Shown here: positions 1 to 64,000 of the stretch, in pieces
Layout of the letters: every line of letters begins with the position of its first letter
Position numbering within the stretch: the stretch's first letter is position 1
Assembly (NCBI GenBank): GCA_028690445.1
Contig: JAQVBE010000013.1
Span: forward strand, 1-64,000
Origin: Aliarcobacter sp.
GTDB taxonomy: Bacteria; Campylobacterota; Campylobacteria; Campylobacterales; Arcobacteraceae
DNA length: 64,000 bases
Direction: 5' to 3'
Translations under genes and position numbers: made by a program
The notes under the pieces: generated by a model
Told to the model about the DNA's origin: nothing
What the model saw: only the letters and a program-made list of their open reading frames with translations
The model's database searches: none

Positions 1-127
1 CTATTGGAAAAAATCTTCTTAATATTTTCCCTTGAGTAATAAATACTGCAATTATTAAGAATGTAAAGACTATTCCCATTCCTATTAATAGTAATTTTAC
101 AACTTCTGCTACTAAGTTTATTTCCAT
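1..127 (-). CDS. oadG: OadG-like oxaloacetate decarboxylase gamma subunit, partial (runs off left edge)
   Basis: The reading frame opens with ATG at 127 behind a GGAGAAAG ribosome-binding site and stays open to the left edge, so only about 42 N-terminal residues are visible. They form a short polar start followed by one long hydrophobic helix containing LLIGMGIVFTFLIIAVF, then a basic stretch. This matches the N-terminal membrane anchor of OadG, the small subunit of the sodium-pumping oxaloacetate decarboxylase. OadG usually precedes oadA and oadB; those genes would lie left of the window. The call rests on the helix signature (GMGIVFxFL) and topology only, so another small membrane protein is possible. 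Confidence 0.6.
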   Translation of the reverse strand, partial: MEINLVAEVVKLLLIGMGIVFTFLIIAVFITQGKILRRFFPI

Positions 128-239
128 AATACTTTCTCCATGGTTACTATCTGTAATTGTCATTGTAATAATATATAAAAGTTGCTTTAGTAATATTTAT
201 ATTCCTATTTAATCTTTATTAAATTTCTAAATTTATCAT

Positions 240-335
240 TTATAATATTTTTTCTCCAAATTCATAGATTAAATTATCAAGTTTATTTAGTATCTTAATA
301 ATATCTGCTTTTGTTTTAATCAATTTAATTGTCAT
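240..335 (-). CDS. 31-aa ORF resembling the N-terminus of a HigA-type antitoxin (possible remnant)
   Basis: A 31-codon frame starts with ATG at 335 behind an AAAAGGAAT ribosome-binding site and stops at 240. It begins MTIKLIKTKADIIKILNKL, which resembles the opening of HigA/HTH antitoxins (MxIKPIKTEADYxxAL). The rest of such a protein, including the helix-turn-helix, is absent, and no toxin gene is adjacent. It diverges from the S24 repressor gene. It may be a truncated antitoxin remnant or a chance small ORF. Confidence 0.3.
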   Translation of the reverse strand: MTIKLIKTKADIIKILNKLDNLIYEFGEKIL

Positions 336-346
336 TTTGATTCCTT

Positions 347-418
347 TTGAATAAAATATTTCAAATAGTATAATATTTTATAAAAATACTTGAAAAATAT
401 TTCAATTTGTAATATAAT
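347..418 (+). promoter_or_regulatory. Promoter and two operator-like inverted repeats for the S24 repressor
   Basis: A TATAAT -10 element lies at 413-418, and an AAAAGGA ribosome-binding site follows before the ATG at 446. Two related inverted repeats precede it: TTGAATAAAATATTTCAA (around 347-365) and TTGAAAAATATTTCAA (390-405). Both have TTGAA/TTTCAA arms, and the second covers the expected -35 region. The layout fits autoregulation by the repressor encoded at 446. The binding protein is inferred, not shown. Confidence 0.5.
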
Positions 419-445
419 GGTTTTTTTAGATAAAAAGGATGCTTT

Positions 446-1102
446 ATGTTAATAGTTGATGAAATTATTGAGAAATTAAAAGATATTTTAAGTGCTGATG
501 GTAAAAATGGTAAAGTATTTGATAAAGATGTTGCAAATTCTTTACAATTAAGTCAAGCAAATTTTGCAACAATGAAAAATAGAGGAAAAATTCCCTTTTC
601 AAATATTCTTAATTTTTGTGCAAAAAAGAAGATTTCAATTAACTGGCTTTTATATGATCAAAATCCTGGTTCTTTAGTTGACACAACAGATAAATATTGG
701 ATTAAATATTATCCTACTGTATCTGTGAGTGCAGGTGGTGGAGCTTATGAATCAGAAGATAATTATGAATCATTACAATTACCAACTTATTTTGTAACAA
801 TGTTAGGAGGGAAAGAAAACCTAAAAAATATTGATGCTATAAATGTAGTAGGAGATTCTATGGAACCCACACTAAATAGTGATAATATAATATTTATTGA
901 TAAAACAAAAAGTGATATTAGTAGAGATGGAATTTATGCATTTACAACAACTCATGGTCTATTTGTAAAAAGAATACAAAGAAGAGTTGATGGAAAGTTA
1001 GATATTATTTCTGATAATAAAGACTATCCATCTCAAATTTTAAATAAAAATGAATTAGAGATATTAGGAAAAGTTATAAGTTCTTTTGGAATGGTTTATT
1101 AA
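446..1102 (+). CDS. LexA/CI-like transcriptional repressor, S24 peptidase family
   Basis: This 218-aa protein has a CI-type helix-turn-helix in its first 70 residues (around ANSLQLSQANFATMKNRGKI). The C-terminal S24 peptidase domain carries the nucleophilic serine in GDSMEPT (about residue 138) and the general-base lysine in FVKRIQ (about 175). Such proteins repress prophage or stress genes and are released by self-cleavage, or act as stable regulators that keep the fold. The Ser-Lys pair is present, so cleavage is possible; a candidate cleavage region is near SAGGGAYES. Inverted repeats overlap its promoter. No phage genes flank it, and its 3' end meets the convergent gene at 1104 with a single base between them. 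Confidence 0.85.
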   Translation: MLIVDEIIEKLKDILSADGKNGKVFDKDVANSLQLSQANFATMKNRGKIPFSNILNFCAKKKISINWLLYDQNPGSLVDTTDKYWIKYYPTVSVSAGGGAYESEDNYESLQLPTYFVTMLGGKENLKNIDAINVVGDSMEPTLNSDNIIFIDKTKSDISRDGIYAFTTTHGLFVKRIQRRVDGKLDIISDNKDYPSQILNKNELEILGKVISSFGMVY

Positions 1103-1103
1103 T

Positions 1104-2102
1104 TTAAAATAGAGTCAAATTTTTTTCATTTTTTAGAATATATGTTTGGACTTGATTATAATTAAAACCCATTAAATATATAGCATTAAATTTAAATTTT
1201 CTTAAAATAGGTTTTAATTCATCAAGAGTATTAATGATAATTTGTTCATCTTTTTTTAAATATTCTATATACTCAGATGTAATAAAAATAGTTTTTGCAT
1301 ATTTATATTTTATCTTCATATATAAAATTTCATTTGCATATAAACTTTGTATATCTTGACAAATAATAAATCTATCACTTTTACCAAATTCAATTAAATT
1401 AAAATTTCTATCGATAAATAGTGGTTTTAGATTATTAAATAATTTTAATTTTCCAAAATCTATATTTCCTCCTAAAAAGTTGTAAACTCTTAAAAACTGT
1501 GCTAAATACAAACTGGGAATTTTTAATTTTGAAAAATATATATTATTATGTGAGAAAGAAGTTTCAAATAATGAATGTTCTATTAAATTTTCTATTTCTA
1601 ATTTAGTAGTAATTTTACTAAAATCTTTGTTTTCTGGATAAATTTTGTTTAATATTTCAGTATTAAAAGAAAAAATTACATCATTTTCTCCTATTTCATC
1701 TATATTTTTAAATAAATTTTCTAGTTTATTTGGTATTAATTTAATAGATCTAGGAAAATATGAAGAGTAAATTTTTAATAATTGATAAGTTACTTTATCG
1801 CAACAATAAGCTTCTAAATTTAAAATTGATAATTTGTATCTTATTAACTTAATAATACAATCATCTATATTTTTTACTTTTATCCAAGCAATTTCATTAT
1901 CAAGAATAGGTGAGTTTATTTCAAGAATAATTGCAAAGGCACCATTTCTTATAGCTAATTCAATATCATTTATATCTCTTACTATAAATAAATCACCTTC
2001 TTTAACTTTTTTTGCATTAGTTTTGATTGAATAAATAAAAGAGATTGATGGAGAGTTTAATAAACTTCCATCAACAATATCTAAAATAGATGAGATTTGC
2101 AC
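1104..2102 (-). CDS. Conserved protein with Mur-ligase N-terminal-like segment
   Basis: This 332-aa protein is encoded directly after metG, its ATG overlapping the metG stop by one base. Residues about 25-65 (TNAKKVKEGDLFIVRD, AIRNGAFAIILE) resemble the N-terminal domain of MurE/MurF ligases, where a (D)SRxVKxGDLF pattern is followed by AIxxGAxAVV. No ATP-binding GTxGKTT loop follows, so ligase activity is unlikely. From memory, C. jejuni has an uncharacterised protein at the same place beside metG. Function is unknown; a cell-wall-related role is only a guess from the domain resemblance. Confidence 0.7.
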   Translation of the reverse strand: MQISSILDIVDGSLLNSPSISFIYSIKTNAKKVKEGDLFIVRDINDIELAIRNGAFAIILEINSPILDNEIAWIKVKNIDDCIIKLIRYKLSILNLEAYCCDKVTYQLLKIYSSYFPRSIKLIPNKLENLFKNIDEIGENDVIFSFNTEILNKIYPENKDFSKITTKLEIENLIEHSLFETSFSHNNIYFSKLKIPSLYLAQFLRVYNFLGGNIDFGKLKLFNNLKPLFIDRNFNLIEFGKSDRFIICQDIQSLYANEILYMKIKYKYAKTIFITSEYIEYLKKDEQIIINTLDELKPILRKFKFNAIYLMGFNYNQVQTYILKNEKNLTLF

Positions 2103-4057
2103 TAGCTTATTTTTGTTCCAGATTTTTTAGGTGCTTGTGGTCTTAGTAAAGATAAACCATTTTCATCTTTGGCAGCCATTAACATTCCTTCACTTAACAT
2201 TCCCATTAATTTTGCTGGTTTTAAGTTTGCAACAACACAAGCCTGAGTTCCTACAAGCTCTTGTGCAGAATAATATTCTTTGATTCCTGCAAGAATTTGT
2301 CTATTTCTTCCTTCTCCTAAATCAACTTGAAGTTTTAATAGTTTTGCTGATTTTGGAACTTCTTCTGCTTCAACTATTGTTCCTATTTTTAAAGTTGTTT
2401 GGAAAAATTGGTCAATTGTAATTAAATTATCATCTTCAACTTTTATTTCTTTTGTTTTTTCAGTTTTAACTTCACATTCTGATTTTGTAATATCAGAAGA
2501 AGCAGGTTGTTCTAATAAAACTTCTTCAATTCTTGGGAATAATTGATCAACTTTTGTAATAACTGTATCAGGAATTAAATTTTTATTTTTAATTAAAGAG
2601 TTATAAGTTTCAGTATCAATTTTAATTCCTAATGATTGTGCAATTAAAGCAATTTTTTCTGGCATAACAGAGTCTAAAAGTAGGGCAACCTTAGCCATAA
2701 TATTTGTAATTAATGCAACCAATGCCATAGCTTCAGAAGTTTTTCCATCTTTCATTAAGTTCCATGGTTCATAATCATTTATCGCTTTATTTGCAATTGT
2801 TAATACTTTCCAAATATCTTCTAAATATCTATTTATTTGCATGTTAAAAATATAAGCTTCAACATTTCCTAAAATAGCATCAATTTCTGCTAATTCTTTT
2901 GCGTGGAATTTTTCCACATCAACTGAACTTACTTTATAATCAAAATATTTTCCACTCATTCCAGAAATTCTATTTAATAAATTTCCTAAATCATTTCCTA
3001 AATCTGAATTAATTCTATCAATTAGAGCTTTTTGTGAAAAATCTCCATCTTGTCCAAAAGGTACTTCTCTTAACATAAAGTATCTAAATGCATCAAGACC
3101 ATAGGCATCAGCTACAAGTTTTGGGTCAACAACATTTCCTTTTGATTTAGACATTTTTTCACCATCTCTTGTCCACCATCCATGAGCTGCTATGTGTTTT
3201 GGAAGGGGTAAATCCAAAGACATTAAAAATGCCGGCCAATAAATAGCATGGAATCTTAAAATATCTTTTCCAACTAAATGAATATTCGCTGGCCAAAAAT
3301 TCATGTGTTTATCATCAGTTCCATATCCAAGTGCTGTAATATAGTTCATTAAAGCATCTAACCAAACATACATAACATGCTTAGGTTCATTCATTGAATC
3401 AGGTAATTTTACACCCCAATCAAATGAAGTTCTTGAAATTGATAAATCTCTTAATCCACCTTTTACAAAGTTAGAAATTTCATTCTTTTTAGCTCTTGGT
3501 AAGATACAATCTTCATTTTCTTCATACCATTTGATTAATTTATCTTCATATTTTGATAATTTAAAGAAATAACTCTCTTCTTTTACAATTGAAGTAGCTC
3601 TTCCACAATCAGGGCAAAATTGTTCATCAACTAACTGTTTTTCTGTAAAAAATGTCTCACAAGATACACAATAAAAACCTTCGTATTCACCTTTGTAAAT
3701 ATCCCCTTTATCAAACATAGTTTGAAAAGCTTTTTGAACACCTAGTTTATGTTCTTTGTCAGTTGTTCTTATAAATTTATCATAAGTAATATCAAAATCA
3801 TCCCATAAAGTTCTGAATTTACCTGAAATTTCATCGGCATATTCTTTTGCAGTTTTTCCTCTTAATTCAGCACTTTGAGCAATTTTTTGTCCATGTTCAT
3901 CAGTCCCTGTTAAAAGAAATGTATTTAAACCAATTAATCTTGAATATCTAGCTAACATATCAGCTATAATCGTAGTATATGCATGACCTATGTGTGCTAC
4001 ATCATTTACATAATAAATTGGTGTTGTTATATAAACATTTTTACAAGATTCTTCCAT
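2102..4057 (-). CDS. metG: Methionyl-tRNA synthetase
   Basis: This 651-aa class I synthetase attaches methionine to tRNA-Met in the cytoplasm. The HIGH motif is intact (residues 22-25 in DVAHIGHAYTT), as is KMSKS (GEKMSKSKGN, about residue 302). The CP1 region has a four-cysteine zinc knuckle (FYCVSC ... FCPDCGR, about 128-155). The last roughly 110 residues (from about ITIDQFFQTTLKIGTIVEAE) form an EMAP/Trbp111-type tRNA-binding and dimerisation domain after a charged linker. It heads a minus-strand group with the Mur-like gene and lies 29 bases after the small cysteine protein gene at 4087. Confidence 0.97.
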   Translation of the reverse strand: MEESCKNVYITTPIYYVNDVAHIGHAYTTIIADMLARYSRLIGLNTFLLTGTDEHGQKIAQSAELRGKTAKEYADEISGKFRTLWDDFDITYDKFIRTTDKEHKLGVQKAFQTMFDKGDIYKGEYEGFYCVSCETFFTEKQLVDEQFCPDCGRATSIVKEESYFFKLSKYEDKLIKWYEENEDCILPRAKKNEISNFVKGGLRDLSISRTSFDWGVKLPDSMNEPKHVMYVWLDALMNYITALGYGTDDKHMNFWPANIHLVGKDILRFHAIYWPAFLMSLDLPLPKHIAAHGWWTRDGEKMSKSKGNVVDPKLVADAYGLDAFRYFMLREVPFGQDGDFSQKALIDRINSDLGNDLGNLLNRISGMSGKYFDYKVSSVDVEKFHAKELAEIDAILGNVEAYIFNMQINRYLEDIWKVLTIANKAINDYEPWNLMKDGKTSEAMALVALITNIMAKVALLLDSVMPEKIALIAQSLGIKIDTETYNSLIKNKNLIPDTVITKVDQLFPRIEEVLLEQPASSDITKSECEVKTEKTKEIKVEDDNLITIDQFFQTTLKIGTIVEAEEVPKSAKLLKLQVDLGEGRNRQILAGIKEYYSAQELVGTQACVVANLKPAKLMGMLSEGMLMAAKDENGLSLLRPQAPKKSGTKIS

Positions 4058-4086
4058 TGTTACCTCTTTTTCTTTTTATAATTATA

Positions 4087-4293
4087 TTAAAATTCAAATC
4101 CACCGCCAGAACCTTTATTCATAGATTCATAAACGGCTATTACATATCTTTTTCTTAATTCACACTCAAAAAATTTGCTACAATCTGAACAAGTTTTTAA
4201 ACTGTTAGATTCTTGGCAAGTTTTTAATTCAACTATCTTTTCATCTAGTTTTATATCCCACTCATCAATAACTATATCTTCGTGATTAGGCAT
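4087..4293 (-). CDS. Small four-cysteine protein conserved between fbp and metG
   Basis: This is a 68-aa acidic protein. Four cysteines are arranged as [19 protein letters not shown], a spacing that suits binding of one zinc ion or an Fe-S centre. The C-terminus is Gly/Phe-rich (GSGGGFEF). Its start overlaps the end of fbp by 8 bases, so it is translated in the same operon. From memory, C. jejuni carries a small uncharacterised gene at the same position. Function is unknown. Confidence 0.75.
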
Positions 4294-5128
4294 TTTTTTT
4301 ATAAACTTCTAAAACTCTTTTAATTTCATTATTTGAACCAAAAAAGCATGGAGTTGTATCATGAATATGAGTAGTTTGTACTTCTAAAACTCTTTTAAAT
4401 CCATCAATAGCTCCACCACCAGCTTTTTCATAAGCCAAAGCAAAAGGGAATACCTCAAATAATTGTCTTAATTTTCCTTTTGGTCTATCTGTAGTTCCTG
4501 GATATGAAAATAATCCACCACCTTTTAATAAAATTTGATGTAAATCTGGAACCATTCCACCACTATATCTTAATCTATATCCATCATTAAAAATATCATC
4601 AATTAATTGTTTGTGAAAAGGTGTCCAACAATTTTGTGTTGAACCTGGAGCATTTAATTTACCCTTTTCATTTAGTTTGATATTTTGTATAAATTTAAAC
4701 TCATTATTTAACAGTCTATACATTTTAACATCATTTATTGTAACAACCATTTCAACTCTTGGACCAAATACAACATAAACAGAAGCAACAATATTAGCAG
4801 CATTAAATTCATTTTCATAAATTCCAAAAATAGAACCAACAGATAAATTTACATCAACTAATGATGAACCATCTAATGGGTCATAAGCTATTAAATATTT
4901 ACCATTTTCATGTAAATTTACAATTGCTTCTTGTTCTTCACTTACAATTGCTTTAATTGATGGAATTTTTTTGAAAATTTCTTCTATAATTTCATCACTT
5001 GCAATATCAAGTTTTAGTTGTGTATCACCAGTTGAATTTTCATGTTCACTTTTTCCTGTATCACCAGTTTGGATTAAATCTCTAATCTTAATCGCTGATT
5101 CTTCGATTGCTTTAATAATTTCTTGCAT
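4286..5128 (-). CDS. fbp: Class I fructose-1,6-bisphosphatase
   Basis: The protein hydrolyses fructose 1,6-bisphosphate to fructose 6-phosphate, a key gluconeogenic step in organisms that do not live on sugars. The metal-binding motif YDPLDGSS is at about residue 90, preceded by the glutamates of [21 protein letters not shown] and the C-terminal [10 protein letters not shown] are further family motifs. The start at 5128 is preferred because ATG follows the mobB stop as TAAAATG and has AGAGAG upstream. A longer frame from ATG 5146 would add six residues. At 280 aa it is slightly shorter than the E. coli enzyme. Confidence 0.93.
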
Positions 5129-5129
5129 T

Positions 5130-5627
5130 TTATACTCTCTTTGCATTTTTATTAATCCACAAAATTATCTCTTCTGGATTATTTAAATCTAATATATCAA
5201 TACTATCAGGAATTTCATTTTTATTTATTGTTTCATCACAAGCAATTGCATTTGAAACACTAAAATAACTTTCATCTAATCTTTCTCTAAAGATAGAAAT
5301 CCTTGGTAATTCAAGAGTTTTTAAACCCTCAACTAACAAATAATCAAAATCTTGAAATAGTTCAACCATTTCATCGATGTTAGAAGTACTTTTTTTAAAT
5401 AAAGTCGTTTTATTTGGACTTACTACTGCAACATCAGCACCTGTTTGAGAGAATTTAAAAGAATCTTTTCCTTCTCTATCAAAAACGGCTTTATCTTTTG
5501 GATCATGTTTAATAATACAAACTTTAAAACCACCATCATTAAGAATACTCGAAACTTTTACAATAGCAGTTGTTTTACCACTATTTGAAGGACCTGAAAA
5601 GGCTACAATTAATCTTTTTTTATTCAT
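5130..5627 (-). CDS. mobB: Molybdopterin-guanine dinucleotide biosynthesis adaptor MobB
   Basis: This 165-aa P-loop GTPase has a Walker A motif [10 protein letters not shown] at residues 11-20, the IIKHDPK segment that follows in MobB, and [16 protein letters not shown], which matches the family's conserved (L)VEGxK motif. MobB assists MobA in making the guanine dinucleotide form of the molybdenum cofactor used by formate dehydrogenase and nitrate reductase. It is translationally coupled to fbp downstream, an association I also recall from Campylobacter and which has no obvious metabolic logic. Confidence 0.9.
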
Positions 5628-5703
5628 AGTTTGGATTTTATCTAAATGATTGTTAAAGTTATTTTAATGTACAATAATTGCTATTTAAAGCTTTGGAGAG
5701 TTT

Positions 5704-6183
5704 ATGTATAAAATATTGTTGCTTCTATTTATTTCACTTTTTTTTGTTTCTTGCGGTTTAAAAAATAATGCATTTAGATATTTTGAAAAAGATGAAATTG
5801 AAACCAAAGGTGTTCAATACACTAAAAAAACAGATATAGTAAAAAATAATGAAGTTGATGTTATATTTTGGGCAACTTATTTAAATAAAATTGATAAGAA
5901 AATTTCTGATACAAATGAAGAATTATTTTTAGTTTCAGTATATTTTACAAATAAAGACTCACAAGATATTTTTGAAAACAATTACTCATTTTTATTAAAT
6001 GGAATAGAGCCAATTTCTCTTGAAAAAATAGAAAAAGATAATGAAAACTTTAAAAGTTTAATGTTAAAAAATAATTGGGGAAAATATTATTTAGTAAAAT
6101 TTACTAGCCAAGATGTTTATAATTTAACAATTCAATTAAAAGATCAAGGTGCTAATTCGGCTCAATTAAATTTTGAAAAATAG
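5704..6183 (+). CDS. Predicted lipoprotein of unknown function
   Basis: A 159-aa protein with a signal peptide ending in a lipobox (LFFVSC, Cys at about 17), so it should be lipid-anchored after export. The rest is a soluble, charged, probably beta-rich domain (ELFLVSVYFTNKDSQ) with no recognisable family. It diverges from mobB and its last 32 bases overlap the end of the convergent slt gene. C. jejuni has, as I recall, a lipoprotein at this position. Confidence 0.75.
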   Translation: MYKILLLLFISLFFVSCGLKNNAFRYFEKDEIETKGVQYTKKTDIVKNNEVDVIFWATYLNKIDKKISDTNEELFLVSVYFTNKDSQDIFENNYSFLLNGIEPISLEKIEKDNENFKSLMLKNNWGKYYLVKFTSQDVYNLTIQLKDQGANSAQLNFEK

Positions 6184-7810
6184 TCGATAAATCAATTCTA
6201 TTTTCACTGTTTAAGTAATTATTATAAATATAATAATTAGCTAATACTTTTTTCCCATATTCTCTTGTTTCAGCAAAAGAGATTAATTCCATACTTAAAA
6301 AAGGTTCAAATCTGTTTTTTTTAGCAAATAGACCTTTTTTTAGTTGAGTTTTCGTATATCCAGCTCCACTATTATACGCATAAGCCATAAATAAGGGATT
6401 ATTTTTAAACTGTTTTATTAAATCATCTAAATGATAACTTCCGTATCTTATATTGATATTTGGAATAAATTGTTCATAAACATTGTAGTTTTCATTTAGT
6501 TTTTTTGCAATATCTGATGATAAAAATGGCATGATTTGCATTACACCTTGAGCAGATGAAAATGAAATAGATGAAGGTATAAAATGACTTTCTTGTCTTG
6601 CTATTGAATAAATCAATACTTGTTTTTCTACATCATAATTTTTTATTATGTTTCTATAAGGTGTAATAAAATATTGTTTTTTGTATTTAGTGAATCTTTC
6701 TAAAATAAAAGCATGATGAACTAAAGTATTTTCATCTGAGAATAAATTTTCATATTTTTGCAGTTTTTGTTCATCAAAATTCTTTTTAGTATCATCTAAA
6801 ACTTTCATCCATTCAAAAGGGTCATAAATATTAAATGATGATTTTGTATTTTTTAATGGAATAGAATACTCAATGTTATCAATTTGTAAATTAAGTAACT
6901 CTTTTGCATATAATGAATAAATATTATTATCCCAACTTAAAGCTAATTCTTCAAGATATAATTGATTTTGTGTTAATAAATAGAGCCAATATAGTGATTT
7001 ATCTTTATGTGTTCTTAAATAAGATTTCTTATTTGCTTCATTAAAAAACTTTAATGCAATATTTAAATTGTTGTTATTTACAGCATTAATTCCTAATGAA
7101 AATAAGTTTTCAGAATTCATTTGAGGATTATTTTCTATTGTTAAGAGAGATTTTTGTAAATTAACTAAGCTTTTATCATAAATTACATATCGAAGAAATC
7201 TTTCAAAATTTTTACTTTGTGCAATCTTATTTATCAATTCTTCATTTAAAAATTTGTTAAAAAAATTGCTTCTATATTCTTTATTTAAATCAAAAAATAA
7301 TCTAAAGAATCTATCCATATCTGAATTAATCAAAGAATTAAAAGGGTTGTTCGATGCAATTACTTGTAAATCTTTTTTTAAAGTAGGGTAAGAGTCAAGT
7401 TTACTAATAAAAAAGTTTAAATCATTTTTTGAAATTTCTGTAGCTTCAATTAAAGATAATCCTAAAGCAATACATTTTGAATCTTCTTTTTTTAACTGTT
7501 CAATTGAAGCTCGATAACATCTTAATTCTTCAGGTGGTAAAGTCTTAAATTTTTTATTATAAGCTTTTTTAACAACAGAGTTTGATTCATTAGCCATATC
7601 ATAAGCTATTTTTGCATCTTCAATTGAAATATCATCCTGTTCCAAATATTGAAGAATAAAAAAATCTTTAGCAGTAGATTTAGGTTTCTGTTCAAGCCAT
7701 TCAAGAGTAACTTTAAAATCTTCTTTAAACATATCTGTAGTGTTTATCGAGGCACTTACAGATATATTAAATACTAAAATTATACAAATACTAAATAAAA
7801 GTTTTTTCAT
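6152..7810 (-). CDS. slt: Soluble lytic murein transglycosylase
   Basis: This 552-aa exported protein cleaves peptidoglycan glycan strands, leaving 1,6-anhydro ends. A signal peptide occupies about the first 20 residues. A long helical superhelix region follows, and the C-terminal SLT domain starts near residue 400: the catalytic glutamate is in SIARQESHF, followed by SSAQGVMQIMP and MAYAYNSGAGYT. The order superhelix-SLT is that of E. coli Slt70, although the protein is shorter. It sits in the conserved cluster with the YggT and gltX genes, 15 bases after the YggT gene. Confidence 0.92.
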   Translation of the reverse strand: MKKLLFSICIILVFNISVSASINTTDMFKEDFKVTLEWLEQKPKSTAKDFFILQYLEQDDISIEDAKIAYDMANESNSVVKKAYNKKFKTLPPEELRCYRASIEQLKKEDSKCIALGLSLIEATEISKNDLNFFISKLDSYPTLKKDLQVIASNNPFNSLINSDMDRFFRLFFDLNKEYRSNFFNKFLNEELINKIAQSKNFERFLRYVIYDKSLVNLQKSLLTIENNPQMNSENLFSLGINAVNNNNLNIALKFFNEANKKSYLRTHKDKSLYWLYLLTQNQLYLEELALSWDNNIYSLYAKELLNLQIDNIEYSIPLKNTKSSFNIYDPFEWMKVLDDTKKNFDEQKLQKYENLFSDENTLVHHAFILERFTKYKKQYFITPYRNIIKNYDVEKQVLIYSIARQESHFIPSSISFSSAQGVMQIMPFLSSDIAKKLNENYNVYEQFIPNINIRYGSYHLDDLIKQFKNNPLFMAYAYNSGAGYTKTQLKKGLFAKKNRFEPFLSMELISFAETREYGKKVLANYYIYNNYLNSENRIDLSTIFQNLIEPN

Positions 7811-7825
7811 ATACTAAGAATAATA

Positions 7826-8098
7826 TTAGAATAATATATTTTTTAAGAAAGTTTCTAAAAATATTAATGCAAAAATTAAAATAATTGGTGCTAAATCCAT
7901 TCCTCCAAAAACTGTTGGAATATATCTTCTAATCAAAGCATAAGCAGGTTCTGTTAATCTATAAAGCATTTGAACTATTGGATTATATGGATCTGGTCTA
8001 ACCCATGATAAAATAGCCGAAATTATGATAACCCACTTATATAAAAATATAATACTTAAAACAATCGTAAATACTGAGCTTAATAATGCATCTATCAT
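7826..8098 (-). CDS. YggT family membrane protein
   Basis: This is a 90-aa integral membrane protein with two hydrophobic segments ([22 protein letters not shown] and [17 protein letters not shown]). Between them is the YggT motif [21 protein letters not shown]. The family is widespread and linked to cell division, septum placement or osmotic tolerance, without a settled biochemical role. It overlaps the end of gltX by four bases. Confidence 0.88.
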
Positions 8099-9351
8099 TT
8101 TACTATTTCTCCTAAATAATTTTTAATCAAAGGATAAATATCTAAAATATTAGGACCATTATCAGCACCTGTTAAAATGTATCTCAATGGTTTACATAAA
8201 TTTTTATCTTTTAAATTTGTTTTTTCTGAAACATATTTTTTTAATTCTTTAAAATCATCAAAAAATGGTGCTTCCTTTAGACACTCTTTTAGTTTTAAAG
8301 ACTCTTCTTCAAAACCTGGAAGCAAAGTTTTTGGTGCAAAAATTGGAGCAACTTTTTCTTTTATCTCTTTTATGGTACTAGCTTCTTCTAAAAATATTTT
8401 TCCAAGCTTTCCAATATCTGTATCAGCAAATCCTAAGATTTTAGAAAGTCTTAAATTATCAATAGTTTCAAGATGTTTTCTATTTATAAATCTTAATTTA
8501 TCAATATCAAATTTAGCAGAATCTTTCGAAATATTTTCAATTTTAAACCAAGAAATAGCTTCTTCAAGGCTAAATATTTCAGTTGGAGTTTCATTTCCAA
8601 TTAAAACTAAATAATTTGCAATGGCACTTGGTAAAAAACCTTCTTCTATTAAATATTTTACAGAACTTACATTATTTTTTTCACTTATTGCATTTACAAT
8701 AACAGGTAGATGAATATATTTTATTTCTTTTGTATAACCTAAAGAGTTTCTAATATGGATTTGTTTTGGAGTATCAAAAAGATGATTTTCACATCTTATT
8801 ACTGTAGAAATATCCATAATCATATCATCAATAGCACAAGCATAGTTGTAAGTTGGTGTTTTATCCTGTTTTAAAATAATAAATGAATCAACATCAAAAT
8901 CCGCAAATTTGATATTTTTTTCTGGTTCTTTAATTCTAACTGTAAAAGGTGCATTTGTATTTAAAACCGTATCATCAGATAAAGTTTCACAGAAACCATC
9001 ATATCTAAATGGTTTTCCATCTTTAATTGATTCTTCTCTTAATTCATCTAATTTTGAATCTGAACAAAAACATGCATATGCTTTTTTTTGTGTCATTAGT
9101 TGTAGCGCCATTTTTTGATGATATTTTAAAGAATCACTTTGATAAGCAACACTTTTATATTCAATTGAGAAAAGATTTAAAATTTCTATAACCTCTTTGT
9201 CTTTTCCTTCAATATTTCGTTCAACATCTATATCTTCGATTCTTATTATTAAATCTTCATTTAATTGTTTTGATAAAATATAGTTAAATATAGCAACTCT
9301 TAAGTTACTAATATTCATATCTTCTGTTAGACTTGGTGCAAACCTTATCAA
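8095..9351 (-). CDS. gltX: Glutamyl-tRNA synthetase-like protein with degenerate catalytic motifs
   Basis: The 418-aa protein aligns along its whole length with bacterial GluRS as I know it: RFAPS at the start, [28 protein letters not shown], and the helical C-terminal half with [10 protein letters not shown]. The signature residues are lost, however. The HIGN/HIGH motif reads NISN (residues 13-16), so His and Gly are gone. The RGEDH motif reads RCENH. The KMSKR loop before [10 protein letters not shown] is replaced by ISEKNN. Several residues also seem missing between IKFAD and FDVDSFIIL. It may be a non-catalytic paralogue or a decaying gene; a functional GluRS should be encoded elsewhere. 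It sits at the gltX position of the conserved cluster, four bases overlapping the YggT gene. Confidence 0.85.
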
Positions 9352-9353
9352 AA

Positions 9354-10646
9354 TTATTTCCTTACTATTGAGAATGTTAAATTATTAATCTCATTATGAG
9401 ATTTAATATAATTATTTAAATCAGTTAATTCTAGATTTTGAATTTTTTCTAATTCTTTTTGTGAATAATTAGGCTCTAAACCTCTATAATATAAAGTAAA
9501 AGCTCTATTTAATCGTTGAGATAAAGTTTCACTTCTTAAAGGTTCACTTCCAGTTAAAAAGTTTTTTGCAGCGTTTAATTCATCATTTGTTACACCATTT
9601 TTAACAAAATCTTCAATTATTTCACCAACTAGTTTTTTAGCTTCATCTGCCGTTTCATTTTTTGTTTGTAAATATCCATTAAAATAAGAGTGAGATTTAT
9701 TTATAGAAATAGAGCCATAAGCACTATAAGCTAATCCTCTTTTAACTCGTATTTCTTCCATTAATCTTGAACCAAAGCCAGAACCACCTAAAATAAATGA
9801 AGCAACTTTTGCTTTATAATTTTCTTCGTCTTTAGAATTGATATTAAACGAACTCCCAAAATAAATATATGCTTGTTGAGTATCTTTTATTAATACTTTT
9901 TCTTCTTTTTTAGAAATAAAATTCACTTCTTCTAATTGAGCTTTTTTACCAACATTTAATGTTTCTAAAAGAGGTTTTACTAATTTTTCAAACTCTTTTA
10001 ATTCAAAATCACCACCAGCTACAATTATTAAATTTTCCAAACAAACAGTTTGAGATATAAAGTTTTCTATATCTTTTAATTCTATTTTAGAAATAGATTC
10101 AATTGTTCCTGCAGCTGAATTTTCAAGGGTTGTTCCTTTAAAAAGTACCGATTTTAGTTGATTATTTGCAACATAATCAAAATCATTCTCTTTTCTTTTT
10201 AATGAACCTGTTTGCATGGTTTTTAATTTATTTAAAGTATCTTGTGTGTAATTTGGTGATTTTAAAAGTGCTGTTAAAAGTTCAATCCCTTTTTTTGATT
10301 GCTCTTTTAAATTTGACAATTCAATAACAAAAGTCTCAAAACCATTTGAAGTAGCCAAAGAAATGGCATTTTCTTCTAACTTTTGAGCAAATTTAGTAGC
10401 TCCTAATTCCTTTGTTCCTTCATTTAAAAGCTTTGAAGAAAGACTTACTAATCCACTTTTATTTTTATCTTGAATATATCCTGAGTTTTGAAAAACTAAC
10501 TGGAGATTTAAAATCGGTAAAGCTTTTTGTTCTTCAAAAATTACAGGTATTTGAACACCTTTTATATCAATATGCTTTATTGTAGCACTCATTAAATTTC
10601 CTTGTAATATTAAGAGGATGAATAAAAAATAATATTTTATTTTCAT
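9354..10646 (-). CDS. M16 family peptidase homologue lacking the HxxEH zinc motif
   Basis: A 430-aa exported protein with an N-terminal signal peptide (about 20 residues, ending near LMSA). It has the two-lobed M16B fold pattern: the N-lobe segment [20 protein letters not shown] and the C-lobe motif [14 protein letters not shown]. In active M16 enzymes the position of LLNEG carries HxxEH, and here both histidines are missing. The RGLAY...Y motif is that of the non-catalytic partner subunit of M16 pairs. It is therefore probably a substrate-binding subunit or a periplasmic chaperone-like protein. It lies 5 bases after mqnC. Confidence 0.85.
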
Positions 10647-10651
10647 TAGAT

Positions 10652-11725
10652 TTAGAACCTTTCTAAAATCTCATAAGCTGTATTTCTTTTTGCAGGGTTT
10701 TCACCTATGTCTTTTATAAGTCTAATCATTTCTTCTTGATTCATTCTATTTGATGCGCCTGCTGCTTTTACAACATTTTCTTCCATCATTGTACTTCCTA
10801 AATCATTTGCTCCAAATTTTAAAGCTAATTGTCCAACATAAGAACCTTGCGTTACCCATGAACTTTGCATATTTTTAAAGTTATCTAAATAGAGTCTAGC
10901 AACTGCTAATAATCTTAAATATCTATTTGAAGATTGTGGTTTAATATCTGGAATTTCTGCTTTTAATAGAGTATTATCTCCTTGGAAAGACCACATAATA
11001 AAAGCTCTAAATCCACCTGTTTTATCTTGAAGATTTCTAAGCAATTCCCAATGTTCAATTATTTCTTCATCAGTTTCAACTGTTCCAAACATCATTGTAG
11101 CTGTCGTTTTCATACCAATTGAATGAGCAAGTTCGTGAACTTCAATCCATTCAGCACTATCCATTTTATTTGGAGCAATAATATCTCTTACTCTATCACT
11201 TAAAATTTCTGCACCAGCTCCTGGAACTGAACTTAAACCTTTTACTTGAAGTCTTTTTAAAACTTCTAAAATAGAAATTTTTGAAATTTTTGATATATAT
11301 TTTACTTCGATTGCAGAAAATCCATGAATAGTAATTTGAGGGTATTTGTTATGAATATGCTCAACCAACTCTTCATAATATTCAATTTTTAACTTTGGAT
11401 GAACTCCACCTTGAAAAAGAATCTGCGTTCCACCAATTTCTAAAAGTTCATCTATCTTTTGATCTATTTCATCAAATTTTAAAACATAAGAATCTTCATC
11501 TTTCCCATGTCTAAAAAAGGCACAAAACTTGCAATCAACCCAACAAACATTTGTATAATTGATATTTCTATCAACAATAAATGATGTTGTTTTATCAGGG
11601 TGAAGTTCAGATTTTTTTTCACTTGCTAGTATTCCTAGTTCCAATAATGAAGCATTTTTTATTAAATTAAGTGCATCATTATTTGTTAATCTCTTACTTT
11701 TATCAATAATCATTTTTTCAACCAT
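10652..11725 (-). CDS. mqnC: Cyclic dehypoxanthine futalosine synthase (radical SAM)
   Basis: This 357-aa radical SAM enzyme of the futalosine route to menaquinone cyclises dehypoxanthine futalosine. The Fe-S cysteines are in YTNVCWVDCKFCAFFR (CxxxCxxC, about residues 57-64). QILFQGGVHP, IHGFSAIEV and the C-terminal ANDLGSTMMEENV are typical of the MqnC/MqnE family. The LSSVPGAGAEIL segment and length favour MqnC over MqnE. Campylobacterota make menaquinone this way for anaerobic and microaerobic respiration. Its start overlaps the stop of bamA by one base. Confidence 0.9.
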   Translation of the reverse strand: MVEKMIIDKSKRLTNNDALNLIKNASLLELGILASEKKSELHPDKTTSFIVDRNINYTNVCWVDCKFCAFFRHGKDEDSYVLKFDEIDQKIDELLEIGGTQILFQGGVHPKLKIEYYEELVEHIHNKYPQITIHGFSAIEVKYISKISKISILEVLKRLQVKGLSSVPGAGAEILSDRVRDIIAPNKMDSAEWIEVHELAHSIGMKTTATMMFGTVETDEEIIEHWELLRNLQDKTGGFRAFIMWSFQGDNTLLKAEIPDIKPQSSNRYLRLLAVARLYLDNFKNMQSSWVTQGSYVGQLALKFGANDLGSTMMEENVVKAAGASNRMNQEEMIRLIKDIGENPAKRNTAYEILERF

Positions 11726-13998
11726 TAAAAGCTAGAACCTAAAGAAAATTCAAATGAAGAAGTAGAATCACCTGGTTCATTATCAAGTGCTTTTGCAAAT
11801 ATTAACTGTAAAGGTCCCATTGGAGAAACCCATTCAAGTAAAGCTCCTGTTCCAGATCTTTTTACATCTGTAAATGTATCTTGACCAATCATTCCATAAT
11901 CGTAAAATAATCCCCATCTCATTTTAGCACTTGGAACTAGTGGAAAACTCATTTCAACAGAATTCGCCCAAAGATTTTTATAAGGGTCTGTTTTGTAACC
12001 TGATTCATTAGAAGGGAATGCATAAGATTTATATCCTCTTAATGTTTTTGCTCCTCCTAAGTATAAAGAATCACCTTGATTTATTTGACCATTATCAACT
12101 AAAATTTTTACTTGAGTTTTTAACCTTAAAACCCAATCAAGTTCTGCTAAATTCTCAAGTGAATAGAAATATTTTCCATAAGTAGTTGATTTTAGATATT
12201 TAGAATCTCCACCAACACCAGCATATTCAAGTGATGTTCCAAGTTTTACACCTTCTCTTGGAAAATAGAAATCATCTGTGTTGTCAAAATTTAAATATGG
12301 TGTTACTGAACTAGAAAGATAGTCTTTATCTTCATAAATTTTTCTATTCGGATCTCTTGTTGCTAAAAATGCTGAAGAATAATCATAATTTTCACTAACA
12401 GAATCTAATCTATATCTAGTACCTAAATATAAATCTCTAACAATTTGTTTCCCAATAGCAACTGAAAAACCTTTTGTATCAATGTTTGAATCATATTTAT
12501 CTCTATTAATTTCAGCTTTAGTACTATGAACTTCAACTTCACCATTATAATTACTATCATTAATCGCTGGATTTTTCAAACTAAGTTCAAATCGACTAGT
12601 TCTTGCAGATAAATCAGCACTTAATCCTAAACCTAATCCTGAACCAAACATATTAACTTCAGTAATAGATCCATTTACCATCATTTTATCGTAAGAACCA
12701 TATCCTCCACCTAACATTAATGAACCAGTTGCTGCTTCTGTAACTTTTACAACAATATCAAGTTTTTCATCACTAACCCTTTTTTCTTCAATAACTACAC
12801 TTTCGAAAAATCTTGATCTTTTTAATTTATTAGTAGAGCTTTTAAAATCTGTTAGATTATATAAATCTCCAGGAGCTAAATAAACATCTCTTCTTACAAC
12901 CCTATCAAGAGTTTTTGTATTTCCTGAGATTTTTACATCATTGATATATACTTTTTTACCAGGGATTACATTATAAACAACATCAACTTTTTGATTTTTC
13001 TCATCTTTTACTAAATCAAATTTAACATCAACAAAAGCATAACCTTTATCAGCTACTTTTGTTCTAATATACTCTTGATCTTGTCTTAGTTTTTTTATGT
13101 TAAATGTATTTCCAATAATTAATTTTAATTCAGGATAAATAGTTTTTGGATCAACAATAGAAGAATCTAAATATATTTTTATACCATTAGTAGTATATTT
13201 TTGACCTTCAGCTATAAAAAAATCTAATTTTGCTTGATTTGATGCAAAATCTATATCTAGAAAAGGTTCTTTAACTTGTGCATCTAAATAACCTTTTTCA
13301 TAATATAGTTCATTAATTCTTTTTGAATCATACTTTAATTGGTCGATTTTTACTTCACCATCATTTTGCCCAAACCACCAAGAAGCAAATTCAATTTCTT
13401 TATTAGCGGTTACATGATCAAAATCATCTTGTTCTAATTTATTTGCACCATGATAATTTGCTTTTTTGATGATAATTTCATCACCTTTATTTACATTAAA
13501 GGTTACTTTTAAAGATTGGTCATTAATTCTTTCAATTTCAGTTTCAACGACTGAATTTATATGACCTTCACTTGTTAGCATACTAAGAAGCTTTTCTTTT
13601 GCTTCTTTTACTCTTTTTTCAGTATACATAGCACCTTTCTTTAAATTTATGGCACTTCTAACAGCATCTAAATCTTCAGGTCTTGATTTATAACCTTTTA
13701 TATCAACACTTGAAATAGAAGGTTTTTCTTTAAATATAAATTTCAAAATACCATTTTCACTTGAAACTGTAATATCATCGAAATAACCATACTTATAAAA
13801 CTTAAGTACAGCATCATTTAACTTGTCTTTATTGAGTTCTTCTCCAACTTTCATTGACAAAGTTTCATTTAAAATTTCTGGAGATAACTTATTTACATCT
13901 TTATATTCTATTGATTTTATTGTATCTGCGCTTAGTGCTGCTGCACAAGCTAAAGAAAATAGTACGACTTTATTTTTCACAACTGTCCTTAATTTCAT
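11725..13998 (-). CDS. bamA: Outer-membrane protein assembly factor BamA
   Basis: This 757-aa Omp85 protein inserts beta-barrel proteins into the outer membrane. It has a signal peptide (VVLFSLACAAALSAD), then about five POTRA domains to about residue 420, each with the pattern (V/I)xxIxxxGNxxxxxxxI (for example VDIKGYKSRPEDL and VKISGNTKTLDRVVRRD). The C-terminal 16-strand barrel contains YLGGAKTLRGYKSYAF, the conserved (V/I)RGY loop motif, and it ends in Phe (FEFSLGSSF), the expected signal. It precedes mqnC and the M16 homologue. Confidence 0.95.
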   Translation of the reverse strand: MKLRTVVKNKVVLFSLACAAALSADTIKSIEYKDVNKLSPEILNETLSMKVGEELNKDKLNDAVLKFYKYGYFDDITVSSENGILKFIFKEKPSISSVDIKGYKSRPEDLDAVRSAINLKKGAMYTEKRVKEAKEKLLSMLTSEGHINSVVETEIERINDQSLKVTFNVNKGDEIIIKKANYHGANKLEQDDFDHVTANKEIEFASWWFGQNDGEVKIDQLKYDSKRINELYYEKGYLDAQVKEPFLDIDFASNQAKLDFFIAEGQKYTTNGIKIYLDSSIVDPKTIYPELKLIIGNTFNIKKLRQDQEYIRTKVADKGYAFVDVKFDLVKDEKNQKVDVVYNVIPGKKVYINDVKISGNTKTLDRVVRRDVYLAPGDLYNLTDFKSSTNKLKRSRFFESVVIEEKRVSDEKLDIVVKVTEAATGSLMLGGGYGSYDKMMVNGSITEVNMFGSGLGLGLSADLSARTSRFELSLKNPAINDSNYNGEVEVHSTKAEINRDKYDSNIDTKGFSVAIGKQIVRDLYLGTRYRLDSVSENYDYSSAFLATRDPNRKIYEDKDYLSSSVTPYLNFDNTDDFYFPREGVKLGTSLEYAGVGGDSKYLKSTTYGKYFYSLENLAELDWVLRLKTQVKILVDNGQINQGDSLYLGGAKTLRGYKSYAFPSNESGYKTDPYKNLWANSVEMSFPLVPSAKMRWGLFYDYGMIGQDTFTDVKRSGTGALLEWVSPMGPLQLIFAKALDNEPGDSTSSFEFSLGSSF

Positions 13999-14080
13999 TA
14001 TAGGTCAATAATATAGCTAAATATAGTTTATATAAATATTAAGATATAATTTTATTTCAAATTATTAGAAGGGTTATATT

Positions 14081-14911
14081 TTGAATATAGGAATTATTGG
14101 TTTAGGACTAATGGGTGGTTCTTTAGCAAAAGCTGTAAAAAGATATGGTATTGCAAACAAAGTTTATGGTTTTACAAATAGTGAAAAAAATAAAAAAGAT
14201 ATTTTAGATCTAAATTTAGTTGATGAATTAGTCGATTTAGAAACTCTGAAAAAAGTTTCAGATGTTATTATCTTAGCTATCCCAGTTGATGCAATAATTG
14301 AGATGTTTCCAGACTTTTTAGATATAGATGAAAATACAACGATTATTGATATGGGTTCTACAAAGGAGTATATTGTAAAAAATATTCCAAATAAAATCAG
14401 AAAAAACTTCATCGCTGCTCATCCAATGACAGGAACTGAAAAATCAGGTCCAAAAGCTGCAATTGATGATTTGTACGAAGGAAAAACTGTTGTTTTTTGT
14501 GATTTAGAAGATAATGGTAATTTACATGTTAACAAAGCTTTTAAAATTTTTCAAGCAATGGGAATGAGAATAGTTGTGATGGATAGTAATCAACATGATA
14601 TTCATGCTTGCTACATGTCTCATTTACCACATATTTTATCTTTTTCTTTAGCTAATACTGTTATGAGCCATGAAGATCCAAAATCGATTATTGCTCTTGC
14701 TGCTGGTGGATTTAAAGATATGAGTAGAATTGCAAAATCAAGTCCACGAATGTGGGGAGATATTTTTAAACAAAATAAAAAAAATCTTTTAGACTCAATA
14801 GATTTATTTGAAAGCCAACTACAAAATGCTAGAAAAATGGTTGAAGAAGATAATTATGAAGATTTAGAAAAATGGATGAAAAAAGCAAACACTTTACATG
14901 AGATATTATAA
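14081..14911 (+). CDS. tyrA: Prephenate dehydrogenase
   Basis: This 276-aa NAD-dependent enzyme converts prephenate to 4-hydroxyphenylpyruvate in tyrosine synthesis. The Rossmann motif GLGLMGGSLA is at residues 7-16. AIPVDAI, FIAAHPMTGTEKSGP (active-site His) and CYMSHLPHILSFSLA (second catalytic His) are typical. The start is TTG at 14081 behind AGAAGGG, with no closer ATG that keeps the Rossmann fold. There is no chorismate mutase or ACT domain. It is convergent with folP. Confidence 0.93.
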   Translation: MNIGIIGLGLMGGSLAKAVKRYGIANKVYGFTNSEKNKKDILDLNLVDELVDLETLKKVSDVIILAIPVDAIIEMFPDFLDIDENTTIIDMGSTKEYIVKNIPNKIRKNFIAAHPMTGTEKSGPKAAIDDLYEGKTVVFCDLEDNGNLHVNKAFKIFQAMGMRIVVMDSNQHDIHACYMSHLPHILSFSLANTVMSHEDPKSIIALAAGGFKDMSRIAKSSPRMWGDIFKQNKKNLLDSIDLFESQLQNARKMVEEDNYEDLEKWMKKANTLHEIL

Positions 14912-14925
14912 ATTTAGTATCTCAT
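14898..14925. terminator. Hairpin between convergent tyrA and folP
   Basis: ATGAGATA (14898-14905) pairs with TATCTCAT (14918-14925) around a 12-base loop, followed on the plus strand by TTTAATTT. It covers the tyrA stop codon and lies just before the folP end, so it could terminate tyrA transcription. The stem is only 8 bp and AT-rich. Confidence 0.45.
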
Positions 14926-14926
14926 T

Positions 14927-16066
14927 TTAATTTATATTATTTATTGCCTCAAAAACTTTAATTGCTTGGAAATGTTCTTTTACATCATGACATCTAATAA
15001 TTGAAGCTCCATTTCTTATTGATTCAAGATGAATAGCAAGAGTTCCTGAAAGTCTATCTTCGATAGGTGTTGGAGTAATTTTATCTATCATTGATTTTCT
15101 ACTTGCACCAATTAAAAGTTCATATCCAAAATGTTTGAAATGTTCTAAATTTTTAAGTAATAAAAGATTATGTTCAAGAGTTTTCCCAAAACCAATTCCA
15201 ACATCTAAAACAATATCTTCTATTCCAAAACTTTGGGCTTTTTGTATTTGATTTTTTAAATAAGTATCTATTTCTAAAATCACATTTTCATATGTTGGAT
15301 TGTTTTGCATGGTTGTTTGATTATTTTGCATATGCATAATTACAACTTGTGCATTATAACTTGCAGCAATTTTGCAAACTTCATCATTTTCTAATCCTGT
15401 AATATCATTTACTATTTTAAATCCATGATTTAAAACATAATCAATTACTTTTGGAGCATAAGAGTCTATTGAAAAATCTACTTTTTCGTAATATTTGTTT
15501 TTATAGATTGTATCAACTATATCTTTTACTCTTTGAAGTTCTACATCTTCAGGAACATTAATACTTCCAGGTCTTGAAGAAACTGCACCAATATCTATAA
15601 TATTTGCACCATCTTCAATCATTTTTTCAATTCTCAAATTTGCTTGTGAATTATCAAATCTACTATTTTTAAAAAATGAATCTTCATTTGCATTTAAAAC
15701 ACCCATGATTTTTGTAGGATAATTTTGTTCTTTTACATAACTTTTTAAAGATTTTGCTAACTCTTTTAAACCAAAAGGTTGAGCTAACTCTTTTCTTGAT
15801 AAGGTTTCAAAATGTTTTGTAGTTCCTATTAAAACAGCATCTACGTATTTATCTTTAGCAATTATAACGCCACTAGGAACTGCTAAATCAGCACCAATTG
15901 ATAAGGCATCTTGTTTTAAAATATTAGCAGCACCAACATGCATATTTTTTATATACAAAGTATGAAGTTTTGATTTTTTTGAAAGAATAGAAATTCCACC
16001 ACTATCACAACCTAAATTTTCATAAAACTTTTTTGTATCACTTAATGATATTTTATATGTTTGCAT
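14927..16066 (-). CDS. folP: Dihydropteroate synthase
   Basis: A 379-aa protein that condenses p-aminobenzoate with hydroxymethyl-dihydropterin diphosphate in folate synthesis. The TIM-barrel domain starts near residue 120 with IMGVLNANEDSFF (family IMGxxNxTPDSF), then IIDIGAVSSRPGS, VVIMHMQ, VLDVGIGFGKT and LLIGASRKSMI. The first roughly 115 residues are an N-terminal extension that I recall as typical of Campylobacterota FolP. It is last in a conserved rppH-lysC-hobA-holB-folP group. Confidence 0.92.
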   Translation of the reverse strand: MQTYKISLSDTKKFYENLGCDSGGISILSKKSKLHTLYIKNMHVGAANILKQDALSIGADLAVPSGVIIAKDKYVDAVLIGTTKHFETLSRKELAQPFGLKELAKSLKSYVKEQNYPTKIMGVLNANEDSFFKNSRFDNSQANLRIEKMIEDGANIIDIGAVSSRPGSINVPEDVELQRVKDIVDTIYKNKYYEKVDFSIDSYAPKVIDYVLNHGFKIVNDITGLENDEVCKIAASYNAQVVIMHMQNNQTTMQNNPTYENVILEIDTYLKNQIQKAQSFGIEDIVLDVGIGFGKTLEHNLLLLKNLEHFKHFGYELLIGASRKSMIDKITPTPIEDRLSGTLAIHLESIRNGASIIRCHDVKEHFQAIKVFEAINNIN

Positions 16067-16091
16067 ATGCTACTCCAGAAATAAAAGCTTT

Positions 16092-16718
16092 TTAATGTTT
16101 GTTTTTTTGATTTGCTAAAGACAAAAGTAGGGTAGTTAAAACATTTATTGGTCTTGAATTTAATTCTAATAATTTTATAGATTTTGAGAAAAGATCAAGT
16201 TCTTTGTGAGATAATTTGATTCTTTGATTATTTACTTTCATTAAAATAGATTCAACAATATCTTTTGCTTCTTGTTTAGATATTTTTTGATTGTCCTTTA
16301 AAAAATTGTAAATATCTTTTAAATCTAATTTATTTATATCTAAAATAGATTCATTTTTTAAAACAGATTTTTTTAGATATTTATAAGGTAATCTTGAATA
16401 AATTGTTGGTAAAAGTGATGATTTTGAATTTGTAATAATTATAAATACAACATTTTTAGGTGGTTCTTCTAAAATTTTTAATAAAGAATTTTGAGCTTCT
16501 TTCCTAAAAGTTGAACCACATAAAAATATATATTTTTTTTCACTACTTGCAATATAAGCCTCTTTTATAGCTTGATTTGCTTGGATTAATAAAAACTCTT
16601 CTTTTTCTTCATTTTTAATAATTCTTGTTGAGTGAATAGGGTAGTTTGGTAATAATTCAGCTAAAGTAGCTTCAATATCATTAACTATTAAAATAGAAGA
16701 ATAATCAATAAAATTCAT
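16092..16718 (-). CDS. holB: DNA polymerase III delta' subunit
   Basis: A 208-aa protein, shorter than the usual 300+ aa delta' but similar to Campylobacterota versions. FLCGSTFRKEAQNSLLKILEEPPKNVVFII is cited here by its core NSLLKILEEPP (about residues 78-88), the hallmark of clamp-loader AAA+ proteins, followed by ITNSKSSLLPTIYSRL (sensor 1/arginine-finger SRC-like region, here SRL). There is no P-loop, as expected for delta', which opens the sliding clamp together with delta. It starts 4 bases after hobA, which links replication initiation and clamp loading in one operon. Confidence 0.85.
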   Translation of the reverse strand: MNFIDYSSILIVNDIEATLAELLPNYPIHSTRIIKNEEKEEFLLIQANQAIKEAYIASSEKKYIFLCGSTFRKEAQNSLLKILEEPPKNVVFIIITNSKSSLLPTIYSRLPYKYLKKSVLKNESILDINKLDLKDIYNFLKDNQKISKQEAKDIVESILMKVNNQRIKLSHKELDLFSKSIKLLELNSRPINVLTTLLLSLANQKNKH

Positions 16719-16722
16719 TAAA

Positions 16723-17274
16723 TTAATTTTCTACATTTATTTCAGCAAATAAAGAAGCACTTACTGATTTATTATAAAGTCTAAACATTTGTAAAAGTTT
16801 CATATCTAAGGCTTCATCATTTGATTTTAAATTAAAAGCATCTTGTTTTTCTTCATCAAATAGCCATAAAAAAGAGTGTTTAGATACTTTTGGGATAACA
16901 GCTCTTACATCTTGACTTCTTCCAATATACCAAAAACAATATCCATTTGGAAAAGAAATACTTAACATATCTTTTATATATGAAATATCTTCATCAGATT
17001 TAACTGTATCAATATATCTATAAAAAGATTTAAAATCATAATATGGTAAAAAAGGTCTATTTAATTTTGTAGAATTTATATTTCCTAAAATATATTCTAA
17101 AAACCATTCTCTTTCTTTATCTGTTACTACAATTATTGAAAAACCTCTTTCTAAAAGATTATGAATATTTTTAGATACCAAGGGTGTCCATTCATATTTC
17201 TTTTCTTCCAACCAAGGAGATATTAATCTATCTTCCCTAATTGTATCGACAGTCCAATTTAAAAATTCTTGCAC
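16723..17274 (-). CDS. hobA: DnaA-binding initiation protein HobA
   Basis: A 183-aa protein recognised as the Campylobacterota-specific HobA, a structural analogue of DiaA that tetramerises and helps DnaA assemble at oriC. The start MQEFLNWTVDTIREDRL and the ISPWLEEKKYEWTPL segment are typical, and the length matches H. pylori HobA (about 180 aa). It is placed between lysC and holB as in C. jejuni (from memory). The gap to lysC is two bases. Confidence 0.88.
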   Translation of the reverse strand: MQEFLNWTVDTIREDRLISPWLEEKKYEWTPLVSKNIHNLLERGFSIIVVTDKEREWFLEYILGNINSTKLNRPFLPYYDFKSFYRYIDTVKSDEDISYIKDMLSISFPNGYCFWYIGRSQDVRAVIPKVSKHSFLWLFDEEKQDAFNLKSNDEALDMKLLQMFRLYNKSVSASLFAEINVEN

Positions 17275-17276
17275 TA

Positions 17277-18488
17277 CTATTTATCCAAATCGTAAGCATC
17301 ATGTAAAGCACGAACCGCTAGTTCAGCGTATTTCAAATCAATAATCATAGAAATCTTGATTTCACTTGTTGAAATAATTCTAATATTAATATTTTCATTA
17401 GCAAGTGCAGTGAAAGCTTTTGATGCAACTCCTGTATGAGATTTCATACCAACACCAACAATTGATACTTTACAAATTGCTTCATTATAATCAATTTTTT
17501 CAGCTTGAGTTTTAAACTTTTCCATAACATTTTTACAAATTAATAAATCTGTTGTTGGAATAGTAAAATCTAAATCAGTTTTACCATCAACACCAACTGT
17601 TTGAACAATCATATCAACATTTATATTTGCATCTGCAAGTGAAGTGAAAATTGAAGCTGCAATTCCTGGTTTATCAGTAACTCCATACATTCCAACTCTC
17701 ACTTGATTTTTATCTAAAGCAATTCCACTTACAATTGGTTTTTCCATAATATTTTCTTCCTTTGTTATTAATGTACCTTCAACTTCTGGCGTGAAGCTGC
17801 TTCTTGATACTAAATTTACATTTAATTTTTTTGCCATTTCTACAGATCTATTTTGTAAAACTTTTGCACCTAAAGATGCTAATTCTAACATTTCATCATA
17901 AGAAATCATTTCTAATTTTTTTGCTTTTGGTTCAATTCTAGGATCTGTTGTGTAAATACCATCAACATCTGTATAAATCTCACAAACATCTGCTTCAATA
18001 GCACCAGCGATTGCAACAGCAGTTAAATCTGAACCACCTCTGCCTAAAGTTGAAACTCTTAATGTATCTTGTGCAACCCCTTGAAAACCAGCAACTATAA
18101 TAATATTTCCATCTTTAATTGCTTTTTTCATTTCTGTTGTATCAATACTTTCAATTCTAGCTTTTGTATGGGCATTATCGGTCATAATTCCAGCTTGTCT
18201 TCCACTCATAGAAGTAGCTTTATATCCCATTTCATTTAATGCAATTGAAAGTAATGCAGAGGTTACTCGTTCACCTGAGCTTAAAAGCATATCAATTTCA
18301 TCTGCTTTTGGAGTTTTTGAATAATATTCAGCATATTCTATTAATTTATTAGTTTCTCCACTCATCGCAGATACAACAGCAATAACATCATGACCTTCGT
18401 CTTTTATTTTTTTAATGATATTTGCAACATTTTGAATTCTATCAAGTGTACCAACACTTGTTCCACCAAACTTAAGTACTTTTAACAT
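17277..18488 (-). CDS. lysC: Aspartate kinase
   Basis: This 403-aa enzyme phosphorylates aspartate at the head of the lysine/diaminopimelate, threonine and methionine pathways. KFGGTSVG at residues 6-13 is the catalytic start. SGERVTSALLS, TLGRGGSDLTAVA and YTDVDGIYTTDPR form the nucleotide and substrate site. Two ACT domains fill the C-terminal third (VGMYGVTDKPGIAASIF and VSIVGVGMKSHTGVASKAF), implying allosteric feedback by lysine or threonine. Diaminopimelate for the cell wall depends on it. It is 17 bases downstream of rppH. Confidence 0.95.
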   Translation of the reverse strand: MLKVLKFGGTSVGTLDRIQNVANIIKKIKDEGHDVIAVVSAMSGETNKLIEYAEYYSKTPKADEIDMLLSSGERVTSALLSIALNEMGYKATSMSGRQAGIMTDNAHTKARIESIDTTEMKKAIKDGNIIIVAGFQGVAQDTLRVSTLGRGGSDLTAVAIAGAIEADVCEIYTDVDGIYTTDPRIEPKAKKLEMISYDEMLELASLGAKVLQNRSVEMAKKLNVNLVSRSSFTPEVEGTLITKEENIMEKPIVSGIALDKNQVRVGMYGVTDKPGIAASIFTSLADANINVDMIVQTVGVDGKTDLDFTIPTTDLLICKNVMEKFKTQAEKIDYNEAICKVSIVGVGMKSHTGVASKAFTALANENINIRIISTSEIKISMIIDLKYAELAVRALHDAYDLDK

Positions 18489-18505
18489 CTAATTTTTTAT
18501 CCTTT

Positions 18506-19003
18506 TTAAATATAACCTTCAGTTTTAAAATATTGTAGAACTTGTTTATAAACAGTTCTTTTAAAAAAAGTTATATAATCATAAATATTTTTAGTAGGCA
18601 CAAATTTATATTCGCTAAATTCTGGAATTTCTGTATTAATATTTATTTTAGCGCCTTTTTTGAGTTTAACTAAATAATATTTTTGTCTTTGTCCATCGTA
18701 AGGATACATCCTTTTTGCAATAGCAGCAGGAAATTCATAAGATACCCAACTTGGATATTCTGCTATGATTTCTACGTCTCTTGTTCCGATTTCTTCTTCT
18801 AATTCTCTAAATAGTGCCTCTTTTGAAGATTCACCTTCATCAATTCCACCTTGAGGAAATTGCCAAGCATTTTCAACGTCGGTTCTTGAAGCTATAAATA
18901 TTTCGCATTTATGAGGATATTTTGCTGATAATACAATTGCGGCTACATTAGGTCTAAATTTTTTTTTCTCGTTGTTAATTGTGTTTTCATTTTTATCAGT
19001 CAT
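18506..19003 (-). CDS. rppH: RNA pyrophosphohydrolase (Nudix)
   Basis: The 165-aa protein has a complete Nudix box, GGIDEGESSKEALFRELEEE followed by IG (Gx5Ex7REUxEExGU), at about residues 52-73. The flanking AWQFPQGGI and the RQKYYLVKL segment are typical of RppH/NudH, which removes pyrophosphate from 5'-triphosphate mRNA and starts its decay. It could also hydrolyse dinucleoside polyphosphates. It is first in the rppH-lysC-hobA-holB-folP group and diverges from hemW. Confidence 0.92.
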   Translation of the reverse strand: MTDKNENTINNEKKKFRPNVAAIVLSAKYPHKCEIFIASRTDVENAWQFPQGGIDEGESSKEALFRELEEEIGTRDVEIIAEYPSWVSYEFPAAIAKRMYPYDGQRQKYYLVKLKKGAKININTEIPEFSEYKFVPTKNIYDYITFFKRTVYKQVLQYFKTEGYI

Positions 19004-19058
19004 AAATATATTTTCCCTTATAATTAGCCAGATATTTTACAAAAACTAGGATTAAAAA

Positions 19059-20126
19059 TTGCTTTTATATATACACATTCCCTTTTGCGACAGTAAATGT
19101 TTTTACTGCGCTTTTAATTCATACACAGATAGATTTCACTTAAAACATGAATATATGAATGCATTAAAAAAACAACTAAAAAACGATCTTGAAAATTATG
19201 TTATCAAAGATAACATAAAAATAGAAACAGTGTTCATAGGTGGTGGAACTCCATCAACAATTAAAGCTTTTGAATATGAAGAAATATTTGAAATGATAAA
19301 ACCATATTTAGAAGAATTTGCAGAAATCACAACAGAAGCAAATCCAAATTCTGCTTCTTTTGAATGGCTAGAAAATATGAAAAATCTAGGTGTAAATCGT
19401 GTGAGTTTTGGTGTACAAAGTTTTGATAATGACAAGCTAAAATTTCTTGGTCGAGCGCATAATTCTAATAGTGCTATAAAAGCTATACAAAATGCGAAAA
19501 GTATAGATTTTAAAGGTATTAATTGCGATATAATATATGGTGTACAAAATGATACAATGGAAAGTTTAAAGAAGGATTTCGATACAGCTTTTTCTTTACC
19601 AATCACACATTTAAGTGCTTATTCTTTAACAATAGAAGAAGGAACAAAATTCTTTGATAGAAGTAGCGTAAAAATTGATGATGAAGAGTTATCTTATGAA
19701 ATATTTGATTATATAAATAAACAAGGTTTTCATCAATATGAGATTTCAAATTTTGCAAAGAATAAAGAATCAGAATCAAAACACAATTATGGATATTGGC
19801 AACATAAAGAGTATTTAGGAGTTGGAGCGGGAGCTGTTGGATATGTAAATCAAGAAAGATATTATCCTTCTAAAAATATAGAAGAGTATATAAAAAATCC
19901 ATTAGATTATGAGATAGAAGAAATTGATTTAGATGATATAAAAACAGAAAAAATCTTGCTTGGTTTTAGGTCTTTAAATGGGGTTGAAATTTCACTTTTT
20001 AATAAACAAGAAATGAAAAAAATTGATAATTTGATTCAATATAATAAAATATATATTGAAAATAATAGAGTTTTTAATAAAAATTTTTTACTTTCTGATG
20101 AATTAGCCTTATATATTTTGGATTAA
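19059..20126 (+). CDS. hemW: HemW-like radical SAM heme chaperone
   Basis: This 355-aa HemN-family protein has the radical SAM cysteines in IPFCDSKCFYCAF (residues 8-18). The residue after the third Cys-Ala is Phe rather than a fourth Cys, which separates HemW (heme chaperone) from coproporphyrinogen dehydrogenase HemN. FIGGGTPS, ITTEANP, RVSFGVQSF and GRAHNS are typical. The start is TTG at 19059 behind AGGAT, chosen because IHIPFC follows at once. From memory, C. jejuni also has this gene divergent from the Nudix gene. Confidence 0.9.
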   Translation: MLLYIHIPFCDSKCFYCAFNSYTDRFHLKHEYMNALKKQLKNDLENYVIKDNIKIETVFIGGGTPSTIKAFEYEEIFEMIKPYLEEFAEITTEANPNSASFEWLENMKNLGVNRVSFGVQSFDNDKLKFLGRAHNSNSAIKAIQNAKSIDFKGINCDIIYGVQNDTMESLKKDFDTAFSLPITHLSAYSLTIEEGTKFFDRSSVKIDDEELSYEIFDYINKQGFHQYEISNFAKNKESESKHNYGYWQHKEYLGVGAGAVGYVNQERYYPSKNIEEYIKNPLDYEIEEIDLDDIKTEKILLGFRSLNGVEISLFNKQEMKKIDNLIQYNKIYIENNRVFNKNFLLSDELALYILD

Positions 20127-20178
20127 TCTATTAATCAAACTTATAATATAATCCAAACTTTTAAAAGGTAAAAACTAA

Positions 20179-21006
20179 ATGACAATAAAAGACACAATAA
20201 GAAAATATACAAATGAACTAAAACTTATAACACATATTCCAGCAAAAGAGGTTGAAATATTGATGTTACATCTTTTAGAAAAAAATACAATCTGGCTACA
20301 TCTAAATTATAATGTAGAGTTTGAAAAAGAAAAAGAACTCGCAGTTTTAATAAAAAAAAGAGCTACAAACTATCCTCTAGAATACATTATAAATAAGGCT
20401 TCATTTTATGGAGAGATGTTTATAGTAAAAGAAGGTGTTTTAATTCCAAGACCTGAAACTGAAATTTTAGTTGAAAATGCTGTTGAGATTTTAAAAGAGA
20501 TTAAAGAACCAGTAAAGGTGTTAGAAATTGGAACAGGAAGTGGAATAATATCTGTAATGCTTGCAATGTTGATTGAAAATATAAAAATTATTGCAGTTGA
20601 TATAAATGAAAAAGCATTAGAGTTAGCAAAACAAAATGCCATAAAACATGGTGTTGAAAATAAAATAGAGTTTAGATTGAGTAATTTATACGAAAATGTT
20701 CAAGAAAATGATATTTTTATGACCATTTCAAATCCTCCATATATTGCAAATAATTATATACTTCCAACAAATGTAAAATATGAACCATCAAATGCACTTT
20801 TTGGAGGAGTTGTAGGAGATGAACTTTTAAAAGACATTATAAAAGCTACAAGTGAGAAAAAAATACCTTATTTACTTTGTGAAATGGGATTTGACCAAAA
20901 AACTCCTTTGGAAAACTATTTTAAAGAGTTTAACGTTGAGTCTTATAGTTTTTATAAAGATTATGAAAGTTTTGATAGAGGATTTACTCTAAAATTTAAA
21001 ATATAG
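20179..21006 (+). CDS. prmC: Peptide chain release factor N5-glutamine methyltransferase
   Basis: A 275-aa SAM-dependent methyltransferase that modifies the GGQ glutamine of release factors RF1 and RF2. The SAM-binding loop is VLEIGTGSGIIS (about 114-125) and the catalytic motif is SNPPYIA (about 189-195). IPRPETEILVE is the conserved substrate-domain link. An N-terminal helical domain of about 85 residues is present. It precedes the M3 peptidase by 14 bases, probably in one transcript. Confidence 0.94.
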   Translation: MTIKDTIRKYTNELKLITHIPAKEVEILMLHLLEKNTIWLHLNYNVEFEKEKELAVLIKKRATNYPLEYIINKASFYGEMFIVKEGVLIPRPETEILVENAVEILKEIKEPVKVLEIGTGSGIISVMLAMLIENIKIIAVDINEKALELAKQNAIKHGVENKIEFRLSNLYENVQENDIFMTISNPPYIANNYILPTNVKYEPSNALFGGVVGDELLKDIIKATSEKKIPYLLCEMGFDQKTPLENYFKEFNVESYSFYKDYESFDRGFTLKFKI

Positions 21007-21020
21007 AAAAAGGAAATAAA

Positions 21021-22988
21021 ATGTTCAAAGAATTTAATTTAGAAAATTTAGAAAACTCAAAAGAGTTGTTAGAAAATATATTAGATGAAAATAGAAAAAA
21101 AGTTGTTGATTTATTAAAGATAGAAAATAAAACTTACAAAAATTTTGTTTTACCATTTCAAGAAATAGGGGAGAGTATTAATGATTTTTTAACTCCAATC
21201 TTTCATATTGATTCTGTTAAAAACTCAGAAATAACTACAAAAGTATATGAAGAGTGTATCCCTATAATCTCTAAATATGAAACTGAGATTTCTCAAAATG
21301 AAAATATTTATAAATCTTTAAAAGATATACAGTCTAAAGAACAAAGTACTTTAAATAATATACAAAATAAAGTTTTAGAAAATGAAATAAGAGACTTTAA
21401 ACTATCAGGTTGTCACCTAGAAAATAACAAAAAGAAAAGACTAGAAGAGATAAGTTTAAGACTTAGTGAACTATCACACAAGTTTTCACAAAACCTTTTA
21501 AATGCTACAAATGCTTTTGAAATGATAATTGATAATTTTGAAGATGTGAAAGAGATTCCAGCTTCAGATTTGGAATTAGCAAAATTTGAAGAAGAGGGAA
21601 TTACAAAATATAAATTCACACTTCAAATGCCTTCTTATTTAGCATATATTACTTATGGAACAAACAGAGAAAAAAGAGAAGAGATTTATAAAGCTTATTG
21701 TACAAAAGCTCCTGAAAATGGAAAAATTATTGAAGAGTTATTAGCTTTAAAAGATGAAAAAGTAAAAATCTTAGGATTTGATTCTTATGCTCAATATTCA
21801 CTTGCTACAAAAATGGCATCAAAAGAAGAAGATGTTATTAAATTCTTAGAAGAGTTAGGAAGTAAGGCTAAAAATAGGGCAAAAGAAGAATTAGAAGAGA
21901 TAAAAGAGATTGCAGTAAAAGATGGAATAACTGATTTTAAATCTTTTGATATGTCATATTACTCTGAAAAACTTAAAATGGCTCAATATGATTTTGATGA
22001 AGAGTATTTCAGACCATATTTTGAACAACAATCGGTTCTAAATGGTTTTTTTGATTTCTTACATCAAATGTTTAATATTAAATTTACAAAAGCAAATACA
22101 CCTGCTTGGGATGAAAAAGTAAAAGTTTATGATTTAAGTGAAGATGGAAAAACTATTGCTAGAATTTATATTGATTTAGAAGCAAGAAAAGATAAAAGAG
22201 GTGGTGCATGGATGAATAACTGGCATTCACACTATAGAACTTCTGCTGGTGAGATAAAGCTTCCAACAGCTTATATTGTGGGAAATTTCCCACAATCAAC
22301 AAACGAAACTCCATCACTTTTAAGACATTCAGATGTTGTAACACTGTTTCATGAAATGGGTCATGCTTTACATCATTTATTAAGTAAAATTGAAGAACCA
22401 TTTGTAAGTGGGATTTCTGGTGTTGCTTGGGATACAGTTGAATTCCCATCTCAATTTTTAGAGTATTTCTCTTACGATAAAGAGGTTTTAAAACTTTTTG
22501 CAAAACATTATAAAACAAAAGAAGTATTAGATGATGAGGCAATAAATAAAATTATAAAAGCTAAAAACTTCCAATCTTCTTTGGCAACTTTAAGACAAGT
22601 TGAATTTGCTTTGTTTGACTTTAAACTATATCAAAAGCTATACAAAACTGAAGATGAAATACAAGATTTATTAGATTCTATTAGAGAAAAATTCGCAGTA
22701 ATGATACCTCCAAGATACAATAAATTCCAAAATGGTTTCTCTCATATCTTTAGTGGTGGTTATGCAGCTGGATATTATTCATATAAATGGGCAGAAGTTT
22801 TAAGTGCAGATGCTTTTTATATGTTTATTGATTCTGGAAATATTTTTAATAAAGAATTAGGAATTAAGTATAGAGATACGATTTTAAGCCAAGGTGGTTC
22901 ATATGATATGGATAAGTTATTTTTCAATTTTACACAAAGAGAACCAAATATAGATTCTTTACTAAAAATTGATGGAATTATTAGCTAA
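21021..22988 (+). CDS. prlC: M3 family oligopeptidase
   Basis: A 655-aa zinc metallopeptidase of the oligopeptidase A/PrlC group that degrades short peptides in the cytoplasm. The zinc motif TLFHEMGHALHHLL (HExxH) is at about residues 448-461, and the third ligand is expected in VEFPSQFLEYF. HSHYRTSAGEI and PPRYNKFQNGFSHIFSGGYAAG carry the substrate-binding Tyr and Gly residues. There is no signal peptide. The RBS is AAAAAGGAAA. Confidence 0.92.
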   Translation: MFKEFNLENLENSKELLENILDENRKKVVDLLKIENKTYKNFVLPFQEIGESINDFLTPIFHIDSVKNSEITTKVYEECIPIISKYETEISQNENIYKSLKDIQSKEQSTLNNIQNKVLENEIRDFKLSGCHLENNKKKRLEEISLRLSELSHKFSQNLLNATNAFEMIIDNFEDVKEIPASDLELAKFEEEGITKYKFTLQMPSYLAYITYGTNREKREEIYKAYCTKAPENGKIIEELLALKDEKVKILGFDSYAQYSLATKMASKEEDVIKFLEELGSKAKNRAKEELEEIKEIAVKDGITDFKSFDMSYYSEKLKMAQYDFDEEYFRPYFEQQSVLNGFFDFLHQMFNIKFTKANTPAWDEKVKVYDLSEDGKTIARIYIDLEARKDKRGGAWMNNWHSHYRTSAGEIKLPTAYIVGNFPQSTNETPSLLRHSDVVTLFHEMGHALHHLLSKIEEPFVSGISGVAWDTVEFPSQFLEYFSYDKEVLKLFAKHYKTKEVLDDEAINKIIKAKNFQSSLATLRQVEFALFDFKLYQKLYKTEDEIQDLLDSIREKFAVMIPPRYNKFQNGFSHIFSGGYAAGYYSYKWAEVLSADAFYMFIDSGNIFNKELGIKYRDTILSQGGSYDMDKLFFNFTQREPNIDSLLKIDGIIS

Positions 22989-23039
22989 CTTTTGTAATAA
23001 TACCGCTCTTAATAATTATACCAACAAGGATTTAATAAC

Positions 23040-23513
23040 ATGACAAACGCAGAAACAATTTTAAAACTAAATGAAGCTTTAAGTACATTAATTAAAGCAT
23101 ATGAAGAACTTCAAGGTGATAATACAAGTTTAAAAAATAGAATTAATGAATTAGAAGATGAAGTGCTTGAATTAGAATCAACAAAAGAAGATTTAGAAAA
23201 AAATGTTGACGAGTTAAAAGATCATACTCAAAAAGATAAATCAAATATAAGTACTATGTTAGGTAAAATTGAAAGTATTTTAAATAAAAAATCTGCAAGT
23301 ACTCCAAGTGTAACTTCTTCAAATATAGTTACACCTGAAGTTTCAAAAGTTGAAGAAAAAAAAGATGATATTTTTAGTAATACTACAAATAATACAACAA
23401 GTCCAAATAGTTTATTAGATAACTTGAAAAAAGATGAACCTAAAGAAGAGAGCAATAGTAACAAAATTGATTTAAATAGAATGGCTTCTTTATTAAATGG
23501 GTTTAATCATTAA
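23040..23513 (+). CDS. Coiled-coil protein of unknown function
   Basis: This 157-aa acidic protein has a long coiled coil over residues about 10-75 (LKNRINELEDEVLELESTK). A low-complexity Ser/Thr/Asn/Pro segment (about 85-130) and a short conserved-looking C-terminus ending RMASLLNGFNH follow. The layout recalls small cell-division coiled-coil proteins such as ZapB-like factors, but no specific match is claimed. It is followed after 16 bases by another small gene on the same strand. Confidence 0.75.
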   Translation: MTNAETILKLNEALSTLIKAYEELQGDNTSLKNRINELEDEVLELESTKEDLEKNVDELKDHTQKDKSNISTMLGKIESILNKKSASTPSVTSSNIVTPEVSKVEEKKDDIFSNTTNNTTSPNSLLDNLKKDEPKEESNSNKIDLNRMASLLNGFNH

Positions 23514-23529
23514 AAGATAAATAGTATTT

Positions 23530-23799
23530 ATGATAACACAAGTAGATAAAGAGTCTTTATTTAATACATTTGGAGTTAAAAACTTTGAATTATTACATAG
23601 TGCCATCGATAATATGGCACCTTCTTTAGTTGAGTATTATTTATCAAGTTTTACTAATGATGACAAATTATATTTTAATAAAAGAGATATTGAAGAGTCT
23701 ATTTCTATAGGGGATTATAACTTATACATAGATTATACAAAAAATATATATTTAGAATTAAATTCTACTACCGAAGAGATTACACAATCTTTTTGGTAG
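23530..23799 (+). CDS. Hypothetical 89-aa protein
   Basis: A small soluble acidic protein without recognisable motifs. It is rich in aromatic and acidic residues (VEYYLSSFTNDDKLYFNKRD). It follows the coiled-coil gene by 16 bases and its stop lies 15 bases from the convergent cbiX-like gene. Strand, spacing and codon use support it as real; function is unknown. Confidence 0.65.
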   Translation: MITQVDKESLFNTFGVKNFELLHSAIDNMAPSLVEYYLSSFTNDDKLYFNKRDIEESISIGDYNLYIDYTKNIYLELNSTTEEITQSFW

Positions 23800-23814
23800 C
23801 TGATATATAAAATT

Positions 23815-24171
23815 TTATAAATTTGAAATTATCATATTTTCTATACCATTACATTTTCCAATGTGTGGTAAAAGGATAAATTCTATTTTAGGATAAGAAT
23901 CTTTGAATTCTTGAATTACAGAAGGAATATCTTCTTGAACATGTTTCCCAGCAGCTAAAAAGTATGGAAATATTTTTATTTTTTTACAATTTTCAGCAAT
24001 GGCTTTATTTATTGAAACAGAAATTGATGGTTCAGAAAGCTCTAAAAAAGCATGTAAAACTAATAATTCTGTAGTTGTTACATTATTCTTAATTTTTGAA
24101 ATAATATCAACAATTTCATCATTTGAACTTTTAACTTTGCTCCCATGAGCTATAATTATTAAGGCTTCCAC
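23815..24171 (-). CDS. CbiX/SirB family chelatase-like protein
   Basis: This is a 118-aa single-domain protein of the type II chelatase family. The metal-binding histidines are in IIIAHGSK (His at about 9) and FPYFLAAGKHVQEDIP (His at about 77). Short single-domain forms (CbiX-S, SirB) insert cobalt, iron or nickel into tetrapyrroles after self-association. The physiological metal cannot be told from sequence. The gene stands alone between a small gene and xerH. Confidence 0.85.
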   Translation of the reverse strand: MEALIIIAHGSKVKSSNDEIVDIISKIKNNVTTTELLVLHAFLELSEPSISVSINKAIAENCKKIKIFPYFLAAGKHVQEDIPSVIQEFKDSYPKIEFILLPHIGKCNGIENMIISNL

Positions 24172-24238
24172 TTATTCAAATCCTTTTTATTTTATTTTAC
24201 AATTTTTCTTTTTTATTTTACATTTACTTTATAAAGAA

Positions 24239-25291
24239 TTAAAAAATTTCAGTTGTTTTATACAATCTATCTTTATCAAAGTGCGTATATATTCTTGAAG
24301 TATTAATATCTGCATGACCAAGAGCTTCTTGAACTAAAATCAAATCATGATGTTTTGCATAAAGTAAAGTTGCAAAACTGTGTCTTAACATATGAGCACC
24401 ATTTTTCTCTTTTCTAATACTAGCACTGATTAAAATATTCTCAACAATTCGACTAACATAAGCTTGAGTTAATCTTTCACCTTTTTGATTACAAACTAAT
24501 AAATCACTGTTACAAACTCGTATATCTAACCAATGTTTCAAATCATTTTCAATAATTGAGCTTTTTATCATAACAACTCTTGGTTTATTTCCTTTTCCTT
24601 TTATTTGTAACAAATAAACATTTTCTTCTTTAAACATATCTTTCATTTTAAGATTTAGTATCTCACTAACCCTAACACCTGTATAAATAATTATTTTTAA
24701 AATAAGTCTATTTCTATATGCAATATTTTCAGTAAATTCAAAAGTATCAATAGCATTTAAAAATTTATCAATTTCAACTTTATTCATAAAAGAGGGTAGT
24801 TTTGTACCACTTTTACCACTTAATCCACTCCAATTTTTTAACTCAATTTTAAATAAATAAGAAGTTCCATCTTCATTTTCATTTTGTTTATCTATATAAG
24901 AAAATAGGGCTAATAATGCAATTCTATGATTTTTCTTTGAAGCATCAGATAAGGCACTTGTTTCACTGGCTAAAAAGTCACTTAATAACTCTTCATCAAT
25001 TTCTTTCATAGAAGCTAATCCTAAGTTCAAAGTAAAATTGTATAGCTTAAATAGAGGATTAAAATATGTATTAATTCCAGCTAAACCAATATTTCTTGCC
25101 TCTTTTACAATAATACTTAATTCATCTATAGATTTTGCTCCTTTTACTAATGATTGAATTATTGCAGCTAATTTTTGTTTATCATTAACTTGCCTATTTG
25201 AAAGAGTTGTTAATTTATTTCTTATAAATCTTTCAATCCAAAAAAGAAGGGTTTTTTCAAAGGTAGTATTAAAATCCAATTCATATCTCAT
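24239..25291 (-). CDS. xerH: XerH tyrosine recombinase (chromosome dimer resolution)
   Basis: A 350-aa tyrosine recombinase, longer than XerC/XerD and typical of the single-recombinase XerH system of Campylobacterota. It resolves chromosome dimers at difH with FtsK. Catalytic residues are visible as Arg in IYTGVRVSEILNL, the His-x-x-Arg group in HMLRHSFATLL, His in LGHADINTS and the nucleophile Tyr in RIYTHFDK near the C-terminus. An N-terminal SAM-like core-binding domain precedes them. A difH-like palindrome lies 60 bases upstream of the start, which supports the XerH assignment over a mobile integrase. Confidence 0.92.
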   Translation of the reverse strand: MRYELDFNTTFEKTLLFWIERFIRNKLTTLSNRQVNDKQKLAAIIQSLVKGAKSIDELSIIVKEARNIGLAGINTYFNPLFKLYNFTLNLGLASMKEIDEELLSDFLASETSALSDASKKNHRIALLALFSYIDKQNENEDGTSYLFKIELKNWSGLSGKSGTKLPSFMNKVEIDKFLNAIDTFEFTENIAYRNRLILKIIIYTGVRVSEILNLKMKDMFKEENVYLLQIKGKGNKPRVVMIKSSIIENDLKHWLDIRVCNSDLLVCNQKGERLTQAYVSRIVENILISASIRKEKNGAHMLRHSFATLLYAKHHDLILVQEALGHADINTSRIYTHFDKDRLYKTTEIF

Positions 25292-25350
25292 ATTTATTCC
25301 TAATTAAGAAGTCATTATAAAGTAGAATTATATCAGAAGATATATTTATA

Positions 25351-25381
25351 TTAGTTTGAAAATTATAGTTTTCAATACTAA
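25351..25381. other. difH-like recombination site
   Basis: TTAGTTTGAAAA (25351-25362), a six-base centre TTATAG, and TTTTCAATACTAA (25369-25381) form an imperfect inverted repeat. It matches my memory of the Helicobacter/Campylobacter difH consensus, with AGTTxTGAAAA and TTTTCAxxACTAA arms. It lies in the intergenic region directly upstream of xerH. If right, it marks the replication terminus region of the chromosome. Confidence 0.72.
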
Positions 25382-25406
25382 TAAAAAAAAGAAAGAAACA
25401 ATTATA

Positions 25407-26480
25407 TTATCTCTTTTTCCCTTTTGAAAATTCAATGATGTAATCAGCGATTTCATCTAAATGAATTATATCTTTTACAGCTCCTGCTTGTATTGCTTTC
25501 ATGGGCATTCCAAAAACGACACAACTTTCTTCATTTTGAGCAACAGTATAAGCACCATTATTAAAAAGTTCTTTCATAGCAATTGTTCCATCATCTCCCA
25601 TACCTGTCATCATAACAGCCATTGCAGCACTTCCAACTGTATTATTAACAGATCTAAATAAAACATCAACGCTTGGTTTATGTTGACTCACTTTTTTTGT
25701 ATCTAAAAGTTTTGTTTTATATTCATTTCCAAATTTTTCGATAGTTAAATGCATATTTCCAGGCGCTAAATAGCCATGACCTTTTTCTAAAATCATTCCA
25801 TCTTTTGCTTCACAAACTATAACTTCTGAATGATCATTTAATCTTTGAGCAAAAGAACTAGAAAACCCATATGGAATATGTTGTGTGATTAAAATTGGGG
25901 GTAAATTTCCTGGTAATCTTTTAAAAACTCGTAAAAGTGACTCAACACCACCAGTTGATGAACCAATTGCAATTAATTTCATTCCTGGAAAATTAGCTGC
26001 TTTTAATGGAATAACTTCATCTGGATGTATTTTGTACTCAATATTTAAAGATTGAGTTGAAGTTTTTCTTGATGCTTGTGGTTTTTTTAAAGTATATCTT
26101 TTTAATAAAAATGTTAAATTAAGTAATGTATCTTTTATTCTTTCTTGAAAAGATTGCATACTTTCACCGTTATCAGGTTTTGGAACAAATCCTACTGCAC
26201 CATCATCAAAAATATCATTTCCTCTAACACCCTCACCTGAAATTACAACAGCTGGCATTGGATGAAGTCTCATTAAATTTCTTAAAAAGGTAACTCCATC
26301 CATTTTGGGCATATTTATATCAATTGTAACTAAATCAGGTTCATATTCTTTGATCTTTTCCCTTGCATCATAAGCATCAGTTGCCACACAAACAACTTCA
26401 AATTCATCAATAGAATTTATCATATCTTTGATGATTCTTCGCATCGATGGCGAATCATCTATTACTAAAACAGTATACAC
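25407..26480 (-). CDS. cheB: Chemotaxis glutamate methylesterase CheB
   Basis: This 357-aa protein removes methyl groups from chemoreceptors and can deamidate glutamines. The N-terminal receiver domain (VIDDSPSMRRII, phosphoacceptor Asp in VTIDINMPKMDG) is followed by a linker and the methylesterase domain. Its catalytic triad is visible as Ser in IGSSTGGVES, His in ITQHIPYGFS and Asp in MTGMGDDGTIAM. Many C. jejuni CheB proteins lack the receiver domain, as I recall, so this full form is the classical type. It is last in the cheY-cheA-cheR-cheD-cheB operon. Confidence 0.95.
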   Translation of the reverse strand: MYTVLVIDDSPSMRRIIKDMINSIDEFEVVCVATDAYDAREKIKEYEPDLVTIDINMPKMDGVTFLRNLMRLHPMPAVVISGEGVRGNDIFDDGAVGFVPKPDNGESMQSFQERIKDTLLNLTFLLKRYTLKKPQASRKTSTQSLNIEYKIHPDEVIPLKAANFPGMKLIAIGSSTGGVESLLRVFKRLPGNLPPILITQHIPYGFSSSFAQRLNDHSEVIVCEAKDGMILEKGHGYLAPGNMHLTIEKFGNEYKTKLLDTKKVSQHKPSVDVLFRSVNNTVGSAAMAVMMTGMGDDGTIAMKELFNNGAYTVAQNEESCVVFGMPMKAIQAGAVKDIIHLDEIADYIIEFSKGKKR

Positions 26481-26505
26481 TTATCTTACCACCCTACTTT
26501 ATTTT

Positions 26506-27183
26506 TTAGAAAAGTTCAATTTCCATTTGAGGCTCTGCCTCTTTATTATCAATACCAAATAATTCCACAGCTCCTGAGTATTCTTTGATAACAGGTGCTT
26601 TTGTAATTTCTTGTTGTAAAAATTTCTCATCCGTTAAAATTTTACTATCAGTTTCAGATTTTTGTGTAACTTTAATAAATGTTTCAAATTCATTAGCCAA
26701 TAAAATCAATCTTCCATGCTCACCGCGAGTATGTTCACTAATTAATTTAAATCCTTCTGATTTACAAAAATCTTTTGCAAATTCAACATTTCTGAACCCA
26801 ATAGATTGAGAAGATAAATTTATTTGCATAATATCAGCACCACCTGATATTTTAGCCACCATATTTCCTTTGCTACAACCTAATTTATACATTTCATTCA
26901 GCATAGCTTCAACAGAATATAATCCATATTTCATATCATCGTTTGTATTATTTGTTTTGGGTAACAAAAAGTGATTCATACCTTTTATTTTTGTAACTTT
27001 ATCATAAAACATAATAGCTACGCATGAACCTAACAATGTTTTAAAAGCAATTTGTTCAACATCATTACCAACTGCAAATTCTCCACCTATTATAGTATGG
27101 GTTGGAAAACCTTTCGTTTTTTGAGTAAATCTTACAGCTGAAGTTTTTTCTATGCTTCCATCTTTATGACCTATGATAATCAT
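26506..27183 (-). CDS. cheD: Chemoreceptor glutamine deamidase CheD
   Basis: This 225-aa protein deamidates receptor glutamines and in some bacteria cooperates with CheC. The catalytic Cys is in LLGSCVAIMFYD and the His in GMNHFLLPK; AKISGGADIMQ and HTRGEHGRL are further family motifs. A tail of about 50 residues beyond the usual end (SDSKILTDEKFLQQEI to the acidic C-terminus) has no recognised function. It overlaps cheR by four bases. Confidence 0.92.
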   Translation of the reverse strand: MIIIGHKDGSIEKTSAVRFTQKTKGFPTHTIIGGEFAVGNDVEQIAFKTLLGSCVAIMFYDKVTKIKGMNHFLLPKTNNTNDDMKYGLYSVEAMLNEMYKLGCSKGNMVAKISGGADIMQINLSSQSIGFRNVEFAKDFCKSEGFKLISEHTRGEHGRLILLANEFETFIKVTQKSETDSKILTDEKFLQQEITKAPVIKEYSGAVELFGIDNKEAEPQMEIELF

Positions 27184-28025
27184 ATGATTTCCTTTTCTTT
27201 TAGGAAAATATTTTGACCTACTCTTTTAACATAATTAACTAAATCTTGAGGATTCTCTGAATGTCCAAGATAAAGTGTTCCTCCAATTTTAAGATACTTA
27301 AATAGCTTTTTTAGAATTTCATTTTGGTCTTCAACTGAAAAATATATTAATACATTTCTACAAAAAATTACATCAAATTGATTCTTTGAAAAGGGATATG
27401 AACTATCATTTAAATTCATTACTTGAAAATTAATCATTTTTTTTAAATCATCATTAACTTTTATTAATACTTCTTCTCCAGCAAGATTTTTTTGAACCCT
27501 TCGTTTAAAGAAATTTTGAGGTTTAATCCAATCAGGAAATTCTTTTGAAGATTTAGAATATCTATAAATACCATTTGCTGCATACTGCAAAACATTTGTA
27601 TCAATATCTGTTGCTATTATAGAAGCATTAATATTTTTATTTAACTCTTCTTTTGCTTTTAGTACAGTCATAGCCATAGAATAAGGCTCTTCTCCCGTTG
27701 AAGAAGCAGAACAATACATACTTATCTTCTCTCCACTTGCAGCAAACATAGGCAAAACTCTATCTTTTAAATCAATAAAATGAAAATCTTCTCTAAAAAA
27801 GTGTGTTTTATTTGTTGTAAAAGAATTTATAAATTCAGTTACATTATTTCCTTGTTCAATAGAGTTTAAAAGTTCCATAATATCACCAGAAAAACCACAG
27901 TTTCTCTTTAACTTATCAATTCTATTGGAAATCATAATATCTTTATTCTCAGAAAGAGTAATTCCCGTTAGAGAATAAAGAAGTTTTTTTACTTTATTAT
28001 GTACATCTTGAGTTGTATATTTCAT
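27180..28025 (-). CDS. cheR: Chemotaxis protein methyltransferase CheR
   Basis: A 281-aa SAM-dependent enzyme that methylates receptor glutamates. The N-terminal helical domain (residues about 1-70) precedes the methyltransferase domain with NKTHFFREDFHF, the SAM loop CSASSTGEEPYSMAM, ATDIDTNVLQYA and VIFCRNVLIYF, then LYLGHSE. It has the typical CheR length. The cheA stop and cheR start are three bases apart, so co-translation is likely. Confidence 0.95.
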   Translation of the reverse strand: MKYTTQDVHNKVKKLLYSLTGITLSENKDIMISNRIDKLKRNCGFSGDIMELLNSIEQGNNVTEFINSFTTNKTHFFREDFHFIDLKDRVLPMFAASGEKISMYCSASSTGEEPYSMAMTVLKAKEELNKNINASIIATDIDTNVLQYAANGIYRYSKSSKEFPDWIKPQNFFKRRVQKNLAGEEVLIKVNDDLKKMINFQVMNLNDSSYPFSKNQFDVIFCRNVLIYFSVEDQNEILKKLFKYLKIGGTLYLGHSENPQDLVNYVKRVGQNIFLKEKEII

Positions 28026-28028
28026 ATG

Positions 28029-30119
28029 TTAAGACGCTTTTTTGGCTACACTCAAATCTCTCTCAACTTTTAATTGAGCATTAATGATTCCAACTACATC
28101 TAAAATTAGACCTATACTTCCATCCCCTCTTACCGTTGCAGCCCCAATTCCTTGAACACTTCTAAAATTTTTGTCTAAAGGTTTTACCACAACTTGATGT
28201 TGATTTAAAAATTCATCAATAGAAATTGCAACTTTTGTATTACCTGATTTTACGACTATTAACATACCTTCTTCAAGTTTTCCAAAGCTTTTTTCAAGAC
28301 CAAATAATTGATGTAATTTAACAACAGGAATAAATTCTTCTCTTAACATTAATAAATCTTGAGTTCCATCTCCAATTTTTTTAATCATTTCAGAAGTTGG
28401 TTGTAATGATTCAACAATTGAACTTAGTGGTAAAATATATTTTTGATTTCCAACTTTAATATCTAATCCATCTAAAATAGCAAGAGTAAGTGGTAACATA
28501 ATTGTAATTATTGTTCCAATACCTGCATGAGTATCTAATTTAATAGCCCCACCTAATTTATGAATATTTGTTTTAACAACATCCATACCAACACCTCGTC
28601 CTGAAATATCAGTAATTTGGTCTGCTGTTGAAACTCCTGCTCCAAAAATTAATAAAGCTTTTTCATTATCAGTCATTGTATTGTATTGATTTTCATCAAT
28701 TTGACCTTGTTCAAGAGCTTTTTGTGCTACTTTTTCAAAGTTAATACCTTTTCCATCATCTTCAATTGTAATAATCATTTGACCATTTGCTTGTTCCGCT
28801 GAGATACTAATAGAACCAACTTCCGGTTTTTTTGTAAGCTCTCTTTCCGCTGCTGTTTCAATTCCATGATCTAAAGAGTTTCTAATAATATGCATTAATG
28901 GATCTGTTAATCCTTCAATCATTGCTTTATCAATTTCAACATTATCTCCATAATGTTTGAATTCAACTTTTTTACCAAGTTTTTTAGAAATATCTCTTAC
29001 AACTTTTGGAAATTTAGAATAAATAGAATCCATAGGAACCATTCTAATACTCATAATTGAATCTTGCATATCTCGAATATGTCTTTCTAGTAATTCTAAT
29101 CTTTCAAGTACTGAATTTCTAGTTTTTGTTTCTTCAATAGTAGATGAAAATTGAGTTAACATTGCATTTGTGATTACTAAATCACCAACGTTGTTCATTA
29201 ATAAATCGATTTTATCAAGATTTACTCTAATGCTATTATTATTGTTTGAAACAGATTTTTTTGAAGGATCCCCTGCCTCATCATCTTCTTTTTGTCTTGG
29301 TTTTCTTACTAATACTTTTTCTTCACTAACAGCAGTTTCTATTTCTGTTTTAGATATAGTTTTCTCTTCTTTAATATCATTACTTTCCATTACTGAATTA
29401 GCAGTAATCTCTGGCATTTCATCAAAAAAACCAAAATTTTCTTTTTCTTCAATTTTAAAATCACTATCTTTTGTATTGTTAGAAATGGTTTCTAAGTCAT
29501 CATCATAAAAACCATAGTTTTTATGAACTTCATCAATTTCATCGTCAGAAAATATTCCATAAGCCTTATTTTTACTATCTCTTTGTTCATTTAAATCATC
29601 ATCAAAAAAACCAAAATTATCGCTATCAAAAACTACAGGTACTTCTTTTTTAACTTCAACTTTTGGAGTTTCAATTGTTTTTACAACTTCAACTTTCGTT
29701 TCAGCATTTTTAACTGCAGTTCCATTTGAATAAGCTCTAAGTTCTTCTAATAGTGAAGTAGTCATTTTAGTAAAAGTTTCTCTATCTAAATTATTAGCTA
29801 CTTCAAGATCTAAAAGCTCTTTCATAACATCAAGTCCATCAATAAGTGTTTCAGCCATTTCAGGGATAAACTCAATTTTATGATTTCTTAATTTATCCAT
29901 TAGATTTTCAACATCATGGGTAAACTCAGCAAATAGTGCCAACTCAACAGACGCTCCACTCCCTTTTAAAGTATGAACATCTCTAAAAAGTTGTCCCATT
30001 TCTTCATCTGTTAATGAACCGTTATTTTCAGCCACTAATAAAACATTATCTGCTGATTCAAAGAGCTCTTCAGCCTCTTCAAGAAACATTTCTCTATATT
30101 TTGAAATATCAAACGACAT
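28029..30119 (-). CDS. cheA: Chemotaxis histidine kinase CheA with repeated aromatic-acidic linker motifs
   Basis: This 696-aa sensor kinase phosphorylates CheY and CheB. Domains in order are the HPt P1 with His in LFRDVHTLKGSG (about residue 50), a linker at about 140-280, dimerisation P3 (RVNLDKIDLLMNNVGDLVI), the P4 kinase core (HIIRNSLDHGIE, EDDGKGI, ISGRGVGMDVV) and a CheW-like P5. A classical P2 domain is not evident. Its place holds four short repeats, FGFFDDDL, YGIFSDDE, YGFYDDDL and FGFFDEMP, spaced by acidic linker. There is no C-terminal receiver domain, unlike Campylobacter and Helicobacter CheA-Y fusions. Confidence 0.95.
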   Translation of the reverse strand: MSFDISKYREMFLEEAEELFESADNVLLVAENNGSLTDEEMGQLFRDVHTLKGSGASVELALFAEFTHDVENLMDKLRNHKIEFIPEMAETLIDGLDVMKELLDLEVANNLDRETFTKMTTSLLEELRAYSNGTAVKNAETKVEVVKTIETPKVEVKKEVPVVFDSDNFGFFDDDLNEQRDSKNKAYGIFSDDEIDEVHKNYGFYDDDLETISNNTKDSDFKIEEKENFGFFDEMPEITANSVMESNDIKEEKTISKTEIETAVSEEKVLVRKPRQKEDDEAGDPSKKSVSNNNNSIRVNLDKIDLLMNNVGDLVITNAMLTQFSSTIEETKTRNSVLERLELLERHIRDMQDSIMSIRMVPMDSIYSKFPKVVRDISKKLGKKVEFKHYGDNVEIDKAMIEGLTDPLMHIIRNSLDHGIETAAERELTKKPEVGSISISAEQANGQMIITIEDDGKGINFEKVAQKALEQGQIDENQYNTMTDNEKALLIFGAGVSTADQITDISGRGVGMDVVKTNIHKLGGAIKLDTHAGIGTIITIMLPLTLAILDGLDIKVGNQKYILPLSSIVESLQPTSEMIKKIGDGTQDLLMLREEFIPVVKLHQLFGLEKSFGKLEEGMLIVVKSGNTKVAISIDEFLNQHQVVVKPLDKNFRSVQGIGAATVRGDGSIGLILDVVGIINAQLKVERDLSVAKKAS

Positions 30120-30133
30120 GAAAACTCCTTAAT

Positions 30134-30502
30134 TTATCTACTTAAAACTATATTTACTGCTTTTAACAATTGATCTGGTACAAATGGTTTTACAATCCAT
30201 CCCGTAGCACCCGCAGCCTTACCTCTTGCTTTCATTTCATCACTTCTTTCAGTAGTTAATACTAAAATTGGTTTTTTTGAATATTGTGGTATTTTTCTCA
30301 ATTCGCTTATTAACGTTAATCCATCCATATTTGGCATATTAACATCAGTAATTATTAAATCGAAATCTGCAGCCTTAGCTTTTGCTAAACCATCTACTCC
30401 ATCAACGGCTTCAGTTACATCTGTGTAACCACCCTCGTTTAGTGCATAGTTTAGCATATCTCTTAGCATTGTAGAATCATCTACTATTAAAAGCTTAGCC
30501 AT
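30134..30502 (-). CDS. cheY: Chemotaxis response regulator CheY
   Basis: A 122-aa stand-alone receiver domain. LIVDDSTMLRDML provides the acidic pair, LIITDVNMPNMDGL the phosphoacceptor Asp (about residue 53), VLTTERS the Thr, and GWIVKPF the Lys. There is no output domain, so it should act at the flagellar motor switch. It is the first gene of the che operon, behind an AAGGGG ribosome-binding site, with a TATAGT -10-like element about 50 bases upstream. cheA follows after 14 bases. Confidence 0.93.
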   Translation of the reverse strand: MAKLLIVDDSTMLRDMLNYALNEGGYTDVTEAVDGVDGLAKAKAADFDLIITDVNMPNMDGLTLISELRKIPQYSKKPILVLTTERSDEMKARGKAAGATGWIVKPFVPDQLLKAVNIVLSR

Positions 30503-30644
30503 ATTAAAACCCCTTAGTTTTCTTAAAAAATTATTTTTACTATACTAACTAAAAAAATATTAATTTAGGATTAGAGTAGATTAAAAGTTCGTAAGTTTAT
30601 AGATTATATAGGGAATTAGTAGTTAATTTGTTATTTAAGGGAAG

Positions 30645-30679
30645 TTCTAATGTAAAGAAATTTTATCTTTACATTAGAA
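30645..30679 (-). terminator. Strong hairpin downstream of pnp
   Basis: TTCTAATGTAAAG (30645-30657) and CTTTACATTAGAA (30667-30679) are perfect 13-bp inverted arms around a 9-base loop, 12 bases beyond the pnp stop. On the minus strand no clear T-run follows (CTTCCCTT), so it may act as a 3' stabiliser or processing hairpin rather than a classical intrinsic terminator. It separates pnp from the che operon promoter. Confidence 0.6.
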
Positions 30680-30691
30680 AAAATTATAGTA

Positions 30692-32866
30692 TTAGTTTGA
30701 AGATAATTCTATTCTATCTTTTGTAACTTTTAAAACTTTTACTTCAATTTCTTGACCAACTGATAGAATATCAGATACATTAGTTACTCTTTCTTTTGAA
30801 ATTTTAGAAATATGTAAAAGACCTTCTCCACCTTTTGGCAATAAAATAAATGCACCAAAATCAACAACTCGTTCAACTTTTCCTAAAACTACTTCATCTA
30901 TAGCATATAATTTTTCAAAATCAATATTTTTAGCAAAATCTTTTCTTGCGGGTGCATTATTTGAAATAGTTTTGATATGCTCACAAGCATCTAAAACATT
31001 TTGTTTATTTCCACCACTTACTTTTACGGTTCCACTATCTCTATCTAAATCAATTGAAACTGTGAATTTTTCAATAATTTCTTTTATAGTTGAACCTGCT
31101 TTTCCAATAATTACCATTATTTTGCTAGGATCAATTGCAAATTGCTCAACTAAAGGTAATGCACTACTTGGAACAATATTTTGTGCTGCTTCTTCCATTA
31201 AAGTTAAGATATGATCTCTTCCTTCTTTTGCTTGAAGTAAAGCTTCTTTTAAAACACTTAATTCAATACCACCAAGTTTTATATCCATTTGAAGAGCTGT
31301 AATACCTTTTGTTGTACCAGCTACTTTAAAGTCCATATCACCATCGTGATCTTCAAGACCCATAATATCAGTTAAAACAGAATAATTATTTCCTTCAACA
31401 ACCATTCCCATAGCAACACCTGCAACTAAATCAGAAATTGGAACACCTGCAGCTTTTAAAGCTAATGAACCACCACAAACAGTTGCCATTGATGAAGAAC
31501 CATTTGATTCAAGTATTTCAGAAACTAATCTCACTGTTTCATTATAATCATTATCGATTGTAGGCTCTAATGCTTTTTTACCTAAATTTCCATGACCTAA
31601 TTCACGTCTTCCCACACCAAACATTGGTTTTGCTTCACCAACTGAGAAACCTGGGAAATTATAATGAACCATAAATCTGTCCACTGAAGTTGATTTATCT
31701 GTTAAAACCTCATACATTTGTCCATCTTTAGGACCTGCAATTGTTCCAACTACTAAAGCTTGAGTTTCACCTCTTGTAAATAAACAAGAAGAATGAGCTG
31801 ATGGTAAAATATTAATTTCAATATCAATTGGTCTTACGTCTTTAAGACCTCTTCCATCGGCTCTTATTTTGTCATTTACAATCATATTTCTTACAATTTC
31901 TCTTTTCACAACAGAAACTGCTTCATAAATTATTGAAAGTGATAATTCATTTGTAATACAATAGTTATTTTTAGAAATCATTTTTGCAACATCTTTTAAT
32001 TGAGTTGCCCTTTCACTTTTTGCTAATTTTTTAATAGCTTCTTTAATCTCATTTGAGAAAGTATCTCTTACATAATTTATAACTGATTCTTCAATTGTAA
32101 ATTGAATTAATTCAACTTCAACTTTTTCTTTACTTGGAGTTTCAAAACCTTTTTCGTAAGTTAAATTCGCTTCTTTTAATGCTTCTTGAGCAAAAGCAAT
32201 AGCTTCAACTAAAGTATCTTCATTCATTTCATTTGCATTATGAATTTTAGTAAATGCCTCAATATCAACTTCAACCATTTCACTTGAAGAGATAGTTTTC
32301 ATCTCTATCATTAATAATTCATCTTTTGAACCAGCAACATATAAATCTAAAGTAGAATCAGACATTTGTTCTGGTGTTGGATTAATTACATAATTATTTT
32401 CAATTCTTCCAACTCTTACACCACAAACAGATTTTTTAATAGGAAGATTTGAAGTATATAAAGCAGCATTTGCAGCGTTTAATGATAATGCTTGTAAATC
32501 AACATTTTTATCAGCACTTAAAACCATAACTGTAATTGTTGTAGGATAAACATAACCTTTAGGGAAAAGTGGTCTTAAACTTCTATCAATAACTCTTGAT
32601 GTTAAAGTTTCAAAATCACTAGGTTTCCCTTCTCTTTTTATAAATCCACCTGGTAATTTTGCAGCTGCATAAGTTTTTTCAATATATTGAACTGTTAATG
32701 GAGTAAAATCTTCACTTACAGGATTATCAAATTCACTTACAACTGTAGCTAAAACAACTGCATTTCCAATTTTTGCTAACACTGAACCATTAGCTTGTTT
32801 AGCTACTTTTCCAAATTCGAAAATCTCTTGTTTTCCATTTAATTCAAATTCACAAACTGTTGACAT
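30692..32866 (-). CDS. pnp: Polyribonucleotide nucleotidyltransferase (PNPase)
   Basis: This 724-aa phosphorolytic 3'-5' exoribonuclease degrades mRNA and controls small RNAs. It has two RNase PH-like domains (PGGFIKREGKPSDFETLTSR and, in the second, FSVGEAKPMFGVGRRELGHG, cited by its core GRRELGHG). A KH domain (IMVIIGKAGSTIKEIIEK) is at about 575-640. An S1 domain follows (LGKVERVVDFGAFILLPKG, LLHISKIS) at about 655-724. The domain order is that of E. coli PNPase. It is followed by the phosphoribosyltransferase-lptD side of the conserved block, which is upstream in transcription. Confidence 0.96.
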   Translation of the reverse strand: MSTVCEFELNGKQEIFEFGKVAKQANGSVLAKIGNAVVLATVVSEFDNPVSEDFTPLTVQYIEKTYAAAKLPGGFIKREGKPSDFETLTSRVIDRSLRPLFPKGYVYPTTITVMVLSADKNVDLQALSLNAANAALYTSNLPIKKSVCGVRVGRIENNYVINPTPEQMSDSTLDLYVAGSKDELLMIEMKTISSSEMVEVDIEAFTKIHNANEMNEDTLVEAIAFAQEALKEANLTYEKGFETPSKEKVEVELIQFTIEESVINYVRDTFSNEIKEAIKKLAKSERATQLKDVAKMISKNNYCITNELSLSIIYEAVSVVKREIVRNMIVNDKIRADGRGLKDVRPIDIEINILPSAHSSCLFTRGETQALVVGTIAGPKDGQMYEVLTDKSTSVDRFMVHYNFPGFSVGEAKPMFGVGRRELGHGNLGKKALEPTIDNDYNETVRLVSEILESNGSSSMATVCGGSLALKAAGVPISDLVAGVAMGMVVEGNNYSVLTDIMGLEDHDGDMDFKVAGTTKGITALQMDIKLGGIELSVLKEALLQAKEGRDHILTLMEEAAQNIVPSSALPLVEQFAIDPSKIMVIIGKAGSTIKEIIEKFTVSIDLDRDSGTVKVSGGNKQNVLDACEHIKTISNNAPARKDFAKNIDFEKLYAIDEVVLGKVERVVDFGAFILLPKGGEGLLHISKISKERVTNVSDILSVGQEIEVKVLKVTKDRIELSSN

Positions 32867-32871
32867 ACTTT

Positions 32872-33522
32872 TTATCCTTTAATTATTTTCTCTAAATCTT
32901 CAAAACTAACATCATCTAAACTATCATAATAAAAATCAATTTCTACAAAATGATCTAATTTTTTAATAAAATATAAATCATCAGCAATTGATTCTATTGT
33001 AGAAATACTAGCTGTTGGTAAAATTGGAGTTGCTACTGAAATAGACTTAGCTTTTAAATTAATAGCTGTTTTTATACAAGCCATCATTGTTAAACCCGTA
33101 TTAATTCCTTCATCAACAATCAATACATTTTTATTCTCAAATTTTTGAATCTTTTCACCATGTCTAAACTTATTAACTGTTTTGACAATAGATTCATCAT
33201 ATACCTGTTTAGATTTTGAATACACATAATCTAAACTAATATCAAAGGCTTTTATTAATTCTTCATGAATTAATACCTCTTCATGCTCTGTTACAACGGC
33301 TATTTCGCAATCTTCATTGTTTGGAGCATAAATTTTCCCTGAAAACATCATATCATATTTACTATTAAGTGCATTTGCTATAATTTTTGCTATTTCAAAT
33401 CCACCATATGAACTTGATATTACAGTCCAGTCTTCCAATTTCATACTATCAATTGGTAAAACATCTAATAATCTATAAGCAGCAACTTCTCTATTTTTAA
33501 AATATATTCTATCTGGATTCAT
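32872..33522 (-). CDS. Phosphoribosyltransferase family protein
   Basis: The 216-aa protein has a type I phosphoribosyltransferase fold. The PRPP-binding loop is VLIVDEGINTGLTM (about 133-146), with Asp-Glu in place of the usual acidic pair and the Thr-Gly-x-Thr end. An upstream flexible hood is also present. The substrate base cannot be told; such proteins beside pnp in Campylobacterota are usually annotated only as phosphoribosyltransferase. It starts at the last base of lptD (TAATG-type overlap) and precedes pnp by 5 bases. Confidence 0.85.
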   Translation of the reverse strand: MNPDRIYFKNREVAAYRLLDVLPIDSMKLEDWTVISSSYGGFEIAKIIANALNSKYDMMFSGKIYAPNNEDCEIAVVTEHEEVLIHEELIKAFDISLDYVYSKSKQVYDESIVKTVNKFRHGEKIQKFENKNVLIVDEGINTGLTMMACIKTAINLKAKSISVATPILPTASISTIESIADDLYFIKKLDHFVEIDFYYDSLDDVSFEDLEKIIKG

Positions 33523-35642
33523 TAATTATTATCTTCCATTTTATATTTTTGTTTAATTCCACCTAATGGTTTTAACATAACATTTACAAATATAATTTTT
33601 TGATCTATTGCTTCATAATTTAGCCTAGAAGAAGGCACAACTTCATTTTCATATCTTATATCCATATTCCAACAACTATCATTTATATTAAGACTAACAC
33701 CTTGCTTACTTCTAATATTGTCAAGTAAATTGTAGTTTTCATAATATGAAAGTTTATAATCTTTAGCAATTTTATATGAAGTTACAATTCTATATGATTC
33801 TAAATCTTCTCTATCATTAAAAATATTTTCTGTTTTTTTTGTTTTATAATATCCAAGAGTCAAAGATAAATCATTATAAATAAAATTTGTATCTGCATTA
33901 TTTTCAACAACTTCTTGGTCTTCAACATTATAAATAACTTTTCCACTGATACTTCCATAATCATGATTAAGTCTAATATAATTTTCTAAATCTTCTAATT
34001 TTGGTTCATTTAATGAATCATATAAAATTGATTGTGAAATTTTATGATTAATCCATTGTTTTAAAGTATTGTTATCATATAAAGATTGATTAGCTGATAA
34101 TTTGATATTTTTTTCTTCTTGTGTAATAGGAAAAGCTTTAAGTTCTTGCTCTTTTAAAGAACCTGTTTGTGTAGTAATTTTATATAAATCACCATCTTCT
34201 TCAATGTTTTTGGGAACAATATATTCTGCTTTTAAATTAAGTGTATGTAAATAATTTTCATAAGGCTTAATTAAATCACTTCCAATTCCTACAGAAGTTC
34301 TATTTTGAACCAAAGTTCCATCTTTATATCTTGGACTATTAAAATTATCATAATCATATTTATCTATAGTTGTTTTATTTTCTATAAAAGCATATATATA
34401 ATCATCAATTAAATGTTCACTATAACTTAAAGGTAAACTTATCTCATATACATTTGCAGTTAGCCCTTCTTTTCTCGTATAATTCATAACTTTTGTATCT
34501 AATGAATAAATTAATTTATCAACAAATAGTTCTTTGTTGTAAGAGTGAAATTGTAATTGAGGTAACTCTTGTAAAGTTTCATCATTTGATTTTTTTGAAC
34601 CATCAATATAATATCTACCATAAATACCACTATAATATCCGGAATTATCATAAAAATAATTAATCTTAGATTCAACTTTTTTATCTGTAGAAGTTAACTT
34701 ATCATTATCTTCTATAGTAATATACTCTATATCATTAAAATAAGTAAGTGATGTATATAATCCATCTTGAGAATTGTTATCTGAGAAAATATCTCTTCTT
34801 TTATAATCTAAATCAAAACCATAATGCTGTTGATTTTCCAGATTATTTTTTACAAAATAATCTTCATTCTCCCTAAACATACCTACTTTTACCTCTAATA
34901 AAGAATTAGGTGAATCTGCATATCTATAATATGCATATGTTCCTTCTCCTCTATTTGTTCTAATTTGAGGTATTAATTCTATATCATAATTATATGCAGG
35001 AGCAAAATAAATAGGTTGAGAATAAAATAATCCTTCTCCTCTTGAATATCCAATAGTAGGAAGTAATAGACCTGTTCTTCTTGTAGTATCTGTTGGAAAT
35101 CCTAAATAAGGGCTATAAAATACAGGAACATCTTTTACATAAATTCTTGTATTATAAGCATTTATCCATTTTGCTTCTGTATCATAATTTGCACTAGAGG
35201 CTCTAATACTCCAAAGAGGGTCTAAACAATCACATGATGAAATAATTGAACTATCAAGTTCTATCTCTTCTTTTTCTTTATTTGAAGTTTTTGAATTTAT
35301 CCAAATTTTACTACTTTGTTCTTGTAAAAACATTGGATTTTGAGTAGAAGAATCTTTTTTTAAATCAACAAAAGCATAATCACTTTGTGTTTGAATATTA
35401 TTATCTTTAATTACTAAAACATTATCAAAAAGTTCAAAAGTTTCATTTTCTTTATTATAAATAACTTTATTTGCACTTAAATAATAAGTTGGTGAATAAA
35501 TAATAACATCACCACTTGCAGTAATTATATTTTCAATAGCATCAACAGTTTTAGCAACTAATTGAAATTTTTCGTTTTTTAATTCTTGAGCATAAATTAG
35601 ACTTGAAGTAATAAGTAATGAAGATATTATTTTTCTATACAT
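33522..35642 (-). CDS. lptD: LPS-assembly protein LptD
   Basis: This 706-aa outer-membrane protein places lipopolysaccharide in the outer leaflet together with LptE. A signal peptide (ISSLLITSSLIYAQ) precedes the periplasmic beta-jellyroll/OstA domain (TVDAIENIITASGDVIIYSP, the OstA signature, about residues 32-51). The large barrel follows from about residue 190. Cysteines that could form the inter-domain disulfides are visible in SSCDCLDPLWSIRA and near the end in NDSCWNMDIRYENE. It overlaps the RDD gene by 8 bases. Confidence 0.92.
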   Translation of the reverse strand: MYRKIISSLLITSSLIYAQELKNEKFQLVAKTVDAIENIITASGDVIIYSPTYYLSANKVIYNKENETFELFDNVLVIKDNNIQTQSDYAFVDLKKDSSTQNPMFLQEQSSKIWINSKTSNKEKEEIELDSSIISSCDCLDPLWSIRASSANYDTEAKWINAYNTRIYVKDVPVFYSPYLGFPTDTTRRTGLLLPTIGYSRGEGLFYSQPIYFAPAYNYDIELIPQIRTNRGEGTYAYYRYADSPNSLLEVKVGMFRENEDYFVKNNLENQQHYGFDLDYKRRDIFSDNNSQDGLYTSLTYFNDIEYITIEDNDKLTSTDKKVESKINYFYDNSGYYSGIYGRYYIDGSKKSNDETLQELPQLQFHSYNKELFVDKLIYSLDTKVMNYTRKEGLTANVYEISLPLSYSEHLIDDYIYAFIENKTTIDKYDYDNFNSPRYKDGTLVQNRTSVGIGSDLIKPYENYLHTLNLKAEYIVPKNIEEDGDLYKITTQTGSLKEQELKAFPITQEEKNIKLSANQSLYDNNTLKQWINHKISQSILYDSLNEPKLEDLENYIRLNHDYGSISGKVIYNVEDQEVVENNADTNFIYNDLSLTLGYYKTKKTENIFNDREDLESYRIVTSYKIAKDYKLSYYENYNLLDNIRSKQGVSLNINDSCWNMDIRYENEVVPSSRLNYEAIDQKIIFVNVMLKPLGGIKQKYKMEDNN

Positions 35643-36072
35643 TTACAACCAACGATCTACCTATAATATCATGAAAAGTTTTTCTTCCATTATTAAAAAA
35701 TCCTATTAGAAAACCAATATAAAAAAACATTTCTGAAAAAATTCTTCCAACCGCTCTTAAGAAAGATGAAAACATAGAAACTCTACCCCATTCATTTGCA
35801 TCTATAACTCTTATTTTTACTATTATTTTTCCAATTGTTGCTCCATAATACCAAACAAAAAAAGTTTGATATATAATTTTCAACATAATCAAAGGAAAAG
35901 CTAATTCTGCTTTTAATAAATACATTAAAGCATCCATATCATGACTTACAGAAAGTATATCTCCCCAAAAAATCATCATTATAATTATAGTTACTAAAAA
36001 ATCATCAATTACATAAGCCAATGCTCGTGAACGCATTGAAGCTAACTGAAGATTATCGCTGTTATTTTGCAT
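35635..36072 (-). CDS. RDD family membrane protein
   Basis: A 145-aa integral membrane protein with the RDD motif pattern. RALAYVIDDFLVTIIIMMIF carries the Arg and Asp residues in the first helix, IYQTFFVWYYGATIGKIIVKIRV is in the middle, and NGRKTFHDIIGRSLVV at the end supplies the second DD-like site. RDD proteins are associated with transport or ion homeostasis without a defined general role. Its position between lptD and purD resembles that in Helicobacter, as I recall. Confidence 0.88.
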   Translation of the reverse strand: MQNNSDNLQLASMRSRALAYVIDDFLVTIIIMMIFWGDILSVSHDMDALMYLLKAELAFPLIMLKIIYQTFFVWYYGATIGKIIVKIRVIDANEWGRVSMFSSFLRAVGRIFSEMFFYIGFLIGFFNNGRKTFHDIIGRSLVVNV

Positions 36073-36078
36073 TAATTT

Positions 36079-37344
36079 CTACTTTAAAGCTTGATATGCA
36101 ATATCAGATCTGCATTTTTTACCAGCAAAATGAACTTGTCCACATAAAGCATAAGCTCTATCTCTGGCTTCTTTTATACTTTTCCCAAAACCTACACAAA
36201 CTAAAACTCTTCCACCTGTTGCCATTAATTTACCATCAATTTTTTCAACACCCGCATAAGAAATATGAGAATTATTTAATAAATCTTCATCCACTATTTT
36301 ATCAACAATAATTTCAGCAGGTGTACTAGAACCATAAGGATAATTTCCACTTGCCATTACAACACCAACACCAAACTCTTTTTTGATTTTAATATCTAAT
36401 TTATCTAATTGTTTTGTTGCACCCTTATAGAATAATTCAGATACAGGAGTTTCTAATAATGGCATTAAAATTTCACACTCAGGATCACCAAATCTAACAT
36501 TATATTCTAGGATAATTGGTTCACCCTTAACAACCATAACACCAATAAAAAGAACACCTTCAAATGGAGCTCCTTCTTGTTTCATCCCTGCAAGTGTTGG
36601 AATAATTACTCTTTCTTCTATTTTTTTATAAATATCATCATTTACAAGTGGTGTTGGAGCATAGGCACCCATCCCTCCTGTATTAGGTCCAGTATCTCCA
36701 TCACCTATTCTTTTATGGTCTTGAGCAGCTGGTAATACTTTATAATTTTCACCATCACAAATAGCAAAAACTGATAATTCATATCCATCTAAATACTCTT
36801 CTACTACAATTGAAGTTCCAGCATCACCAAAAGAAGTTCCAGATAACATATCTGAAGCTGCTTCTTTTGCTTCTATAATACTTTGTGCGATAATTACACC
36901 TTTACCACCACATAAACCATCTGCTTTTACAACTATTGGTAAACTCATTGTATCTATAAAATCATGAGCTTCTTTTTCATTTGAAGTCTCAATAAACGCT
37001 GCTGTTGGTATGTTATATTTTTTTAATATATTTTTCATATAAACTTTCGAACCTTCAAGTTGAGCTGCTGCTGCACTTGGTCCAAAGATTGTTAATCCAT
37101 TTTCTTTAAATATATCAACAACACCATCTACTAATGGAGCTTCAGGTCCCACAATTGTTAAATCAATAGAATTATCTTTTGCCCAAACTGCTAATTGTTT
37201 ATAATCTTTAATATTTATATTTGTTCCCAATTTATCAGTTGCACCATTTCCTGGCATAAAAAACAGATTATGAGCGTTTTCTTTATATATTGCTAATCCA
37301 ATAGAGTATTCTCTACCACCATTACCAAGTATCAATATATTCAC
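36079..37344 (-). CDS. purD: Phosphoribosylamine-glycine ligase
   Basis: A 421-aa ATP-grasp enzyme that joins glycine to phosphoribosylamine, the second step of purine synthesis. [15 protein letters not shown] at the start is the N-domain signature. [33 protein letters not shown] (ATP-grasp core), [20 protein letters not shown] and [17 protein letters not shown] are typical. Its length is normal. It is directly downstream of the probable 6S RNA on the same strand, 27 bases from that RNA's end. Confidence 0.96.
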
Positions 37345-37371
37345 GATAATTCCTTGTATTATAATTAAAAT

Positions 37372-37535
37372 CCGAGTAGCCGTTAACCATCAAATGGCCC
37401 TAAAAGCCAAGAATCGCACATGAGCGTATATTTTAGGAGCTAAAACGTAATGAAAAGCTGCACACCATACAACTGCCATCATGTACAAAAATAAATTATC
37501 GGACCCACAACAATGGAAATCCCGAACTACTTAGA
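37372..37535 (-). ncRNA. ssrS: Probable 6S RNA upstream of purD
   Basis: This intergenic stretch is clearly more GC-rich than the surroundings and has no convincing reading frame, the mark of a structured RNA in an AT-rich genome. Read on the minus strand it starts near AAGTAGTTCGGGATTTCC and ends near GGTTAACGGCTACTCGG. The termini AGTAG/CTACT can pair as a closing stem, and further arms can pair around a large interior bubble. The length of about 165 nt and the position next to purD fit what I recall of 6S RNA in Helicobacter and Campylobacter. It lacks the tag-peptide frame of tmRNA and the GGAAAGUCC of RNase P RNA. Ends are approximate. Confidence 0.62.
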
Positions 37536-37571
37536 TTATCTTATTTTATCTAAAGATGTTTAAATTTGAGT

Positions 37572-38204
37572 TTAAAAAAAAGATTGCTTAGCAAGATTTA
37601 CACACTCATCTACAGATGTTGTAGAACTGATTGTGTATTCAACTTCTTTTGGTAAATATACAGCAGTAGTTTTTCCAATAACAATTGCTTTATAAGAATC
37701 TTTCCAAGAGTATTGATTAAAAAAATATTCTACACTTGATGGTGAAGTAAAAATAAATATAGAATTATCTTCTAAAACTTTTGTAGATTTTTTACAAGAT
37801 GTTTTATAAGCTACTAATTCATCTAAAATAATTCCATTTTCTTTTAATATTTCTACCAAATTTGATACAGTTTTTGAAGCTTTTATATAAAGAACTTTTT
37901 TATTATTTAATACAGATATTAATTCCTGAGCAAATTCATTTCCATGTGAAGTAATTCCTGTAAAAACAACTTTTCCTCCTAAATCCTCTATTATTTGAGA
38001 TGTTTTAGGAGCTATTACATAACAATCTTTATTTTTCCATTCTTGATTAAATGAATCTAAAGAATAAACTGCATTTTTTGAAGTAAAAATTAAAGCATCA
38101 TATTTTGATAAATCAATATTTGATTTAATATATTCTATGTGAAAAACTTCTAAATTTTCCACATCTGAATATTTCTGATTATTCAAAAGATATATTTTTG
38201 CCAT
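37572..38204 (-). CDS. hemD: Uroporphyrinogen-III synthase
   Basis: The 210-aa protein closes and inverts ring D of hydroxymethylbilane to form uroporphyrinogen III. The family is weakly conserved. The supporting segments are YDALIFTSKNAVYSLDSF, the domain-linking VLYIKASKTVSNLVEILKENG, the FTSPSSVEYFF motif and the C-terminal AIVIGKTTAVYL. The two-domain length is slightly short (usual 220-260 aa). It starts 11 bases after der, with which it is probably co-transcribed. Confidence 0.85.
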   Translation of the reverse strand: MAKIYLLNNQKYSDVENLEVFHIEYIKSNIDLSKYDALIFTSKNAVYSLDSFNQEWKNKDCYVIAPKTSQIIEDLGGKVVFTGITSHGNEFAQELISVLNNKKVLYIKASKTVSNLVEILKENGIILDELVAYKTSCKKSTKVLEDNSIFIFTSPSSVEYFFNQYSWKDSYKAIVIGKTTAVYLPKEVEYTISSTTSVDECVNLAKQSFF

Positions 38205-38215
38205 ATTATAACTTC

Positions 38216-39691
38216 TTATTTAGTATCTCTTTCTAGATATTCTTCATCACCCATTTTATCATGTTTTCCACGAGCTATTACGTGAATTGGTGTTCCTTCA
38301 AAATTAAAATTATCTCTTAAGTAATTAATTAAATATCTTTTATATGTAAAGTGTAAAAGATTTGGTTTATTCATAACTAACGCAATTCTTGGTGGTTTTA
38401 TATCAAATTGAGTTGTATAATAAATTCTTAAATATGCACCATTTGGACTAGGAAGTGAATGTTTCATAACAGCTTCTTCAATTACTCTATGTAATTTTGA
38501 AGTTGGAATTCTTTGAGTATAGTTATTAAAGATTTCTATAATTTTATCTTTTAATCTTTCAATACTTCTCCCCGTTTTTGCAGAAACTGCAATAATTGGA
38601 GCATAAGATAAAAATCTGAATCTTCTTCTAATTTCTTCTTCCATTTTTTGGAATGTATCCATATTTTCATCCCATTTATTTAGAACAACAATCGTTGCAA
38701 GTCCGTATTCATCAACAAGTCCTGCAATTTTTTCATCTAAATCAGAAAGTTCTTTTGAAGCATCTAAGATAACTAAAGCCATATTTGCTTTTTCAAGCAT
38801 CTCTTTAGTTCTCATTAAAGCAAATTTCTCAATTCCTTCAATACTTCCTCTTCTTCTTAAACCTGCTGTGTCTACGAAAGTTACATTTTTTTCTTTGTAT
38901 TCAAAAGATTCATCAACTGGGTCAATAGTTGTTCCTGCTATTGGAGAAACTACTGATCGCTCCGCGCCAACAATTGTATTTAAAATAGAAGATTTTCCTA
39001 CGTTTACCTTTCCAATGATTGCAACTCTAATATTATTATCTATAACTTCATCTTCAATAATATCCTCTAAAACTGGTTCGAAATTACCATCTTCCTCGCT
39101 TGAAAAATCTTCATCATCATCAAAATCAGCTTCTCTTTGTCTTTTTAAAGCTTCTGCTTCTTCTAGCGCTACAGTTTCAAGATTAACTGGAAGATGTTGA
39201 TAAATCCAGTCAAATAGATTTTTCGTTCCTCGATTGTGTGAAACAGAAACTCCGAAAAGATTTTCTTCTCCTATCCCAAACTCGAAAAATTCCCATAATC
39301 TTTCTAATTCTTTATCATTATCAATCTTATTTACAACTAAGGCTAACTCTTTTCCTAATCTTTGAAGCTCATAAAATAATTCTTTATCCTTATCATCAGG
39401 TATATTTTTACCATCAACCATAAAAAGTATTATATCAGCCTCTTTTGCCGTCTCAATAGCTTTTCTTTTTACATTTGAAAATATAGCATCATTAGTTTCG
39501 TCGATACCACCAGTATCAAGCATTAATGCTTTTCTATCTAATATTTCTATCTCATGTTTTCTAATGTCTCTTGTAGTTCCAGCTATATCAGATACAATTG
39601 CAATTCTTTTATTTGCAATTCTGTTAAATAGCGAAGATTTTCCTACATTTGGCTGCCCAATTAGAGCAATTTTTTTTAATGTTTTATCCAT
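38216..39691 (-). CDS. der: Ribosome biogenesis GTPase Der (EngA)
   Basis: This is a 491-aa protein with two tandem GTPase domains, diagnostic of Der, which acts in 50S subunit maturation. The first domain has GQPNVGKSSLFN, DTGG and NKID; the second has GKVNVGKSSILN, DTAGLRR and NKWD. An acidic linker (DFDDDEDFSSEEDG, about residues 195-208) joins them. A KH-like C-terminal domain ends the protein (GTPIHVIARGKH). It is preceded by the strong terminator of hpf. Confidence 0.96.
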   Translation of the reverse strand: MDKTLKKIALIGQPNVGKSSLFNRIANKRIAIVSDIAGTTRDIRKHEIEILDRKALMLDTGGIDETNDAIFSNVKRKAIETAKEADIILFMVDGKNIPDDKDKELFYELQRLGKELALVVNKIDNDKELERLWEFFEFGIGEENLFGVSVSHNRGTKNLFDWIYQHLPVNLETVALEEAEALKRQREADFDDDEDFSSEEDGNFEPVLEDIIEDEVIDNNIRVAIIGKVNVGKSSILNTIVGAERSVVSPIAGTTIDPVDESFEYKEKNVTFVDTAGLRRRGSIEGIEKFALMRTKEMLEKANMALVILDASKELSDLDEKIAGLVDEYGLATIVVLNKWDENMDTFQKMEEEIRRRFRFLSYAPIIAVSAKTGRSIERLKDKIIEIFNNYTQRIPTSKLHRVIEEAVMKHSLPSPNGAYLRIYYTTQFDIKPPRIALVMNKPNLLHFTYKRYLINYLRDNFNFEGTPIHVIARGKHDKMGDEEYLERDTK

Positions 39692-39730
39692 AAATTTTTT
39701 TAATCCTATTTTTTATCATAAACTAAAAAA

Positions 39731-39755
39731 GGTATTAGCCATTTATGCTAATACC
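39731..39755 (-). terminator. Intrinsic terminator after hpf
   Basis: GGTATTAGC (39731-39739) and GCTAATACC (39747-39755) form a perfect 9-bp stem with a 7-base loop. On the minus strand the stem is followed by TTTTTT (39730-39725). It lies 22 bases after the hpf stop and before the der start, so it ends the hpf transcript. On the plus strand a TTTT also follows, so it could work in both directions. Confidence 0.85.
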
Positions 39756-39777
39756 TTTTCACTAACAAAAGCTTTTT

Positions 39778-40320
39778 TTAATATAATCCAAATTTACCTT
39801 GGATTGAACTTTTGTAAAGAACTCTCATAACATCATCTTTATCATAGAAAACTTTAAATTGTGCATCAGATGCTTTTAATTCTTCTAATGCTTCTTCAAT
39901 ATCCATTGGTTTATATGATGTTAATCTTACTGGAGTGATTTCATCTTCAAATTTTTCTAATTCAAGAGCAATTTGGTCTTGAATCTCAGTTGCAACAACC
40001 TCAGTTAATTTTGTAGCTTTGTGAGCTGCAATTTTATCATGGTGTCTTCTTAAAACTTTTGATACTCTATCAACAGATATATCAATAGCAGCATATAAAT
40101 CTTTATCTTTTTGTTTTACAACAATTGTATCTAAATGCGCAATGTTTAAAGTAAATTCAAAAGAAAAAGCTTTTTTACCATGTTTTTCATCTTGAGCTAT
40201 AATTGCATTCACAGAAATAATGTCTAAGTTATATTTTTTAAATACTTCTACTGAGCTATTAATGTAATCTTTAATTGAATCTGTTAAATCTATGTGTCTT
40301 CCTACAATACTTGTATTCAT
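39778..40320 (-). CDS. hpf: Long-form ribosome hibernation promoting factor
   Basis: The 180-aa protein has the ribosome-binding HPF/YfiA domain in residues 1-100 (NTSIVGRHIDLTDSIKDYI and AAIDISVDRVSKVLRRHHDK). A C-terminal dimerisation domain (TSYKPMDIEEALEELKASD, FYDKDDVMRVLYK) defines the long form that joins two 70S ribosomes into 100S dimers in stationary phase. The RBS is AAGGAG. It is the last clearly chromosomal gene before the integrase and ends at its own terminator. Confidence 0.95.
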   Translation of the reverse strand: MNTSIVGRHIDLTDSIKDYINSSVEVFKKYNLDIISVNAIIAQDEKHGKKAFSFEFTLNIAHLDTIVVKQKDKDLYAAIDISVDRVSKVLRRHHDKIAAHKATKLTEVVATEIQDQIALELEKFEDEITPVRLTSYKPMDIEEALEELKASDAQFKVFYDKDDVMRVLYKSSIQGKFGLY

Positions 40321-40471
40321 AACATACTCCTTATAATAATTTATTTATTCTAACATAAAAAAAGTAAATTTGATATAAACACTATAAAATAAGTATTGTA
40401 AAACTAAAAATTTGATAAATATTATTAATTTTGTATGATGAATACTAGTAAATTTTTGTGTTTAAAAATCG

Positions 40472-41638
40472 TTACAAAAAAATATTCGCTCCAAAATTCG
40501 CTCCAATTTTTTTAATTTTATTTAATCTTGTTTCTTCATCTTCTTTTATAAATTTTGTGTAGTGTTTTATTGTTATTGAAATATCAATATGTCCTAAAGT
40601 CTTGCTTACCCAAATTATATCTTCCCCTTGACTGATAAGATGTGAAGCAAATGTATGTCTTAAATTATATAATGGTCTATAGTTTATTGCTAATTTTTCT
40701 ACTAGTTCTTTAAATTTTCTTCCAATAACACTATGAGAATAAATATGTTCGCCTTTTGAATTTATAAAAACATATTTATAATTTTTAGATAATTTCAATT
40801 GCTCATTTAATGCAAGTTCTGCAAGTGGTAACATATCTATCTTTCTTACACTCGAAACAGTTTTAGGTAAACCTACTTTACCATTTGTGATAGTTTTATT
40901 TATTAATATTTGTTTTTTCTCAAAATCTATATCTTTCCATGTCAGAGCAATAATTTCTCCAGGTCTAATGCCAGATGAAAACATCAACAAAATAAAATTT
41001 TTTAAATAATCTTCGCTATTTTCAATTATAATTTTTATTTCTTCATTTGAAAAAGGGTATATTTCATCATCATCTGATATTTTAAATTCTTTTATTATTT
41101 TAGGTGAAGAAACCAATGATAATGGATTAGTTTTTATAATTTCATTTTTGACAGCTTCATTCAATATTGAAAAAAAAATTGAACGATATTTTTGTATAGT
41201 TGTAGCTTTATATTTTTTTGATACAAGATTATTTTGCCATTTTTCTAAATCAATTGGTTTGATTGAAATTATTTTTTTATTACCAAAATGAGGTTTAATT
41301 TTATTATTATAATATAAAATAGTTCTATAATATGTGTGTTCTCTTACTCTACTTTTATAAATTTCAAAATAGTTATCTACAAAATCATTCAAAATTAAAT
41401 CTTCATTATTGATACTATCGTCTTCCTTGATCTTCCCTCCTACAAAATTAACAATAGCGGGAATTATTTCTTTTTTCACTATAACTAGGTTAGCAGCTGT
41501 AGCAGGAAGTTTTGTACTTCTTTTAATAATATTACCATCTTTGGGATTCTTAAATGATATTTGCCAAATACTATATTTTTCAAAAATATTGAAAACATAT
41601 TCCAAATAATTAACTTTTTCTCTTTTTACTTTAGACAC
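40472..41638 (-). CDS. Tyrosine-type site-specific integrase
   Basis: A 388-aa phage-type integrase. An N-terminal arm-binding region is followed by a core-binding domain (about 90-190) and the catalytic domain. Catalytic residues are visible: Arg in FSSGIRPGEIIAL, His-Arg in LYNLRHTFASHL, His in LGHIDISI and Tyr in IKHYTKFI. Its 5' end overlaps the excisionase-like gene by 13 bases, so the two are co-expressed. Its 3' end faces hpf, and the attachment site should be close by. The C-terminus repeats GANFGAN. Confidence 0.92.
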   Translation of the reverse strand: MSKVKREKVNYLEYVFNIFEKYSIWQISFKNPKDGNIIKRSTKLPATAANLVIVKKEIIPAIVNFVGGKIKEDDSINNEDLILNDFVDNYFEIYKSRVREHTYYRTILYYNNKIKPHFGNKKIISIKPIDLEKWQNNLVSKKYKATTIQKYRSIFFSILNEAVKNEIIKTNPLSLVSSPKIIKEFKISDDDEIYPFSNEEIKIIIENSEDYLKNFILLMFSSGIRPGEIIALTWKDIDFEKKQILINKTITNGKVGLPKTVSSVRKIDMLPLAELALNEQLKLSKNYKYVFINSKGEHIYSHSVIGRKFKELVEKLAINYRPLYNLRHTFASHLISQGEDIIWVSKTLGHIDISITIKHYTKFIKEDEETRLNKIKKIGANFGANIFL

Positions 41639-41961
41639 TGTAAACTTCTTAAAATATTTGTAGCACTTGGATTTAAATATTCTTTCTCTTGAATATTTTT
41701 CTTTTCTTTGTTTTTAGATTTCTCTTGGTGATTTATAATTCCATTTGTTATGTATTTAATTCTCCCATCATTGTCAATGGTATACTCAACACCTTCTTCA
41801 AATTTTCCATTTTTTATCCAATAATCAATAGTTCTATCTGTAACTCCAAAATAATTTGCAACAGACTTTTTTGTAGGGAATGATTCTTTAAGACCCTGTA
41901 AAAGTTGTATTATTGTGTCCATTTTCCTATCAAGATTTTCTACTTTATCTTCTAGTGCCAT
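41626..41961 (-). CDS. Excisionase-like helix-turn-helix protein
   Basis: A 111-aa protein with an N-terminal coiled coil (ALEDKVENLDRKMDTIIQLL). A helix-turn-helix of the MerR/excisionase (HTH_17) type follows in SVANYFGVTDRTIDYWIKNG (about residues 33-52), and then a beta-wing (EYTIDNDGRIKYI). The tail is basic. Small HTH proteins translated just before an integrase usually act as recombination directionality factors. The role is inferred from fold and from the 13-base overlap with the integrase. Confidence 0.7.
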   Translation of the reverse strand: MALEDKVENLDRKMDTIIQLLQGLKESFPTKKSVANYFGVTDRTIDYWIKNGKFEEGVEYTIDNDGRIKYITNGIINHQEKSKNKEKKNIQEKEYLNPSATNILRSLQCLK

Positions 41962-41981
41962 TTTTCAATCCTATTAACAAA

Positions 41982-42224
41982 TTAAACAAAATCTTTATAA
42001 ATTTTATCTTTCGATAAATCATAAAGTTTAGATATTGCATTTCCAAATAAAACTGGTTCTTTATCTTCTAATCCTACTAAAACTCCAAAAGATTTAATTT
42101 TTCTATAAATATCTTCAGTAATAGATATTTTTACAATTCTTAATTTATTATCTTGATTTTCGCAGATATTCTCCAATGCTTCAATTTTTCTATTATTATC
42201 TTCAAGTTCCATTGATTTTTCCAT
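41982..42224 (-). CDS. Ribbon-helix-helix-like small protein
   Basis: An 80-aa protein, first in the recombination module. After a coiled N-terminus, RIVKISITEDIYRKIKSFGV looks like a ribbon-helix-helix strand plus helix A, followed by a second helix near FGNAISKLYDLSK. Such proteins bind palindromic operators as dimers. Two strong palindromes lie upstream (42251-42281 and 42400-42447), so autoregulation and control of the divergent recombinase gene are plausible. The family call is tentative. Confidence 0.6.
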   Translation of the reverse strand: MEKSMELEDNNRKIEALENICENQDNKLRIVKISITEDIYRKIKSFGVLVGLEDKEPVLFGNAISKLYDLSKDKIYKDFV

Positions 42225-42250
42225 AAATATTCCTTAATCTTTAATATATT

Positions 42251-42281
42251 GTAATATTAATACATTATATATTAATATTAC
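42251..42281. repeat. Perfect 12-bp inverted repeat, putative operator
   Basis: GTAATATTAATA (42251-42262) and TATTAATATTAC (42270-42281) are perfect inverted arms separated by seven bases, 27 bases upstream of the ribbon-helix-helix-like gene. The core TATTAATATTA occurs again in the palindrome at 42400-42447. Placement in a divergent promoter region suggests a regulator-binding site. Confidence 0.6.
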
Positions 42282-42399
42282 ATTAATATGAATAATAATT
42301 GTATACATTAAGTATATAAATCTTATAATACAACATTATATTTTATTCATATATATACATAATTGTTAGAAGAGTTTATTATATAAAGAACAAATATTA

Positions 42400-42447
42400 A
42401 ATATCAATACACCATTATTATATATAATGATGTAGTGTATTAATATT
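42400..42447. repeat. 48-bp imperfect palindrome upstream of second recombinase
   Basis: AATATCAATACAC (42400-42412) and GTGTATTAATATT (42435-42447) are inverted arms with one mismatch. The centre (CATTATTATATATAATGATG) is itself an imperfect palindrome. It ends 21 bases before the preferred start of the recombinase gene. It could be an operator or a recombination core site. Confidence 0.55.
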
Positions 42448-42468
42448 AATTCATAAATGGAGTTAAAA

Positions 42469-43383
42469 ATGGAAAATAAAGATTTTAATGAATTTGAAAA
42501 ATATGTAAAAGAGTTTTACATTCAGTTAAAAATGACTAATAAATCAAAAAACACGATAAATTCCTATAAAAACACTTTAAATGCATTTTTATCTTATATA
42601 AAAGAATCATTTGATGAATTTGAGTTAAAAAAAGTGAAAAAAGTTACAATAATGAATTTTTTTGAATTTAAGAATTTTAATTTAGATAAACAAGGTGAAA
42701 TCTCTCCAAATACTAAAAAACTAATTTATACTCAATTAAAAACATTTTTTAAATACATCGAAGATGAAAATGAAAGTAATTTCTATGATTTTAGTAAATT
42801 GTTTGATTTTAAGATAAATATTCCAAAAAGAATACCAAAGGGACTAGATGATGCTGAAAAAGATAAATTACTTAAATATTTAGAGAAATTAAATACAAAT
42901 AGCAATAGCATAACAGATTATAGAAATTCATTGATTGTAAAACTATTTTTTTATTGCGGTCTTAGAAAACAAGAAATGATAAATTTAAAAATTTCAGATT
43001 TTGTGGATGAAGATGATTTTTTTGCACTATACATAATTGGTAAAGGTAATAAAGAAAGGGAATTGTTTGTAAAAAAAATGCTTATTGAATTTGAACTTAA
43101 TGAACTAAAGGAAAAAGGCTTTGATTTTATTTGCAAAACTTCTACGGGAAAAATAATGGACGGTTCTCAAGTATATAGAATGATACAATATATTTACAAT
43201 AAACTTAAAATAAAAGCTAATGTTCATGATTTAAGACATACTTTTGCAAAAACATTATCTTACAACAATGTCGATATTACTGTTATAAAAGAACTCTTAG
43301 GGCATAGTTCTATTCAAACAACTGCTATTTATACAAACCCGTCAAGAAAAAGAATTAAAAGTTGTGTTAGCGAAGTTTTTTAA
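42469..43383 (+). CDS. XerC/D-like tyrosine recombinase
   Basis: A 304-aa tyrosine recombinase with an N-terminal SAM-like DNA-binding domain (NTINSYKNTLNAFLSYIKE). The catalytic domain shows Arg in FYCGLRKQEMINL, HDLRHTFAKTLSY, LGHSSIQTT and the nucleophile Tyr in IYTNPSRKR. The start at 42469 is preferred because GGAG lies 6 bases upstream of that ATG; a frame from 42457 would add four residues and has a poorer site. It diverges from the integrase module, giving two tyrosine recombinases within 3 kb. It may resolve dimers of the excised element. Confidence 0.88.
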   Translation: MENKDFNEFEKYVKEFYIQLKMTNKSKNTINSYKNTLNAFLSYIKESFDEFELKKVKKVTIMNFFEFKNFNLDKQGEISPNTKKLIYTQLKTFFKYIEDENESNFYDFSKLFDFKINIPKRIPKGLDDAEKDKLLKYLEKLNTNSNSITDYRNSLIVKLFFYCGLRKQEMINLKISDFVDEDDFFALYIIGKGNKERELFVKKMLIEFELNELKEKGFDFICKTSTGKIMDGSQVYRMIQYIYNKLKIKANVHDLRHTFAKTLSYNNVDITVIKELLGHSSIQTTAIYTNPSRKRIKSCVSEVF

Positions 43384-43445
43384 GTTAGCACTATACAACC
43401 AATAAGTGATATTTCTTATACGGGTTTTATATTAGGAGCAGATAG

Positions 43446-43655
43446 ATGAACACAAATGAAATTCAAGAAAAGACAACTGAATTGGAAAAAACTATTACAG
43501 TGATAGAATTGTGTATTACTAGATTACATGAAAACAATTCTAATACATTACAGGTGGCTCATACATTAGAACTAGCAAATAATAACCTAGTTTTAATAAA
43601 GAAAGTGTTCGATAAAAATAAAAGTTTTAAATATATAAAAGGAGAAAAAATATGA
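43446..43655 (+). CDS. Small coiled-coil protein
   Basis: A 69-aa protein made largely of amphipathic helix (EKTTELEKTITVIELCITRL) with a basic C-terminus (KSFKYIKGEKI). No family is recognised. A TTAGGAGCAG site precedes its ATG, and its last four bases overlap the start of the YbjQ-like gene (ATGA), so the two are translated together. Confidence 0.65.
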   Translation: MNTNEIQEKTTELEKTITVIELCITRLHENNSNTLQVAHTLELANNNLVLIKKVFDKNKSFKYIKGEKI

Positions 43656-44068
43656 TTGAAGGCTTGATACCTTTTTTTGTTATAGGTGGCATGTTGTATA
43701 TGTTTTTTAAAGGAAGAAGTAAAAAAAATAGTTATTATGAAAATGCTAATTTAATAGAAAAAGAAGTTTTTGGACTAAAAAAAGAAATTATGTGTGTAAC
43801 ATCTTCAAAAATTTATGCTAAAGAAATAGTAAAAACATTTGGAAGTGTAAAGGGTACTTCAAAATCAATAATAAATACAGATACAAAAATCGCAGATAAT
43901 GAAGCAATGTATGAGATGTTAATAGAAGCAAAAATATTAGGTGCAAACGCAATTATAGATTTAAAAATGAATACTCCAACATTTGAACTTAGTGGTTCCA
44001 AATGGCAAACGAGTCAGATTATATATACTGGAACAGCAGTGCAAATAATTGATGTTGATATACCCTAA
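43652..44068 (+). CDS. YbjQ/UPF0145-like protein with N-terminal membrane anchor
   Basis: The 138-aa protein has one N-terminal transmembrane helix (LIPFFVIGGMLYMFF). The cytoplasmic domain resembles the YbjQ (UPF0145, 'heavy-metal-binding') fold: TFGSVKGTSKSI, EMLIEAKILGANAIIDLKM and the final YTGTAVQI strand. The family forms pentamers of unknown function. It is cargo of the element; metal binding is not supported by obvious ligands here. Confidence 0.72.
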   Translation: MIEGLIPFFVIGGMLYMFFKGRSKKNSYYENANLIEKEVFGLKKEIMCVTSSKIYAKEIVKTFGSVKGTSKSIINTDTKIADNEAMYEMLIEAKILGANAIIDLKMNTPTFELSGSKWQTSQIIYTGTAVQIIDVDIP

Positions 44069-44384
44069 GATGTTTAGCATACATAAATGTTACAATAAGT
44101 GGCGATTAATAAGCTTCTCTGGAGACCATTAAATATTCCCCTGTCATCTTCAAGCAAATACTGTTTCAATTATTGAATATTTACAAATTAACACGGAATT
44201 TCTAACACTCCCGTTTTTGCTAACAGAAAGCTTGTTCAAAATAGAGTTGAGATTTGGAACATCTTCAATGATATAATGGATTTTTAAATTTCTTAGAGTT
44301 AATGATACGATAAATATAGTTTTTCATACCGTTATTTGGCATGTAAAACTTGCTTTTTCATACCAATTTAGTTAAAATGATTCT
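44069..44384. other. Intergenic region with possible gene remnant and Fic upstream repeats
   Basis: The 316-base stretch holds no intact gene. On the minus strand a frame between two stops (about 44140-44310) encodes a protein-like sequence, with VPNLNSILNKLSVSKNGSVR at its centre. It has no plausible start, so it looks like a fragment. Near the right end TTTTTCATACC occurs twice, at 44320-44330 and 44354-44364, before the fic start. Confidence 0.5.
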
Positions 44385-45521
44385 ATGAAAAAACAAAAAT
44401 GGATTTGGGAATACGAAGAGTATCCTAATTTTAAATATGATAAAGATAGATTATCACTAATATTAAGAGATATTGCATATGAGCAAGGTAAACTAAAAGC
44501 TTTTATGCTTTTAATGGACCAAGAAAGTACAAAATACTCTTTAGCTAGTACCCTTGAAAATGAGATAATAGCCAGTTGTCAAATTGAAGGAGAAATATTA
44601 AATAGACAAAGTGTACGATCCTCTATTAAACAAAAACTTGGACTTGAATCTCATGAACATTATAATGCTATTAGGAAAGAAGCCAACTATGTTGAAATAT
44701 TAATTGATGTTAATACACATTATAACGAAGCTTTAAATTTAGAAAAAATATTTGGTTGGCATCATGCAATGTTTGAAAAGGGTTACAGTGGATTTTCTAA
44801 AATAAAAGTAGCTCAATTCAGAGGCATTGGCTCTATGCAAGTTGTCTCAGGTGATTATGGAAAGGAAAAAATTCATTACGAAGCACCACCCTTTGATACA
44901 TTAGAACAAGAAATGAATAGTTTTATCAAATGGTTTAATGAAACACCTAGTTCTTTAGAAAAAGCAGCAATTACACATCTTTGGTTTGTAATTATTCATC
45001 CTTTTGATGATGGAAATGGTCGTATAACTAGAGCTTTAACTGATAGAGTTTTATCCAAACTAGAAAAGTCTTCTTTTTCAAAAATTTATACTATGTCAAA
45101 GAGTATCTATGAAGATAGAAAAGGATACTATAATGCACTAGACAAAACAACAGGTAGATTTCAAAAAGACGAGCCATTAGATATTACATATTGGATGGAA
45201 TGGTTTTTCAAAACTCTACATAACGCTTTATTGGATGCCCAAAAACAACTATCATACATTGTTGATAAAACAAAGTTCTGGGATGCTCATAGGGGCGATG
45301 AATTAAATGCTAGACAAATTAAGGTATTAAATAAACTTTTAGATATAGGTAATGAAAATTTTAAAGGTGATTTAACAAAGAAAAAATATGTAAAAATTGC
45401 TAATACAGCAGAAACTAATGCATCAAGAGACCTAGCAGACTTACTTGAAAAAGCTTGCATCAAAAAAGTTGAAGGTACTTCAGGTAAAGGTACTAAATAT
45501 ACGATAAATCATAAAACTTGA
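44385..45521 (+). CDS. Fic family protein (putative AMP-transferase) with N-terminal inhibitory motif
   Basis: This 378-aa protein has an N-terminal Fic-associated domain starting WIWEYEEYPNFKYD, the class II inhibitory motif S-C-Q-I-E-G (about residue 66), and the Fic core HPFDDGNGRITR (catalytic His about 206). A C-terminal winged-helix segment (NASRDLADLLEKACIKK) follows. Fic enzymes with this core usually transfer AMP to protein hydroxyls, and the SxxxEG helix silences activity in cis. The target is unknown. The gene has no ribosome-binding site: TAAAAT lies about 8 bases before ATG, suggesting a leaderless transcript. Two TTTTTCATACC repeats upstream may be operators for its own winged helix. 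Confidence 0.9.
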   Translation: MKKQKWIWEYEEYPNFKYDKDRLSLILRDIAYEQGKLKAFMLLMDQESTKYSLASTLENEIIASCQIEGEILNRQSVRSSIKQKLGLESHEHYNAIRKEANYVEILIDVNTHYNEALNLEKIFGWHHAMFEKGYSGFSKIKVAQFRGIGSMQVVSGDYGKEKIHYEAPPFDTLEQEMNSFIKWFNETPSSLEKAAITHLWFVIIHPFDDGNGRITRALTDRVLSKLEKSSFSKIYTMSKSIYEDRKGYYNALDKTTGRFQKDEPLDITYWMEWFFKTLHNALLDAQKQLSYIVDKTKFWDAHRGDELNARQIKVLNKLLDIGNENFKGDLTKKKYVKIANTAETNASRDLADLLEKACIKKVEGTSGKGTKYTINHKT

Positions 45522-45544
45522 TATTAATGAAGTAGTTAAATTGA

Positions 45545-45622
45545 CTACTTCTTCTTAACCACATCTTTAATTGCTCTATAGATTGTATTACGAGCTACAT
45601 GAAAAATCTTGGATAAGAAGGG
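45545..45622 (-). pseudogene. C-terminal remnant of a serine recombinase (resolvase/invertase)
   Basis: The minus-strand frame ending at TAG 45547-45545 reads SKIFHVARNTIYRAIKDVVK, the helix-turn-helix typical of the C-terminus of Hin/TnpR-type serine recombinases. The frame is open upstream only as far as the end of traG, with no catalytic domain. It is therefore a leftover fragment, perhaps from an older transposon insertion downstream of the tra operon. Confidence 0.6.
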
Positions 45623-45662
45623 ACTGTTAAAAAATCTGTAGCAAAGAACACCTCCCCCTATC

Positions 45663-48600
45663 CTATTTTTTATCTTTAACCTCTTCTATCTTTTGTTTTT
45701 GTTGATTTTGATTTGGTGTATATATTTTAGTTGTTTCTTCTATTCCTTTTGTTCCTGGTTCAAAATCAAAATTCCCATCACTCTTTGAGTTTGGTGTTTG
45801 AGTTGTTGGGGCATTAGCAACTTGATTATTTGGTTGAATTTGATTTACAAAATTCCCATCACTCTTCGAGTCATAAATTTGATTCAATTTATTAGTAGTA
45901 TCTTTATCCCAATCATCGAATTTAATCATTTTTCCAATATCTTCTTTTGGAAGATTCTCAACCTTATTCCAGTCTCTGACACTACTATTGCCAAATCTGT
46001 TATAATCAACAGCCCCATTATCATTAAGTTTATAAACCAGATCTCTTGAAGTTTCTTTGTTTGAATTAGGATTGTTCCAGTTTCCAGCATTTTCTCCATC
46101 AGGATTAATTTTTGTTGTATTTGCACTATATGTGCTATTTAAATTATCAATTAAATTTCTTGAATTTGGATTCTCATTTAATACTTTATCTGCAAGATTA
46201 TGCCCTCCTATTGCAACATTCTGTCCTTTTTGAACAAGAGAATCCATTGCATGATTTCCTATTCCTTCATTTTTTGATTTATTATAAACTTTATTCAATT
46301 CGTTTAATTCATTTTTAGAAGTATCACTTCCATCATATATCTTGCCATTCTCAATACTCTTACTAACATTACTACCAAAAACAATGTCCTCTTCATTGTT
46401 ACTCAATTTAAGAGCTTCTTTTTTCATAGTAACTTCATTTTTTAAATGTTCAGGTTTATAAAATTGACTATCGTTAATATCCAGATTTTGATTTTGTACA
46501 CCATTGAAATTAGGACCGTTCTGAACTTGAGAAGTTACACCATTTCCAACACCATATAAATTGCCAGTGTGAATACTATCTTTTTGTCTGATTATATTTT
46601 CCATAGTATTATCAATATTTGAACCATTTCTCAATCCGTTGTTAATAGCTGACTCTAATTGTTTAGGTATTAAATCTCTACTTGCAGAAATCTTTTCTTC
46701 ATCACTCATATTTTTAGATAATGATGATTCAAAAGAACTTTTTGCAGAACCAGATAGTTGAATGTTTTCTGTTTTCCCATCAGATGTTTTAAAAGATAAA
46801 CCTCCATCATTACTATAATGTAACCCTAGTCCTAATCCTGCATTTGCACCTACTCCAGTACCTTTTGCAAATAACCAACCTGCTAATTGATCTTGTGTGT
46901 TAATCTGTACTCTACCACTTGCATCTGTTTTTAGGGCTTGTGATTGATTTTTTGCTTTATCTAATGCTTCAGATTGAGAAAATCCTTTTGACCAAGAATC
47001 AGTTAATTCATTTGCTGTTTTATTTGCTGTAGAAGCAGAGTAAGTAGTTGAAGAACTATTTGATTTATTTAAATCTACTCCGTTCACTTTCCCATCTGTA
47101 ATTTCAGCCTGATTTGATTTAGCATTATATATTCCTGAAACAAATGAACCATTATCTTGCCCAGATGTCCATTTGAAATTTTTATCAATTCCGTTTTCCA
47201 TAGTTGTAGATTCAAGTTTATTTCCAACTGAATCTACCATTGTTCTTTTATGTTCCATTCCACCTTTGAAAGTAGATTCTATTGATTCTCCATTTTTTGT
47301 TTTCACATCCAAAGAAGCATCCAATAGTGATATCTTCCCATTTTTGTCTTGAGTATATGTGCTTCCAGACAAAATATTTCCATTAACATTATCACCGCTA
47401 ACTGACATTGTTCCAGTAGCTTGATAAATTTGATTACCTTTCATATCTTTTCCAACAGCTTGTGAATCTCCAGATATAGAATTAAAACCAAGTTCTTTAC
47501 CCATTCCTGACATTAAATTATTATAAGATTGATTAGCAGAAAGCCCTCCATTTATAAATTGTGTACCACTTTGTGTGGAAACATTATTCATTCTATTAGA
47601 TTGATTACCTTGATTAAAGGTAGAAATATCATCCCACCTCATAGAGTTTCCCATAACTGTACTTGCAGCCGCATTAACACTATTAGCACTATAAGAATTA
47701 TGTCCTACATTACCAAAACTCATATTTCCTTTACCCATGTCTCCACCAACAGCACTTGAAGTTCTATCAAGTTTTGTAGTCATAGCATTGTTTAAACTAG
47801 CAAGTGCTGATAAACTAAAGCCTGTAACAATAATTAATGCAATAGTTGGGATTGTCCAATACATTGAACTAGCCATATTTATATAATCCATTGTAGTAGA
47901 ATCTACAAGTCCCCTTGTGGCAAATTTAATATCTCCATAACCTGATAAGGCACCTTGTGCTTTTGTTATTATTATATGATTTAATATAACATCTCCAAAA
48001 TGCCAAGAAGCTAACCATGCTAACATCATGATGTATCCTATCAAGGTTTTAAAACCAATTGGTGTTACCATTAATAACATTAATAATGGTGTTAAACCTA
48101 TTACAACTATTGTCAATATACCTTTAATTAAAGGGATATATTTAGTTCCCAATATTCCTGAAACAATCATTTGTGCAGATGCGGCAGAACTAGCACTAGC
48201 ACTGTGAAAAGCAGTATTGTTTAAATCCGCACCATTTAAAGTAGCATAATTTCTGAAGTTTTCTGAGAAAGTGTTAATGGCTGTATTTTGAAGTAACATT
48301 TGGGAAGCTGTTTTTGAACTATTTAATAAATATTGATTTGCTATACCCAGCTGACTCGAAACAGCACTAGCACTTAACATACCTAATGATTTACCTAAAT
48401 ACTCCATTCCCACACCACCAACTCCAACATAATTTTGCAATTCAGTATTTATAAACATGTATGAATCTATACAAGTTTTTAAACTAGTATTATTAGAAGA
48501 ATCCACATACAACATAAAAGTTGCAGGGGAAGTATTACCCATATAAGCCCAAACATTATCTGAATAAATAAGAGTTCTATAATCTTTATAACCATTTTCA

Positions 48601-49166
48601 AGGTCTGGAATTACACATTCTTGAATATAGTTACTTAAATTCTGATACAAATGAGGAGTAACAATTTGGTGTTTTGTAGATTGACTAAATATAGAAAGAG
48701 GTGTAAAGAAACCGCTATTGCTATATTTCATTCCATCAGGTATTGATGTAGCTGTTTCATAAATTGCACCCATTCTATATTCAAGTGTAGAAAAAAAGCC
48801 TAAAGGCCAACCAACTGCCCATGGAACATCTGTTACTAATCCTGAATTTGAATTGTCTGCTTTATCATCAACATAAATATCTATTTTAGCCGTAACAAAA
48901 ACTGTATACACTCCCATGCTTAATAAAAGAATTTTAGGTAATTTTAAAAAGTCAGGGTTTGGTGTCACCATCATAAAAAGTCCCGAAATCATAGAAATAA
49001 TAAGAGCTACCTTCCAAACATCATTAAATTCATTCACTGAAAACACATATTTAACTACTTTAAGTGTTTCCAACATTAAATCACCATAGCCCCAAGCATA
49101 AGCTTTTTCTGCTGCAAAAAGAAAACTAGAAAGTGTAAACAATAATAGTAGTATTCTCTTTAACAT
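45663..49166 (-). CDS. traG: TraG-like mating-pair stabilisation protein
   Basis: This 1167-aa protein is the last gene of the tra operon. It has a signal peptide and an N-terminal membrane region with several hydrophobic segments (VWKVALIISMISGLFMMV, LLMLLMVTPIGFKTLIGYIM, TIALIIVTGFSLSALASL), as in the TraG_N domain required for pilus assembly and mating-pair stabilisation. From about residue 470 it is a very long Asn/Ser/Gly-rich periplasmic domain. The C-terminus has SDGNF repeats and a charged tail. It exceeds F TraG (about 940 aa). The C-domain is expected to take part in entry exclusion or recipient contact. Confidence 0.85.
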   Translation of the reverse strand: MLKRILLLLFTLSSFLFAAEKAYAWGYGDLMLETLKVVKYVFSVNEFNDVWKVALIISMISGLFMMVTPNPDFLKLPKILLLSMGVYTVFVTAKIDIYVDDKADNSNSGLVTDVPWAVGWPLGFFSTLEYRMGAIYETATSIPDGMKYSNSGFFTPLSIFSQSTKHQIVTPHLYQNLSNYIQECVIPDLENGYKDYRTLIYSDNVWAYMGNTSPATFMLYVDSSNNTSLKTCIDSYMFINTELQNYVGVGGVGMEYLGKSLGMLSASAVSSQLGIANQYLLNSSKTASQMLLQNTAINTFSENFRNYATLNGADLNNTAFHSASASSAASAQMIVSGILGTKYIPLIKGILTIVVIGLTPLLMLLMVTPIGFKTLIGYIMMLAWLASWHFGDVILNHIIITKAQGALSGYGDIKFATRGLVDSTTMDYINMASSMYWTIPTIALIIVTGFSLSALASLNNAMTTKLDRTSSAVGGDMGKGNMSFGNVGHNSYSANSVNAAASTVMGNSMRWDDISTFNQGNQSNRMNNVSTQSGTQFINGGLSANQSYNNLMSGMGKELGFNSISGDSQAVGKDMKGNQIYQATGTMSVSGDNVNGNILSGSTYTQDKNGKISLLDASLDVKTKNGESIESTFKGGMEHKRTMVDSVGNKLESTTMENGIDKNFKWTSGQDNGSFVSGIYNAKSNQAEITDGKVNGVDLNKSNSSSTTYSASTANKTANELTDSWSKGFSQSEALDKAKNQSQALKTDASGRVQINTQDQLAGWLFAKGTGVGANAGLGLGLHYSNDGGLSFKTSDGKTENIQLSGSAKSSFESSLSKNMSDEEKISASRDLIPKQLESAINNGLRNGSNIDNTMENIIRQKDSIHTGNLYGVGNGVTSQVQNGPNFNGVQNQNLDINDSQFYKPEHLKNEVTMKKEALKLSNNEEDIVFGSNVSKSIENGKIYDGSDTSKNELNELNKVYNKSKNEGIGNHAMDSLVQKGQNVAIGGHNLADKVLNENPNSRNLIDNLNSTYSANTTKINPDGENAGNWNNPNSNKETSRDLVYKLNDNGAVDYNRFGNSSVRDWNKVENLPKEDIGKMIKFDDWDKDTTNKLNQIYDSKSDGNFVNQIQPNNQVANAPTTQTPNSKSDGNFDFEPGTKGIEETTKIYTPNQNQQKQKIEEVKDKK

Positions 49167-49936
49167 TATAAGCTCCCTTTAGGCTCTAAATAGTTAATAA
49201 TTTGCTCCAATTGAGTACTATTAGCTTTTTTTTGTATTTCTTTTAAATGCCAAATAAAACTCCAATCACCACAAGACTTGAATATTTCCTGTGCATTAAA
49301 GTTCTTATCATTTCCCTCTGAAATCGTTAAATCTTTAGTTTGAGTGTTTTGGGCAAAAACTACACAAGGAGCTTGAGTAATATTATATTTTCTAAAAAGA
49401 AGTGGATCTATTATTATATTTGGATTGATTTCATTGTTTTTATCATATTGTTTTATTTTTAAAACAAATTCAGCCGTTGGAGCTATTTTTGAACAATTAC
49501 CACCTATACAACCTCTTAAAACCATACTAGTATTAATAAGTTTTTTATTGTGTATTAATTTTCCATAAGTATGCCATATATCAAAAGGTACACTTTCACT
49601 CATAAAAATATAAATTCTATTATTTAAAATAAAATCTTTCAGATTTATTTCTTTTTGTATTTTCAAACCATTTTCCATCGTAAAATTTTTTAGTTCTACT
49701 TTTTCTCCATGTATTCTTCTGCTTTCTATGTCAACATTTTTTAAAGCACTTTTATAAATTTCAGAAATACTATCATTAAATTTTTCTTTGTCTATATTTT
49801 TCTGGATAGGCTCTAAGTTAATATCTTGAGCCTTTATAAAAGCATTATTTTCTAACTCTTTTACAATATCAAATTTGTCAGCTAATAAAAAACTAGTTGA
49901 CAATAATCCAACTAATAATAATTTGTTATAAAGCAC
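49166..49936 (-). CDS. trbC: F-type pilus assembly protein TrbC
   Basis: This 256-aa exported protein has a signal peptide (LLLVGLLSTSFLLAD) and a C-terminal thioredoxin-like TrbC domain. The latter is recognised by FMSESVPFDIWHTYGKL, SMVLRGCIGGN and IIIDPLLFRKYNITQAPCVV, where F-type TrbC/TraW C-domains carry VLRG and IDPxLFxxYxIxxxP. TrbC is needed for early pilus assembly. The start is GTG at 49936 behind AAGGA, overlapping the end of traU by 11 bases. It ends on the first base of the traG start. Confidence 0.85.
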   Translation of the reverse strand: MLYNKLLLVGLLSTSFLLADKFDIVKELENNAFIKAQDINLEPIQKNIDKEKFNDSISEIYKSALKNVDIESRRIHGEKVELKNFTMENGLKIQKEINLKDFILNNRIYIFMSESVPFDIWHTYGKLIHNKKLINTSMVLRGCIGGNCSKIAPTAEFVLKIKQYDKNNEINPNIIIDPLLFRKYNITQAPCVVFAQNTQTKDLTISEGNDKNFNAQEIFKSCGDWSFIWHLKEIQKKANSTQLEQIINYLEPKGSL

Positions 49937-50957
49937 AACAATTCCTTTTTTTATAAGTTATAATAGACCATACATGAGAATTAATAACTGGTACATCTAG
50001 CCCAGGTGACCAAATCATTCCTGTTCTGCCAATAGGTATTCTAAATGGATGTGTCATTAATGGAAAAACAGGATACATGGTATATTGACTTTTTCTCATA
50101 ATAGGCATTGGATATTTTCCACAAAGACCCAAATCACCAATACTCCCCCAGAGCATAAACTGCCTATGAAGCTTAAATAATGTTTTAGAAGCTATAGACA
50201 TAGCTGCTTCAGGTGAAGAAACTCCACTTGTTGACTTTGTAAGCGGAAATGTTTGATTCCAACTACCAAAGCACCAATAAAGAGGATCTAAAGGAAAGCC
50301 TATTTGTGATGTTACAGCATCTGGAATACAAGCAAATTGAGCTATTGGATTTGCAAATAAAAATGCATCTGGATTTACTACAATAGACCACATATCATTT
50401 TGCCACAATGGATCAATAGTTGACAAATAGGCTATATCTATACTTCCATCTAGGTCCATACATAATATATCGAGAAAAAGACTAAGCATTTTAAACAAAG
50501 GGTATTTTATATAGGTAATTTGATACGATTCTTTATTTTGAGTATTAGATTTATTTATTTCTTGAAATGAACTTCCTGCAACAACTCCGATTGGCAAACT
50601 CATACCTAGTGTAGGAACACAATTAGGTATACTTGAAACATCAATTAAAGCATTTGGCTCCCACAATTCTATAGGAATACCTATTCTTGGAAAAGGTGTA
50701 GGACAATAACAAATAGGTGAAGATTTACCAGAAATATCTTCTAGCCCCATTGATGGAGTAATTGATACACCTGCAATTTTTATTGGTAATATATTATAAA
50801 TAGTCGTAATAGTATTCTTAAGTATAGTAACAGCACTTGTAGGACCACCAATTGAAGCATTACAAGCTGCAACAGCAGCTGGTGTTCCAACTGCATTTGC
50901 GTTTGTGTATAAACTCAATAAAAAGGCTAAACTAATTATTATTTTTTTAATCATCAT
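49926..50957 (-). CDS. traU: Conjugative transfer protein TraU
   Basis: About 343 aa, exported (IIISLAFLLSLYTNANA). TraU is a periplasmic, Cys-rich protein needed for DNA transfer. Typical features are multiple cysteines (ICYCPTPFPRIGIPIELWEP, LDILCMDLDGSIDIAYLSTIDP, WCFGSWN, GLCGKYPMPIMRKSQY) and the C-terminal IGRTGMIWSPG. The start at 50957 is chosen because GAAGAGG lies just upstream; an in-frame TTG at 50981 would add eight residues without a site. It overlaps the end of traW. Confidence 0.92.
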   Translation of the reverse strand: MMIKKIIISLAFLLSLYTNANAVGTPAAVAACNASIGGPTSAVTILKNTITTIYNILPIKIAGVSITPSMGLEDISGKSSPICYCPTPFPRIGIPIELWEPNALIDVSSIPNCVPTLGMSLPIGVVAGSSFQEINKSNTQNKESYQITYIKYPLFKMLSLFLDILCMDLDGSIDIAYLSTIDPLWQNDMWSIVVNPDAFLFANPIAQFACIPDAVTSQIGFPLDPLYWCFGSWNQTFPLTKSTSGVSSPEAAMSIASKTLFKLHRQFMLWGSIGDLGLCGKYPMPIMRKSQYTMYPVFPLMTHPFRIPIGRTGMIWSPGLDVPVINSHVWSIITYKKRNCCAL

Positions 50958-51567
50958 CAACCAATACCTCTTCAATAGCAATTCTTTTTTTCTCCTTGTC
51001 TATGTAAATGATAGAAACTGTATGTTCAACTTGAAATTTATCTTTCATTTCTGTTGTTAAAAAATAAACTTTTGAGTTAAAATCTGTTTGCTTTAAATCT
51101 TTATTTTTACACCCTGAATTTACGAGCATATAATCTTTAAGATTTTGCTCATAATCTTCAATTAATTTCTTTACATATTTTGATTCATTGTTGTCACAAG
51201 GATTAAAAACGATAAAATCAGGAGGCATAATATTCATATAATCAATAGGATTGAATGTATATCCTTTTTTATATAACACACCCTCCTGTTTACCAAATCG
51301 GTTGTATTTTGGTATATCTTTATCAAGAGTATAAGATGGGTCTATGTATTTAATTCTATTTATTTTAGCTTTTGAAACTATTTCACCTGTTATATTTTCA
51401 ATCTTTTCAACTATTATTTTCTTTTGCTCTTCCATTTTTCTTTCTATTTCAGGGGCTTTGTTTTCAATTTCTGAAATCAAATCTTGTTCTATAATTTCAT
51501 AAGTATTATTTGAAAAAGCATAAAGTGTTAATACTGTTATACTTAGTACAATTTTCTTTAATCTCAT
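50947..51567 (-). CDS. traW: Conjugative transfer protein TraW
   Basis: A 206-aa exported protein (signal peptide IVLSITVLTLYAFS). The N-terminal half is coiled (EIENKAPEIERKMEEQKKII). The TraW motif YTLDKDIPKYNRFGKQEG followed by YKKGYTFNPIDYMNI is clear at about 79-110, with PFD-like positions replaced by PPDFIVFNPCD. TraW acts with TrbC and TraU in pilus assembly in the periplasm. It overlaps traU by 11 bases and follows the signal-peptidase gene by 17. Confidence 0.88.
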   Translation of the reverse strand: MRLKKIVLSITVLTLYAFSNNTYEIIEQDLISEIENKAPEIERKMEEQKKIIVEKIENITGEIVSKAKINRIKYIDPSYTLDKDIPKYNRFGKQEGVLYKKGYTFNPIDYMNIMPPDFIVFNPCDNNESKYVKKLIEDYEQNLKDYMLVNSGCKNKDLKQTDFNSKVYFLTTEMKDKFQVEHTVSIIYIDKEKKRIAIEEVLVDDD

Positions 51568-51584
51568 CTTTTTACTCCTCTATT

Positions 51585-52079
51585 TTAGAAAAATGGTTTA
51601 GCTTTTCTTAATATTTGAGATTTATCAATAAATCCAAAATATTTACTGTCATAGCTTAAAATATGTTCACCTGAAACAAAATATTTATCTTTTGGAATAA
51701 TTCCATTAAATATAAAATTCTCTACAGGTTTATGTTCTCCATCAAAATAACTTGCTGTACCTATATAATTTTCATTACAAAAATAGTCTCTATTTTTAAC
51801 TTTTAAAAAATCACCTTCTTTACAAACTATTTTTTTTAAATATTTTATGTCAGAATTATTCATGTATTTATTTTTTGGAGGATTAAATAATATATAATTA
51901 GTATTTATTGTTAAATCACTATATGTAATCCAAACTTTTTGTGGCAAACTTTCTTGTTGTGTTATATCAATTCTTATAGGCATTTTTTCATATAAAAGGG
52001 GAATTATAAACAGTAATCCAATAAGCAAGTAAAATAACTTACTTTTAAAAATTACTTCAATATTACTTTTAGTTAACAT
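51585..52079 (-). CDS. TraF-type S26 signal peptidase of the conjugation system
   Basis: The 164-aa membrane protein has one N-terminal hydrophobic segment (FYLLIGLLFIIPLLY). It then shows the S26 pattern: Ser in ITQQESLPQKVW (nucleophile), Lys in LKKIVCKEGD (general base) and a C-terminal strand with KYFVSGEHILSYDSKYFG. In related F-type systems (for example TrhF of R27/SXT) such a peptidase sits between trbI and traW and may mature the pilin. It overlaps trbI by 11 bases. Confidence 0.85.
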   Translation of the reverse strand: MLTKSNIEVIFKSKLFYLLIGLLFIIPLLYEKMPIRIDITQQESLPQKVWITYSDLTINTNYILFNPPKNKYMNNSDIKYLKKIVCKEGDFLKVKNRDYFCNENYIGTASYFDGEHKPVENFIFNGIIPKDKYFVSGEHILSYDSKYFGFIDKSQILRKAKPFF

Positions 52080-52422
52080 AATTTTTCACAGCTTGAGTAA
52101 TAGAAATAAAATTATTTTTATTTGTTTTAACAACTGCTTCCTCAATAAGTAAAATATCTTTTCCATTAGAAAAATAATCTAAAGCATTTTGTATTTTTAA
52201 CATCCTTTCTTCTACTTTTTTTAAATATTCTTCTTGTGAAAGTTTGCCATCTAAAAATTTTTGATATTCATCATCATTTTCATCATTTATTACTGACATC
52301 ATTGATACGGTTTTTACTTTTGGTATAAAATACTTATCTAAGATATATATAATTGCAAAACTTGAGGCTACAGAAATAAAAAACATTACAGCTAATATCA
52401 CTATCCAATCATTTCTTTTCAT
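52069..52422 (-). CDS. trbI: F-type TrbI-like inner-membrane protein
   Basis: A 117-aa protein with one N-terminal transmembrane helix (WIVILAVMFFISVASSFAIIY) and a periplasmic helical domain ending ILLIEEAVVKTNKN, ISITQAVKNYV. F TrbI is 128 aa with the same layout and affects pilus retraction. The position between traC and the peptidase/traW genes is that of trbI in F. The family name matches the F-plasmid gene, not the VirB10-type TrbI. Confidence 0.72.
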   Translation of the reverse strand: MKRNDWIVILAVMFFISVASSFAIIYILDKYFIPKVKTVSMMSVINDENDDEYQKFLDGKLSQEEYLKKVEERMLKIQNALDYFSNGKDILLIEEAVVKTNKNNFISITQAVKNYVN

Positions 52423-52436
52423 CTTTATCTTTCCTT

Positions 52437-55019
52437 TTATCTTTGGGTGTTTTTTTTAGAGTATTCAAGTGCTTTTACAGCTTCAAGTCTTGTATATCCT
52501 TGCTCAACAAATGAATTTATTATCATTCTATCTTCGGCATTTGTAAACAACATTGCTTGTAAAAATTTATTTAGAACAATTCTTGCTTTTGCTCTAAATT
52601 TATCAGTTATTACATATACTTCGCCATACTCTCCATCAACGGGAGCTAAACTATCAAATATTGAATATTCATAATCTGTCATTGGATACAATCCCGATTG
52701 TTTTATTTTTTCTCTTGATGTTGATTTTTGCATTAAAAAGAAATTGTAATAACTGTTATCAATTATTACTCTTCCTGCTTTTGAATACGAACCTCCATCT
52801 CCTAACAAATCTTCATAAGATTGAGTACCCACTATCATAGAAGCCCCATGCTTTCTAAATCTTCTATATGCTTGTTCAATAAACATTTCTATATGCTCAG
52901 ATTTTCCTAAAAATTTATGTGCTTCATCCATAATTACAATATTCTTTTTGTCTTGGTTTGCTTTGTTTAGTTCTGCTAGATATATCTCTTTTGAAATTTG
53001 AAATGTTAAAACCATTAGTACTGGATTTAGTAAATCTGGCATCATTTCCAATTGTCCACATTCTAAAACAATTAAATCTTTTTCAAAAGAAACTGATGAC
53101 TTTCCATTTAAAACTTTGCCGTAGAGCTTTCCTGTTGAGAACAAACTTAAGTGACTAATAAAATCTCTAACTCTTGAATCTTGAATATTTTCATTTATAA
53201 TTTCCAATTCTTTAATAATAGAGTCCACACAGCTATCAATACCATGTAAATCATAACTTTTTTCAATTGCATCGTTTAGATGAAGCTTCATTAGTTTTTC
53301 CCATTCATCTGATAGGTTTTTAGATTTTGGCAACCCTATTAAAAGATATAAAGAAACAATAAATTCCATATATTCATCTAGCATTTCTTTAGTAGTTATT
53401 GATGTAAAAGGATTTAAAGAAACAGGATCGTTCTTATCAAATTCAATGTATTGACCACCAAAGGATTCACACATATTTTTATATGAACCTCCAATATCAA
53501 TAATCCAAATTTTATTGTTTGCTATGTAATAATTTAAAGCTAACCATTGTAACCATACAGATTTTCCTGAACCTGTCATTCCAATAGTAAAAGCATTAAA
53601 TCCACCTGCTTTGTTTGCAAATAAATCCAAACCAAACAATTGACCTTTAGAAGATATAAGAGGTACTTTGATTTTTTGCCCCAAAAACTCGCCACACACA
53701 GGCATTAATTCTGCAATATTTTCTGCAAAAACAATTCTTCCTCTTTCATTACCTAAAAATTGCTGTACATAGCTGTCATATCCTAATGGAAGCATTGACA
53801 ATAATGATGGTAAAACTACATAATTATCTTCTTCTAATCCAAAACTTAGAGTTTTAAAATAGGCTTTTGTTCTACCAAAAGCATTATTAACTTGTTCACT
53901 AGTATCACCATATATTGCTATTTGCATTGTAAAATAATATGGGATAGAACCTTTTTGAAGTTTTTCCATTCCATAGTTCAAATCTTTATGAATTAGTTTT
54001 AATTTAGGAAATAAAGAATAAGGCATTTGTTGTGAATTAGTAGCTGCTGCTGATCTAAATATTTTTTCTTTTCCATCTTTATCATTTAATTTTTTAATGT
54101 TCATTGAAATTATAAAAGGTGTAGAATGATTTTGATTGGTTAAGATATTGCCACTATATTTGATTATATCTCCTAGTTTCCAATCCTCTGGATATTCTTT
54201 AACACTTAAAGTTTTTATATATTTCTTATCACAAACAATTTCTTTACTTTTTACCTCTACTGTATTATCGTTAGCAAATAAAAAATTATTAAAATCAGAA
54301 CCATCCCATTTTGGAGTATCTCTAAAATCATGATTTTGATTTAATACTTCATAAAAGAATTTTATTAGTTTATTTGGTTTTATATGTTCTGGCATTAATC
54401 CAGCTTGTCTTAAAGAACCTGCAAGTTGTGATTTTATTGTTAACAAATCTAAATATTTTTTTCTTAATTCGTAATTATTTATTTTTCTATCATTCTCAAC
54501 ATCTTTAGCCAAGTTTTCTTTTTTAAAGATTTTAGAAAATGATTTTGTATTTAGTTTAAAAATATCGCCAAATAGAGAAGTAGTGTTTTCCTTGCCACCT
54601 ATTTTTACTGTTAGTATAAGTCTAAAATTCCTTAGTGGTGAATTGTAAGTAGCTGTAATATCTTCTTTTACTTTTTTTTCTAAAAAAGTTTTATAGGTTT
54701 TAGTTAATTCTTTTGCTAAAGGCTCATTTCTAGTATTTAAATGCTCCCATGAATCAACCATATCAGTTACATTAGGGCTACCAAAAAGTAGAACTTGCAC
54801 ATAAGCATTTTGAGGCAATACTTGTAGTGCAGATAACAATGAATTTACACTGTTTTCGCTTGAATAAATTAGAGGACTACAATCATATATTAAGCCAAAT
54901 CCCCCATCATTGGTTATCCATATTTTATTTTTATTGTCATAATCAATAATAGGAAGATAATCTGTAATCTTCTCTCTATCATACATTTTTGACCATTCTC
55001 CTAAAGATAAATTGCTCAT
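52437..55019 (-). CDS. traC: TraC (VirB4-type) T4SS ATPase
   Basis: This 860-aa cytoplasmic ATPase energises pilus assembly. Walker A is GMTGSGKSVW (about residues 477-486) and Walker B is NIVIMDEAHKF (about 695-705). IWIIDIGGSYKNMCESFGGQ and IVGTQSYEDLLGD are typical TraC segments. The N-terminal half is the VirB4 substrate-binding region (FGLIYDCSPLIYSSENSV). The length is near that of F TraC (875 aa). It is 12 bases after the second traV-like gene. Confidence 0.95.
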   Translation of the reverse strand: MSNLSLGEWSKMYDREKITDYLPIIDYDNKNKIWITNDGGFGLIYDCSPLIYSSENSVNSLLSALQVLPQNAYVQVLLFGSPNVTDMVDSWEHLNTRNEPLAKELTKTYKTFLEKKVKEDITATYNSPLRNFRLILTVKIGGKENTTSLFGDIFKLNTKSFSKIFKKENLAKDVENDRKINNYELRKKYLDLLTIKSQLAGSLRQAGLMPEHIKPNKLIKFFYEVLNQNHDFRDTPKWDGSDFNNFLFANDNTVEVKSKEIVCDKKYIKTLSVKEYPEDWKLGDIIKYSGNILTNQNHSTPFIISMNIKKLNDKDGKEKIFRSAAATNSQQMPYSLFPKLKLIHKDLNYGMEKLQKGSIPYYFTMQIAIYGDTSEQVNNAFGRTKAYFKTLSFGLEEDNYVVLPSLLSMLPLGYDSYVQQFLGNERGRIVFAENIAELMPVCGEFLGQKIKVPLISSKGQLFGLDLFANKAGGFNAFTIGMTGSGKSVWLQWLALNYYIANNKIWIIDIGGSYKNMCESFGGQYIEFDKNDPVSLNPFTSITTKEMLDEYMEFIVSLYLLIGLPKSKNLSDEWEKLMKLHLNDAIEKSYDLHGIDSCVDSIIKELEIINENIQDSRVRDFISHLSLFSTGKLYGKVLNGKSSVSFEKDLIVLECGQLEMMPDLLNPVLMVLTFQISKEIYLAELNKANQDKKNIVIMDEAHKFLGKSEHIEMFIEQAYRRFRKHGASMIVGTQSYEDLLGDGGSYSKAGRVIIDNSYYNFFLMQKSTSREKIKQSGLYPMTDYEYSIFDSLAPVDGEYGEVYVITDKFRAKARIVLNKFLQAMLFTNAEDRMIINSFVEQGYTRLEAVKALEYSKKNTQR

Positions 55020-55031
55020 AAAATCATCCTT

Positions 55032-55406
55032 TTACTTTAATGGGGTTAAAGTTTTTGGATTAGATTGTCTATCTTGACCATTTAGATACTCACCTAAAAT
55101 CCATCTTCCATCATCTACTTTTACAAAATGAAAATTTTCAGTTTGAAGATTCATGTCTTCGTCTACATAAGGCATCACAAGAACTCTAAGTATTTTATCT
55201 GGAGTCTTAACTGGCATTTTTGGAGAATACATTGTTTCGCTCAAAAAAGCTTTCCTCTGTTTTTCATATAAAGAATCAGCTTTTATAATTTTTTCTTGAG
55301 GAACAATTTTTCTCAGACTTGAATTATCATTATTTTGTTTTGTTGCACAACCTGTAAAAAGAAACAGTCCACTCAAAGTTGCGATTACTAATATTTGTTT
55401 TTTCAT
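55032..55406 (-). CDS. TraV C-terminal-half lipoprotein
   Basis: A 124-aa lipoprotein with its own signal peptide and lipobox (LFLFTGC, Cys about 19). The second half, MPVKTPDKILRVLVMPYVDE followed by VKVDDGRWILGEY, corresponds to the C-terminal half of TraV as found in R27/SXT-like F-type systems. The N-terminal TraV part (CSG, paired cysteines, SVSxVY) is missing here but is encoded by the preceding small gene at 55419. An AGGAGATATAAAA site precedes the ATG. Confidence 0.75.
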   Translation of the reverse strand: MKKQILVIATLSGLFLFTGCATKQNNDNSSLRKIVPQEKIIKADSLYEKQRKAFLSETMYSPKMPVKTPDKILRVLVMPYVDEDMNLQTENFHFVKVDDGRWILGEYLNGQDRQSNPKTLTPLK

Positions 55407-55418
55407 TTTTTATATCTC

Positions 55419-55598
55419 CTATCTTTGTTGTTCTAGTATAGTTATTTCATAAACATCGGATACACTTCCACAATATCCTGAACCCTTACCTGAATTACAT
55501 AATGGGTCTTCTTCGTAAGGCATAAATACTTTTCCACTACAACCCGTAAACAAATATAGAATAAATACTGTAGATATTGATATTTTTATTGTTTTCAA
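55419..55598 (-). CDS. TraV N-terminal-half small lipoprotein
   Basis: A 59-aa gene starting at TTG 55598 behind GGAGAAAA, one base after the traB stop. It has a signal peptide with lipobox (LFTGC, Cys 20), directly followed by SGKVFMPYEEDPLCNSGKGS and GYCGSVSDVYEI. The CSG start, the two spaced cysteines and the (G)CxSVSxVY end match the N-terminal half of TraV, the outer-membrane lipoprotein of the F-type core (VirB7 analogue). The frame stops 12 bases before the next lipoprotein gene, which carries the C-terminal half. Confidence 0.75.
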   Translation of the reverse strand: MKTIKISISTVFILYLFTGCSGKVFMPYEEDPLCNSGKGSGYCGSVSDVYEITILEQQR

Positions 55599-55599
55599 T

Positions 55600-56796
55600 T
55601 TAATTTTCTCCTTCAGATATTTCTTCTAATACAACAGTTTTATTAAACATCACATCCCCCTGTCTACCAACATTTATTTCAATTATTGAAAACATTTGAT
55701 CATTTAGTTTTAAATAATACTCACTAAGTTTTTTAGCACCTTCTCCAATGCCAGAATATATTCCAACTTGTGTTGCTTTGTTAGGATCTATAGTAGATGT
55801 AACCCCTAAACCAGATGTATTTACAGAAGATGAAGACTCTTTAAAAACTTGTCCCATTCCCTCAACAAATCCAGCAGCCATTGTTCTAGCTAGTATTGCT
55901 CCTTGTTTTGTAACTACTCTTCCACTTAATCCGATTTTTCCATCTTCACCAGTTACAAATCCTACTACTTCACCTTTACTTTCGTATGTTGTACCATCGT
56001 TTGCAATGCAAATCAAATTTTCAACTCTTATTATTGCTCTTTCACTTGATAACTCTCCATATCCACCTGCAGTTGCCCTACACTCTTTTATATCAGATTT
56101 ATATTTATTGGGAAGATTTGCATTATGTGTAATTCTTAAAATTACAGGATGTGGCTCATTTTTTGCATTTGCATTTGCAGGTGCATCAAGTCCATTGAGC
56201 AAAGTTGCTTTTACAAAACTTCCTGCAGGAATAGTAATTTTTTTCTTTTTCTTTTCTTTTTGTTGCTCTTTATTTTGTAATAAATCATTATCTTCAGAAT
56301 TTTGTATATTGTTATCAACTACTAAAAGATTATCTTCCACTTTTATTTCTATTTTTGAAGTTTCAGTTGTTTCATTTTGTTGACTATTTAAATTATTTTC
56401 AATTGTTTCTAAAGGAGGAATAGCTATGTCTAAGCTATTTAATATATTATTTGATGGATTATTATTTGTAAATTGTTCATTTTTTTTCTCAAATTCTTTT
56501 TTATTTTTTTCATCTAAAACTCGTATTAATTCTTTTAATTGCTTTTCTGTTTCTATTTGTTTTTGCTGAATAGAAGTTAATTCTTTTCCATAAGTTTCTT
56601 TAAATGAATCTTTTTCAATTTTGTCTGAATCAATATATTTAACTTTTGGCATTTCCAGTTGCTTTATTTCTTTTTGTTTTTGTGCATCACCACTTAGCAA
56701 AGAACTTCCCACAACAATAACGATAAATCCAGCAACTAATGCTGTTGCACTAATTAAGAGTTGTTTCTTTTTTGTTGGTTCAAATTTTTCTTTCAT
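55600..56796 (-). CDS. traB: TraB (VirB10-type) core complex protein
   Basis: This 398-aa protein spans from the inner to the outer membrane in the T4SS core. One N-terminal transmembrane helix (LLISATALVAGFIVIVVGSS) is followed by a coiled coil (about 45-115) and a charged, low-complexity linker. The VirB10-like beta-barrel domain follows (IPAGSFVKATLLNGLDAPAN, RAIIRVENLICI, GRVVTKQGAILARTMAAGFV). It overlaps traK by four bases. The length is below that of F TraB (475 aa), mainly in the linker. Confidence 0.92.
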   Translation of the reverse strand: MKEKFEPTKKKQLLISATALVAGFIVIVVGSSLLSGDAQKQKEIKQLEMPKVKYIDSDKIEKDSFKETYGKELTSIQQKQIETEKQLKELIRVLDEKNKKEFEKKNEQFTNNNPSNNILNSLDIAIPPLETIENNLNSQQNETTETSKIEIKVEDNLLVVDNNIQNSEDNDLLQNKEQQKEKKKKKITIPAGSFVKATLLNGLDAPANANAKNEPHPVILRITHNANLPNKYKSDIKECRATAGGYGELSSERAIIRVENLICIANDGTTYESKGEVVGFVTGEDGKIGLSGRVVTKQGAILARTMAAGFVEGMGQVFKESSSSVNTSGLGVTSTIDPNKATQVGIYSGIGEGAKKLSEYYLKLNDQMFSIIEINVGRQGDVMFNKTVVLEEISEGEN

Positions 56797-57692
56797 TTTA
56801 AAAATTCCTCACTAACAAACAATTCTTCAATCTTCGGATTATGCTTATCTTTTAATGCTTCTTTTTCATCCTTGTTATTTAAATCTTCTAATGATCTAAA
56901 AAAGTTTTGTTTTTTTTCTTCTATTGTAATTGGATCTGGAGTAGCGTTTGAAACAACAAACAATCTAGCTTCTTCATTTTTTTGAAGATTTAATTCAGTT
57001 AAAGAAATAGCAAGGGGATTATTTGCTACAAAATTTATAAACATTTTTTCATCTAATTCAATATTTTCTAATGCAGTTATTTTATATTCATAAATCATAT
57101 AATCATTACCTGTGTATGTTTTTATAGGTAAAAGCTCTAATTCATTGAATTTTATATATTTTGGAGGGAGTATTTTAGTTATGTAACCATCTGGTTCTTT
57201 TTCTTTGTAAACATCTTTTATAATATTTATTACAGTTTTTTCAAAAGGATTTGATTGTTCAAATCTTTTAGCTTTAATATTATTTTTTCTTGTACCATCA
57301 TCAAAAAGAAGGATTGTTTGTGCGGAAATATCTTTTGGTATTAAATTTAACGAGTATATTTTTTGATTACATTCTAAATACACATCTCTATTAAATTCAT
57401 TTATAACAGAATCAATAACAACATTGTTAGATCTTGTTATTACGGGTAATAATTTAATAAATGCATTTTCACCATCTTTTTGTATTGATATTTCTTTATC
57501 TTTAGAATATACAACCTTACCAAATTCGCCATTCTCACAAATTATTCTATTTACATCAGTTTTTGAAACATCTACAAATTTAAATGATAATGAATGTTCT
57601 ATCTTTTTTAAATTATTATCAATTATTGAATTTGCACTCAAACTTGACGCAACCAAAAATAAAGTACTAAGTAAAACTTTATTATAGAGCAT
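56793..57692 (-). CDS. traK: TraK (VirB9-type) secretin-like core protein
   Basis: A 299-aa exported protein (signal peptide LLSTLFLVASSLSA). The TraK signature FKFVDVSKTDVNRIICENGE is at about 37-56, then KVVYSKDKEISIQKDGENAF. It forms the periplasmic/outer-membrane ring with TraB and TraV. The last 70 residues are charged and variable. It is the first gene of the second tra operon, with the repeated regulatory sequence (57702-57792) directly upstream. Confidence 0.9.
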   Translation of the reverse strand: MLYNKVLLSTLFLVASSLSANSIIDNNLKKIEHSLSFKFVDVSKTDVNRIICENGEFGKVVYSKDKEISIQKDGENAFIKLLPVITRSNNVVIDSVINEFNRDVYLECNQKIYSLNLIPKDISAQTILLFDDGTRKNNIKAKRFEQSNPFEKTVINIIKDVYKEKEPDGYITKILPPKYIKFNELELLPIKTYTGNDYMIYEYKITALENIELDEKMFINFVANNPLAISLTELNLQKNEEARLFVVSNATPDPITIEEKKQNFFRSLEDLNNKDEKEALKDKHNPKIEELFVSEEFLK

Positions 57693-57701
57693 ATTTATAA
57701 T

Positions 57702-57792
57702 CCTTATGTTTTATTTATATATCAATTAAAACAGCAAAGAGGATTATTTTTGGAATGATTTATATTTTTTATTAAAATTAATAATATATTTT
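57702..57792 (-). promoter_or_regulatory. Repeated tra regulatory sequence upstream of traK
   Basis: Read on the minus strand, this block carries in order AAAATATA, an AATAAAAAATA stretch, ATTCCAAAAA, TAATCCTCTTTG, TGTTTTAATTGATATA, and AAACATAAGGAT leading to the traK ribosome-binding site. The same blocks in the same order and spacing occur upstream of traA (60110-60201). TTGATATA fits an extended -10 region. It is probably the operon promoter plus a binding site for a tra regulator; the regulator is not identified. Confidence 0.65.
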
Positions 57793-57838
57793 AATTTCAC
57801 TTTTGATATTATTCCGCCTCAAAAATAAAGAGGTACGA

Positions 57839-58015
57839 ATGACACAATTTGAAGAAATAAATACAAGAGCAGAATATTTTACAGAATATTTTTCTTTTGA
57901 TGATAATTTTCCATTTGCTGTGCAAATATTAGATGAAAATGAATCAGAAATAGAAATTAAAGTCTTTCCAACAAAAGAAGAAGCTTTGATTTTTGAAAAA
58001 GAATACAACATATGA
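57839..58015 (+). CDS. Small 58-aa protein on the opposite strand of the tra operons
   Basis: The 58-aa acidic protein starts at ATG 57839 behind AGAGG; an in-frame ATG at 57803 is less likely because it lacks a good site. The sequence MTQFEEINTRAEYFTEYFSF is followed by a compact beta-like stretch (IEIKVFPTKEEALIFEKEY). It is the only plus-strand gene in the T4SS region and diverges from traK, sharing its promoter region. It could be a regulator or exclusion factor, but no family is recognised. Confidence 0.6.
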   Translation: MTQFEEINTRAEYFTEYFSFDDNFPFAVQILDENESEIEIKVFPTKEEALIFEKEYNI

Positions 58016-58046
58016 TTTGAGAATTTTATATTTTTTTTCTCAATTC

Positions 58047-58130
58047 TTATGTTATAAAAAATAGGATTAAAAGTGAAACTAATAGAAAAGCAAAAAATAA
58101 CCAATCTAATTTTGTAAACTTATCTAACAT
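58047..58130 (-). CDS. 27-aa single-helix membrane peptide
   Basis: This short frame starts at ATG 58130 behind AAAAAGGG and ends at TAA 58047. It reads MLDKFTKLDW followed by a hydrophobic helix LFFAFLLVSLLILFFIT, which gives a clear membrane topology. It lies between the transglycosylase gene and traK on the same strand. Small hydrophobic genes are common in tra operons, for example entry exclusion or pilus-related. Reality rests on the start site and the composition only. Confidence 0.45.
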   Translation of the reverse strand: MLDKFTKLDWLFFAFLLVSLLILFFIT

Positions 58131-58235
58131 ATCTAAACCCTTTTTGATAAAATAATATTTTAGCAAACAAATGACTCATAAATAACTCTTTTTTGATATA
58201 AATTAATTATTTACAAGTCTTTTAAGTTATTTTTG

Positions 58236-58805
58236 CTAATTTGAAATCAAAAACTCTGATTTAATAAAATTATTTGAATTTTCTTTCTTTGATAATTTAA
58301 TATAATTCTTAATCAATTTTTTTTTGTAAATTTTATTGTATTCAGGTGTCATAGAATGATAAGAAGCTAAAACTTCCCAACTCCATTTGTCTTTATTTAT
58401 TTTTATTTTTTCTTGAATTACTTTACATGCATTTTTGTATGAAGCATTTTTATCAAAATATGAAAACAATGGATATTTAAAACTATCATAATTAATCTGA
58501 AATAGACCAAGATCTAAATTTGTTATATTATTTCTAATTAAATCGGTTGAAATGTTTACACAATTTTGCAGATTTATACAATCTATTACCATTGTATCTT
58601 TTGTATTTCTTCCTCCAAGTGTTTTAGAAATCTTTTTAAATTTCTCTAAAGTAGAAGATTGATTTGTTCTTATTAAAAAAGGATAAGAGGCTTCATTTTC
58701 AGTAATTTTTACAGTTTTTAATAAAATATCAGGAACAATACATCTCTCATTTGCATTAATTAACTGAACTAAAACAAAAAGAAATGATATTGTTCTGAAC
58801 AACAT
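58236..58805 (-). CDS. VirB1-like lytic transglycosylase of the conjugation system
   Basis: A 189-aa exported protein (signal peptide FRTISFLFVLVQLINA). It has the SLT fold outline: the catalytic Glu probably in KITENEASYPF (about 36), then ITNLDLGLFQINYDSF and WEVLASYHSMTPEYNKIYKKK, as in TrbN/VirB1-type enzymes that locally open peptidoglycan for the T4SS. The Glu environment is less conserved than in housekeeping Slt. It overlaps traE by one base. Confidence 0.8.
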   Translation of the reverse strand: MLFRTISFLFVLVQLINANERCIVPDILLKTVKITENEASYPFLIRTNQSSTLEKFKKISKTLGGRNTKDTMVIDCINLQNCVNISTDLIRNNITNLDLGLFQINYDSFKYPLFSYFDKNASYKNACKVIQEKIKINKDKWSWEVLASYHSMTPEYNKIYKKKLIKNYIKLSKKENSNNFIKSEFLISN

Positions 58806-59356
58806 TATTTACTTACCTCAAAACCTTTAATAACTAATTTTTTGTTATTAACTTTATAATTGAATATTATTTGTACCTTTTTTTCTTCAATCATAATATT
58901 TCCAGTCATTGTTTTTAAAAGTCCTTCAACAGTAAAACTATTATTTTTGTGATTCGGTAATGTTTTTGAATAATAAAAAGCTTGATATATATTATCTTTT
59001 TTTATTCTGTCTGTTTCTTTAATCAAAAAATCTTTAACTGCTTTTATTTCATCAGGTTCACTACTAAAATAACCTTGTATTGAATCAAATGATTTGTTTA
59101 CACTTGACGGACTTATTGTTAATAATGCATTGCTCAAATGTGCACCAATTTGTTCATAATAGCTAAAACTAAAAGTATCACCAACATTTTCAAACTCACT
59201 CGTTATATATGGAGGAGTAATAATAATTTTTGTATTTTTATTAGCAGTAACTAAATTTTCTATTAAATATAAATTTACAAGCACAAGAAGAAATGAAAAA
59301 ATTTTAAATAAGTCTAGTTGTCTTAGATTTCTGTTGTATTCACCGAAAAATTTCAT
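58805..59356 (-). CDS. traE: TraE (VirB5/8-like) inner-membrane protein
   Basis: The 183-aa protein has one N-terminal transmembrane helix (LFKIFSFLLVLVNLYLIENL) preceded by the basic NRNLRQLD and followed by a periplasmic domain, as in F TraE (188 aa). Features are IITPPYITSEFENVGDTFS, a region SPSSVNKSFDSIQGYFSSEP and a C-terminal beta region (VQIIFNYKVNNKKLVIKGF). It follows traL by 12 bases in the order A-L-E, as in F. Confidence 0.85.
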   Translation of the reverse strand: MKFFGEYNRNLRQLDLFKIFSFLLVLVNLYLIENLVTANKNTKIIITPPYITSEFENVGDTFSFSYYEQIGAHLSNALLTISPSSVNKSFDSIQGYFSSEPDEIKAVKDFLIKETDRIKKDNIYQAFYYSKTLPNHKNNSFTVEGLLKTMTGNIMIEEKKVQIIFNYKVNNKKLVIKGFEVSK

Positions 59357-59368
59357 ATATCCTCTTTT

Positions 59369-59647
59369 TCATCTTGTAAGTTCTCTACACCAACTCTCAG
59401 GAACTCTATTTTTTAATCCATAAAGTCCCAAATGGTATGCTAAATGTTTTTGATAACCAGCTTCCTTTTCTGAAGTAAGTTTAGTGCTTACTTTTAAAAA
59501 GATAATTCCTAAAATTAAAAACAAAAATGGATGGTCAGCTAAAACACCAAAAAAAACAAAAAATAAAACTTTCATAAAATCAGATAAATCCCACCACAAT
59601 ATTTGTGGTTCAGCATTTAAATATTTAGGTATATATCTTCCCTCCAT
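59369..59647 (-). CDS. traL: TraL pilus assembly protein
   Basis: A 92-aa membrane protein with the TraL pattern: N-terminal IPKYLNAEPQILWWDLSDF, two hydrophobic segments (MKVLFFVFFGVLADHPFLFLIL region), then KHLAYHLGLYGLKNRVPESW near the end, where F TraL has a similar YW/GL..R.P motif. Its length equals that of F TraL (91 aa). It lies 8 bases after traA, in the order expected for F-type loci. Confidence 0.88.
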   Translation of the reverse strand: MEGRYIPKYLNAEPQILWWDLSDFMKVLFFVFFGVLADHPFLFLILGIIFLKVSTKLTSEKEAGYQKHLAYHLGLYGLKNRVPESWCRELTR

Positions 59648-59655
59648 AATTATCC

Positions 59656-60015
59656 TTAAATAGAAGAAAATTTATCTACTAAGTTATTAAAAGAACATTG
59701 CATACTAAAATAAGATTCAATAGAAAATGACTCAACCATTAATGCAGTGTATTTTGCATCAACTATGTCAGGTATTGTTCCCACACCCAAACCTACTAGC
59801 ATCATAAATATTCCACCCAGAATAGAACCACCTTTAAATAGTATAATTGTAAGTCCCAAAAAAGCTACAGCAATTATTTTACCCCATGTTCCTTTCAGAG
59901 CGTTAGAAATATCTAAATACCATGCATTAACTTCACTTCCACCAGTTCCTGCAAAAGCTGAAACACCTAAAATACTAAATAAAATAACTAGTTTTAAAAA
60001 TATTTTTTTATCCAT
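59656..60015 (-). CDS. traA: TraA-like F-type pilin precursor
   Basis: This 119-aa protein has an N-terminal signal region (IFLKLVILFSILGVSAFA). Then GGSEVNAWYLDISNALKGTW is followed by two hydrophobic helices (KIIAVAFLGLTIILFKGG and IFMMLVGLGVGTIPDIV) separated by a short Gly-rich loop. This is the topology of conjugative pilins (VirB2/TraA), and the gene precedes traL and traE. It has a C-terminal extension of about 30 residues (after IVDAKYTALM) containing one Cys that may be processed. The upstream regulatory sequence is shared with traK. Confidence 0.82.
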   Translation of the reverse strand: MDKKIFLKLVILFSILGVSAFAGTGGSEVNAWYLDISNALKGTWGKIIAVAFLGLTIILFKGGSILGGIFMMLVGLGVGTIPDIVDAKYTALMVESFSIESYFSMQCSFNNLVDKFSSI

Positions 60016-60109
60016 TAATTACCTTTTTAATTGAATTTGATTGTTAATCTTAAAAAAGACACCTATATTTAAAGTAAACTCTAATGAGGTTAGTTAACTA
60101 ATAATCTCT

Positions 60110-60201
60110 CCTTTTATGTTTAAATTTCTTATAACAATTAAAACAAGAGAAGATTAATTTTTTGGAATTTTTTTATTTTTTATCAAAATTTAGTATATTT
60201 T
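60110..60201 (-). promoter_or_regulatory. Repeated tra regulatory sequence upstream of traA
   Basis: Minus-strand blocks match those before traK: AAAATATA, TTTTGATAAAAAATA, ATTCCAAAAAA, TTAATCTTCTCTTG, TGTTTTAATTGTTATAAG, AAACATAAAAGGAG. TTATAAG fits a -10 element. A 12-bp perfect palindrome TTAGTTAACTAA follows at about 60090-60101, and about 95 bases of leader separate the block from the traA start. Probably the promoter and regulator site of the traALE operon. Confidence 0.65.
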
Positions 60202-60214
60202 TTATGTTGAGCTA

Positions 60215-61825
60215 TTAGTTTGAAGAGCAAGTAAAATCTTTTACAGCATCTTCAACTGCACTTGCAAAACCTATTGCCATTCCAGCTGCATTCATATTTA
60301 AATTACAACTGCATACATCAAGAACTGTTTCATTGCTTTCGGTTTGGCAAAAATAATTACTATTAGCTAACTGATTACATTTTTTAAATTCATATTCAAT
60401 AGTACTAACTCCATCTTTCGTTGATGAATTTGAAGTACTATCTGTATATACTTGTGTATGAATAGTTTCTTTTTTAACCCTACAATACCTAATTTGACAA
60501 TTTTCAAACTCTCCCAAATTAATATTTTGTGAAGTCCCATTAAAATCAGTATAATTTACTGTTGAACCAGTTTTATTAACTGAATCAAATGTTCTATTAC
60601 TTTTACTAGCATCATATTGTAATGTTTGACTTCCGCAATCATAATGTCTTTTAATATAAAAATAACTATCATTTGAAGAAGAGTATATATTAGAAGAAAT
60701 TCCAGTAATGTTTGAAACTTTTGATATATTATTGCCATTTGCACAAATTTGATACTCACTATTGAATATATTACATTGAATAGGTATTGAAAGCGATGTT
60801 AATGTATTGTTTAATATCCTATCAATACAATTTCTTCCAGAACTATCACAAATTTCTTCTCTGTTTATAGAACAGCTATAATTAGCTATACAATTATCTT
60901 TCATTTCTATTTTTATATTTCCATTATCATCTAAGTAAGGTTTTTTAATTACTGTACAAACTTGAGTATTTTTTATTGAAATATTATGATTTGCACCACC
61001 ATTAATTGAATTAATAAGAGTATTATTTTGATTGCTTGTGACATAGTATAAACTATCATTCTTCTTGCCATCTTTCATTGCAACATCAGCAAGGTCTAAA
61101 GGTGGTATTGATTGAGAAGAATAATAGCTTGTTGGGTTAGTGTTCGTATAGTTATTTCCTAGATTTAAATCTTTACAACTAGTATTATTTTTAATATAAA
61201 GATAATAAGTTTTGTTGGATGAATCATAACGATTAATCCCTACTTGATAATTTGAAATTCCTGATGAACCTATTATTCCAATTATATCACCTGTTATCTT
61301 ATCAGCTATGCTTTGACTATAACCACCAAATTGACATGCATTTGTAATACAATAACATCCTCCTAATTCACTCCTTGCAACTTCAATTAATGATATTTTT
61401 TTATTTGTAGTATTGAAATTATATTTGTAATGCTTTGAGTTATTAGACTTAAATCCTCCACTGCATATATTTTCTATTCCTGAAAATATAGTTGAATAGT
61501 CATAAGAACTTGTTGCATTTAAATCTTGATTAACTTGCACATTCAATACTCCATTTGATTGTGGTTGAAAGGTTAATTTTATACCCTCATTATTTTCAGC
61601 ACAACTCTCTAATTTTGACGAAAATAATTTACTTCCATCAATAGTACTCAACTGACCACTTCCTTGCAATGGAGCAGATATATTAGAATTAATTTTACTT
61701 TTCGAGCCATATTTTGTAATAGCACTTTGTCCTGCAGAAGAACCACTATTCTTAGCATCAATTTTATCATTTGAAAAAGAAACAATTGAAAACAATATAA
61801 ACACAAATCCAATAATTTTTTTCAC
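60215..61825 (-). CDS. TraN-like cysteine-rich mating-pair protein
   Basis: A 536-aa exported protein (signal peptide GFVFILFSIVSFSN), rich in Cys, Asn and Ser. Cysteines cluster in RSELGGCYCITNACQFGG and in the C-terminal third (FCQTESNETVLDVCSCNLN). Pairing and position fit TraN, the outer-membrane adhesin that stabilises donor-recipient contacts, but the sequence is divergent from F TraN, so the name is tentative. It lies between traH and the traA operon and its stop is followed by the repeated regulatory sequence. Confidence 0.6.
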   Translation of the reverse strand: MKKIIGFVFILFSIVSFSNDKIDAKNSGSSAGQSAITKYGSKSKINSNISAPLQGSGQLSTIDGSKLFSSKLESCAENNEGIKLTFQPQSNGVLNVQVNQDLNATSSYDYSTIFSGIENICSGGFKSNNSKHYKYNFNTTNKKISLIEVARSELGGCYCITNACQFGGYSQSIADKITGDIIGIIGSSGISNYQVGINRYDSSNKTYYLYIKNNTSCKDLNLGNNYTNTNPTSYYSSQSIPPLDLADVAMKDGKKNDSLYYVTSNQNNTLINSINGGANHNISIKNTQVCTVIKKPYLDDNGNIKIEMKDNCIANYSCSINREEICDSSGRNCIDRILNNTLTSLSIPIQCNIFNSEYQICANGNNISKVSNITGISSNIYSSSNDSYFYIKRHYDCGSQTLQYDASKSNRTFDSVNKTGSTVNYTDFNGTSQNINLGEFENCQIRYCRVKKETIHTQVYTDSTSNSSTKDGVSTIEYEFKKCNQLANSNYFCQTESNETVLDVCSCNLNMNAAGMAIGFASAVEDAVKDFTCSSN

Positions 61826-61834
61826 AAAAAATCC

Positions 61835-63355
61835 TTATTTATTTATTGTTTCTAAAAACATTAAATTGTTAAGTAAATCTGGTTGAGTTCTCACCATTAC
61901 AAGTTGTTTTAATTCTTTTGCTTTTTTTATAGACTCATTTCTATTCAACTTTGATAAAAAAGTTCTATATGAATCATTGTAAATCTTGAAACATACTCCT
62001 GCTGATTGTCTTGTAGCTTCTGACATTTCTTTTAAATATTCTCTAAGATCACCTTTATTTGTAATTGGAAGTTTTGTTGTTTGAGATGCATATGTATCAA
62101 GTTCTGAAACTCTTTTTTGTATTTCAAAAGATGCTTTAATTAGTAGTTCATATAATATTTGAGCAGATAACATGGTTGATAGTTCTTTACTACTATCATC
62201 AAGAACACTGAGTGTAAAATCATTATTTCCTAAAGTATTAAAAATTTTATAAACTGGAAAATCAAATCTACCCAAGAATTCTAATTCTTGAGTTGTAAGT
62301 GATGTTCTATTAATAATTTTACTTACTATAGATTTAACTTTATTAAAATATTCATTATGCAAAGTTCCTTTTGGAAATGTACTATTTGTAGATGATTCAA
62401 TCTCATCTGAATCATTATAAATCGTAGGGAAATTATCAGTTTCTCCAATGAGTCGTTTTAAAATATTTTCAACATTTGTATTAAATGTTCTTATGTCATT
62501 TTTATCTCTCATTGCAGTTGTAAAATATGCCCTACTTCCTGTTTCAAGAGGAGGAAGAAAATTAATTACAGTTGGATTATCACTATTTGCTATTGAAATA
62601 ATCTTTATGTCACCCGTTAGTGCTCTCAAAATGTTGTAATCTAACCCATTAATATATGAGATGTTGTTAAACATATACTTCAATAAATAATTATTTCCAG
62701 AGCTAACATTTGTTTGAGACAAAAACATTATTAATTTAGGTCTTCTTAAAGGGTCATTATTTCCTACACCAGCCAACCAATTATTTGATTTTTGTAGAAA
62801 GTCCGTTCCTGATTTCAAATAGTTTTCATTCATTCCTTTAAAAAAATTATTCGCACTATTGTTGGATAAATCATCTTTAGTATTATTTCCTACTATTGCT
62901 TCGAGAGCACTACTTCCTAATGCTGTTGCAGCCTGACAACTATCTAAACTCATATTATTAATTTGATTAGCCATCGATTGCAAAGCTTTTAAAGTTTCTG
63001 AACAAGATGGGCAAAGTGTTTTCAATGCTAAATCAAAAGCAACACCTGGAGCTGCTGCCATAATTCCTTCAGCAAACTTAACAAATTGCTCTTTGTCTAA
63101 AAAGCCTAGAGAACCAAAAACCATATCAATCCCACCACAACCAGCTTTTATTGATGGAGCTTTCACAGCAAAAGGAGTTAATTTTATATTTGGAACTTTC
63201 ATTGTATATCCACCACCGAATAAAACAGTTCTATCATTTGTATTTAGAGTCCCTCCACTTTCTTTGACACTAACAACACCATCTGCGAAATTTTTCAAAC
63301 TTGCATTTGAAAAACTAATTGTTAAGCAGATTATTAAAAAAATCTTTTTCATCAT
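61835..63355 (-). CDS. traH: Conjugal transfer pilus assembly protein TraH
   Basis: A 506-aa exported protein (signal peptide IFLIICLTISFSNA). The TraH family pattern is clear: TVLFGGGYTMKVPNIKL, APSIKAGCGGIDMVFGSLGF, then KTLCPSCSETLKALQSMANQ. The C-terminal half is helical. TraH is a periplasmic protein with outer-membrane association needed for F pilus assembly. It follows traF by 19 bases and is followed by the traN-like gene after 9 bases. Confidence 0.93.
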   Translation of the reverse strand: MMKKIFLIICLTISFSNASLKNFADGVVSVKESGGTLNTNDRTVLFGGGYTMKVPNIKLTPFAVKAPSIKAGCGGIDMVFGSLGFLDKEQFVKFAEGIMAAAPGVAFDLALKTLCPSCSETLKALQSMANQINNMSLDSCQAATALGSSALEAIVGNNTKDDLSNNSANNFFKGMNENYLKSGTDFLQKSNNWLAGVGNNDPLRRPKLIMFLSQTNVSSGNNYLLKYMFNNISYINGLDYNILRALTGDIKIISIANSDNPTVINFLPPLETGSRAYFTTAMRDKNDIRTFNTNVENILKRLIGETDNFPTIYNDSDEIESSTNSTFPKGTLHNEYFNKVKSIVSKIINRTSLTTQELEFLGRFDFPVYKIFNTLGNNDFTLSVLDDSSKELSTMLSAQILYELLIKASFEIQKRVSELDTYASQTTKLPITNKGDLREYLKEMSEATRQSAGVCFKIYNDSYRTFLSKLNRNESIKKAKELKQLVMVRTQPDLLNNLMFLETINK

Positions 63356-63374
63356 TTGAACAGCCCCTTTTATT

Positions 63375-64000
63375 TTAATATTCTAAATAATCTTGTGAGA
63401 TCTTTTTAAAAGAATACAAACTTGCCAAAATCCCAGACTTTAAATCTTGTATAGTGTGTAATCCATTTCCGAATCTTGTTAATAATGGTTCGTCACCCTT
63501 GTCTCTATATAATAAAAAAAGGTCGGGAGTCTTTTGGACTTGATAATTAACTGCAAATTCTTTGTTTTTAGAAATATCAACTTCTTTAAATTCTACGCCA
63601 AATTCATTTTCAAATTCTTTTAAAAGAGGCATTTGCTCCTTACAATATGGACAAGTTGGAAGCGTCGCAACCAAAATAATCATATCTTTTCTGTGTTCAG
63701 ATATAACTTTTCTTTGCTTTTCCCATAAATTAGTTCTTTTTGCATCTATGACAAGCCTACTATTCATTGATGTTTCACTAGCCCAATTTGATATTTCGGC
63801 ATTTTGCTTTGTAACAAGATAATTTGTGTCCACAAAACCCATCGCTTGATTAGATATAAATTTTTGGAGTTTTTTGTATTCAACCATATTTTCTTGTGTA
63901 GGATAAACAACTGCAATATTTCTTGTATCAACTTCAAGTTGCAGAATTTCATCTGGATGCAACTTATCTAAAATTTCCCAAGGAATATAAGTTGTTGAGG
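63375..64000 (-). CDS. traF: TraF pilus assembly protein, thioredoxin-like, partial (runs off right edge)
   Basis: The frame is open through the window end, so the N-terminus is missing; a TTG at 63962 is an internal codon, because the upstream frame continues with the TraF-like STTYIPWEILDK. LHPDEILQLEVDTRNIAVVYPT is typical of TraF, cited here by its core VDTRNIAVVYPT. A thioredoxin fold follows with ATLPTCPYCKEQMPLL (CPYC redox motif) and QVQKTPDLFLLY (cis-Pro). It acts in the periplasm in pilus assembly, probably as a disulfide factor for the many cysteines of TraU, TraN-like and TraH. Confidence 0.9.
   Translation of the reverse strand, partial: STTYIPWEILDKLHPDEILQLEVDTRNIAVVYPTQENMVEYKKLQKFISNQAMGFVDTNYLVTKQNAEISNWASETSMNSRLVIDAKRTNLWEKQRKVISEHRKDMIILVATLPTCPYCKEQMPLLKEFENEFGVEFKEVDISKNKEFAVNYQVQKTPDLFLLYRDKGDEPLLTRFGNGLHTIQDLKSGILASLYSFKKISQDYLEY

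Follow-up and report, generated by a model that had tools for sequence, protein, structure and literature searches.

In the 64,000-nucleotide stretch of Aliarcobacter sp. DNA analysed in this study (the window), the interval between traB and traC holds two minus-strand open reading frames (ORFs) of 59 and 124 amino acids (aa), which share one reading frame. Profile and alignment comparisons identify the encoded proteins as homologues of opposite ends of TraV, and on these grounds the locus is considered to hold a genuine and conserved form of TraV encoded by two genes. The two genes probably specify a natural two-subunit TraV, in which, by analogy with the core complex of pED208, the rings of the complex would be built from separately counted and separately anchored subunits.

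The traB-traC locus and its two lipoprotein genes

The first of the two genes, encoding TraV-N (55419..55598, minus strand), begins with a TTG codon and specifies a 59-aa putative lipoprotein corresponding to the N-terminal (VirB7-like) part of TraV. Its lipobox (...FTGC) contains Cys20 (codon 55541-55539), two further cysteines are located at residues 34 and 43, and a ribosome-binding site, AAGGAG, is found in the upstream sequence (55608..55613, minus strand). The second gene, encoding TraV-C (55032..55406, minus strand), has an ATG start and specifies a 124-aa putative lipoprotein corresponding to the C-terminal (outer-ring belt) domain, in which a lipobox (...FTGC) containing Cys20 (codon 55349-55347) is situated behind a signal peptide of its own. 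The ribosome-binding site of TraV-C, GGAG (55416..55419, minus strand), overlaps the TAG stop codon of TraV-N (55421-55419), the first G of the former being the last base of the latter. A signal peptide and lipobox are predicted on each half, with the lipid-bearing Cys at residue 20 in both; an earlier reading of the locus from its letters and ORF translations (the sequence-only reading) had described the genes as adjacent, with a separate signal peptide, lipobox and ribosome-binding site for each, all of which was recovered here.

The surrounding genes constitute an F-type (MPF_F) set comprising traL, E, K, B, C, W and U, trbC, traH, traG and traF, among which an S26 peptidase is also encoded. 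The potential partners of TraV are retained on the minus strand, namely traK (VirB9-like; 56793..57692; PF23536, 4.3e-14; PF06586, 4.7e-11) and traB (VirB10-like; 55600..56796; PF03743, 1.9e-31), as is traC, which encodes a VirB4-like ATPase (52437..55019; TIGR02746, 3.9e-140) and provided the marker for the tree described below. Also located on this strand are traE (58805..59356; PF05309, 4.9e-28), traL (59369..59647; PF07178, 7.2e-15) and traU (49926..50981; NF010297, 1.1e-57; PF06834, 1.3e-78), the marker employed in our survey of F-type systems, while the genes in the traN position (60215-61825) and the trbI position (52069-52422) produced no Pfam matches.

When searched alone, TraV-C matched the Pfam TraV model PF09676 at 36.7 bits (cut-off 21; profile positions 58-128 of 128) and TIGR02747 at 28.6 bits, which is under the cut-off of 44.75 (profile positions 105-145 of 145). 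TraV-N alone matched no Pfam family and aligned weakly with TIGR02747 (E 0.0021, 18.8 bits, profile positions 7-53), again under the 44.75-bit equivalog cut-off. Pfam and NCBIfam profile searches yielded no better match of either half to another family, the remaining matches being weak or scattered. When the entire genome was searched in six frames with PF09676, a single match was obtained, which spans both ORFs and both stop codons (E 2.6e-12, 48.6 bits), and the rest of the assembly contained no fused TraV; the assignment of the two genes to the two halves of TraV in the sequence-only reading is upheld by these searches.

To extend the comparison to families, hand-picked representatives of the halves found were aligned, giving sets of 14 N-halves (A3) and 18 C-halves (A4, in which the L081 row starts with one extra residue), with 14 fused TraVs (A6) serving as the comparison set for both. 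Using hhalign, the N-half family aligned with residues 1-58 of the Pelobacter TraV (98.8%) and the C-half family with about residues 90-160 of fused TraV (99.3%), the signal peptide being the sole part that A3 and A4 have in common. Individually, 13 of the 14 N-halves match TIGR02747 and 14 of the 18 C-halves match PF09676 at E <= 0.1. The lipid Cys is invariant in the N-halves (14/14) and forms one of four invariant columns in the 18 C-halves, while a further Cys pair, 8-9 residues apart, is kept in all N-halves but that of Hippea (L101). Against solved structures the C-half profile identified residues 160-200 of pED208 TraV (E 8.4e-6). The N-half profile reached no TraV chain in the PDB, its one match being a chance one (E 0.73), and the N-half is therefore placed by its alignment with fused TraV.

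The predicted model of the C-half (mean pLDDT 64) is confident in its core only, where blocks within residues 71-100 reach pLDDT 82-92. Its best four Foldseek matches are all TraV chains from the outer ring of pED208 (probability 0.96-1.00, E 0.16-0.56), a Dot/Icm chain appearing at E 5.9 only, and VIA-align listed just two TraV entries, both with low scores (Z 3.1 over 46 residues, and 2.8). These structural matches, to the TraV of 7oko/7spb, cover a short stretch, and both the E-value (0.16) and Z (3.1) are weak.

Two accounts would deny that the genes are a genuine divided TraV. The C-half could belong to a distinct lipoprotein family that was recruited beside a short VirB7-like protein and merely resembles TraV; its signal peptide and following 30-100 residues have no counterpart in fused TraV, and the Pfam TraV model misses four of the 18 C-halves. 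However, the core of the C-half matches TraV in sequence and, more weakly, in predicted fold, and its gene occupies the locus position of traV, making such a recruitment highly improbable. Alternatively, as the ORFs of the window share one frame and the PF09676 match spans both, the locus might be an ordinary traV interrupted by a frameshift or nonsense mutation or by an error of assembly, perhaps rescued by read-through. The ORFs are, however, separated by two consecutive in-frame stops (TAG, then TAA), both of which any read-through to TraV-C would have to pass, and these are followed by a complete signal peptide, lipobox and ribosome-binding site. When the spacing was counted over 21 locus pairs (22 minus L089), the N and C genes were found to be adjacent or overlapping in 15, of which 13 have the halves in different frames, often with ATGA-type overlaps. 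In the other six pairs, from Campylobacter, Helicobacter and Nautiliaceae loci, they lie 448-809 nucleotides apart, and in the annotated C. upsaliensis plasmid another gene sits between the halves. The identical split is encountered in independent genomes of several phyla, and both genes are under purifying selection: dN/dS (NG86) relative to the nearest relative, L057, is 0.29 for the N half and 0.21 for the C half, compared to 0.18 for traB and 0.07 for traC. The two stops, the new signal peptide and the different frames in most relatives exclude read-through of an ordinary traV as well as frameshifting, against which the sequence-only reading had argued on the basis of the second secretion signal, and we attach next to no credence to any form of broken gene. 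As two ORFs, with a second signal peptide and two stops between them, stand in place of a single chain in which a linker joins the N- and C-domains, the locus is classed as a two-gene variant and not as an ordinary TraV.

Occurrence of split and fused TraV

TraU was detected in 29 of 397 Campylobacterota genomes, whose TraU and TraE/TraK regions were then read by profile searches of all ORFs. The traB-traV locus was readable in 19 of these 29 genomes, and all 19 loci are split with none fused; the sequence-only reading had suggested that the same division be sought in other F-type loci of this phylum. Profiles support both halves in 17 of the 19, while in G164 and G338 an N-half match is accompanied by a C-half called from position and lipobox only. 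The remaining ten genomes (G133, G154, G224, G264, G270, G298, G359, G377, G390 and G446) were unreadable for TraV and not counted; none gave a match to the C-half profile, and seven of them contain no recognisable traB or traV in the TraK or TraU region fetched. The last seven named form one family group (f13) and carry a divergent TraU-bearing system, in which traL/traK are mostly present but no traB or TraV is recognisable nearby. The split also occurs in G029 and G147, two genomes found via TraV itself, and in plasmids of Aliarcobacter cibarius, Campylobacter upsaliensis and Candidatus Manganitrophus (Nitrospirota).

Scanning genome contigs for TraB provided 51 loci, several of which are near-copies of, or the same records as, survey loci: 12 are split, three show an N-half only, 34 have one ORF and two are unmatched. 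Of the one-ORF loci, 13 are matched by both profiles and 21 by the C profile (ORF 170-275 aa). The three loci in which only the N-half is in view are L098, L102 and L103; the contig of L103, as found in G372, ends with a C-half. In Desulfurobacterium (L098) the N-half (1598-1780) follows traB with no recognisable C-half in 3 kb downstream, indicating that the two halves need not always travel together.

Split loci occur in Campylobacterales, Nautiliaceae, Hippea, Aquificota, Manganitrophus and one contig binned as Gracilibacteria, and one-ORF loci include those of Gammaproteobacteria, Thermodesulfobacteriota, two Desulfurellales and Bdellovibrio. The named Proteobacterial and Geobacterales plasmids inspected have one TraV each, with the exception of a fragmented Xanthomonas locus (L151). 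Since the split is present in every readable Campylobacterales locus and in other phyla, it represents an old trait shared by a broad branch of F-type systems, not a quirk of this element.

Several further observations were made among these loci. The two Desulfurellales loci (L110, L138) are fused whereas that of Hippea (L101) is split, so the state of TraV varies within GTDB-style Campylobacterota. The contig binned as Candidatus Gracilibacteria (L095:7124-7656) has TraV halves, the N-half being identical, and an order as in the Aliarcobacter cibarius plasmid pACIB, and is probably a misbinned plasmid. In Campylobacter (L007:6440-7351 and 7320-7802) the N-half bears a bacterial SH3 domain (PF08239) as an extension, the gene between the halves of the C. 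upsaliensis plasmid is a second SH3 gene, and the N-halves of L075, L076, L082 and L100 are also long (309-349 aa). The N-half gene is unannotated in pACIB and 'hypothetical' in Manganitrophus; annotation thus overlooks half of TraV.

Proposed arrangement of the two proteins in the core complex

In pED208, TraV is divided into an N-domain (residues 18-55), a linker (55-150) and a C-domain (150-204) (PMC8770708). In the C17 cone, residues 18-55 rest on the barrels of TraB; the linker of residues 55-150 is mostly untraced and can be deleted, and in the C13 ring 26 copies of residues 150-204 form a belt that surrounds TraK (PMC8770708). A similar layout is given in PMC8617172, with an interchain Cys27-Cys35 disulphide of TraV in the cone, and the combination of a C13 outer ring and a C17 central cone is known for pED208 only (PMC8617172, PMC8770708). 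Since the C-half matches residues 160-200 and the linker covers residues 55-150, the natural break falls in the linker; by this alignment, the site of the break is that linker which, in pED208, joins the TraV N-domain of the 17-fold cone to the C-domain of the 13-fold ring.

By analogy, traB would supply the partner of TraV-N in the central cone and traK that of TraV-C in the outer ring. TraV-N would act as a VirB7-like lipoprotein on the TraB barrels of a 17-fold central cone and may be cross-linked to its neighbours via its two extra cysteines, the conservation of this pair being as expected for cone subunits. TraV-C would form a strand-loop-strand belt clamping the TraK C-domains of a 13-fold outer ring, the lipid Cys predicted in each C-half being followed by 30 or more residues of putative tether before the core. 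As the halves are separate chains, each ring would be free to take its own copy number, and each would be fixed to the outer membrane through a lipid of its own. TraV would then no longer be a covalent bridge between the rings, which would leave the TraB linker as the only candidate for that role. It is plausible that the split would alter the construction of the core complex, as the sequence-only reading had proposed.

It could be argued that the halves bind one another after export and reconstitute an ordinary, non-covalent TraV, one N per C, with no mechanical consequence. The adjacency or overlap of the genes in most pairs would suit equal synthesis of the halves, and the pED208 linker is without a needed function (PMC8770708). 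Against this, the domains of fused TraV are placed in different rings and the accessible portions of both structural reports describe no contact between the N- and C-domains (PMC8617172, PMC8770708), the genes are well separated in the six pairs noted above, even by an intervening gene in the C. upsaliensis plasmid, and a lipid on the C-half would be superfluous in a one-to-one complex. We consider such reassembly unlikely and favour the reading that the halves are separately counted subunits of the two rings.

In the F-type core, flexible parts of TraV and TraB connect a ring of 17-fold symmetry to one of 13-fold symmetry. The pED208 authors ascribe the handling of this mismatch to an 'intraprotein symmetry alteration' in which occupancy is dynamic, and they speak against separate copy numbers (PMC8770708), a position to which split systems would, by analogy, be a natural exception. 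The same authors suggest that the outer ring is membrane-anchored by its own lipids (PMC8770708), with which the predicted lipid of the C-half fits. Systems in which TraV is cut at the ring joint offer a natural test of the mismatch models; should they transfer DNA, TraV would not be required as a covalent bridge.

The split TraV shares with TraV of F and pED208 the homology of both ends, the location within the tra operon, downstream of traL, E, K and B, the lipid Cys, the Cys pair in nearly all N-halves, and the sequence and, by a weak match, the predicted fold of the C-domain. It differs in being two polypeptides instead of one, in lacking the linker and in providing the C-domain with a signal peptide and lipobox of its own. 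TraV-N is, like VirB7 of the minimal type IV secretion systems (T4SSs) of pKM101, R388 and A. tumefaciens, a short putative lipoprotein encoded beside a VirB10 homologue and is of comparable length, but it is matched by TraV profiles and retains the pair of cysteines seen in F-type TraV; we know of no counterpart of TraV-C in minimal T4SSs. Expanded T4SSs with mismatched rings employ several lipoproteins, such as DotC, DotD and DotK in Legionella Dot/Icm and CagT in H. pylori Cag, yet none of our searches revealed homology between these and the TraV halves, a Dot/Icm chain being reached at no better than the Foldseek E of 5.9 mentioned above. TraV has been termed VirB7-like (PMC10939261), and DotC has been compared with TraV (PMC8770708). 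A search of titles and abstracts in the literature on TraV and Campylobacterota, with most subscription papers outside its scope, found no description of a split TraV.

Order of the split and fused states

The TraC tree was built from 39 rows, with R388 and F left out owing to their long branches. Split and fused loci are strongly sorted on this tree, but at least two changes of state are needed: none of 200 bootstrap trees (0%) is compatible with a single change, and placing the split rows in one group is rejected (p-AU 3e-51). The one-change history fails because the fused loci L111 and L112 nest among split loci. A quick TraB tree requires three changes; its well-supported branches alone would permit one, and it is therefore no confirmation of multiple changes.

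When the TraC tree was rooted on the VirB4 of R388, a very distant and unreliable root on a branch 6.3 long, split loci were basal in all three main groups, a topology that can be read as two fusions versus three fissions. This rooting weakly favours the split state as the earlier one. Fusion needs only a deletion, whereas fission needs a new signal peptide, although this is an argument and not evidence. The combined proposition that the rings are served by two separately counted, separately lipid-anchored proteins and that the split preceded the fused state, with the TraV of F arising later by fusion, is one that we advance tentatively and regard as rather doubtful; the partners in that fusion would have been a VirB7-like lipoprotein and an outer-ring lipoprotein.

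As regards the marker gene itself, traC was read as two ORFs in four loci (L073:6316-8846, L007:8248-9153, L156:6544-9182 and L008:4385-6866), while it is a single ORF in the close relatives L074 and L009.

Follow-up and report, generated by a model that had tools for sequence, protein, structure and literature searches.

Introduction

The F-type transfer genes of the F plasmid form a single tra operon, which is expressed from one main tra promoter under the control of TraJ. To our knowledge, few studies have addressed how bacteria other than the Gammaproteobacteria turn on F-type conjugation. In the SXT/R391 elements, the CI-related SetR represses setCD, and nine major SetCD peaks are located upstream of genes or operons (PMC4344509). 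The tra promoters have poor −35 elements, which the SetCD boxes overlap or adjoin (PMC4344509). The AcaCD regulon of the IncA/C plasmids also governs F-type transfer through a single activator site present at many plasmid promoters.

Here we analyzed 64,000 nucleotides of Aliarcobacter sp. (the whole stretch, hereafter the window), which contain part of a conjugative element split across two contigs (C1 and C8). The locus resembles the SetCD regulon in that one motif precedes several separate transfer operons (four, in two elements), that the transfer genes are of the F type, with a TraD closest to the SXT TraD model, and that the element encodes a CI-like repressor and carries recombination genes. 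However, the motif is unrelated in sequence to the SetCD box, no FlhC/FlhD-like activator was found among the scanned candidates, only four promoters are known, their copies appear to undergo concerted evolution, and a DNA-binding model is the only one that the CI-like protein matches. The logic looks like that of SetCD, but the motif differs, as does the regulator as far as tested, and we have not filed the locus as a SetCD regulon. It differs from the AcaCD system in host phylum, motif and regulator and in being integrated in the chromosome, and from the F plasmid in having at least four operons, each with its own copy of the module.

Results

A repeated block upstream of traK and traA

The tra region of the window and its surroundings contain the following features.

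45663-57692, minus strand: operon traK-traB-traV-traC-(117 aa)-S26 peptidase-traW-like-traU-trbC-traG
56793..57692, minus strand: traK, first gene of this operon
57700..57705, minus strand: Shine-Dalgarno sequence AAGGAT of traK, just 3′ of copy 1, seen directly in the sequence
57711..57793, minus strand: module copy 1, upstream of traK; 34-nt core ATTCCAAAAA-N14-GTTTTAATTG at 57723-57756; 38.7 bits with model R1 (see below)
57839..58015, plus strand: 58-aa ORF, divergent from traK in their common intergenic region
58236..60015, minus strand: operon traA-traL-traE-transglycosylase-like gene (slt)
60097..60115, minus strand: putative relic ribosome-binding site (RBS) AAAAGGAGAGATTATTAG without usable start codon, after copy 2
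60125..60205, minus strand: module copy 2, upstream of traA; core at 60135-60168; 47.6 bits with model R1
60215..64000, minus strand: 3′ part of operon dsbC-(147 aa)-traF-traH-536 aa, with its putative promoter beyond the window
65562-65643 of the contig, outside the window: module copy 3, putative promoter of dsbC

An earlier note, made from the window, had described a regulatory block of about 90 bp repeated before traK and traA. The repeat is real: the same pieces are found in the same order on the minus strand at the positions noted. Local alignment of the two upstream regions gave a score of 87, spanning 57711-57793 and 60125-60205, as compared with 26±4 for 300 pairs of dinucleotide-preserving shuffles (sd 3.9, maximum 39). 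The blocks are 81% identical by mean column identity (MAFFT counting) and 65% when gaps are counted. Both contain ATTCCAAAAA-N14-GTTTTAATTG, and the relaxed pattern ATTCCAAAAA-N{10,18}-GTTTTAATTG matched the window only in these two blocks, with 0 matches expected from 100 dinucleotide shuffles of the window. The unit is, however, better described as about 85 nt with a 34-nt core. Copy 1 directly precedes its operon, as had been said of both, but between copy 2 and the start codon of traA there are about 110 bp, which include an apparently dead RBS.

The names traK and traA hold, the first by a Pfam match and the second by an NCBIfam match below cutoff. Pfam or NCBIfam matches were also obtained for TraL, E, B (TrbI), V, C, U, F, H, G, N and TraD, while TraW and TrbC were assigned by position only. 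Judged on these assignments, traA, L, E, K, B, V, C, W, U, trbC, F, H, N and G together with the coupling protein are classed as an F-type type IV secretion system. The 58-aa ORF belongs to no known family and is absent from the sister element described below. The tra region is bordered downstream by a plus-strand gene (44385-45521) for a Fic/DOC-domain protein with DUF4172, for which no counterpart was found in the sister element. Two different tyrosine recombinases (40472-41638 and 42457-43383) lie near the chromosomal edge of the element; identity with the sister element is 72% for the 308-aa recombinase but only 30% for the 388-aa one. The other edge, at C8 ~51800, appears to adjoin an FtsK-like translocase gene.

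Four copies in the genome

An exact pattern search of the whole 2.42-Mb genome returned one further match (C1:65574-65607), and the reversed pattern used as a control returned none. This copy lies 1.6 kb past the window end and 32 bp before a dsbC-like gene, the head of the operon dsbC-(147 aa)-traF-traH-(536 aa). Since the sister element carries a copy before traN, a copy was predicted before the traN-traD-traI operon of this genome and was found there on contig C8, as ATTCCAAAAAATCTTGCTTTTATTGTTTTAATTATAATC. With a weight matrix built from the three other copies, it ranked first among the remaining positions (~190 kb; 21.1 versus 16.9). The earlier note had reported two copies and suggested searching before traD or traI for a third; both copies stand, and the genome contains exactly four (traK, traA, dsbC and traN; 36.7-47.6 bits with model R1), with a spacing of exactly 14 nt between the core pieces in each. 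The view that the repeat serves both pilus operons was too narrow, as all four transfer operons are covered, including the coupling protein and the relaxase candidate.

A sister element carries the same module

Among the 104 genomes of the family, a close traK (~72% identical) was found only in G014, another species of the same genus, and one distant traK in G017. G014 carries a collinear element, whose tra proteins are ~60-87% identical to those of the window's element. It contains four copies of the module (53-60.6 bits) before the same four operons, dsbC, traA, traK and traN. The upstream regions of its dsbC and traK share 118 bp of exact identity, including spacer, leader and start codon, and its traN heads the operon traN-(242 aa)-traD-HD-domain relaxase candidate. 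The traA-L-E operon had seemed to be lost from the sister element, a reading that we rejected: traA-L-E-slt lies ~50 kb away in inverted orientation and retains its module copy (G014:C1:1103000-1107000, corresponding to window 58236-60015). BLAST with the DNA around the relocated traE identified copies before traA (97.8%) and traN (95.9%). G014 also holds an additional ORF between traL and traE.

In the window, direct copies of the block flank traA-L-E-slt, an operon placed elsewhere in the sister element, as would be expected if the repeat were duplicated DNA left by recombination on either side of a mobile traA-L-E cassette and played no part in regulation. However, copies also precede dsbC and traN, always at operon starts and on the coding strand, in both species, and we consider such a remnant very improbable. 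The proposal of a shared regulatory unit is strongly supported by the four operons, the two species, the fixed spacing, the position at operon starts and the copy retained by the relocated operon.

The spread of the module was evaluated with R1, a sequence-only covariance model of all eight copies. R1 scores these at 36-61 bits, but they are its own training set and the informative part is the score gap below them. In 31 genomes of the genus, the best match outside the eight copies reached 22.2 bits, and nothing comparable to the module was found in the 29 other genomes. On pACIB (Aliarcobacter cibarius), the distant F-type loci of the genus and eight other Campylobacterales loci, no match exceeded 10.6 bits. 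A weak pattern match in G026 and all R1 matches of 22 bits or less were treated as background. Single pattern matches in 60 viral contigs look like chance in AT-rich DNA and were rejected as further copies; conserved-peptide scans of the genome and viral contigs for relatives found nothing. Among the elements examined, only two carry the module.

The distant F-type system in G017 (contig C106, locus L015) also has a common sequence upstream of its traA operon, a ParA-like gene and a 177-aa gene. This sequence is, however, an unrelated perfect palindrome, ACTTAATATATATTAAGT upstream of traA, and the tra genes run as one long series from traA. Close variants precede the ParA-like and the third gene (genes at 1421-1996(-), 2271-2804(-) and 3688-3969(+)). 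The palindrome is a putative shared operator of a different kind in another F-type element of the genus.

Anatomy of the module

The 10 bases of TGTTTTAATT are invariant in all eight copies. The piece upstream of it is rich in C-A-A and begins at a distance of 24 nt from the G of TGTTTTAATT; it reads ATTCCAAAAA in this genome and TATTCATAAAA or TATTCATCAAA in the sister element. It is preceded by A/T-rich DNA with short A-runs. On the 3′ side of TGTTTTAATT, A/T bases form a potential −10 element, which is TATAAT in the traN copy; in the other copies the predicted hexamer is weak and its register differs. A leader and then a Shine-Dalgarno sequence follow. Conservation is concentrated in the core, the orthologous flanks (traK versus traK) being at chance (30 versus 27±4). 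A sigma-70 scan of the region gave 24 sites, with no excess over shuffled sequences (21.1±4.8).

The traA leader has the same build in both species: the module is followed by a strong Shine-Dalgarno sequence with a dead start (AAAAGGAGAGATTATTAG in the window, AAGGAGGAAATATTGAAAAGATAA in the sister element), by 80-90 nt more and then by the real start codon, which is served by its own separate RBS. In G014 (C1 ~1106400), as in the window, the strong Shine-Dalgarno sequence leads to no usable start or to a 3-codon mini-ORF. This Shine-Dalgarno sequence may be a relic, or possibly a 5′ stabilizer of the pilin mRNA. We infer that, before the divergence of the two elements, the module was copied to traA and brought the start of another gene along.

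An element acting in the RNA leader, such as an attenuator, an antitermination site or a hairpin near the RBS, is a very improbable explanation. Of the four copies in the window's genome, three allow inverted repeats of the type TGTTTTA...TAAAACA to be drawn, but their spacing varies and stems of equal length occur in 3-85% of the shuffled downstream sequences, depending on the copy. The leader hairpin was rejected as within shuffled expectation. Furthermore, Rfam gave no match to a curated RNA family, and the similarity of the candidate regulator h225 (see below) to NusA is not above noise.

Copies are more alike within than between elements

Within the sister element, the copies are 94-100% identical over ~85 bp. 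Those of the window's element are 47-65% identical over the full length of the block and 62-76% when counted from the core on. Orthologous positions of the two elements are no more alike than non-orthologous ones. The traK-traK and traA-traA upstream pairs are at chance (each 30 versus 27±4), but the dsbC-dsbC pair is above it (74) over a longer region which includes replication-origin DNA. The proteins common to both elements are 52-87% identical. The copies are thus far more alike within than between elements, which points to concerted evolution by gene conversion or recopying. Because the traA relic suggests that the copies predate the split of the elements, homogenization at a later time explains the data most simply. 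A RecE-like exonuclease (phrog_434, E=8e-19) is encoded in both elements, and its gene adjoins that of a protein with weak RecT/Bet similarity (E ~1e-3, below cutoffs); these two could homogenize the copies.

Six iteron-like repeats TTTGTGTTTTTTGKGKACA lie between dsbC and the gene of a Rep3-type initiator (L004:2782-3137; C1 ~65782-66137), and six of another sequence, TGTAMCVAAAAATCAC, occupy the same place in the sister element. Like the promoters, the iterons are alike inside one element and different between elements.

As an alternative without a dedicated regulator, a plain housekeeping promoter could have been copied before each operon and kept alike by gene conversion, and the 118 bp of identity between dsbC and traK of G014 exceed what a binding site needs. 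TTTTAAT, the A/T-rich −10 and the A/T-rich upstream region also suit Epsilonproteobacterial promoters, for which A/T-rich upstream regions have been reported as needed (PMC3656092). However, in the window's element the 34-nt core holds its exact spacing although identity in the flanks is down to 33-67%, which argues for selection on the core beyond homogenization. In addition, no such core was found at other sites of the genome, which abounds in housekeeping promoters. We regard the housekeeping promoter as a serious but rather unlikely explanation.

Candidate regulators

A CI-like protein (C1:69822-70436), also present in G014, is the recognizable DNA-binding regulator among the genes common to both elements and matches the Phage_CI_repr helix-turn-helix model. 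As regards cleavage in the SOS response, the Pfam match covers the DNA-binding part only, and inspection by eye showed no GDSM-like serine motif. Its gene is divergent from the operon uvrD-h156-h225-rep, which ends beside dsbC. The orphans h156 and h225 (C1:67049-68177) occur only in the two module-bearing genomes among the 399 of the order; the match of h156 to a second gene, in G260, was discarded as weak and spurious, this gene being unrelated and phosphotransferase-like. Neither h156 nor h225 matched a Pfam, PHROG, NCBIfam or PDB family, and in the part of the element that was read (on C8, beyond position 33000) the scan of the shared candidates h156, h225 and the CI-like protein gave no match to FlhC or FlhD. 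The h156 and CI-like proteins (52% and 56% identical) are among the most diverged proteins common to both elements; this fits a regulator and its site changing together, but is suggestive only.

The two conserved boxes with constant spacing, ~24 nt apart, might also be read by an alternative sigma factor encoded by the element. Its candidate would be h156, which co-occurs with the module and whose size and basic helical look had suggested an ECF factor by eye. However, h156 has no sigma-family match, and when it was compared with ECF factors from its genus, the profile probability was 0.1% and the alignment z values were 0.3 and 2.4; h156 was rejected as an ECF factor, and we hold a sigma factor of this kind to be quite improbable. 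A NusA-like (N-terminal/S1) identity of h225, which had also been suggested by eye, was likewise rejected (hhalign probability 0.1%, alignment z 1.4-1.9).

The A. cibarius plasmid pACIB encodes a distant homologue of h225 (L012 3804-4478(-), 24% identical) beside UvrD-like helicase and divergent CI-like genes. Since pACIB keeps this h225/UvrD-like/CI-like cluster, the cluster is probably older than the promoter module.

Discussion

The explanation that we favor, with a probability of roughly 60%, is that the module is the promoter/operator of a tra regulon of four operons in an integrated F-type conjugative element, under a dedicated and most likely element-encoded regulator. The regulon would tie together dsbC-traF-traH, traA-L-E, traK-B-V-C-W-U-trbC-G and traN-D-I, and all parts of the DNA-transfer machine are probably turned on and off together. 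The −10 region would consist of TGTTTTAATT and the next A/T bases. The dedicated regulator would bind the ATTCCAAAAA piece ~24 nt farther upstream, at about −35 to −47, and would replace the missing −35 element. By analogy with SetR-SetCD, a CI-like repressor may stand on top of a cascade, acting on an activator which in turn would act on tra. Gene conversion or recopying, possibly via the RecE-like and RecT/Bet-like proteins, would keep the copies alike within each element. The single dedicated regulator put forward in the earlier note is plausible, but we could tie no DNA-binding protein to the motif, and gene conversion may explain much of the similarity between the copies without a regulator.

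The candidates from the operon uvrD-h156-h225-rep are h156 and h225. In a bolder and decidedly speculative version, which we consider unlikely, h156 and/or h225 would be a new kind of conjugation master regulator that binds to the module, site and regulator would change together, and the four promoters would be homogenized by the recombination genes of the element.

These data provide a concrete and testable tra regulon in an Arcobacter-like lineage, with four promoters, one motif and few candidate regulators. They also describe a mobile element whose regulatory DNA has apparently undergone concerted evolution, all promoters of a regulon changing jointly between related elements. If the bolder version were true, a whole regulon could move to a new binding sequence at once, and sister elements would become insulated from each other in their regulation.
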